This document shows, piece by piece, positions 1 to 51,908 of a stretch of DNA of 51,908 nt. The stretch spans positions 1 through 51,908 of the forward strand of contig JAIEPY010000014.1 in assembly GCA_019748155.1 (NCBI GenBank), in the 5' to 3' direction. Within the stretch, counting starts at the first letter, position 1. Every line of letters begins with the position of its first letter. Position numbers and translations under genes: made by a program. The notes beneath the pieces were generated by a model. The model did not search any database and was not told the DNA's origin. It saw nothing but the letters and a program-made list of their open reading frames with translations. This stretch comes from Burkholderiales bacterium (GTDB taxonomy: Bacteria; Pseudomonadota; Gammaproteobacteria; Burkholderiales; UBA11063).

Positions 1-60
1 TTTGGGTTTAAAAGTCCAAATGAGATGGTAGCTCAAGAGATTGCCTCTTGGTGCACCTGA
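1..60 (+). pseudogene. 3' end of an IS30-like transposase gene (cut by window edge)
   Basis: Frame 1 is open from the first base to a TGA at 58-60 and reads FGFKSPNEMVAQEIASWCT. The GFKSPNE stretch resembles the C-terminal 'LGFKTPNEVF' motif of IS30-family transposases, and the following TGGTGCACCTGATTTCTG resembles the right end of such elements, which often overlaps the stop codon. Only the last 19 codons are in the window, so it cannot be said whether the gene is intact upstream. Family assignment rests on a short motif and is tentative. Confidence 0.4.
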
Positions 61-78
61 TTTCTGCGGATGCATATT

Positions 79-138
79 TATGTTCAATCAAAGAGGCATA
101 GCTTCTCCGTATGTAAAAATTTACTTTGATTGAACATA
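79..138. repeat. Perfect 15-bp inverted repeat with 30-bp loop
   Basis: TATGTTCAATCAAAG at 79-93 is exactly complementary to CTTTGATTGAACATA at 124-138. It lies just downstream of the IS30-like remnant. It could be a transcription terminator, the end of a small element, or an insertion target. There is no T-run directly after either arm, which argues against a simple intrinsic terminator. Confidence 0.6.
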
Positions 139-276
139 GTTAAAAGGTGTTAACTAATGGGAAATACATGGAGTTTGATTTATGTAATAGCTTACTTTAT
201 ATTTATTTGTTATGTGTTTAATTGTGAATGATAAATCGAAGCGCTTGTAAATAAATAATTCTTTTAAGCTTATGAT

Positions 277-460
277 TCATATCAGGTTGCTTTAGAAATA
301 AAGAATATGTGGGGCACTTATTAAAAATAAGAGGCTTTATTTCAATGAAAAAGCATGGCTTGGATGTTTTGGATAGTCTGAAACAAGTAATTTAAATCCA
401 TTGGATTACAATTTTAGTGATCGTATAAATTTAGCTTAGCCTATAGGAGGTTGAGCAGTA
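277..460 (+). repeat. Direct repeat copy 1 (IS66 3' end)
   Basis: This stretch matches 1675-1860 almost base for base, with scattered substitutions and a few small indels. Both copies run from the transposase ISGCF codons through the stop to the same end, TTGAGCAGTA (451-460 here, 1851-1860 there), after which the sequences diverge. The shared end point probably marks the original right end of the element. The two copies flank the acid phosphatase gene in the same orientation. Confidence 0.8.
279..395 (+). pseudogene. IS66-family transposase remnant, copy 1
   Basis: Starting at 279 the frame reads ISGCFRNKEYVGHLLKIRGF and goes on to a TAA at 393-395, 38 codons in all. This is the C-terminal tail of IS66-type transposases (TnpC), which in intact members follows an NNxAERDIR motif. 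The upstream part, including the catalytic residues, is missing. Relative to the copy at 1585-1827 one codon is deleted in the 'FISTMKK' segment and the reading frame stops earlier. It is a decayed fragment. Confidence 0.6.
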
Positions 461-526
461 ACCCGCCAAGCTCCTGGCTTTGCTAGGACGTTATCACGTA
501 TAATCAGAATTATTTAGGAATCTGCA

Positions 527-1579
527 ATGTATAATCGATTTAAGCGCTACAAAATAATCCTTCTTATCTTAAGCTTAAATATTTTTGGAGTCACTTATTC
601 CATAGAGACTCTAAGATTTACGCTTGATTTAATCCGGCACGGGGATAGGGTTCCGTTAAATAATCTTCCAAAGGATGCCTATAAATGGCCGGATGAAGAG
701 CTAGGACAACTTACCCCTAAGGGCATGCAACAAGAGTATAACCTAGGGGTATTGTTAGGTTTAAAGTATCGGCTCTTTTTACCTCAAATTTATAAACCTT
801 CTTTTTTATATGTGAGATCTACAGATTTTGACCGTACTTTAACCAGCGCGGAGGCAGTATTGCTTGGGCTTTATCCTTTAGGCACTGGACCAGAAATAGA
901 TGGACATACTGCGTTGCCTCATGGTTTTCAGGCAATTCCTATTCATACAGTTCCTCAAACTGAAGATAAGCTTCTTCTGGGAAACAAGCAAATAGGCTTT
1001 GAATCTGTAGTTAAGACATATGTTTACGATACTGGTGAGTGGCGGGATAAAATTCATCAATACGAGAGTCAGCTAATCTATTGGAGCAAAATATCCGGAC
1101 TAAGTTTAGGTAATATGTTACAGCTCCCTACTCTGGCTGATAATTTGTACATCAGAAAGTTGTATGGTATACCTATGCCTGAAGGCATAACATCTATTGA
1201 TGAACAACAAATATCCGTGTTATCTACTTGGGTTGTCACCACGATTTATAATAATGATAAAGTTGCTAGCTATGCCAGTGCAGATTTAAGAAGAGAAATA
1301 AAGGAACAATTAATTGCTATAAGCAAAAAAAAGAATGTCAATAAATCTCTAATTTTCGTAGCGCATGAGACTACTTTGATGCCATTGCTAAGTGCTCTTG
1401 GAGATAAGCAGTCTCAAATACCTCCTTATGCATCAGATTTGAACATACAATTACTTGAGAAAGAAAATAATACTTATATTGTTAGGGTTTCGCTAAATAA
1501 TCAACTAATTATATTAAAGGCGTGTGGAAATAGTGATTGTCCGCTTGCTAAATTCATGCCAATACTGGTGGGTAAGTAG
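527..1579 (+). CDS. Secreted histidine acid phosphatase
   Basis: A 350-residue protein of the histidine acid phosphatase branch of the histidine phosphatase superfamily, which hydrolyses phosphomonoesters through a phosphohistidine intermediate. Residues 1-25 are a basic start followed by a hydrophobic stretch, a probable signal peptide, so the enzyme should act in the periplasm or outside. The phospho-acceptor motif RHGDRVP is at 37-43, a second motif RSTDFDRT lies near residue 100, and the proton-donor pair is His280-Glu281 (AHETT; HD in many relatives, HE in others). Length fits the Legionella Map-type enzymes. An AGGA ribosome site precedes the ATG by about nine bases. The gene stands alone between two IS66 remnants, which suggests acquisition by transfer. 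Substrate cannot be deduced. Confidence 0.85.
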   Translation: MYNRFKRYKIILLILSLNIFGVTYSIETLRFTLDLIRHGDRVPLNNLPKDAYKWPDEELGQLTPKGMQQEYNLGVLLGLKYRLFLPQIYKPSFLYVRSTDFDRTLTSAEAVLLGLYPLGTGPEIDGHTALPHGFQAIPIHTVPQTEDKLLLGNKQIGFESVVKTYVYDTGEWRDKIHQYESQLIYWSKISGLSLGNMLQLPTLADNLYIRKLYGIPMPEGITSIDEQQISVLSTWVVTTIYNNDKVASYASADLRREIKEQLIAISKKKNVNKSLIFVAHETTLMPLLSALGDKQSQIPPYASDLNIQLLEKENNTYIVRVSLNNQLIILKACGNSDCPLAKFMPILVGK

Positions 1580-1584
1580 GTTGA

Positions 1585-1827
1585 ATGGCATCAACTATGT
1601 TGTCAAGCTTTTTTTTGCGTACAACCAATAACCAAGCTGAAAGAGATATTCGGATGATAAAGCTGCGGCAGAAAATATCAGGTTGCTTTAGAAACAAAGA
1701 ATATGTGGGACACATCTTAAAAATAAGAGGCTTTATCTCAACGATGAAAAAGCAAGGTTTGGACTTTTTGGATAGTCTGAATCGAATAATTTTAAATTCA
1801 TTGGATTACAATTTAGTGATCATATAA
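1585..1827 (+). pseudogene. IS66-family transposase remnant, copy 2
   Basis: The 80-codon frame contains TTNNQAERDIRMIKLRQKIS and then SGCFRNKEY, the conserved C-terminal part of IS66-family transposases, from about residue 13 to the end. The N-terminal dozen residues do not look like transposase and the catalytic DDE core is absent, so this is a truncated, non-functional fragment. It begins five bases after the phosphatase stop codon and lies within the second copy of the direct repeat. Confidence 0.75.
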
Positions 1828-1860
1828 ATTTAGCTTAGCCTATAGGAGGCTTGAGCAGTA
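1675..1860 (+). repeat. Direct repeat copy 2 (IS66 3' end)
   Basis: Partner of 277-460, same orientation, about 1.2 kb apart, bracketing the phosphatase gene. It shares the trailing segment TTTAGCTTAGCCTATAGGAG and the end TTGAGCAGTA. This copy keeps a longer part of the transposase frame than copy 1. Confidence 0.8.
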
Positions 1861-1867
1861 TCAAAAT

Positions 1868-1911
1868 TTTTGCCCGTGAATGGTATGTAAATTATTCAAC
1901 AACGGGCAAAA
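1868..1911 (-). terminator. Possible terminator after galU
   Basis: TTTTGCCCGT (1868-1877) pairs perfectly with ACGGGCAAAA (1902-1911) around a 24-base loop, 12 bases beyond the galU stop. The loop is long and the following T-tract (ATTTT on the minus strand) is modest, so this is a weak or factor-assisted terminator candidate. Confidence 0.4.
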
Positions 1912-1923
1912 TATAATTGAGAG

Positions 1924-2802
1924 TTATAGTTCAATTTGTAATTGTTTAAGATAAGCTTTAAACTCATCACCTATTTCTGGATGTTTTAACCCATAGCCAA
2001 TGGTAGCTTCCAGATAACCTAACTTTGAACCGCAATCATAGCGTTTACCTTCAATGATATGCGCAAAAATAGCTTCATAATGTAAGACTTCTGAGATTGC
2101 ATCGGTTAGCTGAATTTCTCCACCAACTCCACGTTGAGTATTCTTCAGTTCCGTGAAGATCCGTGGTGTTAGAATATAGCGTCCAACGGCAGCCAAAGTT
2201 GATGGAGCCTCCCCGATCTTTGGTTTCTCAACAATTTTTTCAATCTTATGATATTTCGGCGAGTTATCTGCCAATTTAACAATGCCATAAGACGAAACCT
2301 CATCTTCAGCTACCTGATTAACTCCAAGCACGGAAGAACCAGTTTCTTCATAAACTTCAACCATCTGTGCTAATGCACTAGGTTTGGCATCAATTAATTC
2401 ATCAGCAAGAATTACCGCAAATGCCTCATTACCAACCACCGAACTAGCCGTTAAAACCGCGTGACCAAGTCCCAGTGCTTCTGCCTGGCGAATATAAATA
2501 CAATTTACATTGCTTGGCAATATATTTTGTACTATTTCTAAAAGTTTGGTTTTTTGCTTTAATTCCAGCTCAGTTTCCAGTTCATAAGCTTTGTCGAAAT
2601 GATCTTCGATTGAACGTTTATTGCGCCCGGTAATAAAAATTAATTCAGTAATTCCAGCATTAATTGCTTCTTCTACCGCATACTGAATAAGAGGTTTATC
2701 AACAATCGGTAGCATTTCTTTAGGCGAAGCTTTAGTCGCTGGAAGAAAACGGGTTCCCATTCCAGCCACCGGAAATACTGCTTTAGTAATTTTAGCAGTC
2801 AT
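1924..2802 (-). CDS. galU: UTP--glucose-1-phosphate uridylyltransferase
   Basis: A cytoplasmic nucleotidyltransferase of 292 residues that makes UDP-glucose from UTP and glucose-1-phosphate, a precursor for cell-surface polysaccharides and glycoconjugates. The N-terminal nucleotide-binding signature GMGTRFLPATKASPKEMLP (residues 14-32) is complete, as are IVDKPLIQYAVEEA, the ALGLGHAV segment and the VEKP motif of the GalU family. Length is typical. It begins three bases after the yggX stop, with an AGGAAAA ribosome site inside the yggX end, so it should be translated from the same message. UDP-glucose from this enzyme could feed the glycosyltransferases of the 13-28 kb island, though GalU is also a general housekeeping enzyme. 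Confidence 0.95.
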   Translation of the reverse strand: MTAKITKAVFPVAGMGTRFLPATKASPKEMLPIVDKPLIQYAVEEAINAGITELIFITGRNKRSIEDHFDKAYELETELELKQKTKLLEIVQNILPSNVNCIYIRQAEALGLGHAVLTASSVVGNEAFAVILADELIDAKPSALAQMVEVYEETGSSVLGVNQVAEDEVSSYGIVKLADNSPKYHKIEKIVEKPKIGEAPSTLAAVGRYILTPRIFTELKNTQRGVGGEIQLTDAISEVLHYEAIFAHIIEGKRYDCGSKLGYLEATIGYGLKHPEIGDEFKAYLKQLQIEL

Positions 2803-2805
2803 TAG

Positions 2806-3042
2806 TTATTTTCCTGCGAAAAAATAATATTCAAGCTGTTGGCGTAAATATTTACGAGCTGAGTCTTCAGAGAGGTTTAAACGATTTTCGTTAATAATCA
2901 TAGTCTGTTGTTTAATCCAGCCCTGCCACGCTTCTTTTGAAACATTAGCCAAAATCTTTTGTCCTAATTCACCAGGAATTGGCGCAAAATCAAGCCCTTC
3001 TGCCTCAACTCCAAGTTTAATACAATTTACGATATTTGCCAC
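2806..3042 (-). CDS. yggX: Probable Fe(2+)-trafficking protein, GTG start
   Basis: A small (78-residue) YggX-family protein, thought to help iron delivery and protect Fe-S clusters from oxidation. The sequence shows the family's N-terminal [15 protein letters not shown] with its conserved Cys, the PGELGQKI segment, [10 protein letters not shown] and the QQLEYYFF end. A longer frame extends upstream into fabF, but the family start is at the GTG at 3042-3040: AAAGGA sits seven bases upstream and the protein then begins [10 protein letters not shown]. The ribosome site lies inside the last codons of fabF and its TAA is only four bases before the GTG, pointing to translational coupling. Confidence 0.9.
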
Positions 3043-3046
3043 AATT

Positions 3047-4288
3047 TTATCCTTTAAGTTTTTTGAAGATAATGGTTGAATTAGTTCCACCAAAGCCAAA
3101 CGAGTTTGACATTGCATACTCTAGCTCGCGAGCTTTGGCTACATTAGCAGTATAATCCAAATCACATTCTGGATCTTGTTCAAAAATATTGATGGTTGGA
3201 GGAATAATGCTGTCTTTGATTGCCATAATGGTAAATACGGCTTCAACTGCGCTGGCTGCTCCCAAGAGGTGACCAGTCATTGATTTAGTCGAGCTAACCG
3301 ATAATTTATAAGCATGCTCACCAAACACGTTTTTAACCGCATTACTCTCATTAATATCACCCATTGGTGTTGATGTACCATGAGCATTAACATAACCAAT
3401 TTGATTTAAGTCAATCTTAGCATTGTTTAATGCCATTTGCATACTGCGTGCCGGACCATCAATAGTAGGGGAGGTAATATGGTAGGCATCAGAAGTAGCG
3501 CCATAGCCTACAACTTCTGCATAAATTTTGGCACCACGCGCTTTAGCATGTTCATATTCTTCTAAAACCAATACTGCAGATCCTTCACCCATTACAAATC
3601 CGTCACGGTCTTTATCCCACGGACGTGATGAGGTTTTAGGATCATCATTGCGCGTAGATAATGCCTTTAATGAGTTAAATCCTGCGACACCAATTGCACA
3701 GATACTGGCTTCAGCTCCACCAGCTAGCATTACATCACAATCACCGTATTCAATGTAACGAGCTGCATCACCAATACAATGATTGCTGGTAGCACAAGCA
3801 CTAACAATCCCGTAGCTAACACCTTTATATCCATACATGATTGATAATTGACCTGAGATCATATTACCTAATGCACCAGGTATGAAAAACGGACCTATCT
3901 TACGTGGACCTTTTTCTTTAAGGATTAGTGAATGCTCTTCAATCGTCGGTAATCCCCCGATTCCGGAGCCAATAATTAAACCAACACGCTCTTTATTTAA
4001 GTTAGCTAATTCCTCAATCCCTGAATCGCGTACAGCTTGCACACCAGCAACCACACCCATTTGGATAAAACGGTCAGTGCGGCGTGCCTCTTTAGCATCA
4101 AAAAACCCTTCAGTTGAAAAATTCTTTACTTCGCCAGCAATTTTAGTTATCGAATTAACTGGATCAAAATTAGTAATACGGTCAATGCCGCTCACGCCAT
4201 TGACGATATTTTTCCATGCACTGTCTAAATCATTACCAACAGGTGATACAATTCCGATTCCAGTTACTACTACTCTTCGTTTAGTCAT
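3047..4288 (-). CDS. fabF: 3-oxoacyl-[acyl-carrier-protein] synthase II
   Basis: A condensing enzyme of type II fatty acid synthesis that elongates acyl-ACP with malonyl-ACP. At 413 residues it has normal length. The catalytic triad of the KAS I/II family is visible: Cys165 in VSACATSNH, a His in [11 protein letters not shown] (about 305) and a His in [11 protein letters not shown] (about 342), with the C-terminal NSFGFGGTN glycine-rich loop. An AGGGGATC ribosome site precedes the ATG. Unlike many proteobacteria, acpP is not next door; the neighbours are ppsA upstream (15-base gap) and yggX downstream, so fabF has been separated from the usual fab cluster. Confidence 0.95.
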
Positions 4289-4303
4289 ATAAGATCCCCT
4301 ACG

Positions 4304-6688
4304 TTAAACATTAGTATTCAAGTGTTCATACAGATATAGCCATGTATCAATAACAGTATCTGGATTTAATGAAATAGTTTCAATTCCTTCATCAATTAGC
4401 CATTTGGCAAAATCAGGGTGATCGGATGGGCCTTGACCACAGATTCCGACATATTTACCTTGTTTGCGGCATGCACTAATTGCAAGGTGTAACATTGCTT
4501 TAACCGCATCATTACGCTCATCAAAAGAAGCGGCAATTGCACCATTTGAGTCGCGATCAATCCCCAGTGTCAACTGAGTCATATCATTGGAACCAATTGA
4601 GAATCCATCAAAATAGTCTAAAAATTTCTCAGCTAAAATAGCATTGGAAGGAATTTCACACATCATATAAATATTAAGCCCATTTTGTCCACGTACTAGA
4701 CCATTGTCAGCAAGCAAGGCGATTACTTCTTTGGCTTCATTAGTTGTACGAACAAAAGGAATCATAATCGTGACATTATCTAAACCCATAGTTGTCCGAA
4801 CTTTATTGATTGCCATACATTCTAAATCAAAGCAGTCACGGAAGCTTGGGGCAATGTAGCGCGATGCACCCCTAAAGCCCATCATTGGATTTTCTTCAAT
4901 CGGCTCATATAATTTACCGCCAATTAGATTAGAGTATTCATTTGATTTAAAATCAGATAAGCGTACAATTACTTTTTTTGGATAAAACGCTGCAGCAATA
5001 GTAGAAACACCTTCAGCTAGTTTATCAACATAGAAATCTACCGGGCTTGAATAACCAGCAATCTTATCTGCTACTGTTGATTTCAGCGGCTCAGGCAGGT
5101 TGTCAAATTCAAGCAACGCTTTTGGATGAATACCGATTTGGCGATTGATAATAAATTCTAAACGTGCCAGACCAACCCCAAAATTAGGAATGCTTGAGAA
5201 ATTAAAGGCTAATTCTGGATTACCAACATTCATCATGATGTCAACTGGCAATTTTGGCATATTAACTACATCCAACTCAAGTACTTCAATATTCAGGTGC
5301 CCGGCATAAATATGTCCACTATCACCTTCGCAACAAGAGACCGTAACTTCTTGGCCTTCTTTAAGTACTTCGGTCGCGTTTTCACAACCAACAATCGCTG
5401 GTATGCCTAGTTCACGGGCAATAATTGCCGCATGACAAGTTCTTCCACCACGATTAGTAACGATTGCTGCTGCACGTTTCATAACTGGTTCCCAATCTGG
5501 ATCGGTCATATCAGTTACCAAAATATCGCCAGCTTTAACACTGTGCATTTCTGAATGATCTTTTACCAAGCGTACTACGCCAGTTGCTGCTTTTTGTCCA
5601 ACTGCACGACCAGTAACTAAGATTTGACCGCGTTCACGAATATGATAACGAATTTGTTTACCGTGCTGTGACTCTTGGGATTTTACTGTTTCCGGACGAG
5701 CTTGTAGGATATAAATTTTACCATCCAGCCCATCTTTACCCCATTCGATATCCATTGCCCGGGCATAGTGTTCTTCGATAATCATCGCAAATTTACCTAA
5801 TTCAGTAGCGTCTGCATCGGTGATTGAAAATAAATTACGTTCATGGCTAGGTACACCAATGGTTTGCACTGATTTACCCGGGATACTAGCATTGGTAAAT
5901 TCCATTTTCATGGCTTTACTACCAACATTTTTACGAATAATCGCCGGACGGTTGGCAATTAAATTTGGTTTGTAAACGTAGAACTCATCCGGATTAACCA
6001 TCCCTTGCACTACGCACTCTCCAAGCCCGTAACTTGAAGTAATGAATACTACTTTATCAAAACCAGATTCGGTATCAACCGTAAACATTACCCCAGAACT
6101 AGCGGTGTCTGAGCGAACCATTTTTTGGATTCCCGCAGATAAGTAAATCAATGAGTGGTCGAAGCCTTTATGTACGCGATATGCAATTGCACGATCGTTA
6201 TATAATGAAGCAAATACCTGCTTAACCGCTAATTTTAGGTTGTCAAAGCCACGAATATTTAAAAAAGTATCTTGCTGACCAGCAAACGATGCATCTGGTA
6301 AATCTTCTGCAGTTGCAGAAGAACGTACTGCCGCGGAAATGGAGTCTCCGTAGCGAGACATCATTTCGGTATAAGCTTGCTCTAAATCGCGCTCAAAGTC
6401 AGCTTGAAATGGCGCTTCCATAATCCAGTTTTGAATTTCTTTACCAGCTTTGGCTAGTTCTATGACGTTATCAACATCCAAATTATCTAAGACCGCATCA
6501 ATTTTTTGTTTTAAATGATTGCTCTCTAAAAAGCGCTTATAGGCTTCAGCCGTGGTGGCAAAGCCGCCAGGAACCCGTATTCCTTTGCTATCTAATTGCG
6601 AAATCATTTCGCCTAATGAGGCATTTTTCCCACCAACCTCGGCGACATCCGTCATGCGTAAGTGTTCAAACCAGATAATATTTTTCAT
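4304..6688 (-). CDS. ppsA: Phosphoenolpyruvate synthase
   Basis: A gluconeogenic enzyme of 794 residues converting pyruvate and ATP to phosphoenolpyruvate, AMP and phosphate. The N-terminal ATP-grasp part begins MKNIIWFEHLRMTDV and includes GGKNASLGEM; the swivelling phosphohistidine domain has GGRTCHAAIIARELGIPA with His419 as the phospho-carrier; the C-terminal PEP/pyruvate barrel shows GSNDMTQLTLGIDRD and ICGQGPSDHP. A frame seven codons longer exists, but the chosen ATG has GGAG eight bases upstream and matches the usual family start. The fabF start follows only 15 bases after the stop, so the two are probably cotranscribed. A promoter candidate lies about 100 bases upstream. Confidence 0.94.
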   Translation of the reverse strand: MKNIIWFEHLRMTDVAEVGGKNASLGEMISQLDSKGIRVPGGFATTAEAYKRFLESNHLKQKIDAVLDNLDVDNVIELAKAGKEIQNWIMEAPFQADFERDLEQAYTEMMSRYGDSISAAVRSSATAEDLPDASFAGQQDTFLNIRGFDNLKLAVKQVFASLYNDRAIAYRVHKGFDHSLIYLSAGIQKMVRSDTASSGVMFTVDTESGFDKVVFITSSYGLGECVVQGMVNPDEFYVYKPNLIANRPAIIRKNVGSKAMKMEFTNASIPGKSVQTIGVPSHERNLFSITDADATELGKFAMIIEEHYARAMDIEWGKDGLDGKIYILQARPETVKSQESQHGKQIRYHIRERGQILVTGRAVGQKAATGVVRLVKDHSEMHSVKAGDILVTDMTDPDWEPVMKRAAAIVTNRGGRTCHAAIIARELGIPAIVGCENATEVLKEGQEVTVSCCEGDSGHIYAGHLNIEVLELDVVNMPKLPVDIMMNVGNPELAFNFSSIPNFGVGLARLEFIINRQIGIHPKALLEFDNLPEPLKSTVADKIAGYSSPVDFYVDKLAEGVSTIAAAFYPKKVIVRLSDFKSNEYSNLIGGKLYEPIEENPMMGFRGASRYIAPSFRDCFDLECMAINKVRTTMGLDNVTIMIPFVRTTNEAKEVIALLADNGLVRGQNGLNIYMMCEIPSNAILAEKFLDYFDGFSIGSNDMTQLTLGIDRDSNGAIAASFDERNDAVKAMLHLAISACRKQGKYVGICGQGPSDHPDFAKWLIDEGIETISLNPDTVIDTWLYLYEHLNTNV

Positions 6689-6786
6689 AAAATAGGGCTC
6701 CATGCTCAATAAAATAAAGTAATATTGTTTATCTAAGCGCTTGCTTTGGATATAAAATTAGCTTATACCCAATAAATAAGCAGTTC

Positions 6787-6817
6787 ATTTTACCATAGTT
6801 GAAATATTGTTTGTTAA
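6787..6817 (-). promoter_or_regulatory. Candidate sigma-70 promoter for ppsA
   Basis: On the minus strand TTAACA (6817-6812) and TAAAAT (6792-6787) are separated by 19 bases, and the -10 is preceded by TGG, giving an extended -10 of the TGnTAnnnT type. It lies in the 295-base mutS-ppsA gap, which otherwise holds an AAGCGCTT palindrome (6735-6742) and short stem-loops. Read by eye only. Confidence 0.35.
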
Positions 6818-6913
6818 CCAGTTATACATGAATCCGCTTTACATTTTAGTATTTAATTGCTGATTTTAAAAGGATTGGGCTTAGTCTGCCAACTAAGTTG
6901 ATAATTACAGAAA

Positions 6914-6938
6914 CCTAAGTAAAACCCAAAGTTTTAGG
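6914..6938 (-). terminator. Weak bulged hairpin after mutS
   Basis: On the minus strand CCTAAAAC, a short loop, and GTTTTACTTAGG can pair with a small bulge, followed by TTTCTGT. It lies 46 bases past the mutS stop. A possible weak terminator; the bulge and broken T-tract make it uncertain. Confidence 0.25.
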
Positions 6939-6983
6939 ATTTGGCAGATGTGGTAGAAAATGTAGTTTTTTCCCCCATGGTAA

Positions 6984-9581
6984 TTAACCGTCAATTACGC
7001 TGCTTAATTCATAAAGCAAATCAAGAGCCTGTTTGGCAGACAAATTATCTGGGTTAATCTGGCGTAGTTGCTGGAGCACCCCCTCTTCGGCAGCCGAATG
7101 TTGTGGCGCAGCCTCTTCGATAGTTTCATCAAGGCTAAATAAGTCTAACTGGGCTTGATTTTGGCTATTTTGTTCGAGGTGTGTCAGATATTTCTTGGCG
7201 CAAGATAGTACTGTTTTTGGTACGCCAGCGAGGGCGGCAACCTGAATCCCGTAGCTTTTTGCTGCTGGACCTTCTTCGACCTGATGCATAAAGACAATTT
7301 GGTCTTTGTACTCTACGGCATTAAGGTGAACATTGGCGATATTTGAATAGTGATTGGTAAGATCGGTTAATTCAAAATAGTGTGTGGCAAATAAGGTGTA
7401 AGAACCACTATTTTCAGTCAGATAACGAGCAATTGCATAAGCAAGTGCTAATCCGTCAAAGGTCGAGGTTCCGCGTCCCACTTCATCCATGATTACCAGT
7501 GATTTAGCGGTTGCATTATTGAGAATATTAGCAGTTTCGGACATTTCAAGCATGAAAGTTGATTTGCCAGCAGCTAAGTCATCTGATGCACCAATTCTGG
7601 TAAAGATGCGATCAATATCGCCAAGCTGTAGGCTTTTAGCCGGGACAAATGAACCGCAGTATGCCAGAAGCGTAATAATTGCACATTGGCGCATATAAGT
7701 TGATTTACCGCCCATATTTGGACCGGTTATCAGGAGGAAATTTCGGTTTGAATTTAGCTTGAGATCATTCGCGATAAATTGATCGATCTGCTGCTCAACT
7801 ACGGGATGACGACCTTCAACAATCACCAATCGATTATCCGGGCTAAGCTCGGGACGACAATAATTATTCTCCAATGCAACACGTGCAAAACAAGTAAGCA
7901 CATCCAACCCGGCTAGAGAATGAGCAAGATTTTGCAGTGGCATGATATATTGATTTAAGTAGTCAAGTAATTGTTCATAAATTTTTTTCTCTAATGCCAA
8001 AGCTTTATCTTGCGCCGATAAAACCTCATTTTCGTAAGCTTTGAGTTCTGGCGTAGTGAAACGCTCGGCATTTTTTAGCGTTTGCGTGCGGCGATATTCC
8101 ACTGGGGTTTTATCAAGATTAATTCGTGAGATCTCAATGAAATAACCATGCACGCGATTGTACTCGATTTTTAGGCTACTTATTCCGCTGCGTTCGCGTT
8201 CTTTGGCTTCCAGTTCAATTAAAAATTGGCTGCCATCCTGACGAATCCCACGTAGGTAATCCAATTCTTGATCAAAACCATCATTAATTACGTCACCTTC
8301 GCGTAAAAGCAGGCTTGGTTCTTCTTTCAATACCCGCTGCAAATGACCGCTAATTTCACTATTAACGGCAATAATTGCGTTACGAATTTCTGCAATTAAT
8401 CGTGTTGAAGGTAATTCGGCAAGTATATCTAACTCAGGTAGAATCATTAGGCTGTTGCGTAATGCAGCCAAATCACGGGGGCGAGCTGAACGCAGGGCTA
8501 CTCGCGAGGTAATCCGCTCGATGTCACAAATACGACGTAGGATGGATTGTAATGGTTTATAGTGTGTTTGTAGTGCAGAGACGGTTGCATAACGTTCTTC
8601 AATTTGCACCATTTGGCGTAATGGATTATTTAGCCAATTATCCAACAAGCGACTGCCCATCGGGGTGGCACATTTGTCCATTACTGAAAATAGGGTTGGC
8701 GAAGTTTCACCGCGCATAGTCAGGCTTATTTCCAGATTGCGTCGTGAAATTGCATCTAAAATTAAATAATTATCTTCCTGATCCAATATTATACTATTAA
8801 TATGGGGTAAACTATTTTTTTGGGTTTGTTTGGCATAGTCGAGTAATACCGCGGCGGCACAAATTGCCAATTTAGCATGGGAGATACCAAAACCATCTAA
8901 ATCTTGTAATGCAAAATGCTCACAAAGTTTACGTTTAGACAAATCGTGCTCAAAATGCCAATCTGGAATGATTTTGTAGGCTAAATTAGGTTTTTGGTTT
9001 TGTAATTCGCTAATCAGATTTTCAGGAGCAATAATTTCTGCCGGGCGCAAGCGCTCGATTTGATTATATATTTCGGAGCTATTTCCCTCATAAATCATAA
9101 ATAAGCCACTACTTAATGATATCCACGCTAAACCAAACTGTTGCTTACGTTGATACAGCGCGATGATTAAATTATTCTGCTTTTCATCGAGTAAGCTATC
9201 ATCAGTAAGTGTGCCGGGTGTGATTATCTTAGTAACTTGGCGATCTACCGGACCTTTACCAGTTACTTCGCCAACCTGATCAACAATTGCCACCGATTTA
9301 CCAACTTTAACCAGACGTGTCAGGTATTGCTCGGCAGCATGGTAGGGAACGCCTGCCATTTTAATTGGTGAACCAGCACTACTTCCGCGTTGGGTTAGCG
9401 TAATTCCGAGTATTTTGGAAGCAACTTCCGCATCTTCAAAAAACATTTCATAGAAATCACCCATCCGATAAAATAATAACATATCGGGGTACTCAGCTTT
9501 AATTTTGAGATATTGCTGCATCATTGGGGTGTGCTGGGATAACTCCATCCCATAGGTCTCTATAGTTTGTGATTTGTTCAT
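6984..9581 (-). CDS. mutS: DNA mismatch repair protein MutS
   Basis: The mismatch-recognition ATPase of methyl-independent/MutL-dependent repair, 865 residues from the chosen ATG. The mismatch-reading Phe-x-Glu is in GDFYEMF of the N-terminal domain; the clamp/lever region follows; the ABC-type ATPase near residue 610 has Walker [10 protein letters not shown], Walker B with the signature [13 protein letters not shown], and ATHYFEL. The extreme C-terminus keeps [13 protein letters not shown], the tetramer-forming tail. A GTG three codons upstream (9590) is an alternative start; neither has a good ribosome site. The ATG lies 11 bases past the suhB stop, so translation is probably coupled to suhB. 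Confidence 0.96.
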
Positions 9582-9592
9582 GCGTGACACTT

Positions 9593-10372
9593 TTAATTAT
9601 TTTGGATGATTTTAAGTATTTGGCTGATTATTTTAGGGTTAGCTGCAATGATATTACCGCTATCCATGAACCCTTGCCCACCATCGAAATCACAAACTAA
9701 ACCACCAGCTTCTTTGACTAACAAATAACCTGCTGCGATATCCCATGGTTTTAAAGCAAATTCCCAGAAGCCATCAACCATTCCGGCAGCAACATAAGCT
9801 AAATCAAGAGCGGCAGAACCAGCACGACGTTGACCAGAGGTTGATTCCAGCATTACTTTAAAAATTGACAAGTAGCGCTCTAATAAATCCATATTATAAG
9901 TAGGGAAACCTGTTGCAAGTAAGCTATCTTCAAGATTATTAGTTTTTGATACTCTGAGACGACCATTGTTTAAGTGTGCGCCCTTACCGATTTCTGCAGT
10001 ATAAATATCATTGCGATTTGGATCAAATACGATACCATGCGTGATTTTATCTTCATGCTTTACCGCAATTGAAATTGAGTACTGTGGATGTCCATGGATG
10101 TAATTAGTAGTGCCGTCTATTGGGTCAATAATCCAAGTAACATCGGATTTATTATCTAATTCACCTTGTTCTTCACTTAAAATATTATGTGATGGGAATG
10201 CTTTTAAGATAGTATTGATAATAATTTGCTCGGCTTTTTTATCAACTTCACTGACAAAATCATTGTTTCCTTTACGCTCAACCTTAATCCGCTCTAAATT
10301 GCGACTTTCCTGTTGAATGATATTTCCAGCGTTATAAGCAGCTTGAACTGCAATATTTAAAATCCCTGACAT
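9593..10372 (-). CDS. suhB: Inositol-1-monophosphatase family protein SuhB
   Basis: A Mg-dependent phosphatase of the inositol monophosphatase family; in enteric bacteria SuhB also binds RNA polymerase and supports ribosomal RNA transcription antitermination. The 259-residue product starts [13 protein letters not shown] and carries the metal-binding motifs SEEQG, the long signature [12 protein letters not shown] and [15 protein letters not shown]. An upstream extension of 16 codons is possible, but this ATG has AAAGGA seven bases ahead. It is the first gene of a minus-strand run with mutS. Whether its main role here is enzymatic or regulatory cannot be read from sequence. Confidence 0.93.
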
Positions 10373-10408
10373 GAAGAATCCTTTAATAATGGGTATAATT
10401 AGCCAGTG

Positions 10409-10414
10409 ATTATA
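10409..10414 (-). promoter_or_regulatory. Candidate -10 box for suhB
   Basis: A perfect TATAAT on the minus strand lies 37 bases upstream of the suhB ATG, a sensible distance. No convincing -35 is seen 16-18 bases further up, so this is only a candidate. Confidence 0.3.
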
Positions 10415-10510
10415 CCGCACAAAGTGTATTCTTTAGCTCGTAATTACTCCCTTTATACAATTACTATGCTGCACTGCGTCTAAAATGCATGATATTATTA
10501 AGGTCGTTTA

Positions 10511-10519
10511 TGCTAGAAT
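10511..10519 (+). promoter_or_regulatory. Candidate extended -10 promoter for lepB
   Basis: TGCTAGAAT matches the extended -10 pattern TGnTAnnnT and lies 36 bases before the lepB ATG, in the divergent suhB/lepB gap. The -35 region is poor, as is common for extended -10 promoters. Confidence 0.35.
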
Positions 10520-10555
10520 CACACGTTTATGTAATCAATAGTTTAAAGAGGCAGT

Positions 10556-11530
10556 ATGGAAGCTCAGGGTTTATCTAAATGGTTCTATTTGGGGATCGTC
10601 GGGATTATCATCGGCGTGGTAATGATTATTCGCGCACATGGTGATAATAAAAGTAAGGCTATGGAGAATGGTTACCTATTATTTATATTAGGCTGTGTTG
10701 GGGTTGTTTCAGAGTTTACTGATTTTGCAACGGTGTTGCTGTTGTTTATCGCGGTAAGTGGAGTTGTTTTATTACTGGATAAACTTATCTGGGGTAAATC
10801 ACGCAGCGATACGCAGATAAAACCGCATTATGTTCATTATTCACGCGAATTTTTCCCGGTGGTTTTGGCGGTGTGGGTATTAAGAGCATTTTTGTTTGAA
10901 GCTTATCAAATTCCTAGTAGCTCAATGCGTCCGGATCTAACTGTTGGTGATTTTATTTTAGTAAGTAAATTTAACTATGGCTTAAGAATGCCAATTACTA
11001 ATCAGGTAGTTATTCCAATTAATAAGGTTGAGCGTGGTGATATTGTAGTCTTTCAAGATCAAACCAAACCTAACCGAGATTTAATTAAACGCGTCGTGGG
11101 ATTACCTGGTGATACGATTACTTATATTGATAAGCGTTTGCGGATTAATGGAAAAAGCCTAACTTATCAGAATGATGGTTCTTATGATTATACTGAAGCT
11201 GGTCCCAATGGTGATGTAATGATTCATAATCAGCGTTTAATTGAAGATTTAACCGGTGTAAAACATCCGATTATTGTCTGGGATCAGGTTCCTCCAGTAA
11301 TTTTAGAGATGGTGCAAGATTTCCCGGGTAAAGAAAATTGCCAATACAATGACGAAGGGTTTACTTGTCATATACCAGAAGGACATTATTTTATGATGGG
11401 TGATAACCGGGATAATAGTCTTGATGGTAGGTATTGGGGCTTTGTACCTGATAAAGCAATTTTGGGTAAAGCTATTTATGTATGGATGAATTTCCGTGAT
11501 TTATCCCGTGTCGGAACAAAGATTGAATAA
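10556..11530 (+). CDS. lepB: Signal peptidase I
   Basis: The membrane-bound serine protease that removes signal peptides from exported proteins. The 324-residue protein has three hydrophobic segments in the first 80 residues, then a further hydrophobic stretch before the catalytic part. The nucleophile Ser is in IPSSSMRP, the general-base Lys in RDLIKRVVGLPGD, and the family box GDNRDNSLDGRYWG is complete. One to two N-terminal segments more than Escherichia LepB are suggested, though counting by eye is imprecise. AGAGG precedes the ATG. Its TAA shares a base with the rnc ATG, so the lepB-rnc-era order is an operon as in many betaproteobacteria. Confidence 0.95.
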   Translation: MEAQGLSKWFYLGIVGIIIGVVMIIRAHGDNKSKAMENGYLLFILGCVGVVSEFTDFATVLLLFIAVSGVVLLLDKLIWGKSRSDTQIKPHYVHYSREFFPVVLAVWVLRAFLFEAYQIPSSSMRPDLTVGDFILVSKFNYGLRMPITNQVVIPINKVERGDIVVFQDQTKPNRDLIKRVVGLPGDTITYIDKRLRINGKSLTYQNDGSYDYTEAGPNGDVMIHNQRLIEDLTGVKHPIIVWDQVPPVILEMVQDFPGKENCQYNDEGFTCHIPEGHYFMMGDNRDNSLDGRYWGFVPDKAILGKAIYVWMNFRDLSRVGTKIE

Positions 11531-12213
11531 TGGCAAATATTTCTGATTTACAAGAACAATTAGGTTATGAATTTAATGATGTATCGTTATTGCGTCAGGC
11601 GATTACGCACCGTAGCTATAGCAAAATTAATAACGAGCGCTTAGAGTTTGTTGGTGATGGCGTTTTGGATTATGTGATTGCGCTTAATCTGTACCAGATT
11701 TACCCAGACTTATCCGAAGGTGAACTATCTAAAATGCGTGCAGCCTTGGTTAATCAAGACGGTTTAGTCGAAATTGCCGAGCAGCTTAATCTGGGGCATT
11801 ATTTGTATCTGGGTGATGGCGAATTGAAAAGCGGAGGACGACAGCGCCCTTCAATTTTAGCTGATGCGTTGGAAGCTATTTTTGCCGCAATTACTTTGGA
11901 CAGTAGTTTTGAAAAATGTCGGCGGGTGATTGAACGTTTATTTTATTACCCATTGCGTGAACAACAGCAGGGCAAAACTAAAGATTACAAAACCCAGTTG
12001 CAAGAATACATTCAAGCCAAAAGATTCCGTTTGCCGCGCTATGAAATAGTTGGCATGACGGGTCCTGAGCATGATATGTTGTTTCGGGTTGAGTGTACAA
12101 TTGAAGAACTTGATGTTCGTGCCTATGGTGAAGGTAAGGGCAAAAAACAGGCCAGTCAATGTGCTGCAAATAACTTACTAATGTTACTTAATGAGATGGC
12201 TTTTAATGATTGA
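11530..12213 (+). CDS. rnc: Ribonuclease III
   Basis: Double-strand-specific endoribonuclease that processes ribosomal RNA precursors and some messages. The 227-residue protein has an N-terminal catalytic domain with the signature ERLEFVGDGVLDYVI and the second metal-binding segment ILADALEAIFAAI, followed by a C-terminal double-stranded RNA-binding domain from about residue 153 (DYKTQLQEYIQ to QASQCAANNLLMLL). Length is normal. It starts within the lepB stop (TAATG) and overlaps the era start by eight bases, so all three are translationally linked. Confidence 0.95.
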   Translation: MANISDLQEQLGYEFNDVSLLRQAITHRSYSKINNERLEFVGDGVLDYVIALNLYQIYPDLSEGELSKMRAALVNQDGLVEIAEQLNLGHYLYLGDGELKSGGRQRPSILADALEAIFAAITLDSSFEKCRRVIERLFYYPLREQQQGKTKDYKTQLQEYIQAKRFRLPRYEIVGMTGPEHDMLFRVECTIEELDVRAYGEGKGKKQASQCAANNLLMLLNEMAFND

Positions 12214-13090
12214 ATCTAAAACTTTTTGTGGCTTTGTAGCGATAGTTGGACGTCCAAATGTGGGTAAGTCAACACTTATGAACCATCTGATTGGGCAAAA
12301 AATCAGTATTACTTCGCGTAAACCGCAAACTACCCGGCATCGCGTAACTGGGGTTTATACTCATAACGATAGCCAATATCTTTTTGTTGATACTCCGGGG
12401 TTTCAAAAGCAATATTTAACTAAACTAAATCAGGCGTTAAATCAAAGCGTAGTTAATAGTTTGAGTAATGTTGATGCAATTATTTATGTTGTTGAAGCCG
12501 GGATTTTTAACCTCGGTGATGAAGAAGTATTAAATTTATTGCCAACTGAGGCAAATGTAATTTTAGTAGTCAATAAACGTGATAAATATAAAGATCGTAA
12601 TGAGTTAAATCAATTTGTTAAAGAAGTATCTGAAAAATATCCATTTAAAAAAGTATTGAGCGTAGCGGCTAAACATGATCACGGAATGGATGAGTTACTT
12701 GCAGCAACTAAATTATATTTACCAGAGAGCGTTTTTTTATATCCTGAAGAACAGCTTAGTGATAAGAGTAGTCGTTTTATGGCGAGTGAAATTATTCGTG
12801 AGAAACTATTTCGTTCACTGGGAGAAGAGCTTCCTTACAGTTTGATGGTTGAAATTGATAAATTTGAGCAAACCAGTAAACTTAGCCGGATTTTTGCAAC
12901 GATTATCGTTGATCGGGAAAATCAAAAGCCGATGATTATTGGTAAAGGTGGCGAAAAATTAAAAAAAATCTCAATTGAATCACGCTTAGATATGGAAAAA
13001 CTCTTTGATACCAAAGTTCATTTGGAAATTTGGGTTAAGGTTAAGAGTGGATTTGCGGATGAGCTTAAGTTTCTACAACAATTTGAGTAG
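12206..13090 (+). CDS. era: GTPase Era
   Basis: Essential small GTPase that binds the 3' end of 16S rRNA and helps 30S subunit maturation. The 294-residue protein shows G1 GRPNVGKST, the switch region TTRHRVTG, G3 DTPGF, G4 NKRD and a C-terminal KH RNA-binding domain with IIGKGGEKLKKI. A start five codons upstream is open, but the ATG at 12206 gives the usual MIESKTFCGFVAIVGRP beginning and overlaps the end of rnc by eight bases. The following glycosyltransferase begins eight bases after the stop. Confidence 0.95.
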   Translation: MIESKTFCGFVAIVGRPNVGKSTLMNHLIGQKISITSRKPQTTRHRVTGVYTHNDSQYLFVDTPGFQKQYLTKLNQALNQSVVNSLSNVDAIIYVVEAGIFNLGDEEVLNLLPTEANVILVVNKRDKYKDRNELNQFVKEVSEKYPFKKVLSVAAKHDHGMDELLAATKLYLPESVFLYPEEQLSDKSSRFMASEIIREKLFRSLGEELPYSLMVEIDKFEQTSKLSRIFATIIVDRENQKPMIIGKGGEKLKKISIESRLDMEKLFDTKVHLEIWVKVKSGFADELKFLQQFE

Positions 13091-13098
13091 ATATTAAA

Positions 13099-14205
13099 AT
13101 GATTTCAGTAGTGATTTTAACTAAAAACAGCGCCAAGTATATTGAGCGCTGTTTGGGTGTCTTACAAGCCTTTCCTGAAGTAGTTGTCGTTGATAATGGC
13201 TCTACTGATCAAACCATGGAGATTGCGGCTGGATTTGCGAATGTTAAGCTTTATCAGCGTGAATTTTGTGGCTTTGGGCCATTAAAAAATATCGGCGCAC
13301 AATTAGCTAAGCATGACTGGGTATTCTTTGTTGATAGTGATGAGATTGTTAGCCCTGAGTTAGTCCAAAAAATACTTGGACAGCACTTAAGCGAGCAAGA
13401 AGTTTATCGCTTTTATCGTAAAAATTATTATGCCGGACACTTGATTAATGGTTGCAATTGGGATAATGATTATGTGGTGCGTTTATATAATCGTAAAATC
13501 ACAAGCTTTAATGACAATCAGGTACATGAAAGTATTCAAACCAACAATTTAACTGTCACAACGCTAAGTGACAAAAACTCCTTTATCTATCATTTTCCCT
13601 ACAATAATACCCGTCAATTAATGACAAAACTGGAGCACTATGCTGATCTTTATGCTGTAACTAAGCTTGGGCATAAAAAAGTAAGATTGTGGACGCTTCC
13701 GTTTCGTTTCTTTATGGCCTTTATTAAAAGCTATGTGCTTAAAAAAGGTTTTAAATACGGCTATGAAGGCTTTTTAATTAGTAGCTATAATGCGATGGGC
13801 GTACTGGTTAAATATCTTAAACTCTATGAATTAAGCACTGCTAAAAGTTGCGTTATTGCATTAAAAATAGCGGATCAGCAAGAACTGGCAAATGCAATAC
13901 GATTAATTAATGCTCAAACACTAGTTCCTTCTCGGGTAATCTTCTTGTTTTCGGAGCTACTCTCTCAACAAATGCCTGCAATGCGCAAATTGTTAGCTGA
14001 GAATTTGATTCCTGCTGCAGACTGCATTGTCTATGATACTCAAGATGTAACGCAAACTTTGTCAAATTATCAGCAAGATAATGCAGATGCTGGACAAGTT
14101 ATGTTTTTCTTTGATGTAAATAGTTTAACAAATATTAGAATCGTTGAATTTAGTTTACACAACAAAATTAGCTCAGACCGTATTCAGATATTTTATAAGT
14201 GTTAA
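13099..14205 (+). CDS. WaaE/KdtX-like family 2 glycosyltransferase with C-terminal extension
   Basis: A cytoplasmic GT-A transferase of 368 residues. The first 95 residues hold the nucleotide-sugar binding fold, with VVVVDNGSTDQT and the DSD metal site at 79-81 (FFVDSDE), resembling WaaE/KdtX-type lipopolysaccharide-core glucosyltransferases. Those are usually near 260 residues; here about 120 residues follow (from roughly 245) with a Rossmann-like pattern of alternating beta and alpha segments (CVIALKIADQQELANAIRL, VIFLFSELL, VMFFFDVNSL) that I do not recognise. It begins eight bases after era, an unusual operon partner, and leads into the sugar-fusion gene. Acceptor and sugar cannot be named. 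Confidence 0.75.
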   Translation: MISVVILTKNSAKYIERCLGVLQAFPEVVVVDNGSTDQTMEIAAGFANVKLYQREFCGFGPLKNIGAQLAKHDWVFFVDSDEIVSPELVQKILGQHLSEQEVYRFYRKNYYAGHLINGCNWDNDYVVRLYNRKITSFNDNQVHESIQTNNLTVTTLSDKNSFIYHFPYNNTRQLMTKLEHYADLYAVTKLGHKKVRLWTLPFRFFMAFIKSYVLKKGFKYGYEGFLISSYNAMGVLVKYLKLYELSTAKSCVIALKIADQQELANAIRLINAQTLVPSRVIFLFSELLSQQMPAMRKLLAENLIPAADCIVYDTQDVTQTLSNYQQDNADAGQVMFFFDVNSLTNIRIVEFSLHNKISSDRIQIFYKC

Positions 14206-14256
14206 AATAATGAGGCATAAATTAATTAATATAGGTTATAAAGGTAGTCGGTACTA

Positions 14257-16299
14257 ATGAATAAAGTAGCTAATGTTGATTTATCTTTGCTAGCAGAGCA
14301 ACGAGTATTTATAACCGGTGGGACTGGATTTGTAGGTAAGAACTTGCTTAAGTTTTTAATCGATCATGACATTGCGCCAAAGCAAATTACAATTTTAACG
14401 CGTAGTATACAAAAATTTAGACAGAAATATCCAGAGCTGGCAAATCAGGAATGGTTAGACTTTGAGCAAGCAGACATTAGAAACCTACAGTGGAACAATC
14501 AAAAATATGATTATTTTATTCATGCTGCAACTAGTGTCGTAGAGCAATCTGACTCAAAGACGCTGTTTGATGAAATAGTTGAGGGTATTAAAAAAGCATT
14601 GTTGTTTGCTGAACACGCAGGGGTTAAGAGTTTTATTAACATTAGTTCTGGTGCGGTTTACCAATTAAACCAAAAGCAGATTGGATTAACAGAAGATTCC
14701 CCATTAGTTACCAAGCTAGACAATCCTAAAAATACTTATGCGGTAGCTAAAATAAGCAGTGAACATTTGGCATATTTAGCTTCGTACAACGCTGGGATCA
14801 AAGTTACTACTTTACGCTGTTTTTGTTTTGCTGGTGCATATTTAGAGCCTACTCATTTTGCAATTGGTGAGTTTGTGCAAAAGGCATTGAAGAATGAAGA
14901 TATAATGGTGCAAGCTGGTGGTGGGATTTATCGTTCATATTTATCCTCTACTGATTTGGCTCAGCAGATCTTTGAAACATTGATTGTATCAAGTATACGT
15001 GCTAGTAATTATGAAGTCTATAATCTAGGTTCTGATAATGCAATAAGTTTGCCTGATTTGGCGCATAAGGTGGTTGAGGTTTTAGGAAGTGAATCAAAAG
15101 TTACTACGCCAAATATAAGCTCTGTAGATGTTAATTATTATGTACCAAGTACTAATAAACTTGATAGGATATTAGGGAAGTCAGCAAAATTACTTGATAT
15201 CATAATTAGAGAGGCTGCAGAATATTATCGTAGTTTAACCGTTAAGACTGAGCTAGTTAAAGATCCTGCAGAATATTATAGCAAGGTAAGCCAAACAGAA
15301 ATTTTTACTCAAAGAACTAGCCTGTCAGTAATTGTTGCCTGTTATAATGATGAGCAAGCTATTCCAATTATGGCAGAACGATTAGTTATGGTACTAAGCA
15401 AGTGTAACCTTGACTATGAGATAATTTTTGTGAGTAATGGAAGTAACGATAATTCAATTCAGGTAATTCAAGAGTTATCTGCTCAAAATCGGCGGATTAG
15501 TGGTGTAACTCATTCCCGGAGTTTTGAACAGACCTCACAAGCTTCTTTTTTGAATGGAATGGAGCTCTCAAGCAAGCAAGCCTGTGTCTTGTTAGATGGT
15601 GATCTTCAAGATCCGCCAGAAATGATTGAAGACTTTGTTGCCAAATGGCAAGAGGGATATGATATTGTTTATGGTGTGCGTCATAAGCGTGAAGCACCGT
15701 TATTTGTTCAAATTGGCTCTAAAATTTTTTATCGTTTATTTGATAAGTTATCTACCATCCGAATGCCGCATGATGCAGGTGATTTTTCTTTAATTGATCG
15801 GCGTGCAGTGGATTGGATGCTGGCAACACATGAACATGATGTTTTAATCCGTGGAATGCGTGCGTACGTCGGCTTTAAGCATATTGGAGTTAAGTACTTC
15901 AGACCAGAACGAATGTTTGGTAACTCATCAAATAACTTTTTTAAACTGATTATGTGGCTGAAAAAAGGAATTTTTTCTTATTCACGTCGTCCATTAGATT
16001 GGATGACTACGGCTGGTTTTGGGCTGGTAGCTCTTTCAATTTTACTAGCGATTATTCAAGTGTTAATTCGCCTATTTTATCCATCTGCTACGCCACATGG
16101 GCTTACGACTATTATGCTATTAATTATGTTTTTTGGCTCGTTTTCAATCTTGGCAATTAGTATTTTGGGTGAGTACATAGCCAAAATTGTCGAAGAAACC
16201 AAAAAAAGACCAATTTATATTCGGGATCTTAGAATTAAGGATGGCGAAATTAAAAAAATCTCTTTTGATGAGCATTCCTGTGCAAAACGAGAGCGCTAG
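14257..16299 (+). CDS. Fusion: NAD-dependent epimerase/dehydratase + GtrB/DPM-like polyprenyl-phosphate glycosyltransferase
   Basis: A 680-residue two-enzyme protein. Residues 15-325 form an extended SDR with GGTGFVG (21-27), the SSG serine near 131 and YAVAK (Tyr161, Lys165), typical of nucleotide-sugar epimerases, dehydratases or reductases. Residues 354-580 are a GT2 domain with VIVACYNDE and DGDLQDPPE (447-455), the signature of dolichol/undecaprenyl-phosphate sugar synthases such as GtrB, ArnC and DPM1, followed by two membrane helices at about 590-612 and 622-650. The two domains normally occur as separate proteins. I infer that it modifies a nucleotide sugar and passes it to a polyprenyl phosphate on the cytoplasmic side. 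The polytopic protein encoded 46 bases downstream could use the product; no GtrA-like flippase is seen nearby. Confidence 0.85.
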   Translation: MNKVANVDLSLLAEQRVFITGGTGFVGKNLLKFLIDHDIAPKQITILTRSIQKFRQKYPELANQEWLDFEQADIRNLQWNNQKYDYFIHAATSVVEQSDSKTLFDEIVEGIKKALLFAEHAGVKSFINISSGAVYQLNQKQIGLTEDSPLVTKLDNPKNTYAVAKISSEHLAYLASYNAGIKVTTLRCFCFAGAYLEPTHFAIGEFVQKALKNEDIMVQAGGGIYRSYLSSTDLAQQIFETLIVSSIRASNYEVYNLGSDNAISLPDLAHKVVEVLGSESKVTTPNISSVDVNYYVPSTNKLDRILGKSAKLLDIIIREAAEYYRSLTVKTELVKDPAEYYSKVSQTEIFTQRTSLSVIVACYNDEQAIPIMAERLVMVLSKCNLDYEIIFVSNGSNDNSIQVIQELSAQNRRISGVTHSRSFEQTSQASFLNGMELSSKQACVLLDGDLQDPPEMIEDFVAKWQEGYDIVYGVRHKREAPLFVQIGSKIFYRLFDKLSTIRMPHDAGDFSLIDRRAVDWMLATHEHDVLIRGMRAYVGFKHIGVKYFRPERMFGNSSNNFFKLIMWLKKGIFSYSRRPLDWMTTAGFGLVALSILLAIIQVLIRLFYPSATPHGLTTIMLLIMFFGSFSILAISILGEYIAKIVEETKKRPIYIRDLRIKDGEIKKISFDEHSCAKRER

Positions 16300-16345
16300 T
16301 TATGTTTGTGCTTAATTTTTGCACTTCTGAAAGTTAATTGATAAT

Positions 16346-18070
16346 ATGCTTAAATATAAAAAATTAGTAAACTTGTGTCAGTACCTGCTATGCATAGTTA
16401 CTATGTTATTTATGTTATTTGCTTTTTCTGGTATCAATTATTTTAGTTTTGCTTCGCCACTATTTTATGCTTATGATGGTATTTTTAGCTTAGGTATAGT
16501 TAAAGGTATTCTAGAAAATCATAGTATTTGGGTAAATCCTCATTTGGGTTTTCCGAATGGCTATATTGGCTATGATTTTCCAATGACTGAATCCTTCCAT
16601 GTCTTATTAATAGTGCTGCTAGGCTTGATATTTGGACATGATCCGATCGTTATTACTAATCTCTTTTATTTACTAAGCTTTGTTTTAGCTGCACTAACTA
16701 GCTTATGGGTGCTCCGCTATTATAAAATATCTTATCCTCTAGCATTAGCCGGCGCTGTAGTATTTACGTTTTTACCGTATCATTTCTACCGCTCTACTAT
16801 GCATTTGTTTTTGTCGTCATATTTTACAATTCCACTGTGGTGCGCTGTAATCACTACTATTTATCAAAACGGTAGGATTAAGTTACATAGCAACAATATC
16901 TTAAATATATTATTTATCTTATTACTGAGTTATGTATTGTCAGCAACTGGGATTTATTATACTTTCTTTGGTTGCTTTTTTTTAATTTGTGTCGCGGTAA
17001 TTGTCTGGAGTGAAAAACGAACATCTGCAGCAATAATCAGCCTAACAATTATTGTGTTAGCCGTCTGTTTTATTATCCTTCAGTTAGCACCATCAATACT
17101 TTATCATGCACAACATGGAGCCAATCCATTAGCCGCGGTAAGAAGCTCTGCTCAGACTGAGATTTATGGTTTGCGAATTGCGCATTTACTATTGTCACCA
17201 GAATATGAGCGAATTAGTTTTTTAGCAAATATCAGTAATCGCTATAATCAAATATTTGTTTCTGGATTAAATGAAAGTATTTACTCTCATCTCGGATTGA
17301 TTTCATCTTGCGGATTTATCTTGTTATTACTGATGATCTTTATACCGCGTAAATTTCCTGATAATACTCAGTTAAAATTAATTAGCAAGCTTAATTTACT
17401 GGCTGTATTATTTGCGACAACGAGTGGCTTTGCCGTTTTATTCTCTTTTTTTGTGACTGATATGATCCGTTCGGTAAATCGAATAAGTATTTTTATTGCT
17501 TTTTTTGCTATTTTTATGGTGTTGTATTTATTACAGTGCGTAATCTCTAAGTTTAAAATACATATTATTGTATATTGGCTAATTTCAATTGGGGTATTAT
17601 ATCTTGCAGCTATCGATCAAATTGATTCATCCTCATTTGATAATCGTAAAAATATTATGCCTGCAGCGAGCGATAAATATTTTGTTTCTGATATTGAGCA
17701 AACGCTACCTAAAGGATCAGCAGTGTTTCAACTTCCATATATGGATTTTCCTGAACCTAGGATTATTTCTGGTACTATGGGAACCTATGAACCAATGTCA
17801 TTATATCTTTACTCACGGGATCTATATTGGAGTTATGGTGCAACTAGGGGTAGAGATGTCGATAAATGGGATAAGACCACTACAGCTTTGCCGGTGAAGG
17901 CAATGTTAGCTAAATTAAAGCCAGCAGGCTATAGCGGAATCGTCATTGACACTTATGGCTATCAAGACAAAGGGCAGAGCATTATCCATGAACTAAATCA
18001 TGAACTAGGAAAGTCTCCGTTAATTAGCTTAGATCATCATTATGTATTTTACTCATTAGGTAGCAAATAA
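16346..18070 (+). CDS. Polytopic membrane protein, probable GT-C glycosyltransferase
   Basis: A 574-residue protein with about ten to twelve hydrophobic segments between residues 10 and 425 and a soluble C-terminal tail of about 150 residues. The first loop after helix 1 carries the acidic FYAYDGIFSLG and later NPHLGFPNG, in the position where GT-C transferases keep catalytic acids. It follows the epimerase/GtrB-like fusion by 46 bases, the arrangement of gtrB-gtrC modules in which a GT-C protein uses the polyprenyl-linked sugar in the periplasm. I do not recognise a specific family. Its TAA ends one base before the stop codon of the convergent PMT gene, leaving no spacer. Confidence 0.55.
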   Translation: MLKYKKLVNLCQYLLCIVTMLFMLFAFSGINYFSFASPLFYAYDGIFSLGIVKGILENHSIWVNPHLGFPNGYIGYDFPMTESFHVLLIVLLGLIFGHDPIVITNLFYLLSFVLAALTSLWVLRYYKISYPLALAGAVVFTFLPYHFYRSTMHLFLSSYFTIPLWCAVITTIYQNGRIKLHSNNILNILFILLLSYVLSATGIYYTFFGCFFLICVAVIVWSEKRTSAAIISLTIIVLAVCFIILQLAPSILYHAQHGANPLAAVRSSAQTEIYGLRIAHLLLSPEYERISFLANISNRYNQIFVSGLNESIYSHLGLISSCGFILLLLMIFIPRKFPDNTQLKLISKLNLLAVLFATTSGFAVLFSFFVTDMIRSVNRISIFIAFFAIFMVLYLLQCVISKFKIHIIVYWLISIGVLYLAAIDQIDSSSFDNRKNIMPAASDKYFVSDIEQTLPKGSAVFQLPYMDFPEPRIISGTMGTYEPMSLYLYSRDLYWSYGATRGRDVDKWDKTTTALPVKAMLAKLKPAGYSGIVIDTYGYQDKGQSIIHELNHELGKSPLISLDHHYVFYSLGSK

Positions 18071-19837
18071 TCAAAAATCCCATGACTGATACCAAAGTAA
18101 GTAACGATAAGTATAATCACGATGGATTTCTAAGCCTGAAATTGCCGGATAAAAAAGGATAAATAGCCCTATTACTAAAATTAAATAGATACAGACTAAT
18201 CTTTTTAAGCTTTTTTCTGAGCGTTTGAGTGCTGCATCAAGCGCCCAGGTAATTGCTAAAATCATAAATGGTGTCACTGAGTATAAATAGTAAATAAAAC
18301 TCGTGCGCTTCAAGAGCATATATGGTAAATATTGCGAGGCAATCGCCAGTAAAATAAAACCTAGTTGCCAGCTCCGCGTTTTGACAAAGTTTATCATCAT
18401 TATCAAAATTGCCACAATACTAAACCACCAAATTGCTGGATTACCCATCAAAACAATAGAACTATATTCTTTTGTGGTGTAATTCATCCAGCTATAAATC
18501 CTTTGAGGGCGAAGCATCAAAAACCATGACCACCATGGCGACTCAAATTGATGATGGTGGGTAACTGCATAAGTAGTATGGTAGTGCCACATTGCCAGAT
18601 GTTGTTGGATTATAAAACTTATAAAGTTTTGTGATTCGGTTTGAGTTGCGTACTGTGGTATAAAGCTCATAGAGTACAGAATGATAACGAATATACTTAG
18701 ATAAGCTAATTTAAGAGTGCTCCGAATATTACTCTTTCTAATGGCATTTTGTACGTTATCGGATACTGCCAGTTGATGTTTAAACTGTGGTTTTTTATAA
18801 AAAAACTCATAATAAATTATGATCGGTAATATTGCGAGTAATGAAAATAATGCAATCCATTTAGTAGCCAGTGCAAGCGCAAAAAAGAGAGCGATCCCCC
18901 ATAGATTATTTTGTGCCGAATTTAGCTTAGCAAGTTTTTGGTTCTCAATGTAGCAAAAGAGCATTAGGTACTCTGCACAAATAAATAATGTCACCATTGA
19001 GTCAATTAAAGCATAGCGGTTAATCGTAAAATGCATAAAATCAAACATTAATAATAATGCTGCAAAAATAGCCGCACGGTTACTTTTAAAAACCTTTTTA
19101 GCAAAGTAGTATATTAGGGGAACCATGATAATACCACAGAGGTATGCCATAATCCGCCAACCAAGTGGCTTCATGCCGAAAATTAAAATCCCTAATGCAA
19201 TAATTAAAGTCCCCAGCGGTGGGTGTGTATTTGCAAAAAGAGGAAGATGATGAATGTATTGATATGCAGTTATCACATAATATAGCTCATCAAAAACGAT
19301 GCTTGATTTTATTGATGGGTCATAATTTTTTGGTGGTGATAGTGTAGCAAAAAGTGTCTTAATGCTATCGCTAGTATTATCATAGCCGATTGATATTTTG
19401 TAATTTTTAACGAGATTATTCTTGTTATCAAAAATAGCCAATTGTTTGAATTCAATTGTTGGTGACTCTGTACTGAAAGTCAGGCGGTTAATCTTGAGAT
19501 TTTGCTTAAAAGCTATGCTGCTCCATTGATAAACTGGCGGTTGCTTACCAGAGGTATCAATTTCGACGATTGGTGAATCTATGCCTGACTCAAGTTGTGC
19601 GGATACTTTAAATTTGCCATTACTTAAGCCTAAGAAATAATAGACTCTACTAAGCTTAGTTGGCTTATCGAAAATAAAAGTAATATTTTTACTTTCATAA
19701 TTACCTATCCAGGTTGCACTAGGGTTTCCGCTAATTTGGGCTAAGTTGACTCCGCTGATGATCGCATAAACTATAGCCAGCAATAGCGGGATTAACCAAC
19801 TCTTGCGGTTTAATAATCTTTTAAATAAATTAAGCAC
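18071..19837 (-). CDS. Protein O-mannosyltransferase-like (PMT, GT39) paralogue 1, with discoidin-like domain
   Basis: A 588-residue membrane transferase expected to move a sugar from a polyprenyl phosphate to an acceptor on the periplasmic side. After one N-terminal helix (14-34), residues 36-150 form a beta-rich soluble domain ending in the shared motif IEFKQLAIFD, then the catalytic Asp183-Glu184 (VFDELYYV) and HPPLG at 205-209. The C-terminal third has SPWWSWFLMLRP and GNPAIWW, matching the four-helix C-terminal region of bacterial PMTs such as mycobacterial Rv1002c. It lacks the extra first helix of its three paralogues. The start is GTG, preceded by GAAGAAAG, 23 bases after the stop of paralogue 2, so both are one transcript. 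Mannose specificity is not proven. Confidence 0.82.
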   Translation of the reverse strand: MLNLFKRLLNRKSWLIPLLLAIVYAIISGVNLAQISGNPSATWIGNYESKNITFIFDKPTKLSRVYYFLGLSNGKFKVSAQLESGIDSPIVEIDTSGKQPPVYQWSSIAFKQNLKINRLTFSTESPTIEFKQLAIFDNKNNLVKNYKISIGYDNTSDSIKTLFATLSPPKNYDPSIKSSIVFDELYYVITAYQYIHHLPLFANTHPPLGTLIIALGILIFGMKPLGWRIMAYLCGIIMVPLIYYFAKKVFKSNRAAIFAALLLMFDFMHFTINRYALIDSMVTLFICAEYLMLFCYIENQKLAKLNSAQNNLWGIALFFALALATKWIALFSLLAILPIIIYYEFFYKKPQFKHQLAVSDNVQNAIRKSNIRSTLKLAYLSIFVIILYSMSFIPQYATQTESQNFISFIIQQHLAMWHYHTTYAVTHHHQFESPWWSWFLMLRPQRIYSWMNYTTKEYSSIVLMGNPAIWWFSIVAILIMMINFVKTRSWQLGFILLAIASQYLPYMLLKRTSFIYYLYSVTPFMILAITWALDAALKRSEKSLKRLVCIYLILVIGLFILFYPAISGLEIHRDYTYRYLLWYQSWDF

Positions 19838-19860
19838 AGTTTATATCTTTCTTCGTCATA

Positions 19861-21666
19861 TTATGATTGGTATAAATGCCAGCTTGGATACCATGAAAGG
19901 TATTTCAATATGTAGTTACTATCAATTTCAACTCCAGCCAGCACGGGATAAAACATGATAAATAACCCAATGACTGCTGCAAGATATATGTAAATAAGTA
20001 TGTTTAGTTTTTTCGTGGATGACTTTAATAAAACCTGTATACTAGCAGCGATAGATAAAATCCACAATGGAGTAACACTATAGAAATAATAGATATAACT
20101 AATCCGGCTAATGAATATAAATGGTAATAATTGTGCGGCAACCAATAGGGCAATAAAAAGATAGTTTGTTTGGCGTTGTTTAATTGCATAAATAGCTATC
20201 AATATTATAGCCGGAATTCCTAGCCACCAGATTAGTGGATTTCCCATGAGGGTGATGCTAATCACTTGGTGAGGAACTGGAGTCAGTGAGTAAATATTCA
20301 TTGGGTTCATGATTAGTGGCCAGCTCCACCATTGTGAGCCTTGCAACATACTATGAAGCTCTTTGATGCCTTTGCTGTGAAACCAGAGCATAAGTTTCTG
20401 TGCATTAATAAATAATTCAAATAAACTAGCTTGCTGAGTGATAATACTGTATGGCACAAAACTAAGAATATAAATTAAGCTCGGAATAAGCATAGTTGAT
20501 AGAGCGTACGTAAATAGTATAGGTAAATTTAGTAATTTTGCTTTACGAATGACGCAGAGTAAAATAACTATTCCGATTGGAATTAGCGTAAATAATGCGG
20601 TCCACTTACAGGCTAATCCAAGACCTAAGCAAATTCCAACGTATAGTATGTTTCGAGTCGCACACTTAAAGTCTAATGCATTATTAGCAAGAATATACTG
20701 ATATAAAAAATAATATTCTAAACAAATAAATAGTGTCACCTCTGGCTCAATTAAAGCATAGCGATTGATACTAAAATGCATAAAATCAAACATTAATAAA
20801 AATGCAGCAACTAAAGCGATCTTGCGTTGTCTAAATAATTGCAGGGCAAATAAATAGACGATAATTAAGACTAGAATTCCGCATAATAAGGGCATTATTC
20901 TCCAGCCAAATGGAGTTTCACCAAACATGGCAATACCCGCAGCAATAATAAAGGTGCTGAGATGTGGGTTTTCTGATAGTGTTGGTGCAATTTTATGTAG
21001 GTAATCAAGAGCTGTTTTTGCATAATACACTTCGTCAAAGATCATTGTGTTTTGTGGCGTATTGATTATTTTAAGTGGCACGTGCTTTGTGATTAATAAA
21101 TTTTGCGGTTTAATTGTTTTATTAGAAGTGATCGCCACATCTGTTATATAACGGTTGCTGTTATCAAAAAGTGCAATTTGTTTAATTTCAATTGGTGCTA
21201 TAGTTGTACGAATCCATAGTTTATTAAATTGAAGTTGTGAGTTTACTCCATAGCTAAGCCAGCGATAATTTAATGGATGCGTACTATCGGTTTTAACCTC
21301 AAGTAATTCTATTTGTTGGATATTTTTATTTGCTACATAAACTTTGAAATCACCATCGAGGTTTCCAATATAGAGATTTATTTGCTTTAGCGTTGTCGGT
21401 TTAGCAAAATTTAACTCTAATTGGTCATTGCTCTGCAGCGAGTAGTAGCTAGCCTTTTTTGCCCGCTCGCCTAGGTGCGGGATACTTATACAAAATGAGA
21501 TCACTATGATCAATAAAATATTCAAAAAATCAAATTTATTTAATCTGATTTTATAAGCGATATTTTGGTTTAATGAGGTATTTCTGGTTTGAAACAGTGC
21601 ATAGGCGCAGCTAATTGATAATAAAGCGAGAATAGCAAAAATTTGGAGGTGCAATAAATTAATCAT
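19861..21666 (-). CDS. Protein O-mannosyltransferase-like (PMT, GT39) paralogue 2, with discoidin-like domain
   Basis: A 601-residue paralogue with two N-terminal helices (about 8-24 and 47-65), a beta-rich periplasmic domain at about 68-182 ending IEIKQIALFD, catalytic Asp211-Glu212 in IFDEVYYAKTA, a run of membrane helices, then SQWWSWPLIMNP and GNPLIWW. In place of the HPPLG of the other copies it reads NPHLST, a change in the otherwise conserved loop after DE that may alter substrate use or activity. It is the first gene of the leftward pair and starts about 30 bases downstream of the leftward arm of the palindromic promoter. No strong ribosome site is visible. Confidence 0.82.
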   Translation of the reverse strand: MINLLHLQIFAILALLSISCAYALFQTRNTSLNQNIAYKIRLNKFDFLNILLIIVISFCISIPHLGERAKKASYYSLQSNDQLELNFAKPTTLKQINLYIGNLDGDFKVYVANKNIQQIELLEVKTDSTHPLNYRWLSYGVNSQLQFNKLWIRTTIAPIEIKQIALFDNSNRYITDVAITSNKTIKPQNLLITKHVPLKIINTPQNTMIFDEVYYAKTALDYLHKIAPTLSENPHLSTFIIAAGIAMFGETPFGWRIMPLLCGILVLIIVYLFALQLFRQRKIALVAAFLLMFDFMHFSINRYALIEPEVTLFICLEYYFLYQYILANNALDFKCATRNILYVGICLGLGLACKWTALFTLIPIGIVILLCVIRKAKLLNLPILFTYALSTMLIPSLIYILSFVPYSIITQQASLFELFINAQKLMLWFHSKGIKELHSMLQGSQWWSWPLIMNPMNIYSLTPVPHQVISITLMGNPLIWWLGIPAIILIAIYAIKQRQTNYLFIALLVAAQLLPFIFISRISYIYYFYSVTPLWILSIAASIQVLLKSSTKKLNILIYIYLAAVIGLFIMFYPVLAGVEIDSNYILKYLSWYPSWHLYQS

Positions 21667-21697
21667 TAGCTATTTGAATCTGTTATTTTTAAGTTGT

Positions 21698-21737
21698 CGC
21701 GATTATAACATACTATATCTAATATGCTATAATCGCG
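21698..21737. promoter_or_regulatory. Palindromic divergent promoter of the four PMT genes
   Basis: CGCGATTATA (21698-21707) is the exact reverse complement of TATAATCGCG (21728-21737), and CATA/TATG just inside extend the symmetry. Each arm holds a perfect extended -10 box facing outwards: TGCTATAAT on the plus strand (21725-21733) and TGTTATAAT on the minus strand (21710-21702). The -35 position of each promoter falls on the opposite -10 box, so two polymerases could not bind at once. Leaders would be about 30 bases on each side. Any regulator of the palindrome would control both PMT pairs. Confidence 0.7.
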
Positions 21738-21769
21738 CATCAAATTTAATTATTTTGATTGGTATCTGA

Positions 21770-23608
21770 ATGCTTTCATGGCAAATAATGTTAATTATTG
21801 CGACAACGCTAGGGTGCATATTTCTGGGGTGCTATTATCTCTTAGCGCGTAATGGGGGTAAACTAGCACCGAACTTAGATCGCTATGATTATTTATTTCT
21901 TATCATTATAGTCTTAATTTATCTTGCATTAAGTCTAATTAATTTTGGTGAAAAACCAACTGATAAAACAATCTGGAGTAGTACTAGTTCTGCTAAGCAT
22001 TTAATTATGAAGCCAATTCAGGCGCAAACCAGCGGAGACTTATATTTCAAAACTGGAGTTTTTACCGCTACATTATTGATTCAAGCCCAAACTATGTTTA
22101 GTGAAAGTTTGATTGTGTTGGCAAAAATTGACCCAGAAATCAAAGAGGAGCCACAATTAAAATGGAATAGCTTTCATTTTAGTTCCCCAGTGCCAATCAC
22201 GGCTTTTTATTTCACTGTTGAATCATCAAATATTCTCCCTCCCGAATATAGAGATACTCAGCGCGGTGTAGAAATTCAACGTTTAGCCTTGTACGACGTA
22301 CAAAATCAGCACATGCTATCTTCAGTTGTGGTTAATGATTCCTCTGGCAAAGATTATACTTCAATCCTGGAAAGCCAACTATCGCCACTACAACTAACTA
22401 ATGTTTGGTTCAACTCTGCGGTGTTTGATGAATATTATTATGCCGCCGCCGCACAAGAATATTTAAAGCAGTGGGGCACAGTTACACAAGCACATCCACC
22501 GCTTGCTATGTTAATTATTGCGCTTGGGATATTCTTATTTGGACTCAATCCGTTTGGCTGGCGAATTTTGGCAAATCTTAGTGGTGTTATTTTGATTCCA
22601 TTAATTTATATTTTTACCAAGCGCTTAACCGGTAATCGTTATGCGGCGATGATTGCAGCAATTTTGCTGAGTGTTGATTTTATGCATTTTGTAATTTCGC
22701 GGATGGCAAGTATCGAACCATTTGTTACGCTGTTGTTACTTTGTGAGTATTTGTTCTTATTTCAGTACCTACAAGTAAAACTAAATGGTTATGGCGATAA
22801 AGCAGCATTAAAAAACATTTTTGCAGTTGGGTTATTTAGCGGGCTCGCGATTGCCTGTAAATGGTCCGGTTTATTTGTACTGCCTGCGCTTATACTGGTG
22901 TTAGTATGGGCGTCTCTAGCTAGCGGAGCAAAACCAGTTAAACTATCAATTGCATTACAGTATCTATTATTTTTAGTAGTATTACCACTTTGTATTTATT
23001 GCCTTAGTTTTGTACCGTTATTTGCAATCAAACACGCGACTAATTTTGCCAGTTTTATACTGGAAACACAAAAAAGCATGTATCAGTTTCATACTCATGA
23101 GGCTTTGGATTTTCATAATATCTATGCTTCAAAGTGGTGGACATGGCCATTAGTGTTGCAGCCTATGTCAATCGCTTTTGTGATGCTTGATCCGGTAAGT
23201 AAACTATCTCAATCGGTTGGATTGTTAGGTAATCCTTTGGTATGGTGGGGCGCATCTGCAGCAGTGATTGTATTAGCTCTCTTGCTAATTTCTCCAAAAT
23301 TTAGAAAACCAGAGCTTTACTTTATTTTATTGGCAATAGCGGCTCAATATATCCCTTATGTTTTTATTAGTCGTTTAAGTTATATTTATTATTTTTACTC
23401 GGTATTACCGTTGGTAATTATAGCGTTTGCTTATTTAGTAATGCTCATGCTTAAATTAAACAGCAAAATGATTAATTGGTTAATTTTTATCTATGTTATG
23501 CTTTGTCTCTGGCTCTTTGTTATGTTTTTCCCGGCATTGAGCGGGCTTAATATTAACCGTGATTTTGTCTATCATTTTTTGCTGTGGTTTAAGACCTGGC
23601 AATTTTAA
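21770..23608 (+). CDS. Protein O-mannosyltransferase-like (PMT, GT39) paralogue 3, with discoidin-like domain
   Basis: A 612-residue paralogue, the first of the rightward pair. Two N-terminal helices (about 5-24 and 41-58) are followed by a beta-rich domain at about 62-190, the most divergent of the four but still ending VEIQRLALYD. Catalytic Asp220-Glu221 lies in VFDEYYYAAAA and HPPLA follows. SVDFMHFVISRMASIEP marks the conserved helix-loop after the active site, and SKWWTWPLVLQP with GNPLVWW the C-terminal PMT region. The next paralogue begins 13 bases after the stop. Ribosome site is weak (TTGGTA). Substrate unknown; sugar donor is presumably polyprenyl-linked. Confidence 0.82.
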   Translation: MLSWQIMLIIATTLGCIFLGCYYLLARNGGKLAPNLDRYDYLFLIIIVLIYLALSLINFGEKPTDKTIWSSTSSAKHLIMKPIQAQTSGDLYFKTGVFTATLLIQAQTMFSESLIVLAKIDPEIKEEPQLKWNSFHFSSPVPITAFYFTVESSNILPPEYRDTQRGVEIQRLALYDVQNQHMLSSVVVNDSSGKDYTSILESQLSPLQLTNVWFNSAVFDEYYYAAAAQEYLKQWGTVTQAHPPLAMLIIALGIFLFGLNPFGWRILANLSGVILIPLIYIFTKRLTGNRYAAMIAAILLSVDFMHFVISRMASIEPFVTLLLLCEYLFLFQYLQVKLNGYGDKAALKNIFAVGLFSGLAIACKWSGLFVLPALILVLVWASLASGAKPVKLSIALQYLLFLVVLPLCIYCLSFVPLFAIKHATNFASFILETQKSMYQFHTHEALDFHNIYASKWWTWPLVLQPMSIAFVMLDPVSKLSQSVGLLGNPLVWWGASAAVIVLALLLISPKFRKPELYFILLAIAAQYIPYVFISRLSYIYYFYSVLPLVIIAFAYLVMLMLKLNSKMINWLIFIYVMLCLWLFVMFFPALSGLNINRDFVYHFLLWFKTWQF

Positions 23609-23621
23609 GTGGAATTAGTTT

Positions 23622-25430
23622 ATGTCCTTAGCGGTTGTTCAATTATCTTTGACTGTCGGTGTTTTTTTAGCCGTGCTAATCTATTATCTGTATCAGATTA
23701 AGAAGTGCTCCTTACCGCATGGAAATAGATTATCTTTCTTAGACAAGACTGATTATTTACTCATTGTTATTATTAGCTCTGTTTACGCAGGTATTAGCTT
23801 AATTAATCTTGGTAGTAAGCTTGAGCCAAATACACCAGTTAGGCTAACAGCAACTCAAGGGATTGAGATTAATTTTGCTAGACCAACTCAGATTGATCAG
23901 TTTTACTATGCTTTGGGATATGTGAGTGGTGCTGTTAATTTTAGCTATGTGCGTAGTGATAATAAAACTCAGAGTATCACGATTGATCCCGGGACTTTTA
24001 TGTGGAATAATCTGCAATTAAACGATCCGAATGCCAAGTATAAACAAATTACTCTAACGCCTGAATCAGGAGTGATTGAATTGCGTCAGCTGGCATTATT
24101 TGATAATACTAACTATGTAACTAATTTTACCCTAACTCAAGCAGGGCACATGATCCCGAGTCAGAAGCTGGTGAGTGTAGAGGTACCACAAGACTATCAA
24201 AGCATCTGGCATTCGAGTACGATTTGGGATGAGTATTATTATGTAACTACCGCCTATCAATTTAACCACCATTTACCGGCGCTGATAACTGTGCATCCGC
24301 CGCTAGGGATGTATTTGATTAGTGCTGGAATGAGCGTATTTGGTGATAATCCATTTGCTTGGCGTATAGTGCCAGATTTAGCAGGGATTTTGTTGCTAAT
24401 CTTGGTCTATGTATTTACTAAAAAATTATCTCTATCACGAAGCGCGGCAGTGATAGCCAGTATCTTACTCAGCGTCGATTTTATGCATTTTATGATTACA
24501 CGAATGGCATCGTTAGAGTCAACTTTGGCATTTTTTGCCATTTTGAGTATTTTCTTTTTATACTGCTATGCCGAAGTCAGACAGCGTGGTGAAAGTTTTA
24601 ATGCTACACTGCGATATTTACTGCCTTGCGCCTTAAGCATTGCATTGGCAATTAGTATCAAATGGTCAGCACTTTATTCTCTAGTAACTGCTTTGCTGGT
24701 GATTACTTATTTTGAGTTTATTTATTCTTATTGTGATTCATTGCGCGCTAAATTGCTTACTCTGCTGAATATCTGTGCTTTATTTATTGTGTTACCTGTG
24801 AGTTTTTATTTTAGTTGTTATTACCCAACGGTTTTTTATCCATTTTATAAGAATTCAGGTATAAACAATTTTTGGGCCTTTGTTGGTTCTTTGCAAGCTG
24901 TGATGTACCAATTCCATACTCATATGATTAACCACGTTCCTAATGCTGGTGGTGGTTCTCAGTGGTGGCAATGGCCTTTAATAACCCAACCTCAGTTGGT
25001 TTATCGCTGGTTAGATACCAGAAGTAATTTATCATCTCTTGGGCTTTTGATGGGGAATCCTTTAATCTGCTGGTTATTTTATCCATCCTTGTTATTGATG
25101 TTAGTTCATCTACTTAAAGTCAGAAAATTTATGCCATTATTTCTGTTGTCTGTAACACTATTACAGTTTTTGCCCTATGCTTTATTTGGCAGAATTAGTT
25201 ATATTTATTATTTTTATATCAGCAGTGTTTTTGGTATCATGATGCTTGCTTATTTATTTAGCCAAGCATTACAACTAAAAAATAAACGGCTGAATTATCT
25301 GATTACAGGGTATGTGCTAGCCTGTATTTTATTATTTGCTGCTTTTTATCCGCTACTCAGTGGTTTGCCAGTGGAGCGCTCATATTTTATTAAATATTTA
25401 CTCTGGTATCACAATTGGCAATTTATTTAA
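23622..25430 (+). CDS. Protein O-mannosyltransferase-like (PMT, GT39) paralogue 4, with discoidin-like domain
   Basis: A 602-residue paralogue with two N-terminal helices (about 4-24 and 44-62), a beta-rich domain at about 68-175 ending IELRQLALFD, catalytic Asp203-Glu204 in IWDEYYYVTTA and a following HPPLG. The C-terminal part shows SQWWQWPLITQP and GNPLICW. It is closest in style to paralogue 3 (SVDFMHFMITRMASLES). The stop codon overlaps the convergent PglL-like gene by eight bases, so no terminator separates the two converging units. Confidence 0.82.
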   Translation: MSLAVVQLSLTVGVFLAVLIYYLYQIKKCSLPHGNRLSFLDKTDYLLIVIISSVYAGISLINLGSKLEPNTPVRLTATQGIEINFARPTQIDQFYYALGYVSGAVNFSYVRSDNKTQSITIDPGTFMWNNLQLNDPNAKYKQITLTPESGVIELRQLALFDNTNYVTNFTLTQAGHMIPSQKLVSVEVPQDYQSIWHSSTIWDEYYYVTTAYQFNHHLPALITVHPPLGMYLISAGMSVFGDNPFAWRIVPDLAGILLLILVYVFTKKLSLSRSAAVIASILLSVDFMHFMITRMASLESTLAFFAILSIFFLYCYAEVRQRGESFNATLRYLLPCALSIALAISIKWSALYSLVTALLVITYFEFIYSYCDSLRAKLLTLLNICALFIVLPVSFYFSCYYPTVFYPFYKNSGINNFWAFVGSLQAVMYQFHTHMINHVPNAGGGSQWWQWPLITQPQLVYRWLDTRSNLSSLGLLMGNPLICWLFYPSLLLMLVHLLKVRKFMPLFLLSVTLLQFLPYALFGRISYIYYFYISSVFGIMMLAYLFSQALQLKNKRLNYLITGYVLACILLFAAFYPLLSGLPVERSYFIKYLLWYHNWQFI

Positions 25431-27321
25431 TTTTGATGTTGTGTGTAGTTTCATAGTCTTTGACATAAGCCAATAGAGCGCCTTTGGCTTTATTGTTTGA
25501 GCCTGTTGATAGATTGATTTGGTTAGTTATATAATTACGAAATGGAAAATAATTATCTAGAGTCTGATTAATTAAAGCTCTGGCTGCTTGGTCTTTGCCA
25601 ATGATTTGATCCATAATTGCGAGCTTAGTAGTATAACTTGGGTATGGTGTAAATGAGCTTACTTTTTGTGTAGCATTACACATTATATCAAAAAGCCATG
25701 CGTTATCTGTGGTGCGTTCAGTTAAAGTTAGCTTTTGAATTAAATCAACATCTACGAAATAATCCCAGAGCAAGTTATTGCCAAGCTGATATTTTTGTCC
25801 AACGTTATTTAGCCAGTTTTTTTTATCATAGTCCGCAACCGGCTTAAACTGCGCTAAAATCATAAAGTTATTATAACCGACATAAATCTGCCAGCTGGCA
25901 ACTATAATTGTAACTACTGCCGCCAGCTTAAACCATTTTTTACTGATTTGTAGTTTTAGAGCTTTCTGATCACTCAAAGTAGTTAAAATCATAAAGCAAA
26001 AAAGAAATGGTGTATAAAATAGTGGAAATTCGGTTTGAGAATGTATTATATTAATCATGATTATTCCCAAACATAAAATTTGTGCTTTAATTTCAAGCTT
26101 AAGACAACAGCGTATCCAATAGATACAGCCAAAAATTACAATTGCAAAGCCAATTAATCCTGTAGTAGCCAGAAGCTGGATGAATAGATTGTGGGTGTTA
26201 AATGGTAAGGAATATTCTAGCAGTGTCTCAGGAAATCCAGCTGCAAGAGTGGTTGTAAATAAATTAGCCGCAAAATAATCCCAGCCAACGCCAGTAATAG
26301 GATGTTCTGTAAACATACGAATACCCTTGAGCCAGAAAATAACCCGTAAATTGTCATTGGCAAAGCTTACTTGATGATCACCACTTAGTAACTCTTTGAA
26401 AGTCGTAAAAATTTTTACAGTACGGTCTGCACTATTCAATTGACGAGACACTTCGTTTAATGCCGTTGATGAGTGGTAAGCAAAATCTAAGCCCCCTTTA
26501 GCCGCAAAAGTTACTGTGGCTAACATTATTATGCTATGAATAAGAAGTAATTTAGCATAGTGAGGAGATTTCTTTAAAATAGCTAATCCATAAATTAGAA
26601 TAAATGCACCATAGATAAGTACCGTGCGGCTAAAAGTTAGACTAATGAAAGTACTAAAGAGAAAAATATTAAAAATAAAGAAAATTTTGTAGATTCTCTT
26701 ATCCATCCGCCAGAGATAAATATTAGCAAATATTCCCCATGATAAATAATTGGCTAGATTATTGCTTTTATAGAGTGAACCCATGACCTGTTCCTGATTA
26801 CCCGCGAGCAAATCATAATAGGAGTATGATATAGTGCCATCCATATAGGGATAGAATTTTAATGGAATTAAGTAATGAATACCGTAAAGTTGTAAGATAC
26901 ATATAATACACTGAATATAGCCGCCAAAGATGATGCACCATGCGATTAAACTAAATATTCGTTGGCTATCTAATCTGAGCTGTGTAATTATGATAGATAG
27001 TAATAGCAGTATCCATAAGCAAGAAATCAATAAATATGAAAATGTCTTATAGTAGTCTAAAAAATTAAGCTGAATAACGATAAATAAGATAAATGCCACA
27101 ATTATAATTTGAGTAATCGTAAGAAAATATACCTCCGTAGTATTGTTTCTCTGAATTAAGTATGCAGCTAAGATGGTTATTGTAATTAGAAGCGGAATCG
27201 TTTCGCGGAGATAAAAACTATAGAGAATAATCGTATCTGGACTAAAATATGGTAGAAATGGTATGCAGAAGAAAGATGCTAACAAGACTAAAAGAGATAG
27301 CGGAGTTTTATTATGTGCCAT
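25423..27321 (-). CDS. PglL-like O-oligosaccharyltransferase (Wzy_C family)
   Basis: A polytopic protein of 632 residues with about twelve helices to residue 450 and a C-terminal periplasmic or soluble tail. GNQEQVMGSLYKSNNLANYL matches the N-terminal PglL signature (GxxxQxNxxAxYL type), and the Wzy_C loop contains GVGWDYFA and FNTHNLFIQLLATTGLIG, with His377 at the place of the catalytic-loop His of Neisseria PglL. These enzymes move lipid-linked glycans to Ser of pilins and other proteins. It lies directly downstream of two pilin genes, the position of TfpO/PglL enzymes dedicated to pilins. The ATG at 27321 follows a strong hairpin by 19 bases; a GTG three codons earlier is possible. O-antigen ligase is the main alternative. 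Confidence 0.8.
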   Translation of the reverse strand: MAHNKTPLSLLVLLASFFCIPFLPYFSPDTIILYSFYLRETIPLLITITILAAYLIQRNNTTEVYFLTITQIIIVAFILFIVIQLNFLDYYKTFSYLLISCLWILLLLSIIITQLRLDSQRIFSLIAWCIIFGGYIQCIICILQLYGIHYLIPLKFYPYMDGTISYSYYDLLAGNQEQVMGSLYKSNNLANYLSWGIFANIYLWRMDKRIYKIFFIFNIFLFSTFISLTFSRTVLIYGAFILIYGLAILKKSPHYAKLLLIHSIIMLATVTFAAKGGLDFAYHSSTALNEVSRQLNSADRTVKIFTTFKELLSGDHQVSFANDNLRVIFWLKGIRMFTEHPITGVGWDYFAANLFTTTLAAGFPETLLEYSLPFNTHNLFIQLLATTGLIGFAIVIFGCIYWIRCCLKLEIKAQILCLGIIMINIIHSQTEFPLFYTPFLFCFMILTTLSDQKALKLQISKKWFKLAAVVTIIVASWQIYVGYNNFMILAQFKPVADYDKKNWLNNVGQKYQLGNNLLWDYFVDVDLIQKLTLTERTTDNAWLFDIMCNATQKVSSFTPYPSYTTKLAIMDQIIGKDQAARALINQTLDNYFPFRNYITNQINLSTGSNNKAKGALLAYVKDYETTHNIKIK

Positions 27322-27340
27322 GCGTGTCACTGCTTTTTAT

Positions 27341-27377
27341 ATAAAGAGGACTAAGCAATTTGCTTAGCCCTCTTTAT
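27341..27377 (-). terminator. Terminator between pilin 1 and the PglL-like gene
   Basis: ATAAAGAGGACTAAGC (27341-27356) pairs with GCTTAGCCCTCTTTAT (27362-27377) with one imperfect pair and a five-base loop, 17 bases past the pilin stop. The next gene starts only 19 bases later, leaving no room for its own promoter, so readthrough probably sets a high pilin to low transferase ratio. Confidence 0.75.
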
Positions 27378-27394
27378 TGAGATTTTATAAAGAA

Positions 27395-27814
27395 TTAAGA
27401 TTTACAGTTAGATGGACGGTATTGGTTAATTAAAGTACCATTAGCAGTACAAGACCATGTGATGCCAGAGCCAGAAGTTGTAGGAGTAAATACAATATTA
27501 GATGACGCAGTAGGTATACCTGAAATTGATGTAGTAACCGTAATCGCACCACCAGCACCCACAGTAACAGCACTTACGTTCGTACCTGAGATAGACGTAG
27601 CTAAACCTGCCTGAGAATTAGTAGTTGGTAAAGCTCCCTGAGATTGGTAGTATTCCGCTACAGATGTCTTAGCTTGGCTGGCAAAAGTCAACGCTTCTGA
27701 CACTTTAGCACGGATAATATAATTTTGATAAGCAGGGATAGCAATCGCTGCCAAAACCCCGATAATCGCAACCGCAATCATTAATTCGATAATTGTGAAA
27801 CCTTTGTTTTTCAT
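27395..27814 (-). CDS. Type IV major pilin, copy 1
   Basis: A 139-residue prepilin. The class III leader MKNKG is cleaved before Phe6 by PilD, and [20 protein letters not shown] with Glu at +5 forms the assembly helix. The body is rich in Ser and Thr (about 60-115), and the C-terminal disulphide loop spans Cys122 and Cys137, ending Asn-Cys-Lys-Ser. A C-terminal Ser after the last Cys is the glycosylation site of TfpO-type pilins in Pseudomonas and Acinetobacter. By eye it differs from copy 2 at nine of 139 residues, clustered at 33-38 and in the disulphide loop. GAGGAAAA is a strong ribosome site. It precedes the PglL-like gene. Confidence 0.93.
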
Positions 27815-27863
27815 GATGTTTTCCTCAAATTAAAAATTAACTTTTAAAATCTTATTCAGATTT

Positions 27864-27889
27864 TTTACTCTTCCTGACTCTATTCTACT
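27864..27889 (-). promoter_or_regulatory. Shared upstream block of pilin 1 (candidate promoter)
   Basis: The block on the minus strand containing TAGAAT (27887-27882) and then GGAAGAGTAAA is conserved upstream of pilin 2 at nearly the same distance from the ATG (68 against 71 bases). TAGAAT could be the -10. An imperfect palindrome (CTACTCTAGTGTAG, plus strand, 27885-27898) overlaps it. No sigma-54 box of the TGGCAC-N5-TTGC type was found. Confidence 0.45.
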
Positions 27890-28045
27890 CTAGTGTAGTT
27901 AAATATGCACGATAAACGTTGATTAATAATAGTTGCATCGTAAAATAATTAATAATATTTGAAGTAAGCTGTTGTTTAGAATCTTTTTTATAATGTTGCT
28001 GAATGTTACATCTATTCTGCAGGAACAGCTTGCGTAATTAATGGT

Positions 28046-28083
28046 GAATAAAAAAGCTAACCAGATGGCTAGCTTTTTTATTC
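28046..28083 (-). terminator. Intrinsic terminator after pilin 2
   Basis: GAATAAAAAAGCTA and TAGCTTTTTTATTC pair perfectly, with CC/GG extending the stem past one mismatch, around a four-base loop; a T6 run closes it on the minus strand. It begins 12 bases past the pilin 2 stop and should insulate pilin 2 from pilin 1. Confidence 0.85.
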
Positions 28084-28095
28084 AAAGATATTTGA

Positions 28096-28515
28096 TTAAG
28101 ACTTACAATTAGATGGACGGTATTGATTATCCAAGTTTCCACCGCTAGTACAAGACCAAGTAATTCCTGAACCAGAAGTGGTAGGACTAAATACAATATT
28201 AGACGACGCAGTAGGTACACCTGAAATTGATGTAGTAACAGTAATCGCACCACCAGCACCCACAGTAACAGCACTTACGTTAGTACCCGAGATAGATGTA
28301 GCCAAACCTGCCTGAGAATTAGTAGTTGGTAAAGCTCCCTGAGATTGGTAGTATTCCGCTACAGATGTTTTAGCTTGACTGGCAAAAGTTAATGCTTCTG
28401 CCACTTTAGCACGGGTAACATAGTTTTGATAAGCAGGGATAGCAATCGCTGCCAAAACCCCGATAATTGCAACCGCAATCATTAATTCGATAATTGTGAA
28501 ACCTTTGTTTTTCAT
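28096..28515 (-). CDS. Type IV major pilin, copy 2
   Basis: A second 139-residue prepilin almost identical to copy 1, with the same leader [11 protein letters not shown], the same Ser/Thr-rich body and the same C-terminal NCKS. Differences: VTRAKVAEA in place of [12 protein letters not shown] for GIP, FSP for FTP, and TSGGNLDN for TANGTLIN in the disulphide loop between Cys122 and Cys137. It has its own promoter block, strong ribosome site and terminator, so it is an independent transcription unit. The pair looks like a recent tandem duplication of about 700 bases with change in the surface-exposed loop. Confidence 0.93.
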
Positions 28516-28567
28516 GATGTTTTCCTCTAATTAAAAATTAAGTTTAAAATCCCTTTTTATGGGTATC

Positions 28568-28593
28568 TTTACTCTTCCTAACATAATTCTACT
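28568..28593 (-). promoter_or_regulatory. Shared upstream block of pilin 2 (candidate promoter)
   Basis: Counterpart of 27864-27889, with TAGAAT at 28591-28586 on the minus strand and the same GGAAGAGTAAA. Here CTAGTAGATTT and CTAGTAGAATT form an 11-base near-perfect direct repeat across the -10, a possible regulator site. The rest of the 204-base gap to cadA holds only AT-rich sequence. Confidence 0.45.
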
Positions 28594-28719
28594 AGAAATC
28601 TACTAGTTTGGCTAATTAATAGTTTATTTAATGTGATTTTTATGCCGCTTATTGCTGTTTTGCTGGCTAAGATATTGTTTTTATTTCTTATAATTGTGTT
28701 GTGTATCAGCGCAATAAAA

Positions 28720-30855
28720 TTAGTCTAGTACCTTAATTGTCAGATCACCATCCTTATCTTCTTCTGCACCATGAATATCGCTAGCAAACCCAGGAACTTC
28801 CTTTCCAATGTTTTCCAGCATAATTAAATAATCAAGTACTTTGCGCGATTTTACTGTGATTTTTTCACCCGGCATTATTAGCGGCACGCCTGGTGGGTAG
28901 GGTAGAACCATTACCGCACTAGTATGATTTTCTAGCTGCGCCATTTTGATAGTTTTAGCGTATCCCTTGACTAACTTTTGAAATGCCTGATGTGGCGTCA
29001 TTTCAATTTCCGGGAGACAATCAAATGCCTGATACATCATATTTGGTAAATCATATTGTTGCATTAAATGATGAATTTTTTCAGCTAGTTCTTTAATACG
29101 CATTTTACGATAAAATTGAGGGTATTCCTGATAGAGATTTGGCAGCATCTCCCGAACTAAACGATTAGCATCAAAATCAGTCTTGAAGTCGTTGAGGATA
29201 GTCAGTAATTTCATTGATTTAGGACGGCTGATTCCAATGCTAAATAAAAATAACATAGTATATGGACCAGTTTTTTCAACAATAACGCCATGATAATCCA
29301 GATACATGGTAACGATGCAGGCAGGAATACCGAAATCTTTAAGTGTATTGTTCTCAATTCCAGGAGTCAAAACTGTAACTTTAATTGGATCAAGATAAAT
29401 GTGTTTGGCATCTTGCTGTTTAAAACCATGCCACGCCTCTTCTGGTTTTAGCTCCCAGCACTCAGGTTCATCTATCTCATCTGGTTGCCAGATATCAAAA
29501 TACCAGTCGGATGCACTTTCTCTGAGTTTTTTGATCTCTTTGCGAAAATTAGTTGCACGTTTGATTGAGCGGTTAATAAGATGAAAGCCGCGTTCTCCAC
29601 GCATCATTGCGGCAGCAATTTCACAACTAGCGGTTATTTGATAGAGTGGGCTGGTGGAAGTATGCATCATATAACATTCATCCATAATCTCTTTATCAAT
29701 TTTACCTTTAATATGTATCATTGAGGCTTGCGAGAATGCGGCCAATAACTTATGCGTTGAGTGGGTTTCAAAAATTATTTGTTCACCAATCACACTATTA
29801 CACATGCCATACTTACCCTTATAGATCGGATGAAAGTTAGTATAAGGAATCCATGCGCTGTCAAAGTGTAGTTTGTTTACTTTTAGAGTTTTTTTGATGT
29901 ACTCGGTGTTATAGAGTAGACCATCATAAGTTGAGTTAGTGATTACGGCATAACTAGGCCATTTAGCTGCAATAGGAGACTGCTCTATTTTCTGTTGAAT
30001 GGCTTCACTGGTAAATTCATTTTGTGGAATTCCTCCCAATATTCCGTAGGCATTGCGGGTTGGGCGTAGATAGATAGGTACCACATCAGTCATCATCATA
30101 AAGTGACAGATTGATTTATGGCAGTTACGGTCAACTAAAATAGTATCACCTTCACCAGCCGAAAATAAGCCAACCATTTTATTAGCAGTCGAGGTTCCAT
30201 TAGTAACAATATATGAATAATCGGCATTAAAGGTTTCGGCAATAAAAGTTTCAGCTTCTTTATGTAGTCCTGAGTGATCCAATAGGCTACCTAATTCTGG
30301 AACTGAGATTGAAATATCTGCTTTGAAGGTATTTGCTCCGAAGAAATCATAAAATACCGCACCGATTGGTGAGCGAGTGAAGGCAGTACCGCCCATATGT
30401 CCCGGAGTACAAAACGTATATTTATTGGAGTTCACATAGTTCATTAATTCTTTAGTAAAAGGAGGAATAATTTTATCCTGATAGTTATTGATTGCGCGGA
30501 TAATTCGTTGCATATCATTACTGATCAGGTGCTGATCATATTGCAAGAAATCTAAGGTCAGTTTAAAATTAGAGAGTTCAAGGTCAAGTTCATTATGATT
30601 GGTATAAATTGCAAAGATCGGCAGATCAGGGTTTATTTCCGCTAATACTTCAACTGAATTAAGTGAAATTAGCTCCCAGTCCATAATATAACTTACAATT
30701 CGTGCATTATGCTTTAGTGTAGAAATAGTATCATCCAGCGAAGAGCTATTGATAATAGTATAACCCTGTTCTGCCAAAAGAGTTGTTAAGCGATTTAAGA
30801 AGAGTTTTTTTTGTTCATTTAAACGATGATTATAAGTGATTAAAATGTCTTTCAT
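28720..30855 (-). CDS. cadA: Lysine decarboxylase (CadA/LdcC type)
   Basis: A fold-type I PLP enzyme of 711 residues converting lysine to cadaverine and carbon dioxide, consuming a proton. The N-terminal 130 residues form the flavodoxin-like wing domain, the core begins around YTFCTPGHMGGTAF, and the PLP-binding Lys369 is in ETHSTHKLLAAFSQAS, very like Escherichia CadA/LdcC. The C-terminal part retains LPYPPGVPLIMPGE and PGFASDIHGA. Related ornithine and arginine decarboxylases share the fold, but the match across ECWELKPEEAWHGF and YLDPIKVTVLTPG favours lysine. No cadB antiporter or cadC regulator adjoins it, so a role in polyamine supply or in ppGpp-linked acid stress cannot be separated. 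Confidence 0.88.
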   Translation of the reverse strand: MKDILITYNHRLNEQKKLFLNRLTTLLAEQGYTIINSSSLDDTISTLKHNARIVSYIMDWELISLNSVEVLAEINPDLPIFAIYTNHNELDLELSNFKLTLDFLQYDQHLISNDMQRIIRAINNYQDKIIPPFTKELMNYVNSNKYTFCTPGHMGGTAFTRSPIGAVFYDFFGANTFKADISISVPELGSLLDHSGLHKEAETFIAETFNADYSYIVTNGTSTANKMVGLFSAGEGDTILVDRNCHKSICHFMMMTDVVPIYLRPTRNAYGILGGIPQNEFTSEAIQQKIEQSPIAAKWPSYAVITNSTYDGLLYNTEYIKKTLKVNKLHFDSAWIPYTNFHPIYKGKYGMCNSVIGEQIIFETHSTHKLLAAFSQASMIHIKGKIDKEIMDECYMMHTSTSPLYQITASCEIAAAMMRGERGFHLINRSIKRATNFRKEIKKLRESASDWYFDIWQPDEIDEPECWELKPEEAWHGFKQQDAKHIYLDPIKVTVLTPGIENNTLKDFGIPACIVTMYLDYHGVIVEKTGPYTMLFLFSIGISRPKSMKLLTILNDFKTDFDANRLVREMLPNLYQEYPQFYRKMRIKELAEKIHHLMQQYDLPNMMYQAFDCLPEIEMTPHQAFQKLVKGYAKTIKMAQLENHTSAVMVLPYPPGVPLIMPGEKITVKSRKVLDYLIMLENIGKEVPGFASDIHGAEEDKDGDLTIKVLD

Positions 30856-30974
30856 TTATTTCTCGTTTCAGTAAATACTAGGGTTTTTTATTATGTTTAT
30901 TTATTCATCATAACATTTTAGGATGGATAAGCAGAAGATTTTATGGTTATTTGATGCATATGAAGCAGGCAATG

Positions 30975-31871
30975 CTATTTATCATTTATTAGTAAACTAA
31001 TTGCGGCACTGGAGTATACTTTAAGTCCTGTACTATCTTGGATAACTAGGGCGCCTTGCTCATCTATATCAAGGTGTTTTCCCTCAGCTATAGAATTACC
31101 GTTTTGCATAATGGTAACTTGTTTACCTAGATGGCAGCAATTATCCAGCCACTCACGGCGTAATAATGCAAAACCAAAGAGGTTAAATTCACCAATCAGA
31201 TTATCAATACTAGTAACTAATTCTACCAGTAATTTATTACGTTCCCAAGAGGCAAAGTTATCTAAGCCAATTCCTATTATAGTATGAAATTGTTGATTGC
31301 GAACCAAGTTTTCCACTAAAATTCCGGCGACCTTATTTTGATTGACATAGATATCATTGGGCCATTTGATAGCATTCTGAATTGCATAGTTTTTAAGCAG
31401 TCGATTAATCGCCACCGCACAAATGATTGGCAGGAGAGCGATATTATAATTGCTAGGAAATACGTAAACAATGCTGAGGGTTAAATCTTCTGCAATTTTG
31501 CTTAGCCAGCGTCTGCCAAAACGCCCGCGACCGGAATATTGCCAGTCACAGCTGATTATAGTTTTGCTTTTAAATTGTTCAATATGTTTTAGAGCATAAG
31601 CATTGGTTGATTCAAGTTGATCAATTAATTGCAAATTATAATCAAGATTATTCTGAAGCATTAATTGCTTGATTCTTGCTGCATCAAACCAATCTAGTTG
31701 ATGAGAGAGGCTGTATGCAGTATCACTATTAATAATCAATCCTAGTTGGATTTGGTTGATTTTAGCTATGGTTTTTAGTATTTCCAGTGCTGTTGTTTTT
31801 AAACCGTGTGCAATCTCTGAAATAGAGGCTGGTTGATGCTTATTCAGCCAATGGAGTAGTTTAATTTCCAT
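30975..31871 (-). CDS. birA: Biotin--[acetyl-CoA-carboxylase] ligase, BirA
   Basis: Attaches biotin to the carrier subunit of acetyl-CoA carboxylase. The 298-residue protein has an N-terminal winged-helix-like segment (IKLLHWLNKHQPASISEIA), so it may also act as a repressor of biotin genes, then the ligase core with the biotinyl-AMP loop SGRGRFGRRW, KWPNDIY and KVAGILVE, and a C-terminal SH3-like domain. The ATG at 31871 lies inside the end of rfaE2 (11-base overlap); a GTG two codons earlier is an alternative. Both genes should be cotranscribed. Confidence 0.92.
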   Translation of the reverse strand: MEIKLLHWLNKHQPASISEIAHGLKTTALEILKTIAKINQIQLGLIINSDTAYSLSHQLDWFDAARIKQLMLQNNLDYNLQLIDQLESTNAYALKHIEQFKSKTIISCDWQYSGRGRFGRRWLSKIAEDLTLSIVYVFPSNYNIALLPIICAVAINRLLKNYAIQNAIKWPNDIYVNQNKVAGILVENLVRNQQFHTIIGIGLDNFASWERNKLLVELVTSIDNLIGEFNLFGFALLRREWLDNCCHLGKQVTIMQNGNSIAEGKHLDIDEQGALVIQDSTGLKVYSSAAISLLINDK

Positions 31872-32361
31872 GATCACGAATCTTAGTAACTAGTTTAGTG
31901 GTAGAGGTATCAAATAAAAATGGGATGGAGTGAACTTGTCCACCATTTGCCAGTACTTCTTTGCTTCCAACGATATTTTCAATATTCCAATCACCACCTT
32001 TGACTAATACTTGTGGCATAATTTGTAAAATTAGCTCAAGTGGCGTATCACTATCAAATGAAGTAACAAAATCTACCGCTTCAAGGCTTGCCATAACTGC
32101 CATGCGATTAGCTAAGTTATTGATTGGGCGATCGTCACCTTTTCCTTGGCGTTTAACTGATTCATCACTGTTTAGGGCGACAATCATTGCAGCACCTTGT
32201 GCTCGGGCTTGTGCCAAATAAGTTACATGTCCACGGTGTAAAATATCAAAACAGCCATTGGTAAATACCAGTGGTAATTTAGTTTTTAATTCAGATCGGC
32301 GTGCAGATAGTTCATGAGGGAGAATGATTTTCTGTTCAAATGATGGTGCAAGGTAATTCAT
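31861..32361 (-). CDS. rfaE2: D-glycero-beta-D-manno-heptose 1-phosphate adenylyltransferase
   Basis: A 166-residue stand-alone cytidylyltransferase-fold enzyme that makes ADP-heptose for the lipopolysaccharide core. The nucleotidyl-transfer motif VFTNGCFDILHRGHV is complete, followed by NSDESVKRQGKG and the VLVKGGDW segment typical of RfaE domain II. In enteric bacteria this domain is fused to the kinase HldE; in Neisseria and other betaproteobacteria the two are separate, as here, and the kinase is not in the window. An extended -10 promoter lies about 40 bases upstream. Confidence 0.93.
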   Translation of the reverse strand: MNYLAPSFEQKIILPHELSARRSELKTKLPLVFTNGCFDILHRGHVTYLAQARAQGAAMIVALNSDESVKRQGKGDDRPINNLANRMAVMASLEAVDFVTSFDSDTPLELILQIMPQVLVKGGDWNIENIVGSKEVLANGGQVHSIPFLFDTSTTKLVTKIRDHGN

Positions 32362-32399
32362 GTTATATTATTTCCAAATACGTCAATTAAAGTACGGTA

Positions 32400-32408
32400 A
32401 TTATAACA
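32400..32408 (-). promoter_or_regulatory. Extended -10 promoter for rfaE2-birA
   Basis: On the minus strand TGTTATAAT is a perfect TGnTATAAT box, 38 bases before the rfaE2 ATG. The -35 region is weak. The same box type drives the PMT genes. Confidence 0.5.
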
Positions 32409-32451
32409 TTATCTCATAACTGCTCACACTATATCGTTTCTCGTTTTTTCT

Positions 32452-33027
32452 TCAGAATAACTCTAGGTTAGCTTGCCTAATTGGCGCGAAACTAGTGCGG
32501 TGGATTCCCTTGATAACTCCATGCTTTGTAATAGCTTCAAGATGAAGCTTTGTCCCATAACCTTTATGCTTAGCAAAACCATACTGAGGGTAGAGCCTAT
32601 CTAGTTCAATTAGCTGCTGATCGCGAGTAACTTTAGCTAAAATTGAAGCTGCAGATATTTCTGCTATCAGTGCATCTCCGCCAACGATTGCTTCTGCGGC
32701 AATGGTAAGCTGTGCTGGAGTTTTATTCCCATCGATTAGTGCTTTGTGTGGGGTAATATTCAACGCATTAATTGCGCGCTTCATTGCCAACAATGATGCT
32801 TGTAAAATATTTAGTTCATCAATTTCAGCAACGCTAGCTTCAGCGATAGCAAAAGCTAAACTATCACGGATAATTAGCTCAAATAATTGCTCACGCTTTT
32901 TTTCGGATAATTTTTTGGAGTCATTCAGTCCGGCAATCGGTTTATCTGGATTGAGAATCACTGCAGCAGCAACCACATTGCCTGCCAATGGTCCACGTCC
33001 AGCTTCATCAACTCCGCAAATTAGCAT
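32452..33027 (-). CDS. rnhB: Ribonuclease HII
   Basis: Cleaves RNA in RNA/DNA hybrids and removes misincorporated ribonucleotides. The 191-residue protein opens with the signature [13 protein letters not shown], giving metal-binding Asp7 and Glu8; DGNK and SILAKVTRD supply the remaining acidic and basic residues, and [14 protein letters not shown] is the conserved C-terminal part. It overlaps the end of lpxB by seven bases and is the last gene of the lipid A operon. Confidence 0.95.
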
Positions 33028-34163
33028 TTGCCAATCAATTCTAAAACTGCGCGAGCTCCTTCAATATTGGCGTCTTGACGCAATTGCTGATGGAGGGTGT
33101 AAAATTCACTAATCATTGCTTGTTGTTGAGCCTTATTATTGTATAAATCAATCATGTATTGGCTCATTTGTTCGGCATTCGCATCTTCTTGCAAAAACTC
33201 TTTGACAACTTCACGTCCAGCAATAATATTTGGTTGACCGACATATTTGATGGTGATTTTTTTACGAACCATCCACTCGGTAAATTTATTTATTTTATAA
33301 CAAATCAGCATTGGTTTTTTACATAGTGCCGCTTCAAGGCTAACCGTTCCACTTTTGGCAATTGCAAAATCACAGGCTTTGAGTGCATCGCGGGTACGGT
33401 TCAGAACTAATTGGTAACTAAATGGAACTTGATTTTTGTCAAGATACTCTTGCATTATGTTAAATGTACTCTCATTGGCAAAGGGAAATAGGAACAAGCA
33501 ATTGGGCACATTTTGAGCAATTTTAGTACAGGTATCAGCCAAGATTCTGGTTAAGCTATTTACTTCGCGCTTGCGACTGCCGCTGAGCACGGTATAGATA
33601 ACTTTATCTTGTGGTAAATTTAGCTTGCTACGGTATTTGTAGCTATCTATGTCCATTTCAATATCATTTGCCATTGGATGACCAATAAAACGTGCTGCCA
33701 TCTGTTCTTTATGGTAAATGGCTTCTTCAAAAGGAAAGATACAGAGCATTAAATCAGTTGATTTTTTGATTTTATGAATCCGCTCATAGCGCCATGCCCA
33801 GATAGTTGGGCTAATATAGTGTACGGTTTTAATTCCGGCTTGTTTGAGTTGGTTTTCAATATAAAAATTAAAATCAGGGGCATCAACGCCAATAAAAACG
33901 TCAGGCTTATAATCGAGTAATTCTTTGAGGATAGTTTTGCGTAATTTGAGGAGTTGCGGTAGAGATTTGACTACTTCAATATAGCCCATTACCGACAAGG
34001 TTTCCATATTATGCCAAGACTGAAAACCTACATCGCTCATCATTTTACCGCCAATACCGACGAACTCAACCTCATTAGGGTAAAGTTTTTGGATGGCCGA
34101 TATCAAAGAAGAGGCTAACATATCTCCTGAAGCCTCTCCTGCAATCATTGCTATTTTTAGCAT
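33021..34163 (-). CDS. lpxB: Lipid-A-disaccharide synthase
   Basis: Inverting GT19 glycosyltransferase joining UDP-2,3-diacylglucosamine and lipid X into the lipid A disaccharide at the inner face of the inner membrane. The 380-residue protein starts [18 protein letters not shown], the family signature, and shows [20 protein letters not shown] and the C-terminal donor-binding [11 protein letters not shown]. Its ATG shares a base with the lpxA stop (TAATG), so the two are translationally coupled. Confidence 0.96.
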
Positions 34164-34942
34164 TAACGAATTATTCCACGCGTAGATTGGGCAAAGAAAT
34201 CAACATACAGTTTTAATTCAGGATTTTCGACTGCCATTTCTTCAATAAAGGTTTTTGCTTCGCCATATGATAAACCATTGCGGTACAAAATTTTGTAGGC
34301 TTGCTTAATATTTTCAATTTGGGCAGCATTAAATCCACGACGTTTTAAACCCTCGCTATTAACCCCTTTAGGTTCAGCACGATAGCCTGATGCCATTGTG
34401 TAAGGAGGTATATCCTGAGCTACAGCAGTTTGACCACCGACCATAGCATGTTCACCAATAATACAAAATTGGTGCACGGGTACTAAGCCGCCTAAGATAA
34501 CCCAGTCTTTCACCGTGATATGTCCGGCGAGTGTCACACCATTAGCAAAAATTATGTTATTTCCAACGATACAATCATGAGCAATATGGACATAAGCCAT
34601 AATCCAGTTATTATCACCAATAACCGTTTCACCATTACCTTGCACTGTCCCGGTATTTAAAGTGCAGTATTCACGAATGGTATTATTTGAGCCAATAATA
34701 AGTTTAGTATCTTCATTTTGATATTTTTTATCTTGCGGAGCTTCACCGATTGAGGCAAAGTGATAGATTTTAGTACCGTTACCAATCGTGGTATTTCCGG
34801 TTAAATTTACATGATTACCAATCCAGCAGTTTTCACCTAAAACAACCTTTGGTCCAACTATTGAATATGCACCAACTTCGCAACCATCACCTAAAACTGC
34901 ATTACTATCGACAATAGCGCTTGGATGAATTTTTACTGTCAT
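34163..34942 (-). CDS. lpxA: UDP-N-acetylglucosamine acyltransferase
   Basis: First enzyme of lipid A synthesis, transferring a 3-hydroxyacyl chain from ACP to UDP-GlcNAc. The 259-residue left-handed beta-helix is built of hexapeptide repeats (IHPSAIVDSNAVLGDG, ITVKDWVILGG), with the catalytic His in YVHIAHDCIVGNN and the C-terminal helical part from about 190 (GLKRRGFNAAQIENIKQAYK). Length is typical. It begins two bases after fabZ with an AAAGGGG ribosome site. Confidence 0.96.
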   Translation of the reverse strand: MTVKIHPSAIVDSNAVLGDGCEVGAYSIVGPKVVLGENCWIGNHVNLTGNTTIGNGTKIYHFASIGEAPQDKKYQNEDTKLIIGSNNTIREYCTLNTGTVQGNGETVIGDNNWIMAYVHIAHDCIVGNNIIFANGVTLAGHITVKDWVILGGLVPVHQFCIIGEHAMVGGQTAVAQDIPPYTMASGYRAEPKGVNSEGLKRRGFNAAQIENIKQAYKILYRNGLSYGEAKTFIEEMAVENPELKLYVDFFAQSTRGIIR

Positions 34943-34944
34943 AA

Positions 34945-35403
34945 TTAAACCCCTTTCTTAGCGATCATGATTTCAGCTTCAGCTGCAACCTGATTGTCAA
35001 CTTTAGCTACCGCTTTGAATTTAGCAATTCCACGAGCTGCTTTTAGAAGCTCTACTTCAAAAACTAATTGATCACCAGGAATTACCTGACGCTTAAACCG
35101 CGCTTTATCGATTGCAGCAAAGAAGTATAACTCGTTCTCTTTACGCTCACCATGAGTTAATACTGATAATAAACCAGCAACTTGTGCCATTGCTTCAACA
35201 ATCAATACACCAGGCATTACCGGAAATTCAGCAAAATGTCCGACAAAAAAAGGTTCGTTGATGGTGACATTTTTTATTGCCCGGATTGTTTCACCAACTT
35301 TAACTTCAGTTACGCGATCGACCAAAAGAAAAGGGTAACGATGCGGCAAATGCTTCATTATCTCTAATATATTTAACTGTGTAACATCAAGTTGTTCACT
35401 CAT
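34945..35403 (-). CDS. fabZ: 3-hydroxyacyl-[acyl-carrier-protein] dehydratase
   Basis: Hot-dog-fold dehydratase of fatty acid synthesis, competing with LpxA for hydroxyacyl-ACP and therefore balancing phospholipid and lipid A. The 152-residue protein carries [13 protein letters not shown] with the catalytic His, [23 protein letters not shown] with the catalytic Glu, and the [14 protein letters not shown] segment. It overlaps lpxD by eight bases (ATGAGTGA). Confidence 0.96.
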
Positions 35404-36433
35404 CTTGATTACCTTCTAATTGTTTAACTTTATTTTGTAAGTCACGGATTTTACCATTGGTTTTTTCAATATTGCGTAAGCTGACAAATATTTTTGCCCA
35501 CTCACGATACTCCATTGCAGTCATTCCGCATGAATATAATCCTGGTTTAGTAATGTTTTTACCAACATTTGAACTGGCACCAATGACGGTGTAGTCGCAA
35601 ATTTCTACATGATCTGCAATTCCAGCATTTCCGCCAAGCATACAGTAATTACCAATTTTAGTGTTACCCGCAATTCCAACTTGAGAAGCAATCCCAGTAT
35701 GTGCTCCGATTTCTACATTATGTGCAATTTGCACTAAGTTATCAATTCGGGCACCATCTTTAATTATTGTTGGCTGAAATGTACCGCAGTCTACGGTAGT
35801 ATTAGAACCAATTTCAACGTTATTACCAATAATTACGCCACCAATTTGTGGAATACGATTGTAATGTCTTTTTTCATCTTGGGCATTGCCAAAACCATCA
35901 GACCCAATCGCAGAGCCACTATGGAATACACAATCATCTCCGATAGTAACATTATCATAGATAGTTGCATTTGGGTAAATTGTTACATTATCACCAATTG
36001 TTACATTATCACCAATAACAACATTGGCAAAAATTTGGCAATTATCACCAATTTTGCTGTTTGCACCAATTACTGCATTATGACTAATACTTGGGCTTTT
36101 TCCTAATGTAGTGGATTCATCAACATAAGCGCGAGGAGAAACGCCTAGCGCTAATTTACGGCGAGGATTAAATAGATTGCTTACCAAGCTAAAATAATAG
36201 TACGGGTTTGGCGTGATAATCTGCGGCAGGGAAACATCTGTTCCGTCTTCTTCTTTAATAATAATTGCAGCCGCATTACAATTAAGCAGTGCTTTTTTAT
36301 ATTTATTATCCGATAGAAAAGTTATCTCACCTGGTGCTGCCAAATCAGTTGGTGCAATCGCGCTAACTGTTACATCAGCTCCCACCAAACGCCCACCAAA
36401 TCTTGCTACTAACTCAGACAGTTTATATTGCAT
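35396..36433 (-). CDS. lpxD: UDP-3-O-(3-hydroxyacyl)glucosamine N-acyltransferase
   Basis: Adds the N-linked hydroxyacyl chain in lipid A synthesis. The 345-residue protein has an N-terminal uridine-binding domain to about 100, a hexapeptide-repeat beta-helix with unusually regular repeats ([16 protein letters not shown]), the catalytic His in [14 protein letters not shown], and a C-terminal helical tail. The start was moved six codons in from the longest frame to the ATG of MQYKLSELV, which has AGAGG ten bases upstream. Confidence 0.95.
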
Positions 36434-36462
36434 CCTATTTAATCCTCTCAATCGATAATTAT

Positions 36463-37089
36463 TTATTTTGCAGATGCAGCGGGAGCTGCAGCAGCTGGTG
36501 CGGTAGTTCCCATTGGAGCTACTGGCGCTGGATTATTGATTTGTTTGATAATGTCAGAGGTATCAATCGTATTAAGTTGATCCATAACTTGATCTGTTAC
36601 ATCATATTTAGCTTTAGCGTAAACTAACTGGTTAGAAGTTAGAACTAAATCATAACCTTTTTTATCGCTAAGTTCTTTTAAGATTGCATTAGTTTTAGTC
36701 ATTAGCAATGATAAAGCTAATTCTTGCGATTTTTGTAGGCTTTGTTGGAAGGCCATGTATTGTTGTTGGAACCCAGCTTGATCTTTTTGATATTGAGCTT
36801 CTAAAGTTTTCAATTTAGCTTGGTCTGTTTTAGATAGTTTATCAAATGCAGGAGCTTTACTCGCAATAACTTGCATCTCATTTTGTTCTTTAACAATGCT
36901 TGTATTCATTGTTTGTAATTTAGTTTGTTGTGGAGCATATTTGTCTTTCAATGCTTGTTGGATTGCTTTAGCTGGTTTAGCTTCGGCAAATACACGATCA
37001 ACATTGATATAACCTAGTTGAAAGTCTGAAGCAAAGGCTACAGAGCTAGCAAGAGATAGTCCGATTAAGGCTAATTTAGTTTTTTTCAT
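36463..37089 (-). CDS. skp: OmpH/Skp-family periplasmic chaperone
   Basis: A periplasmic holdase that keeps outer-membrane proteins unfolded on the way to BamA. The 208-residue precursor begins with a signal peptide (MKKTKLAL, cleavage near AFA/SDF), then FQLGYINVDRVFAEA and a long coiled-coil rich in Gln and Lys to about residue 150, as in Skp. The last 24 residues, from NNPAPVAP on, form a Pro/Ala-rich tail that most family members lack. The ATG has GAAGGA at good spacing; the longer TTG frame was rejected. It lies between bamA and lpxD as in many proteobacteria. Confidence 0.9.
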   Translation of the reverse strand: MKKTKLALIGLSLASSVAFASDFQLGYINVDRVFAEAKPAKAIQQALKDKYAPQQTKLQTMNTSIVKEQNEMQVIASKAPAFDKLSKTDQAKLKTLEAQYQKDQAGFQQQYMAFQQSLQKSQELALSLLMTKTNAILKELSDKKGYDLVLTSNQLVYAKAKYDVTDQVMDQLNTIDTSDIIKQINNPAPVAPMGTTAPAAAAPAASAK

Positions 37090-37122
37090 AAAAGTGTCCT
37101 TCAAAAGTTAAATAATAAAAAA

Positions 37123-39423
37123 TTAGAACATTTGTCCCATAGTAAACTGGAAGCTTTGGATATTGTCAAGCGGTTGGTTGAACATCGGTATTGCATAACT
37201 TACTTGAATTGGGCCCAGTGGTGAGACCCAGAGCATTCCAACTCCATAGCTGGCACGAACCATTTGTTCAGCGGTTAAGTTAAATGGTGTACCCCCATAT
37301 AGCGTACCAATATCATAGAATAAGCTCATCCGTACTGACTTACTATCTTTAATACCTGGTAATGGGAAGAGTAAGTTATTGCTTAGCATTGCCCAACGCG
37401 TACCACCAAGTGATGAGCCATCAGTATCTTTCGGTCCGATACTACCAATATAGTAACCACGGATCGAGCCCGGGCCTCCCTCAATAAAGTTTTGATAGAA
37501 TGGAACTTGCTGACCACCACCGTAGGCATTAATAAAGCCTAACTCACCATTGGTTTTCCACGTGAAGTCATCACTAATTGGAAAGTACCATGCATCAATT
37601 GAGTCAAATTTATAGTATTGTGCTCCAACTCCAGGTGCCGTTATCGTAAAGGATTGCGAGTAATTTGCTCCACGAGTTGGCCATAATGTATTATCTGTAG
37701 TATTACGTGCCCAGCTAGTAGTCAATGGAATAGCATTTACTGAATTACCATATTGATTAGTAAACTGAACAAAGCGTAGTGGCGCAGTATTGTTATTGAC
37801 GCTAATTTGGTTATTTTCAAAACCAAGGCTGACATTAATCCGATCAAATTCTGATACTGGTACTGATGTCCTGACACGAGCACCAATTGTTTGTGTTGAA
37901 TATGGGCTAATCCCTACATTATTCGGTGTGTAATTGTTATCATAAATATCATAACCCAGGCTTGTTCCATTGGCAAGATAGTATGGATCAGTAAATGATA
38001 ATGAAACACTTTGATTTAGGGCGCTGGTTGATGCATTAAATGATGCAGCCTTACCCGAACCGAACAGATTACTTTGTGAAATACCACCATTTAAAATTAT
38101 ACCCTGACCTTGGGCATAACCAACCCCAAAATTAATACTTCCAGTGTTATTTTCTACGACTTTCACATTCATGTCAACTTGATCATTTACTCCTGGTACT
38201 GGAGTAGTGGTAACATCAGTTGATTTAAAATATCCTAGTACGTCCAAGCGTTCTTTTGAACGTTTAATAGCGGCGGCATTGTATAATGCGGCTTCTTCTT
38301 GCCTTAACTCACGACGAATAACCACATCACGGGTTTTATCATTGCCACTGATATTGATATTGCGAATATAGATTTTTCTACCTGTATCAACAAACAGGGT
38401 ATAGGCAACAGTTTTGTCTTTAGCGTCAACTTCAGGAATTGGATTTACATTGGCAAAAGCATAACCATAGTTACCAATTTTAGTCTTGATAGCTTCAACA
38501 TTTTTATTCAGGACTTCCTGATTAATAATTGTACCTGATTTAACTGTCACTAGGCGCTCCAACTCCTTCGGAGGAATATCACGATAATCACCAGCTAGTT
38601 TAACACTTTTATAGCGGTATTGCGCGCCTTCTTTGACGTTAATTGTAATGTAAACCGATTTTTTATCTGGTGTTAGCTGTACCTGAATTGAGTTGAGGCG
38701 AAAATCAATATATCCTTGGTTTAAATAAAATGCACGAACTTTTTCGATGTCACCAGCTAATTTATCGCTTGAGTATTGATTATCCTTAAACCACCAACTT
38801 AACCAGTTGCCAGTGGTTAAGTACATTTCGCTAAGAAGTTTGTTGGTTCTAAATACCTGATTACCAGTAAAATCAATCCCGGCGATTTTGGCCGTTGTAC
38901 CTTCAGAAATAGCAATTTCGATATTTACCCGATTACGTTCCAATTGGGTTACTGTTGGAGTTAAAACTACTGAATATAGCCCACGATTATAGTATTCGGT
39001 TTTTAGACTTAGAATCGCGTTATCCAATACGCTTTGATCAAAGATTAATCCATCTGCTAACCCGTTATCTTTAAGTGACTTAACCAGCTTATCATCGTCA
39101 AATTCATGAGCGCCGGTGATAGATAGCTTGGAAATAACCGGACGCTCCGCAACATCAACAATTAGAGTAGAACCTTGTTCTTCTACCCGGACATCTTGGA
39201 AAAATCCTGTGCTAAATAATTTATGAATAATTTCATCGGTCTTACTGGATGTGAGGGTATCACCAACTTTAACTGGCAAATAGCTGTAAACCGTTCCAAC
39301 TTCAATCCGTTGCAAACCTTCAACTCGAATTTGTTTAATAACAAAGTTCGAGCCATCTGCGTAAGCACTGCCTAAGCTCAAGGATAATAATCCCAGGCCG
39401 ATGGTTTTAAGTTTACGCTTCAT
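37123..39423 (-). CDS. bamA: Outer membrane protein assembly factor BamA
   Basis: The essential Omp85 insertase of the outer membrane, 766 residues. A signal peptide (cleavage near GSAYA/DG) is followed by five POTRA domains (about 25-425; VIKQIRVEGLQRIEVG opens the first) and a 16-strand barrel containing PGSIRGYYIG, the lid-locking RGF/RGY motif of loop 6, and ending in a C-terminal Phe (FTMGQMF), the usual Bam recognition signal. Its ATG shares a base with the rseP stop. Length and domain order are normal. Confidence 0.96.
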   Translation of the reverse strand: MKRKLKTIGLGLLSLSLGSAYADGSNFVIKQIRVEGLQRIEVGTVYSYLPVKVGDTLTSSKTDEIIHKLFSTGFFQDVRVEEQGSTLIVDVAERPVISKLSITGAHEFDDDKLVKSLKDNGLADGLIFDQSVLDNAILSLKTEYYNRGLYSVVLTPTVTQLERNRVNIEIAISEGTTAKIAGIDFTGNQVFRTNKLLSEMYLTTGNWLSWWFKDNQYSSDKLAGDIEKVRAFYLNQGYIDFRLNSIQVQLTPDKKSVYITINVKEGAQYRYKSVKLAGDYRDIPPKELERLVTVKSGTIINQEVLNKNVEAIKTKIGNYGYAFANVNPIPEVDAKDKTVAYTLFVDTGRKIYIRNINISGNDKTRDVVIRRELRQEEAALYNAAAIKRSKERLDVLGYFKSTDVTTTPVPGVNDQVDMNVKVVENNTGSINFGVGYAQGQGIILNGGISQSNLFGSGKAASFNASTSALNQSVSLSFTDPYYLANGTSLGYDIYDNNYTPNNVGISPYSTQTIGARVRTSVPVSEFDRINVSLGFENNQISVNNNTAPLRFVQFTNQYGNSVNAIPLTTSWARNTTDNTLWPTRGANYSQSFTITAPGVGAQYYKFDSIDAWYFPISDDFTWKTNGELGFINAYGGGQQVPFYQNFIEGGPGSIRGYYIGSIGPKDTDGSSLGGTRWAMLSNNLLFPLPGIKDSKSVRMSLFYDIGTLYGGTPFNLTAEQMVRASYGVGMLWVSPLGPIQVSYAIPMFNQPLDNIQSFQFTMGQMF

Positions 39424-40766
39424 TACAAATTAAACAACTTGAGAAAATCATTATATAGTGCCAGAGATGTAAAGGTTAATACTAATATCAGACCAATGGT
39501 AAATAAAAATTGTTGAGTTTTTAGATCAATTGGTCTTCCACGGAGTAATTCAATAGTGTATAATAAAATGTGACCACCATCTAAAGTTGGAATTGGTAGT
39601 AAATTCATTATTGCAAGACTCAGGCTGATTAGTGCCATTAAGTCAACAAAAGCTTTAACGCCTTGGTGCAGAGCTGCTCCAGATGCTTTGGCAATACTCA
39701 CCGGACCGCCTAGATTATGCCATGAGACTTTTCCCTGTAGCATATAATAGAGCATCGTTAAGTTACTTTGCGCCATGCCAACACAAGCTTTATAAGCATA
39801 ACTTAAGCTAGTGAGCAAAGTATAATGCTGAATGTAGCTATTTTGCACCAGAAGTTGCGAGTCTAAAGTAGGCATTATACCAACTTTACCAATCAGTTGT
39901 CCATTATCATCATTGCTTGAATCTGGGATTATAGTGAGCTCAAGCGGTTGCTTATCGCGTAATACCGCAAATTTTAATTTTTCACTCGGTGAACTGCGAA
40001 TTATCTGCGATACCTCAAACCATGAAGTAATTTTTTGATTGTTGATTGCGAGTATTTGATCTTGCTCTCTCAGACCATCTCTGGCAGCAGCAGACTGTGG
40101 CTCAATATAACTTATCGTATTTAAATATTTAAATGGATAAATGCCCAAATCACTTAGACTTGGATTATCACTATTGGCAAAATATTTATCGAGGTTAAAA
40201 CTTAAATTACTTTCTTTATCTTGGTATTTAAGCGTTAAATTGAGTGTTTTTTGTTTGGTGGTAGTTTGTTCAAAAGTATTTTCTGCTTCGTTCCATGTGC
40301 TTACCTGATGTTGATTAATTGCCGTAATTGTACTACCTAATGGAATGGCTTTTAAATTTTGTACCAATGGGGTAGGGTTTAACGTTTGGACTGTTGGGCG
40401 CAAATTATAAACGCCATAAATGCCCATTATGTAGTACGCAAAGAAAGCAAAGAGAATATTGAATAACGGTCCGGCAAAGGCAATAAGCAGTTTTTGCCAA
40501 GCTGGTTTATTATTGTAAGCCATCGGCTGTAGTTCCGGAGCAACAGGTGCTTCACGTTCATCCAGCATCTGTACATAACCGCCTAATGGGATAGCACTAA
40601 TGCACCATTGATTATGTTTGCCTTGCCATTTAATCAATTTGGGTCCAAATCCAATCGAAAAACAAATAACTTTGACTTTAAATAAGCGGGCAAAGAAGTA
40701 ATGTCCATATTCGTGAACAACTACTAAAATTCCAATTACTAGTAAAAATCCAATTAATGATAGCAT
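39423..40766 (-). CDS. rseP: Site-2 intramembrane zinc protease RseP
   Basis: An inner-membrane metalloprotease that cuts anti-sigma factors and leftover signal peptides. The 447-residue protein has the zinc site HEYGH at 18-22 in the first helix, a PDZ region (with a second PDZ around SYIEPQSAAARDGLREQDQI), and the third zinc ligand in LLPIPTLDGGHIL. Overlap with bamA (TAATG) fits the standard rseP-bamA operon. The usual upstream partners dxr, cdsA and uppS are absent; lon and its terminator occupy that place. Confidence 0.94.
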   Translation of the reverse strand: MLSLIGFLLVIGILVVVHEYGHYFFARLFKVKVICFSIGFGPKLIKWQGKHNQWCISAIPLGGYVQMLDEREAPVAPELQPMAYNNKPAWQKLLIAFAGPLFNILFAFFAYYIMGIYGVYNLRPTVQTLNPTPLVQNLKAIPLGSTITAINQHQVSTWNEAENTFEQTTTKQKTLNLTLKYQDKESNLSFNLDKYFANSDNPSLSDLGIYPFKYLNTISYIEPQSAAARDGLREQDQILAINNQKITSWFEVSQIIRSSPSEKLKFAVLRDKQPLELTIIPDSSNDDNGQLIGKVGIMPTLDSQLLVQNSYIQHYTLLTSLSYAYKACVGMAQSNLTMLYYMLQGKVSWHNLGGPVSIAKASGAALHQGVKAFVDLMALISLSLAIMNLLPIPTLDGGHILLYTIELLRGRPIDLKTQQFLFTIGLILVLTFTSLALYNDFLKLFNL

Positions 40767-40773
40767 TTTTTAC

Positions 40774-40807
40774 TCAAAAAAACAAAGAGGTAGTTTTAAA
40801 CTACCTC
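40774..40807 (-). terminator. Intrinsic terminator after lon
   Basis: GAGGTAGTTT and AAACTACCTC (40787-40807) form a near-perfect stem, followed on the minus strand by TTTGTTTTTTT. It ends only about eight bases before the rseP start codon, so rseP must rely on readthrough or on a promoter within the 55 bases between lon and the hairpin, where only a poor TATAGT was seen. Confidence 0.85.
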
Positions 40808-40862
40808 ATCAATATTACTATAAATTTAACACCGCTAAAATCATAAGTAGAAAGAGTGTGGG

Positions 40863-43316
40863 TTAAGCATGAACACCAGTTTGGGCTTTAGCTTTGTCTT
40901 TCTCTTGACTGCTGGTTAATGCATCATCATCAGTCAATTTGATGGTCTGCTCTAGCGGAATTGGCTTATGCTCAAGTGCTATATCCAAAACCTGTTCAAT
41001 CATTTTGACTGGAATAATTTCCAATTGGTCTTTGATTTCTGTTGGTATTTCTTCCAAATCTTTAACATTTTTTTCTGGAATTAACACTGTTTTGATACCA
41101 GCCCTTAGCGCTGCCAGCATTTTTTCTTTTAAACCACCAATCGGTAATACTTCACCATAGAGAGTAACTTCACCAGTCATTGCGACACTAGATTTAACTG
41201 GTATATGATTTAGGCTTGACGCAATTGCGGTTACCATTGCAATACCAGCTGAAGGTCCATCTTTAGGTGTCGCGCCGTCCGGAACATGGATATGAATGTC
41301 TTTGTTCTCATAAAATTTTTCATCGATTCCGAGGGCGTTGCTACGGCTGCGCACCAAAGTGATAGCTGCCTGAATTGACTCTTTCATCACATCACCTAGT
41401 TGACCACTACGAATAATAGCCCCTTTTCCTGGCATTGCTACTACTTCAATGGTTAAGATATCACCACCAACTTCAGTCCATGCAAGACCTGTTACCCGAC
41501 CAATGCGATTTTCTTTGGCACTAACTCCAAAATCATTAATTTGAATTCCGAGATATTCATGTAAATTATCTTGAGTGATTTTAATTTTTTTGGAAGTTGT
41601 CTTTTTGGTGTCTAGTTTGGTTACAACTTTGCGGCATAATTTACCAATCTGACGATCAAGATTACGTACACCAGCTTCTGCGGTATAGTAACGGATAACG
41701 TCAAGAATTGTTGCTTCATCAACCGCGATTTCACTGCTTTTTAAACCATTATTTTTGATTTGGCGAGGAATTAAATATTGCTCTGCAATTTTTAATTTTT
41801 CTTGCTCCGTATAGCCAGATAAACGAATTACCTCCATCCGATCACGTAATGGTCCAGGAATATTCATTGAGTTTGAGGTACACAAGAACATAACCTGTGA
41901 TAAATCAAATGGCACTTCCGTATAGTTATCCACAAAAGCTTTATTTTGCTCAGGGTCTAAAACCTCAAGTAGGGCAGCAGCTGGATCACCGCGATGGTCA
42001 GCACCAATTTTATCAATTTCATCAAATAAAACCAATGGATTTTTAACACCACTTTTCGAGATGTTTTGTAAAACTTTACCTGACATTGCTCCAATATAAG
42101 TCTTGCGATGACCGCGAATTTCTGCCTCATCATGCAAACCACCCAAGGCAATTCGCACATATTTACGATTAGTGGCCTTAGCAATAGACTCGCCCAGTGA
42201 CGTTTTACCCACGCCCGGAGGCCCAACAAAACATAAAATTGGAGATTTATTATTTTCCACTCGCCGTTGTACTGCAAGGTATTCAACGATTCGTTCTTTA
42301 ATTTTCTCTAAACCGTAGTGGTCTTTATCTAGTATTTTTTGTGCTTTGTCTAAATCAGTGCTAACTTTGGTAGTTTTTGTCCAAGGTAACTCAACTAAAT
42401 GTTCAATGTAGTTGCGTACTAGTGCGCTTTCTGATGACATTTGTGGCATCATTTTGAGTTTTTTAAGCTCCGCTAGCGCTTTTTTTTCAGCTTCTTCTGG
42501 CATTTTGGCTTTATGGATTCTGCTTTCTAACTCCTGAATTTCATTTTGTTCTTCAGCTTCACCAAGCTCTTGCTGAATCGCACGTTGCTGCTCATGTAAA
42601 TAATACTCTTTTTGATTTTTTTCTATCTGTTGCTTAACCCGCCCCTGAATCTTGCGCTCAACATTGAGAATTTCAATTTCACGATTAAGTTCACGAAGTA
42701 ATAATGTTAAACGTTTTTTAAGCGACGCGGTTTCGAGCAACTCTTGACGAATACTTAAATCAACAATGACATGCGTAATAATTACATCCGCCAGTTGTTC
42801 AATATTAGAAATTTTGGCGATTATCGAAACTACTTCATCGGGAACTTTTTGATTTAATTTGGCAAACTCGTCAAATAACTGAATTGCTTCACGACGTTGC
42901 GCTTCAAGTTCGATTTTAGTAATATCTTGTTTAGTTTGAATTTCTTCAATTTCTGTTGCCAAGAAGCCATTAGTATCTGTGATGTGTAAAGCCTTAGCCC
43001 GAGTTTTACCTTCAATTAAAACTTTTTTAGTTCCATCGGGTAAAGGTAATATTTGCAAAATTTTAGCGAGTGTACCAGTTGTATGTAGGTTTTCTGGATT
43101 TACATCGCTATCATTAGGGTTTTTTTGGCTTAACAAAATTACTTGTTTGTCTTTTTTATCGGCAATCTCTAATGCGTTAATCGACTTTTGGCGTCCAACG
43201 AATAGCGGAACCACCATATTAGGAAAAATTACCACGTCTTTAAGTGGAATAATTGGTACTAAATCATCGGCTATATCAATTTCGTTAGTGATGTTACTAC
43301 TGTCCTGTGAAATCAT
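40863..43316 (-). CDS. lon: ATP-dependent protease Lon
   Basis: Cytoplasmic AAA+ serine protease of 817 residues that degrades misfolded and regulatory proteins. It has an N-terminal substrate domain from VPIIPLKDVVIFPNMVVPLF, a coiled-coil middle, Walker A GPPGVGKTS, Walker B LVLFDEIDK, and the catalytic Ser in DGPSAGIAMVTA with Lys in GGLKEKMLAALRAGI. AAGGGAA precedes the ATG. No clear heat-shock (sigma-32) promoter was found in the 62-base gap after spoT. An acidic/Lys-rich tail ends the protein. Confidence 0.96.
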   Translation of the reverse strand: MISQDSSNITNEIDIADDLVPIIPLKDVVIFPNMVVPLFVGRQKSINALEIADKKDKQVILLSQKNPNDSDVNPENLHTTGTLAKILQILPLPDGTKKVLIEGKTRAKALHITDTNGFLATEIEEIQTKQDITKIELEAQRREAIQLFDEFAKLNQKVPDEVVSIIAKISNIEQLADVIITHVIVDLSIRQELLETASLKKRLTLLLRELNREIEILNVERKIQGRVKQQIEKNQKEYYLHEQQRAIQQELGEAEEQNEIQELESRIHKAKMPEEAEKKALAELKKLKMMPQMSSESALVRNYIEHLVELPWTKTTKVSTDLDKAQKILDKDHYGLEKIKERIVEYLAVQRRVENNKSPILCFVGPPGVGKTSLGESIAKATNRKYVRIALGGLHDEAEIRGHRKTYIGAMSGKVLQNISKSGVKNPLVLFDEIDKIGADHRGDPAAALLEVLDPEQNKAFVDNYTEVPFDLSQVMFLCTSNSMNIPGPLRDRMEVIRLSGYTEQEKLKIAEQYLIPRQIKNNGLKSSEIAVDEATILDVIRYYTAEAGVRNLDRQIGKLCRKVVTKLDTKKTTSKKIKITQDNLHEYLGIQINDFGVSAKENRIGRVTGLAWTEVGGDILTIEVVAMPGKGAIIRSGQLGDVMKESIQAAITLVRSRSNALGIDEKFYENKDIHIHVPDGATPKDGPSAGIAMVTAIASSLNHIPVKSSVAMTGEVTLYGEVLPIGGLKEKMLAALRAGIKTVLIPEKNVKDLEEIPTEIKDQLEIIPVKMIEQVLDIALEHKPIPLEQTIKLTDDDALTSSQEKDKAKAQTGVHA

Positions 43317-43378
43317 AAGGTTCCCTTATTTTGTTGGTTTATAATTTACTTCAATCAATCCGTGAATTATTAACTTTG

Positions 43379-45496
43379 TTAAATTCGAACTGCTTTAATA
43401 ATAAAATCATGTTCTGCAACACTGGTTAGAAGATCGTCTATTTCTTTTGCCGAGTGAGTAGTGATTGTTAGCCTTACTACTACCAGAGCATGATTCTCAC
43501 GGCGCTCTTGGAAAATTTCTTCCATATTAATTTGGCGCTCAGCTATAATTGAAGATAATTTGTTAAATGTACCTGGTAAGTTATCAATTGTAATTGATAG
43601 TTTAGACAGAAACTCCATCTTCGTATCATTTAATATAGTGACTGGAATCAGTTTATCAAGCCCTATGGCGCGATTTTTAGTACAACTACTGCGATGAAGC
43701 TCTAATTCGCCTTTACGGGTTATTTTGGCTAAAATAGTTTCATGTGGTAGCGGGCAGCATGCGTCATCTTGAATTATCGGCAGATTACAGTTACTTAGTT
43801 TTATTTGTACTGGTTCATCTTCAGCAATATTGAGCAGCTCTTTAACTACTTTTAATACAGGAATTTCATTAACCCCGATTTTTTGTTCAAAATCAGCCAA
43901 GGTTAATCGCTTATAGTTACGTTTAATAAGCGCCTGTAATGTTTCATCATCAGCAATTAATTCGCTTTCACTGAGATGTAAGGCTAAACCAAGTAAGCGC
44001 ACCCCATTGCTAATATCTTCATCATATTTTTGTTCTTTAAGGTACTGCTTGATTTTGCTGATTGCCCGACCGCTAATCGCATAATTCAGCCATTCAGGAT
44101 CTGGCTCACTGTCAATAGTAGTTATTACTTCAATAACATCACCATTTTGTAATGACTGATTGATTGTAACCGGGCGTTGATTTATACGTGCTTTATGGAA
44201 GTGATTTCCTATATCGGTATGAATTGTGTATGCAAAATCTAACGGAGTCGAGCCTTGCGGCAAATGAATAATTTTTCCACGAGGGGTAAAGACATAAATA
44301 TCTTTTGGTGAAAGGTCTTTTTTGATGCTTTCTAAAAATTCAGTTGCTGAGAACGTGCTGGACTGAATGTCTAAAATATTATTCAGCCAAGTAGATGTTT
44401 GTGTTTTTGCCTGATTATCAATATTGTCTGTTTGTTGCTTGAGCCAGTGACTGATAATTCCTTGCTCGGCAATCTCTTCCATTTCACGAGTGCGGATATG
44501 GATTTGAATCGGCGTTCCATTTGGCCCCATCATTGTTGAGTGTAGTGACTGATAACCGTTACTCTTAGGAATCGCAATATAGTCTTTAAATTTACCAGGT
44601 ACTGGTTGGTATAGGTTATGGATAACACCAAGTGTTAAATAGCAATTACCAATTGTTTCAACTATTACTTTTACTTCAAAAATATCATAAATTCGGTCAA
44701 ATGATTGTTGGCGTTTAAGCATTCGGCTATATAAATTGTGGATTGTGCGTTGGCGGTATTTAAATTCACCTTTGATTCCATTGGATTTAAGCGCGCCATC
44801 AATATTGGACATCAGTCCTTGAATAATTGGTAATCGATTTTGATGCGCAACCTCTGCTGCAGCCGATAAAATGCGATAACGATATGGATAAATATATTTG
44901 AAGCTTTCCTCGGCTAATTCGAGGTGGACTTTATGTAAACCAATTTTGTCAGCAATTGGCACATAAATTTCCATGGTTTCCAGCGCAATGCGCCGCTGTT
45001 TATCCGGACGCATTGAGCCAAGTGTTAGCATATTATGCATGCGATCAGCCAGTTTAATCAGGATTACACGAACATCTTTAGCCATCGCCAGAACAACTTT
45101 GCGGAAATACTCGGCGTGAGCAGCTTCTTCGGATTCGAAGTGAAGTTTATCTAATTTGGTGACGCTATCAACTAATTCGGCTATGCTTGGTCCAAAAATG
45201 CGTACCAGCTCTTCTTTAGTAACCGGAGTATCTTCAATTACATCATGCATTAAGGCACCTGCAATGGTTTGCTCATCCAGACCCCATTCAGCAATAAAGG
45301 TTGCAACTTCGATTGGGTGAGTAATATACGGTTCACCACTTTTACGAAATTGTCCTAAATGGGCGTGGTTGGCAACCTGAAAAGCTAAATCAATAGTTTC
45401 AATAGCTTTGCCATGCATGTTTTGACGAGCCGTTTGTAAAAGCCGACGCCGTAATGTATCAACTAGCGGTTGATGTTCACCATGATTGATTTCCAT
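43379..45496 (-). CDS. spoT: Bifunctional (p)ppGpp synthetase/hydrolase SpoT
   Basis: Controls the stringent response by making and degrading (p)ppGpp. The 705-residue protein keeps an intact HD hydrolase (YITHPIEVA and MHDVIEDT with His84-Asp85), a synthetase domain with FKDYIAIPKSNGYQSLHST, a TGS domain (IYVFTPRGKIIHLPQGSTPL), a helical/zinc-finger-like part with CCPLP, and a C-terminal ACT domain. Intact HD residues point to hydrolase ability. The ATG after GGGAAG was chosen over the GTG one codon earlier. The order gmk-rpoZ-spoT matches other proteobacteria. Confidence 0.95.
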   Translation of the reverse strand: MEINHGEHQPLVDTLRRRLLQTARQNMHGKAIETIDLAFQVANHAHLGQFRKSGEPYITHPIEVATFIAEWGLDEQTIAGALMHDVIEDTPVTKEELVRIFGPSIAELVDSVTKLDKLHFESEEAAHAEYFRKVVLAMAKDVRVILIKLADRMHNMLTLGSMRPDKQRRIALETMEIYVPIADKIGLHKVHLELAEESFKYIYPYRYRILSAAAEVAHQNRLPIIQGLMSNIDGALKSNGIKGEFKYRQRTIHNLYSRMLKRQQSFDRIYDIFEVKVIVETIGNCYLTLGVIHNLYQPVPGKFKDYIAIPKSNGYQSLHSTMMGPNGTPIQIHIRTREMEEIAEQGIISHWLKQQTDNIDNQAKTQTSTWLNNILDIQSSTFSATEFLESIKKDLSPKDIYVFTPRGKIIHLPQGSTPLDFAYTIHTDIGNHFHKARINQRPVTINQSLQNGDVIEVITTIDSEPDPEWLNYAISGRAISKIKQYLKEQKYDEDISNGVRLLGLALHLSESELIADDETLQALIKRNYKRLTLADFEQKIGVNEIPVLKVVKELLNIAEDEPVQIKLSNCNLPIIQDDACCPLPHETILAKITRKGELELHRSSCTKNRAIGLDKLIPVTILNDTKMEFLSKLSITIDNLPGTFNKLSSIIAERQINMEEIFQERRENHALVVVRLTITTHSAKEIDDLLTSVAEHDFIIKAVRI

Positions 45497-45519
45497 CACT
45501 TGCTTCCCTTAAAAAGGAT

Positions 45520-45726
45520 TTATTCCACGCGGCTTAAAATCTGGTCGTCAACTTTTTGATCAGCTATTTCGCGTAGAGCGATAACAGTTGGTTTATCACC
45601 TTCTTCGTGTTCAACCATAATATCACTTCCTTTTTCAATTTGACGAGCTCTTAGCGCTGCTGCAATTGTCATATCAAAGCGGTTTTCAATGTGTTCCATA
45701 CAGTCAGCTACGGTAAAACGTGCCAT
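45520..45726 (-). CDS. rpoZ: RNA polymerase omega subunit
   Basis: A 68-residue subunit that chaperones the beta-prime subunit and forms part of a ppGpp site. It begins [19 protein letters not shown], the near-invariant family start, with the AAALRARQI helix and [17 protein letters not shown] lies upstream of the ATG. It sits between gmk (13-base gap) and spoT (23-base gap). Confidence 0.95.
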
Positions 45727-45739
45727 AAATTAATTCCTT

Positions 45740-46345
45740 TTAAAAGTTGAATTGAGTTTTTATTTGTTCCAGCATCCGCGTGGTTTTATTACGTGGTGCT
45801 CGAATTATACTACACAAGTCTTGCAGTGCTGTTTCAAAGTTGTCATTTACAATCAGATAATCAAATTCAGGCGCGTGACTTATATCGCTCATTGCGAGAC
45901 CTAAGCGTTTTTCGATTACTTCCTGTGAGTCGGTATTGCGTGCGCTAAGACGCTGCGCTAGCACCTCCAATGATGGTGGTAAGATAAATATTAATACAGC
46001 ATCATTGAACATTTTGCGAATTTGCTGTGCTCCTTGCCAGTCGATTTCTAAAATTATATCTTTGCCTGTTGCCAGAAAATTCTTAATAGTATTAATATTG
46101 GTGCCATAATAATTATCATAGACTTGAGCATATTCCAAAAATTCATTGGCTTCAATCATGGCTTTAAACGCATCAAGAGTAACAAAGAAATAGTTAACTC
46201 CATCAGCTTCACCAGGTCGTATCGCACGCGTTGTGTGTGATATCGAGAGTTGGATTTGAGAGTCAAGTTTGCACAAAGCATTTACTAAAGTTGATTTTCC
46301 GGCACCAGATGGCGCTGCAATTACGTATATTTTTCCATGGTTCAT
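45740..46345 (-). CDS. gmk: Guanylate kinase
   Basis: Phosphorylates GMP to GDP with ATP. The 201-residue protein has a P-loop APSGAGKSTLV (Lys17), the GMP-binding SHTTRAIRPGEADGVNY and the YYGTN segment, then DWQGAQQIR and a normal C-terminal part. No strong ribosome site precedes the ATG. First gene of the gmk-rpoZ-spoT group, divergent from the TatD gene. Confidence 0.95.
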   Translation of the reverse strand: MNHGKIYVIAAPSGAGKSTLVNALCKLDSQIQLSISHTTRAIRPGEADGVNYFFVTLDAFKAMIEANEFLEYAQVYDNYYGTNINTIKNFLATGKDIILEIDWQGAQQIRKMFNDAVLIFILPPSLEVLAQRLSARNTDSQEVIEKRLGLAMSDISHAPEFDYLIVNDNFETALQDLCSIIRAPRNKTTRMLEQIKTQFNF

Positions 46346-46401
46346 TAATTAATTAGTATTTCTAAAAATCGGTTCAACACTTTCTGCAGCCTTTTTGCTA
46401 A

Positions 46402-46429
46402 TTGATGATCAAACATTTTGTGCTACAAT
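46402..46429 (+). promoter_or_regulatory. Sigma-70 promoter for the TatD gene
   Basis: TTGATG (46402-46407), a 16-base spacer, and TACAAT (46424-46429) with TGC before it form a good extended -10 promoter, 73 bases ahead of the ATG in the 157-base divergent gap with gmk. Confidence 0.55.
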
Positions 46430-46502
46430 TTCGGCTCATGATTAGATTACATTTGCAATTTAATCGGTATAACCAATTATTTTATCAAAATAAGGCATTA
46501 AA

Positions 46503-47276
46503 ATGTTAGTAGATTCACACTGCCACTTGAATTTTCCTGAGTTACAGGCAAATTTAGATGATTATTTGCAGCAAATGGTAACTAATCAAGTTAGCCATGC
46601 ACTTTGTATAGCAACTCGTCCAGACAATATTGAGGGTGTAATCCAGCTTGCTGAGTGTCATCCAAATTTATATGCCAGCGTTGGTATTCACCCTGATGAA
46701 AAGCTGCCAGATTTTAAATTAAGCAATGAATATTTACTTGAGTTTACTAAAAATCCTCGCGTTATCGCAATCGGGGAAACTGGATTGGATTATTATTGGA
46801 ATAAAGATCAGGATATGAGCTGGCAGCATGAACGCTTCCAAACTCATATTGAAGTTGCTAAGGTAACTAACTTACCGCTAGTGATTCATGCTCGTGATGC
46901 TGCTGCAGATTGCCTTCAAATGTTAAAAGATGGCCAAGTAGAACTCTGTGGTGCAGTGATGCACTGCTTTACTGAGAGTGTTGACTGGGCACGTAAGTTT
47001 TTAGATTTGGGTTGCTATATTTCTATTTCCGGAGTTGTTACTTTCAAAAGCGCAACAGTAGTGCAGGAAGTTGCAAAATTTGTGCCCTTAGATCGTCTGT
47101 TAGTCGAGACGGATGCACCATATTTAGCACCTGTTCCTTTGCGGGGAAAGCTAAATCATCCGGCATTGGTACGGCATACAGCGCAATATATTGCCGATTT
47201 GCGTCAGATTCCTTTAAGTGAATTAGCTACAGCGACTAGTGCTAATTTTTTTACTTTATTTAAGAGGGCGGATTAA
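46503..47276 (+). CDS. TatD-family metal-dependent DNase
   Basis: A 257-residue TIM-barrel hydrolase of the TatD/YcfH family, with nuclease activity reported for relatives. Metal ligands are visible in LVDSHCHLNF, IGETGLDYYW, LPLVIHARDA, MHCFTES and LVETDAPYLAP, in the correct order. AAGG precedes the ATG. cmk follows four bases after the stop. Confidence 0.92.
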   Translation: MLVDSHCHLNFPELQANLDDYLQQMVTNQVSHALCIATRPDNIEGVIQLAECHPNLYASVGIHPDEKLPDFKLSNEYLLEFTKNPRVIAIGETGLDYYWNKDQDMSWQHERFQTHIEVAKVTNLPLVIHARDAAADCLQMLKDGQVELCGAVMHCFTESVDWARKFLDLGCYISISGVVTFKSATVVQEVAKFVPLDRLLVETDAPYLAPVPLRGKLNHPALVRHTAQYIADLRQIPLSELATATSANFFTLFKRAD

Positions 47277-47280
47277 TCAG

Positions 47281-47943
47281 ATGGATATTATCACGATAGA
47301 TGGTCCGGCATCCTCCGGAAAAGGAACTGTTGCCCGTATAATTGCAGAACGCTTGAGCTTCCATTATCTTGAATCTGGTGCGATTTATCGTGCGCTAGGT
47401 TTATGGGTACATAAAAATCAAACCGGTGATACATTTGATGTGGCGCAATTACTTGAGTTAATTGATGATATGCGACTTGAATTTTTTGATGGCAAAATTT
47501 GGCTGAATTCGGAAGATGTGACCATGTTGTTGCGTGAAGAGTTTGTTGGAATGTTGGCATCGAAATATAGCGCAATTGGCGAAGTTCGTGCGCGACTCTT
47601 ACAGTTTCAGCGTGATTTCGCAGTTGCTCCGGGTTTGGTGACCGATGGTCGCGATATGGGGAGTGTAGTTTTCCCCAACGCTGATTTAAAAGTGTTTTTG
47701 ACCGCGAGTGCTGAGAAAAGAGCAGAAAGACGTTATAAGCAGTTGCAACAGTTTGATAAATCTGTTACAATTGGGGCTATTTTACAAGATATCATGCTGC
47801 GTGATGAACAGGACTCCCAACGGAGTGTTGCGCCGCTTAGCTATGATTCTTCATTTAAAGTTTTGGATAACTCGGAATTAGGGATTGATGAAACGATTGA
47901 TTTAATCCTTAGTTGGTGGAGTGAAGTGGAACTTGATAAATAA
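47281..47943 (+). CDS. cmk: Cytidylate kinase
   Basis: Phosphorylates CMP and dCMP. The 220-residue protein starts MDIITIDGPASSGKGTVARI, with the P-loop near residue 8, then LESGAIYRALGL, the VTDGRDMGSVVFP segment and RRYKQLQ. A start 14 codons upstream inside the TatD gene was rejected because the family begins at this ATG, which has AGAGGGCGG upstream. The cmk-rpsA-ihfB order is standard. Confidence 0.95.
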   Translation: MDIITIDGPASSGKGTVARIIAERLSFHYLESGAIYRALGLWVHKNQTGDTFDVAQLLELIDDMRLEFFDGKIWLNSEDVTMLLREEFVGMLASKYSAIGEVRARLLQFQRDFAVAPGLVTDGRDMGSVVFPNADLKVFLTASAEKRAERRYKQLQQFDKSVTIGAILQDIMLRDEQDSQRSVAPLSYDSSFKVLDNSELGIDETIDLILSWWSEVELDK

Positions 47944-47948
47944 AGGTG

Positions 47949-47971
47949 CATTTGCGTTGTTAGCGTAAATG
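47949..47971 (+). promoter_or_regulatory. Hairpin in the rpsA leader
   Basis: CATTTGCG and CGTAAATG pair (eight pairs, one G-U) around a seven-base loop in the 64-base gap between cmk and rpsA. T-rich sequence follows but not directly. In Escherichia the rpsA leader is structured and used for S1 autoregulation; this could serve the same role or be a weak terminator. Confidence 0.4.
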
Positions 47972-48007
47972 TGGTGGTCTAATTTTTAGTTTTTTTGGTA
48001 AGTATTT

Positions 48008-49678
48008 GTGGAAAATTTTGCAAGTCTTTTTGAACAACACTTAGCGCAATTAGAAATGCGTGAAGGTGAAGTAGTTGATGCAACTGTAGTAGCAGTTGAT
48101 CATAAATATGTAACAGTTACAGCAGGTTTAAAATCTGAATCATCAATTGCAGTTAGCGAATTTAAAGATGATCTTGGTAACGTTGAAGTTAAAGTTGGTG
48201 ACGTAGTTAAAGTAGCTATTGAAGCTATTGAAGATGGTTATGGTGAAACCCGTCTATCTCGTGATAAAGCACGTCGCATCGCGGCATGGGAAGAATTAGA
48301 AGGCGCATTAGAGCGCGGTGATATTTTAAATGGTATGGTTTATGGTCGCGTAAAAGGTGGCTTGGGTGTTATGTACAAAAATGTACGCCTATTCTTGCCA
48401 GGTTCATTAATTGATGTTCGTACTGTGCGTGATTTTGCACCATACGATAACAAATCAGTAGAGTTTAAAGTGATCAAAGTTGATCGCCGTCGTAATAACA
48501 TCGTTATTTCACGTAAAGCTGTTTTAGTTGAAAAAACTGGTGAAGATAGTAAAGTTATATTCGAGCGTATGCAAGAAGGTAACGTGGTTCAAGGTATTGT
48601 TAAAAACATTACTGACTACGGCGCATTCGTTGATTTGGGCGGAATTGATGGTCTATTGTACATTACAGATTTATCATGGAAACGTGTTAAACATCCTTCA
48701 GAAGTATTGACTGTTGGTCAAGAAATTGAAGCTAAAGTATTGAAATTTGATCAAGAAAAACATCGCGTTTCATTAGGTCTAAAACAATTATCTAATGATC
48801 CTTGGGCTGGTATCGCAGAACGTTTCCCTGCCGGAACTCGTTTACACGGTAAAGTTTCTAACTTGACTGACTACGGTGCGTTTATTGAATTAGAATCAGG
48901 TATTGAAGGTTTAGTTCACGTATCTGAAATGGATTGGACAAATAAAAACGTTAATCCGTCTAAAGTAGTTAAACTTGGTGATGAAGTTAAAGTTCAAATT
49001 CTTGAAATTGATGCTGACAAACGTCGTATTAGCCTAGGTATGAAACAATGTCTAGCTAATCCTTGGACTGATTTCGCTGATAAATTTAAACGTGGTGATC
49101 GTGTAGCTGGACAAATTCGTTCAATTACTGACTTCGGTTTATTTATCGGTTTAAATGGTGGTATTGATGGTTTAGTACACGTATCAGATATTTCTTGGAC
49201 TTTATCTGGTGATGCTGCTATTCGTAACTACAAAAAAGGTCAGGATGTTGAAGCTGTAATTATCTCTGTTGACGTTGAAAAAGAACGTATTGCTTTGGGT
49301 ATCAAACAACTTGATAACGATCCATATGCAATGTTCTTGAACACTAACGACAAAGGTTCAGTTGTTAACGGGACGGTTAAAGAAGTTTCTGCTGAGCAGG
49401 CTACTTTAGAATTAAGCGAAGGTATCGAGGCAGTTTTACCTGCACGTGAAGCTTCTTCTGAGCGGGTAGATGATTTGAGCAAAGTATTGAACGTTGGTGA
49501 TGCACTTGAAGTTATGATTATTAATATTGATCGTAAAACTCGTGCTATCAGTGTTTCAGTTCGTGCTAAAGACTCTCAGGAAGAGAAAGAAGCTGTTAAG
49601 AAAGTTAGACAAGCCGAAAAAGCTTCTGGTACGACTAACTTAGGTTCATTACTACAGGATAAATTGTCTCAAGGTTAA
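48008..49678 (+). CDS. rpsA: 30S ribosomal protein S1, GTG start
   Basis: RNA-binding ribosomal protein of 556 residues with six S1 (OB-fold) repeats; repeats 3-6 are easily seen from GIVKNITDYGAFVDLGG, KVSNLTDYGAFIELESG, QIRSITDFGLFIGLNGG and the last divergent one. The sequence closely resembles Neisseria S1, supporting the taxonomic placement. The start is GTG (ENFASLFEQHL follows) with only a weak ribosome site, as expected for a gene whose own product controls its translation. Codon use looks more even and frequent-codon rich than in the neighbours, as in highly expressed genes. Confidence 0.96.
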   Translation: MENFASLFEQHLAQLEMREGEVVDATVVAVDHKYVTVTAGLKSESSIAVSEFKDDLGNVEVKVGDVVKVAIEAIEDGYGETRLSRDKARRIAAWEELEGALERGDILNGMVYGRVKGGLGVMYKNVRLFLPGSLIDVRTVRDFAPYDNKSVEFKVIKVDRRRNNIVISRKAVLVEKTGEDSKVIFERMQEGNVVQGIVKNITDYGAFVDLGGIDGLLYITDLSWKRVKHPSEVLTVGQEIEAKVLKFDQEKHRVSLGLKQLSNDPWAGIAERFPAGTRLHGKVSNLTDYGAFIELESGIEGLVHVSEMDWTNKNVNPSKVVKLGDEVKVQILEIDADKRRISLGMKQCLANPWTDFADKFKRGDRVAGQIRSITDFGLFIGLNGGIDGLVHVSDISWTLSGDAAIRNYKKGQDVEAVIISVDVEKERIALGIKQLDNDPYAMFLNTNDKGSVVNGTVKEVSAEQATLELSEGIEAVLPAREASSERVDDLSKVLNVGDALEVMIINIDRKTRAISVSVRAKDSQEEKEAVKKVRQAEKASGTTNLGSLLQDKLSQG

Positions 49679-49680
49679 TT

Positions 49681-49968
49681 ATGAATCGCTCAGATATTAT
49701 CAAAAAAATCTCTGAACTTTATCCTAAGTTAAACCGGAAAGAAATTGAAGTAATAGTCAAAGAATTATTCTCTTCAATGGCTTCCAGTATAGCAACCGGT
49801 AAACGGATTGAGATACGTGGCTTTGGTTGTTTTTCTCTAAAACATCGTGCCGCCGGAAAAGTTCGTAATCCGCGTCATGGTGTAGCAGTTGAGTCTGGAG
49901 AGCGCCATGTGGTGTATTTCCGGGCTGGAAAAGAACTTCGCGAACGCGTAGATGTTGTAAATAAATAA
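49681..49968 (+). CDS. ihfB: Integration host factor beta subunit
   Basis: DNA-bending nucleoid protein of the HU/IHF family, 95 residues, working with IhfA. MNRSDIIKKISELYP, IEIRGFGCFSLKHR and the DNA-intercalating arm AGKVRNPRHG (with the conserved Pro) are all present. It begins two bases after rpsA with AAGG upstream. Confidence 0.95.
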   Translation: MNRSDIIKKISELYPKLNRKEIEVIVKELFSSMASSIATGKRIEIRGFGCFSLKHRAAGKVRNPRHGVAVESGERHVVYFRAGKELRERVDVVNK

Positions 49969-49969
49969 T

Positions 49970-50002
49970 AAAAACCCCGTCATGAATTTGGCGGGGTTTT
50001 TT
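49970..50002 (+). terminator. Intrinsic terminator after ihfB
   Basis: AAAAACCCCG and CGGGGTTTTTT form a GC-rich stem with a T6 tail directly after the ihfB stop. Ends the cmk-rpsA-ihfB unit. Confidence 0.9.
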
Positions 50003-50136
50003 GTTGTTTAAAGTTGCATGATACTTGATATTATTTGGTTTGCTAATGTTTTTAGTGTGATTTTATTGATTTAGTATAAATTAGATTTAACTTATATTGT
50101 AAAATTAATACTGTAATAATTAAATTAGATAATATC

Positions 50137-51039
50137 ATGAAAAAAGCAGGTTTTACTATAATTGAACTAATGATGGCTGTAGTGATCATTGGCATTTTTG
50201 CTGCGATTGCAATTCCTGCATATCAAAGTTATGTTAATCGTGCCAAGATTAGTGAGGGATATAATTTTGCCTCTTACTATACTGTTGCTATTGCCGAATA
50301 TTATAACGAAAAAGGTAGTTTTCCCAATAACCTTAGACAGGTTGGTACACCGTCACAAGATGTACAGGCAAATTATGTATCTTCTGTGTGTCTGCAAAAT
50401 AGTGGTGCTTTTCAAGTATTGTTTGGTGGTGATCCGACCACTGGAGCATTGCAGTATGTGCCAACGGTTGGCGCCTCTTCGGGTAGTATTAATTGGGGAT
50501 GTTACGGTATTTTAATACCCAATGAATGGCTACCTAGCCAGTGTAAGAGCACTGATATAATTTATAATCAAAATGGTTTATTAATTATCAACCGGATTGT
50601 TAATGGGCAAAATAAGCGACTTGCTTACGCGTATCCATGTCCAGAATATCAATCAAGTAGTACCGCTGGAGTTTTATCAAATTCTTCAATCGATTTTGTG
50701 CAAAATATGTACGAGTATTTGCGTGATTCTCCAAGGTTGCATTATAGCAATGATCAAATTGCTACCGTATATAATTCTTATTCTGCATATTTAAAAAATA
50801 TGCAGGAATCATGGTACGTTGAGAATACCAGTGGTAATGCCTATCAAACTTTACAATGTGGCAATGGCTATAGCCCTGGTTATGAGTATGGTTATATGAT
50901 TGAAATTGGCTCGGTGGTTAATGCTGGCATTTGTCCTTCATCAACACCAATTATTTGGAATTGCCAGAAATGGACAAATGGTGCTTTTGAGGTGGATCCT
51001 AATTCAAGATGGACGTGTGGACCTGATCATGCACAATAA
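50137..51039 (+). CDS. Pilin-like protein with 162-residue C-terminal extension
   Basis: A 300-residue prepilin. Leader MKKAG, then FTIIELMMAVVIIGIFAAIA with Glu at +5, is a class III signal. Residues 1-138 parallel the major pilins to their very end: WGCYGILIPNEWLPSQCKS at 120-138 corresponds to their Cys122, disulphide loop and terminal NCKS. A further 162 residues follow with Cys at 168, 241, 266, 276 and 294 and many Tyr, Asn and Ser, a domain I do not recognise. It could be a pilus-tip minor pilin carrying a binding domain, or another pseudopilin. The ribosome site is weak. It stands alone between two terminators. Confidence 0.85.
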   Translation: MKKAGFTIIELMMAVVIIGIFAAIAIPAYQSYVNRAKISEGYNFASYYTVAIAEYYNEKGSFPNNLRQVGTPSQDVQANYVSSVCLQNSGAFQVLFGGDPTTGALQYVPTVGASSGSINWGCYGILIPNEWLPSQCKSTDIIYNQNGLLIINRIVNGQNKRLAYAYPCPEYQSSSTAGVLSNSSIDFVQNMYEYLRDSPRLHYSNDQIATVYNSYSAYLKNMQESWYVENTSGNAYQTLQCGNGYSPGYEYGYMIEIGSVVNAGICPSSTPIIWNCQKWTNGAFEVDPNSRWTCGPDHAQ

Positions 51040-51077
51040 AAATAAGTCGCTGTAAAATAATCCAGCGACTTATTTTT
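51038..51077. terminator. Bidirectional terminator
   Basis: AAAAATAAGTCGCTG and CAGCGACTTATTTTT form a perfect 15-bp stem with a 10-base loop and T-tracts on both strands, between the converging pilin-like and rhodanese genes. Confidence 0.9.
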
Positions 51078-51085
51078 ATTGTGGT

Positions 51086-51637
51086 TTATTTTTTAACGCA
51101 ATTAGCTTGGTACTGTTTTTTGTTATAAGGTAAGAACATCAAGATATTTGCCATGCCACAAAACCCAGCCGCTCCAGCAAAAAATAGTCCAGCACCGACA
51201 AAGCTACTTAATAAAATAAATGCAGGGTTTACTAGATAAGCTAAAAGCACACTCAATAGGATTAAAATTCCAGCAACCATTTGTACTTGGCGCATTATTG
51301 GTAACGGCGCTTTCTCATCCTGAATAGTTGCAAATCCAGATTTTTTCCATTCGTTTACACCCCCAGTTAAAATATATACCTTATTATGTTCTAAATTGGC
51401 AAATTTATTGGCATTCATTTTAGTACGATTGCCAGATTGACAATGAAATATCCAGATTTTATCTTTGTCAATTTTATGCAAATCATCATGGTGAAATAAT
51501 GAGAGTGGCGTATTAATTGCATCGGCAATCCGTTCTCGATTATATTCATCAGGTTCACGGATATCACAGAGGATTACTTCATTATTTGCAGCAAGCTGTT
51601 TATACTCGCGTGGGGTAATTTCAATAATTTTAGCCAT
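51086..51637 (-). CDS. ygaP: Membrane-anchored rhodanese, YgaP-like
   Basis: A 183-residue inner-membrane sulphurtransferase. Residues 1-108 are a single rhodanese domain with the active Cys66 in FHCQSGNRT (CxxGxR/T loop), so it can carry a persulphide; residues 113-160 are two membrane helices of the DUF2892 type, followed by a short tail. This is the architecture of Escherichia YgaP, which takes part in sulphide/cyanide or nitrosylation chemistry. AAGGA precedes the ATG by nine bases. The promoter region contains an ArsR-like operator candidate; in Escherichia the neighbouring ygaV encodes an ArsR-family repressor, but none is seen in this window. Confidence 0.88.
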   Translation of the reverse strand: MAKIIEITPREYKQLAANNEVILCDIREPDEYNRERIADAINTPLSLFHHDDLHKIDKDKIWIFHCQSGNRTKMNANKFANLEHNKVYILTGGVNEWKKSGFATIQDEKAPLPIMRQVQMVAGILILLSVLLAYLVNPAFILLSSFVGAGLFFAGAAGFCGMANILMFLPYNKKQYQANCVKK

Positions 51638-51692
51638 GTCGATGATTCCTTATTTAATGGTACATTATGAATAATATAAATTTACTAACATT

Positions 51693-51722
51693 AGTTTAGA
51701 CTTATCTAATATAGTTTGTCAA
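51693..51722 (-). promoter_or_regulatory. ygaP promoter with palindromic operator in the spacer
   Basis: On the minus strand a consensus TTGACA (51722-51717), 18-base spacer and TAAACT (51698-51693) form a promoter 56 bases before the ATG. The palindrome TTAGA-CTTA-TCTAA (51696-51709) sits between the boxes and touches the -10, where a repressor would block polymerase. Confidence 0.5.
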
Positions 51723-51754
51723 GCATTATTTTAGGTAAATCTAAAATAATGCTT
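51721..51754. repeat. Perfect 14-bp inverted repeat upstream of ygaP
   Basis: AAGCATTATTTTAG (51721-51734) and CTAAAATAATGCTT (51741-51754) are exact complements around GTAAAT. It overlaps the edge of the ygaP -35 box. It may be a terminator for a gene entering from the right, or part of the operator region. Confidence 0.6.
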
Positions 51755-51859
51755 TATGTTAAATAGGAAAGAATTGCGCTTATTGATTATAACTTTCTTC
51801 TTGTGGAAATAGTTTGGGCTTTCTTAATTTGACGTATAGGAATTTCAATGTTAAAACTG

Positions 51860-51903
51860 CCACTCTATAAAACCACGTAATTAGAGTGGTAATTGTATTT
51901 TTT
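51860..51903 (+). terminator. Hairpin with T-run at the window edge
   Basis: CCACTCTA (51860-51867) pairs with TAGAGTGG (51882-51889), followed by TAATTGTATTTTTT. The region 51755-51908 holds no gene; a ten-codon frame MLKLPLYKTT (51850-51882) after TTGACG (51829-51834) overlaps the hairpin. It may be a terminator or attenuator for a gene beyond the window. Confidence 0.4.
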
Positions 51904-51908
51904 AATAA

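Follow-up and report, generated by a model that had tools for sequence, protein, structure and literature searches.

Why would one bacterium keep four protein O-mannosyltransferase (PMT)-type enzymes side by side? The window, i.e. the whole 51,908-nucleotide stretch of DNA analysed here, carries such a quartet, PMT_A to PMT_D, arranged as two divergent pairs with gaps of 23 and 13 bp within the pairs and 103 bp between them (Table 1). The initial annotation had assigned all four to this family from motifs, and profile searches bear it out: against PF02366 (PMT; gathering cut-off 22.7 bits) and PF16192 (PMT_4TMC; 32.4 bits), PMT_A scored 68.2 and 67.8 bits, PMT_B 70.1 and 49.2, PMT_C 65.2 and 48.0, and PMT_D 56.9 and 35.6, all above both cut-offs (E-values 8.5e-9 to 2.8e-19). 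With 43-90 bits, they stay far under the cut-off of 800 for the NCBIfam protein O-mannosyltransferase equivalog NF058602. The four are of shared descent, align over nearly their full length at 33-37% pairwise identity, and each is under purifying selection, with dN/dS against the orthologues of the sister species G022 of 0.087-0.142 (NG86) or 0.100-0.237 (YN00). The source organism is a Neisseria/Neisseriales relative. In our reading, PMT_A-D are probably polyprenyl-phosphate-sugar:protein O-glycosyltransferases; exported proteins rich in Ser/Thr would receive single sugars from them.

Table 1. Features of the PMT locus (positions in the window; beta-sandwich domains are predicted)
Feature	Position	Strand	Remarks
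GT2 glycosyltransferase directly 3' of era	13099..14205	+	PF00535
Fusion of an epimerase with a PgfS/ArnC-like GT2 (putative synthase of polyprenyl-phosphate-sugar)	14257..16299	+	PF01370, PF00535
Polytopic membrane protein	16346..18070	+	no Pfam or NCBIfam match over cut-off
PMT_A	18071..19837	-	588 aa; DE, HPP, RxxF and Asp as second acidic residue, the most canonical of the four
CBM32-like beta-sandwich of PMT_A	19424..19729	-	residues 37-138, between TM1 and catalytic DE
PMT_B	19861..21666	-	601 aa; NPH in place of HPP, second acidic residue Glu
Divergent intergenic stretch between PMT pairs	21667..21769		103 bp; one sigma-70-like match, + strand, 21705-21733
PMT_C	21770..23608	+	612 aa; HPP retained, second acidic residue Glu
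PMT_D	23622..25430	+	602 aa; HPP retained, second acidic residue Glu, GNPLICW
Equivalent beta-sandwich of PMT_D	23826..24188	+	~residues 69-189; model strands 73-178
Pilin-linked Wzy_C + Wzy_C_2 protein	25423..27330	-	PF04932 59.1 bits, PF11846 52.3 bits
Type IV pilin 1	27395..27814	-	139 aa, PF00114 75.7 bits, ends CKS
Type IV pilin 2	28096..28515	-	94% identical to pilin 1

The catalytic residues are in place. Asp-Glu pairs start at residues 183, 211, 220 and 203 of PMT_A-D, exactly where the initial annotation had put them, and a 28-sequence profile, whose only four PDB hits at E<0.001 are PMTs, aligns D183-E184 of PMT_A with D77-E78 of yeast Pmt1, the DE pair in the first external loop. 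Two further segments ascribed to all four proteins stood in part: PMT_A has the RP but lacks WxWP (WSWF...RP), PMT_B-D have WxWP followed by NP or QP in place of RP, and in PMT_D the GNPxxWW segment deviates to GNPLICW. The Arg and the Tyr/Phe of the RxxY/F motif are present in all four; MtPMT activity is described as requiring this RxxY motif (R441, Y444) as well as Asp176, with D176E nearly inactive (PMC12331936). At the position equivalent to D176, Asp is found in one of our four proteins and Glu in three. Glu occurs here in other copies from the genus, too, and since orthologues differ (Asp in WIN_E, Glu in G022_E), we dropped the idea that the Asp-to-Glu change marks a dead paralogue.

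One motif, whose loss the initial annotation had not mentioned, sets PMT_B apart. Among the 47 rows of our motif table, HP[P/Q] is absent solely from PMT_B and its G022 orthologue; this table and the tree omit five rows (three duplicates of G022 proteins and two fragments), and proteins of >660 residues were trimmed to the last 600. Without it, PMT_B may be a specialised partner. It is conceivable, though we regard it as doubtful, that the set as a whole is only partly catalytic, each adjacent pair forming a heterodimer of an active and a diverged member as in yeast Pmt1-Pmt2, with PMT_B the clearest diverged one. The spacing of the pair genes (13-23 bp, same strand) and the missing motif are compatible with this, as is the retention of exactly one adjacent PMT pair at the locus of the related genomes G016 and G019, where the two lineages stand in swapped order. 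However, PMT_B retains DE, KW and RxxY and is under purifying selection (dN/dS 0.12-0.18 against its orthologue), and singleton PMTs occur in three of the four locus-bearing genomes of the genus.

Such an accumulation of PMTs stands alone in our sample of the phylum. The view that these enzymes are uncommon and single-copy in Pseudomonadota agrees with our sample, in which 25 of 398 genomes had PMT_4TMC and each of the 24 others a single match. The window genome harbours a fifth copy, absent from the initial annotation. Within the genus (n=23), seven genomes are PMT-positive and 16 PMT-negative, and the four locus PMTs are kept in the sister species. An origin of the pairs from one recent duplication found no support: identity is 36.5% for A-B and 33.6% for C-D versus 32.7-34.6% between pairs. 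The PMT tree, which came with a long-branch warning from the tool, did not settle the branching of PMT_A-D.

The surroundings of the quartet are shared as well. As had been noted from the sequence alone, pilins (PF00114) and a PglL-like transferase (Wzy_C/Wzy_C_2) adjoin the PMTs; we take the latter as a putative O-oligosaccharyltransferase. Its orthologues (E<1e-100) are confined to four of the 23 genus genomes, the same four that have adjoining PMT pairs, and this co-occurrence supports the proposal of a dedicated locus. Common to the four are pilins, the transferase, a PMT pair or quartet and a PgfS-like donor synthase. Among the PMT-negative genomes, 15/16 have the transferase family and 6/16 pilins. 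Of 20 genomes with era (E 1e-40), four carry the module, six were read over at least 7 kb, seven were not fetched, and the flanks of G007, G013 and G018 end too early; both the locus-type transferase and PMT pairs were absent from all six other flanks read over at least 7 kb. A homologue of the post-era GT2 was present in nine of the ten genus contexts read to that length.

A putative donor synthase overlooked in the initial annotation lies on the other side of the PMTs. Residues 356-656 of the epimerase-GT2 fusion score 204 bits against the PgfS model NF047588 (cut-off 500; 283-300 bits in relatives), and no other protein of the genome matches the PgfS-like protein of A. oligotrophica at E 1e-10. 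In the sister species this step is exchanged, a GT2 and a methyltransferase standing in for the fusion. Besides, PgfS-like GT2 genes were found in the fetched PMT flanks of 10/20 clostridial loci and in G026, and one neighbour tested is a GtrA protein. The polytopic membrane protein next to the fusion is perhaps another GT-C enzyme; a DUF6311 protein occupies the equivalent position in A. oligotrophica.

What might the PMTs modify? Ser and Thr make up 35% of the globular part of both window pilins, and 30-35% in locus pilins (n=8) versus 12-29% in other pilins (n=12), a comparison that used 21 of 30 pilin loci with L105 removed (motif >1 kb from the match); among the nine unused loci are two from G019 with 23 and 25%. 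Targeting of a C-terminal Ser, as in the TfpO rule, was judged inconsistent because five of the eight locus pilins have a C-terminal Ser, whereas the two of G019 end CR and one of A. oligotrophica CRN. A second group of candidates, whose association with PMTs had gone unmentioned, are Thr-Pro-rich proteins: (TP)4 tracts occur in 7/7 PMT-positive versus 5/16 PMT-negative genus genomes (reversed control, 0 in 23), in co-occurrence tests that take no account of phylogeny or uneven completeness. Despite its five PMTs, the window genome has two overlapping (TP)4 matches, equal to the lowest number among the positives, and its fetched (TP)4 protein has no lipobox. As for the sugar, we rejected the argument that mannose is excluded for want of GDP-mannose, since the GDP-mannose enzyme ManC is present in the genome; that mannose is used does not follow.

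The same neighbourhood could be read in another way, which we deem rather unlikely: PMT_A-D might act on a glycan (a pilin glycan, lipid-linked precursor or surface polysaccharide) instead of protein, as GT-C transferases for its side chains or its elongation. The CBM-like domain described below would then bind this glycan, in the way suggested for GT136 and Emb enzymes. The glycan genes and the Wzy_C-type transferase nearby would suit this role, and so would the exchange of the donor module between sister species that both retain the four PMTs. Moreover, GT-C enzymes that modify glycans are described as having CBMs, and systems of three components as combining a GT-C enzyme with a flippase and a polyprenyl-P-sugar synthase (PMC11127046). 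Yet the profile, the C-terminal four-helix domain and the fold are all of the protein O-mannosyltransferase type, and Thr-Pro tracts track PMT presence in the genus.

Fold predictions point the same way. The AF2 model of PMT_A (pLDDT 81.9, pTM 0.85) matches fungal PMTs at Z 34.6-36.8 over 418-421 residues (2.6-3.0 A), with ArnT next at Z 27.0, and that of PMT_D (pLDDT 80.5, pTM 0.82) at Z 31.5-33.6, as opposed to 24.7 for OST and 24.0 for ArnT; structure prediction, a check suggested beforehand, thus places these two of the four nearer to PMT than to other GT-C folds. That PMT_A-D are instead ArnT/GT83-type lipid A modifying enzymes, a placement that the initial annotation had named as refuting its calls, is highly improbable, for although they have a GT-C fold and PMT_A and PMT_B draw weak scores from the NCBIfam ArnT model NF009784 (20.6 and 42.3 bits; cut-off 567), PMT_C and PMT_D have no match to it at E 0.01, the PMT profile outscores ArnT and PF16192 is passed in 4/4, and the PMT_A and PMT_D models fit PMT far better than ArnT.

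The models also predict a domain ahead of the catalytic Asp-Glu that the initial annotation had missed. Residues 37-138 of PMT_A are predicted to have the CBM32/F5_F8_type_C beta-sandwich fold, a likeness of fold only, with VIA-align Z-scores of 9.5 to CBM32-6 4a42 (2.5 A, 99 residues) and 8.9 to NanJ CBM32 2v72. For the PMT_D beta-sandwich, the best single-domain row was CBM29 1oh3 (Z 8.7, barely over the tool's 'common' level), and for PMT_B and PMT_C the prediction of fold and domain comes from alignment. No window protein matched PF00754 (F5_F8_type_C) at E 0.01; two relatives have weak matches in the same place (20.5 and 22.7 bits, under the cut-off of 28.2). Nor did PMT_A-D have a Pfam match to the MIR domain at E 0.01, and ~45 residues separate their two profile-matched parts versus 260 in Pmt1. 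In the phylum sample, a DE...HPP frame was present at nine of 11 fetched loci (none in the other two), and in eight of these nine the preceding stop lies at most 128 residues before DE; in PMT_A, ~170 residues separate the start of TM1 from DE. Locus L070 has 287 residues from stop to DE and 88 from the first Met.

Returning to protein O-glycosylation as the function of PMT_A-D, we infer the sugar, the acceptors, the role of the extra domain and the division of labour as follows. A GT2 synthase, either the PgfS-like fusion or a GT2 encoded elsewhere in the genome, would make the donor inside the cell, and a GtrA-type protein would flip the polyprenyl-phosphate-sugar. On the periplasmic side of the inner membrane, the GT-C enzymes of PMT (GT39) fold would take one sugar from this donor and put it singly on Ser/Thr of exported proteins, likely acceptors being the two Ser/Thr-rich locus pilins and the Thr-Pro-rich proteins. 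PMT_A-D may, as the initial annotation proposed, differ in acceptor or sugar specificity. The CBM32-like module between TM1 and Asp-Glu may keep the glycoprotein, as it is extended, or a glycan close to the active site, as the MIR domain does in eukaryotic PMTs. Within the genus, duplication at a single pilin locus probably gave rise to the set, which would work alongside the pilin-linked oligosaccharyltransferase. Weighing against this reading are Glu at the D176-equivalent position of PMT_B-D, the missing HP[P/Q] of PMT_B, the low NF058602 scores, the small number of (TP)4 matches in the window genome and the lack of a lipobox in its fetched protein, the transferase family and pilins of PMT-negative genomes, and the exchanged donor step. 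A full scheme, with MIR-like modules, two heterodimers from the two gene pairs, and single sugars plus whole glycans placed by PMTs and oligosaccharyltransferase on pilins and Thr-Pro-rich exported proteins, strikes us as unlikely in its entirety; if true, one bacterium would have two modes of periplasmic O-glycosylation.

We found no account of such a system in titles and abstracts of the open-licence literature, where PMT work is, among others, actinobacterial and fungal. With MtPMT (Rv1002c) and other actinobacterial Pmt proteins (GT39), PMT_A-D share PF02366 and PF16192, the DE pair in the first external loop, RxxY/F, the lack of MIR and presumably a polyprenyl-phosphate donor, whereas the window genome differs by its 4-5 copies, the predicted ~100-residue CBM32-like domain between TM1 and DE, the pilin locus, Glu as second acidic residue in 3/4 and scores under the NCBIfam equivalog cut-off. 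Fungal Pmt1/Pmt2/Pmt4 are the best fold match (Z 31.5-36.8) and likewise come as several paralogues per genome, have Ser/Thr-rich acceptors (assumed for PMT_A-D) and form dimers (possible for PMT_A-D), but carry a MIR beta-trefoil in EL4 instead of a CBM32-like module ahead of the DE pair. The Streptococcus mutans Pgf system (PgfS, PgfM1, PgfE, PgfM2), described as modifying adhesins (PMC5856776), resembles our locus in its PgfS-like GT2, epimerase and PMT-type membrane proteins; in the window, however, epimerase and GT2 are fused, the locus is a pilin locus with a Wzy_C transferase, and the PMTs are of the PMT_4TMC type, unlike PgfM1, which is described as PMT-2. Discoidin-bearing PMTs of Clostridia are ~30% identical over nearly the full length, extra domain included, but mostly have one match per genome, and some are fused to further domains. 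The transferase adjoins likely pilin substrates, as TfpO, TfpM and PglS genes are described to do (PMC12645811), and shares Wzy_C_2 with PglL/PglS but has no match to PglL_A, which the genome's two other copies have.

How bacterial PMTs compensate for missing MIR domains is raised as an open question in the 2025 MtPMT paper (PMC12331936), and the PMT_A-D clade, with its predicted carbohydrate-binding-type module beside the catalytic loop, offers a concrete candidate for a MIR substitute. It also presents a Neisseriales relative that encodes several paralogous PMT-type enzymes together, within a genus where PMT presence and Thr-Pro-rich proteins covary. Type strain P08T of A. oligotrophica, a member of the genus, is in culture (PMC6612550), and genes could be removed singly there. 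Lastly, the sigma-70-like match between the two PMT pairs is a consensus match only, in a region (18000-28800) with 63 such matches versus 47.7 expected.

We take the four PMT proteins of the window locus to be O-glycosyltransferases that bear an extra module of carbohydrate-binding type and that multiplied at a locus for O-glycosylation of pilins. Their assignment to the PMT family is near certain. They share 33-37% pairwise identity, and all four exceed the gathering scores of both Pfam profiles, PMT and PMT_4TMC, in agreement with the earlier family call. They also match the NCBIfam PMT equivalog, with scores far under its cut-off. A profile of 28 relatives had four hits in the PDB at E<0.001, namely Pmt1, Pmt2 and two Pmt4, and it aligned the catalytic Asp-Glu (DE) with D77-E78 and the HPPL segment with HPPL of Pmt1. 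AF2 models of two of the four, PMT_A (pLDDT 81.9, pTM 0.85) and PMT_D (pLDDT 80.5), lie nearer to fungal PMTs than to ArnT in the structure-prediction check proposed in the initial annotation: PMT_A reaches Z 34.6-36.8 over 418-421 residues against 27.0 for ArnT, and PMT_D 31.5-33.6, followed by OST (24.7) and ArnT (24.0). Each of PMT_B, PMT_C and PMT_D has one more N-terminal hydrophobic span than PMT_A. Abstracts on fungal PMTs describe dimers. Transfer of a single sugar to protein is the likely activity of the four putative enzymes; mannose would be a candidate sugar, pilins and Thr-Pro-rich proteins would be candidate acceptors, and the enzymes may act in pairs.

Coordinates of the locus features and of related genes in the window genome and its relatives
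Feature	Source	Position	Strand	Length (aa)
GT2	window	13099		
Epimerase-GT2 fusion	window	14257-16299		
Polytopic protein	window	16346-18070		574
PMT_A	window	18071-19837	-	588
PMT_B	window	19861-21666	-	601
PMT_C	window	21770-23608	+	612
PMT_D	window	23622-25430	+	602
Wzy_C/Wzy_C_2 protein	window	25423	-	
Pilin-like protein	window	50137-51039		300
Wzy_C/Wzy_C_2 protein with PglL_A	window genome	L092:6039-7787		
Wzy_C/Wzy_C_2 protein with PglL_A	window genome	L093:5361-7199		
Lipoprotein-like protein	window genome	L010:5549-9223		
Unfused GT2 and methyltransferase	G022	L012:14796-16515		
Singleton PMT	A. oligotrophica	L058:9045-10817		
Thr-Pro-tract protein	A. oligotrophica	L058:10943-13144		
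N-terminally extended PMT		L025:5502-9443		
N-terminally extended PMT	G026	L065:6624-10502		

MtPMT, the mycobacterial Rv1002c, requires D74, D176 and R441, and its position Y444 must be aromatic, according to parts of PMC12331936. In the alignment, all four window PMTs have the first Asp-Glu, as had been claimed for each, together with Arg-x2-Tyr/Phe; at the second acidic position PMT_A has Asp, and PMT_B, C and D have Glu. The two copies of the related genome G019 have Asp here. Glu also occurs in three of the four copies of Aquella oligotrophica (both locus copies and AqOl_9045), and the orthologous fifth copies of the window genome and of the related genome G022 differ at this position; we therefore do not read Glu as a loss of function. 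NPH replaces HPP/HPQ in PMT_B and its orthologue, two of 47 aligned rows, the other 45 having HPP (41) or HPQ (4). The GNPxxWW segment previously attributed to every copy stands except for PMT_D, which reads GNPLICW against GNPLIWW in its orthologue. Relative to their G022 orthologues, PMT_A-D are under purifying selection (dN/dS 0.087-0.142 by NG86, 0.100-0.237 by YN00); the fifth copy gives 0.055-0.058.

The DE pair begins at residue 74 in MtPMT and at residue 183-220 in the window PMTs. In both models, the stretch between the first transmembrane helix (TM1) and DE forms a beta-sandwich. Residues 37-138 of PMT_A resemble CBM32 modules (4a42: Z 9.5, 2.5 A, 99 residues; the galactose-bound structure 2v72: Z 8.9), and the sole single-domain row listed for the PMT_D sandwich is a CBM29, at a Z of 8.7 that barely passes the level the tool terms common. 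Pfam F5/8C matches the corresponding place weakly, below cut-off, in two relatives. PMT_B, PMT_C and the 19 clostridial relatives possessing an N-terminus (the twentieth locus is a fragment) align across this stretch. In eight of nine readable frames of other Pseudomonadota PMTs, the part preceding DE leaves no room for both TM1 and a domain of this kind, and the ninth frame allows either reading. A MIR domain is present in EL4 of eukaryotic PMTs and absent from bacterial ones, and bacterial compensation for it is presented as an open question in the same parts of PMC12331936. We infer that the CBM32-like module may serve the MIR role in these PMTs. Long N-terminal additions also occur in the PMTs of loci L013, L014, L025 and L065 (839-1313 aa), the last from G026, a genome of another family in the same order; L014, L025 and L065 show CBM_4_9-like matches narrowly under cut-off, and the L025 protein has a GT87 domain above cut-off.

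The locus runs from era through the GT2, the fusion, the polytopic protein, the PMTs and the Wzy_C/Wzy_C_2 protein to two pilins, with the two divergent PMT pairs beside pilins and a transferase as first described. G022 keeps this order and all four PMTs, with a PIG-V-like protein in addition; its cluster genes are 69-81% identical to those of the window, donor step aside. A. oligotrophica and G019 have the order with two PMTs. Orthologues of the locus transferase at E<1e-100 occur only in these four of the 23 genus genomes, the next-best match being 1.9e-55 in G011 (59% complete), and one or two PMT pairs adjoin it in all four. The era flanks read for at least 7 kb in G005, G006, G009, G010, G012 and G015 contain no PMT, transferase or pilin, a comparison that leaves out three early-ending and seven unfetched flanks. 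In a 38-protein tree, the 12 locus PMTs cluster together (98/96) within a genus group (100/100), opposite Clostridia and G026. The two locus lineages stand in reverse order in A. oligotrophica and G019, so the pair was retained through a change of order. The polytopic protein, without a family match above cut-off, shares 75% identity with its G022 counterpart; its position is taken by a DUF6311 protein in A. oligotrophica. The locus Wzy_C/Wzy_C_2 protein shows no PglL_A match; with the two further copies, the window genome has three such transferase genes.

The statement that PMT is uncommon in Proteobacteria and usually single was borne out: PMT_4TMC was found in 25 of 398 sampled Pseudomonadota genomes (22 above cut-off), with one match apiece in the 24 others. 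The window genome (2.67 Mb, 136 contigs, 99.99% complete) has five PMT genes in six matches, four in the window (contig C126) and one on C55. Among sampled Clostridia, 71 of 196 genomes were positive, mostly with one match; G451 has four PMT genes on four contigs. Eight of 61 relatives searched were positive, namely G026 and seven of the 23 genus genomes (the window genome and 22 further ones); the seven are the window genome, A. oligotrophica, G007, G012, G017, G019 and G022.

In S. mutans, adhesin modification needs PgfS, the epimerase PgfE and two membrane proteins, PgfM1 (termed PMT-2 type) and PgfM2 (parts of PMC5856776). Against the PgfS model, the fusion reaches 204 bits, and the same-place proteins of G022 and A. 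oligotrophica reach 283 and 289 bits. A PgfS-like gene adjoins the G026 PMT gene and lies in the PMT flanks of 10 of 20 fetched clostridial loci, several of the remaining ten flanks being cut by contig ends. The one clostridial neighbour tested was a GtrA-type protein; the window genome has two GtrA genes outside the locus. It also encodes ManC (536 bits, cut-off 373) and, on C108, another GT2 that is presumably DPM1-like; at E 1e-10, the fusion is its sole match to the PgfS-like protein of A. oligotrophica. In G022, a sister species, an unfused GT2 and a methyltransferase occupy the place of the fusion. Species that share the four PMTs may thus not have the same donor step; this swap counts somewhat against tight donor-PMT coupling.

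As to candidate acceptors, of the 38 window ORFs of at least 130 aa, the two locus pilins are the richest in Ser+Thr (25.2%, next 15.5%). Ser+Thr makes up 30-35% of the globular part in the eight locus pilins encoded across the four genomes with the locus, against 12-29% in 12 other genus pilins (one-sided U test, p 0.0001); comparison with six pilins that these genomes encode outside the locus gives p 0.001. The pilin rows being related, these p-values are a rough guide. The long-tailed pilin-like protein away from the locus has only 16% globular Ser/Thr.

MtPMT prefers Pro-rich Ser/Thr stretches (parts of PMC12331936). A (Thr-Pro)4 DNA pattern occurs in all seven PMT-positive and in five of 16 PMT-negative genus genomes (Fisher p 0.005); a reversed control pattern matched none of the 23. 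Overlapping matches number 10 in G007, 2 in G012, 89 in A. oligotrophica, 36 in G017, 51 in G019 and 21 in G022, and 5, 15, 2, 1 and 1 in the PMT-negative genomes with tracts. The window genome has only two despite its five PMTs; this counts against the link, as does the small size and incompleteness of several PMT-negative genomes. One tract was fetched from each of ten genomes among the 12 with the pattern. All ten are in frame, and eight of the proteins have a lipoprotein-like N-terminus by eye, which was not seen in L136 (C57 of the window genome) or the truncated L137. In A. oligotrophica, a Thr-Pro-tract protein is encoded directly upstream of the singleton PMT gene on the same strand; it is large and lipoprotein-like, with a Ser/Thr/Pro-rich N-terminal linker. 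Across the genus, long Thr-Pro tracts lie in exported, mostly lipoprotein-like proteins (L129-L138, L129 being from A. oligotrophica), several with Trp-rich repeats that by eye resemble chitin-binding modules. A large lipoprotein-like protein of the window genome with a similarly Ser/Thr/Pro-rich N-terminal linker (L010) adjoins an ArnT-like gene scoring 58 bits, under cut-off.
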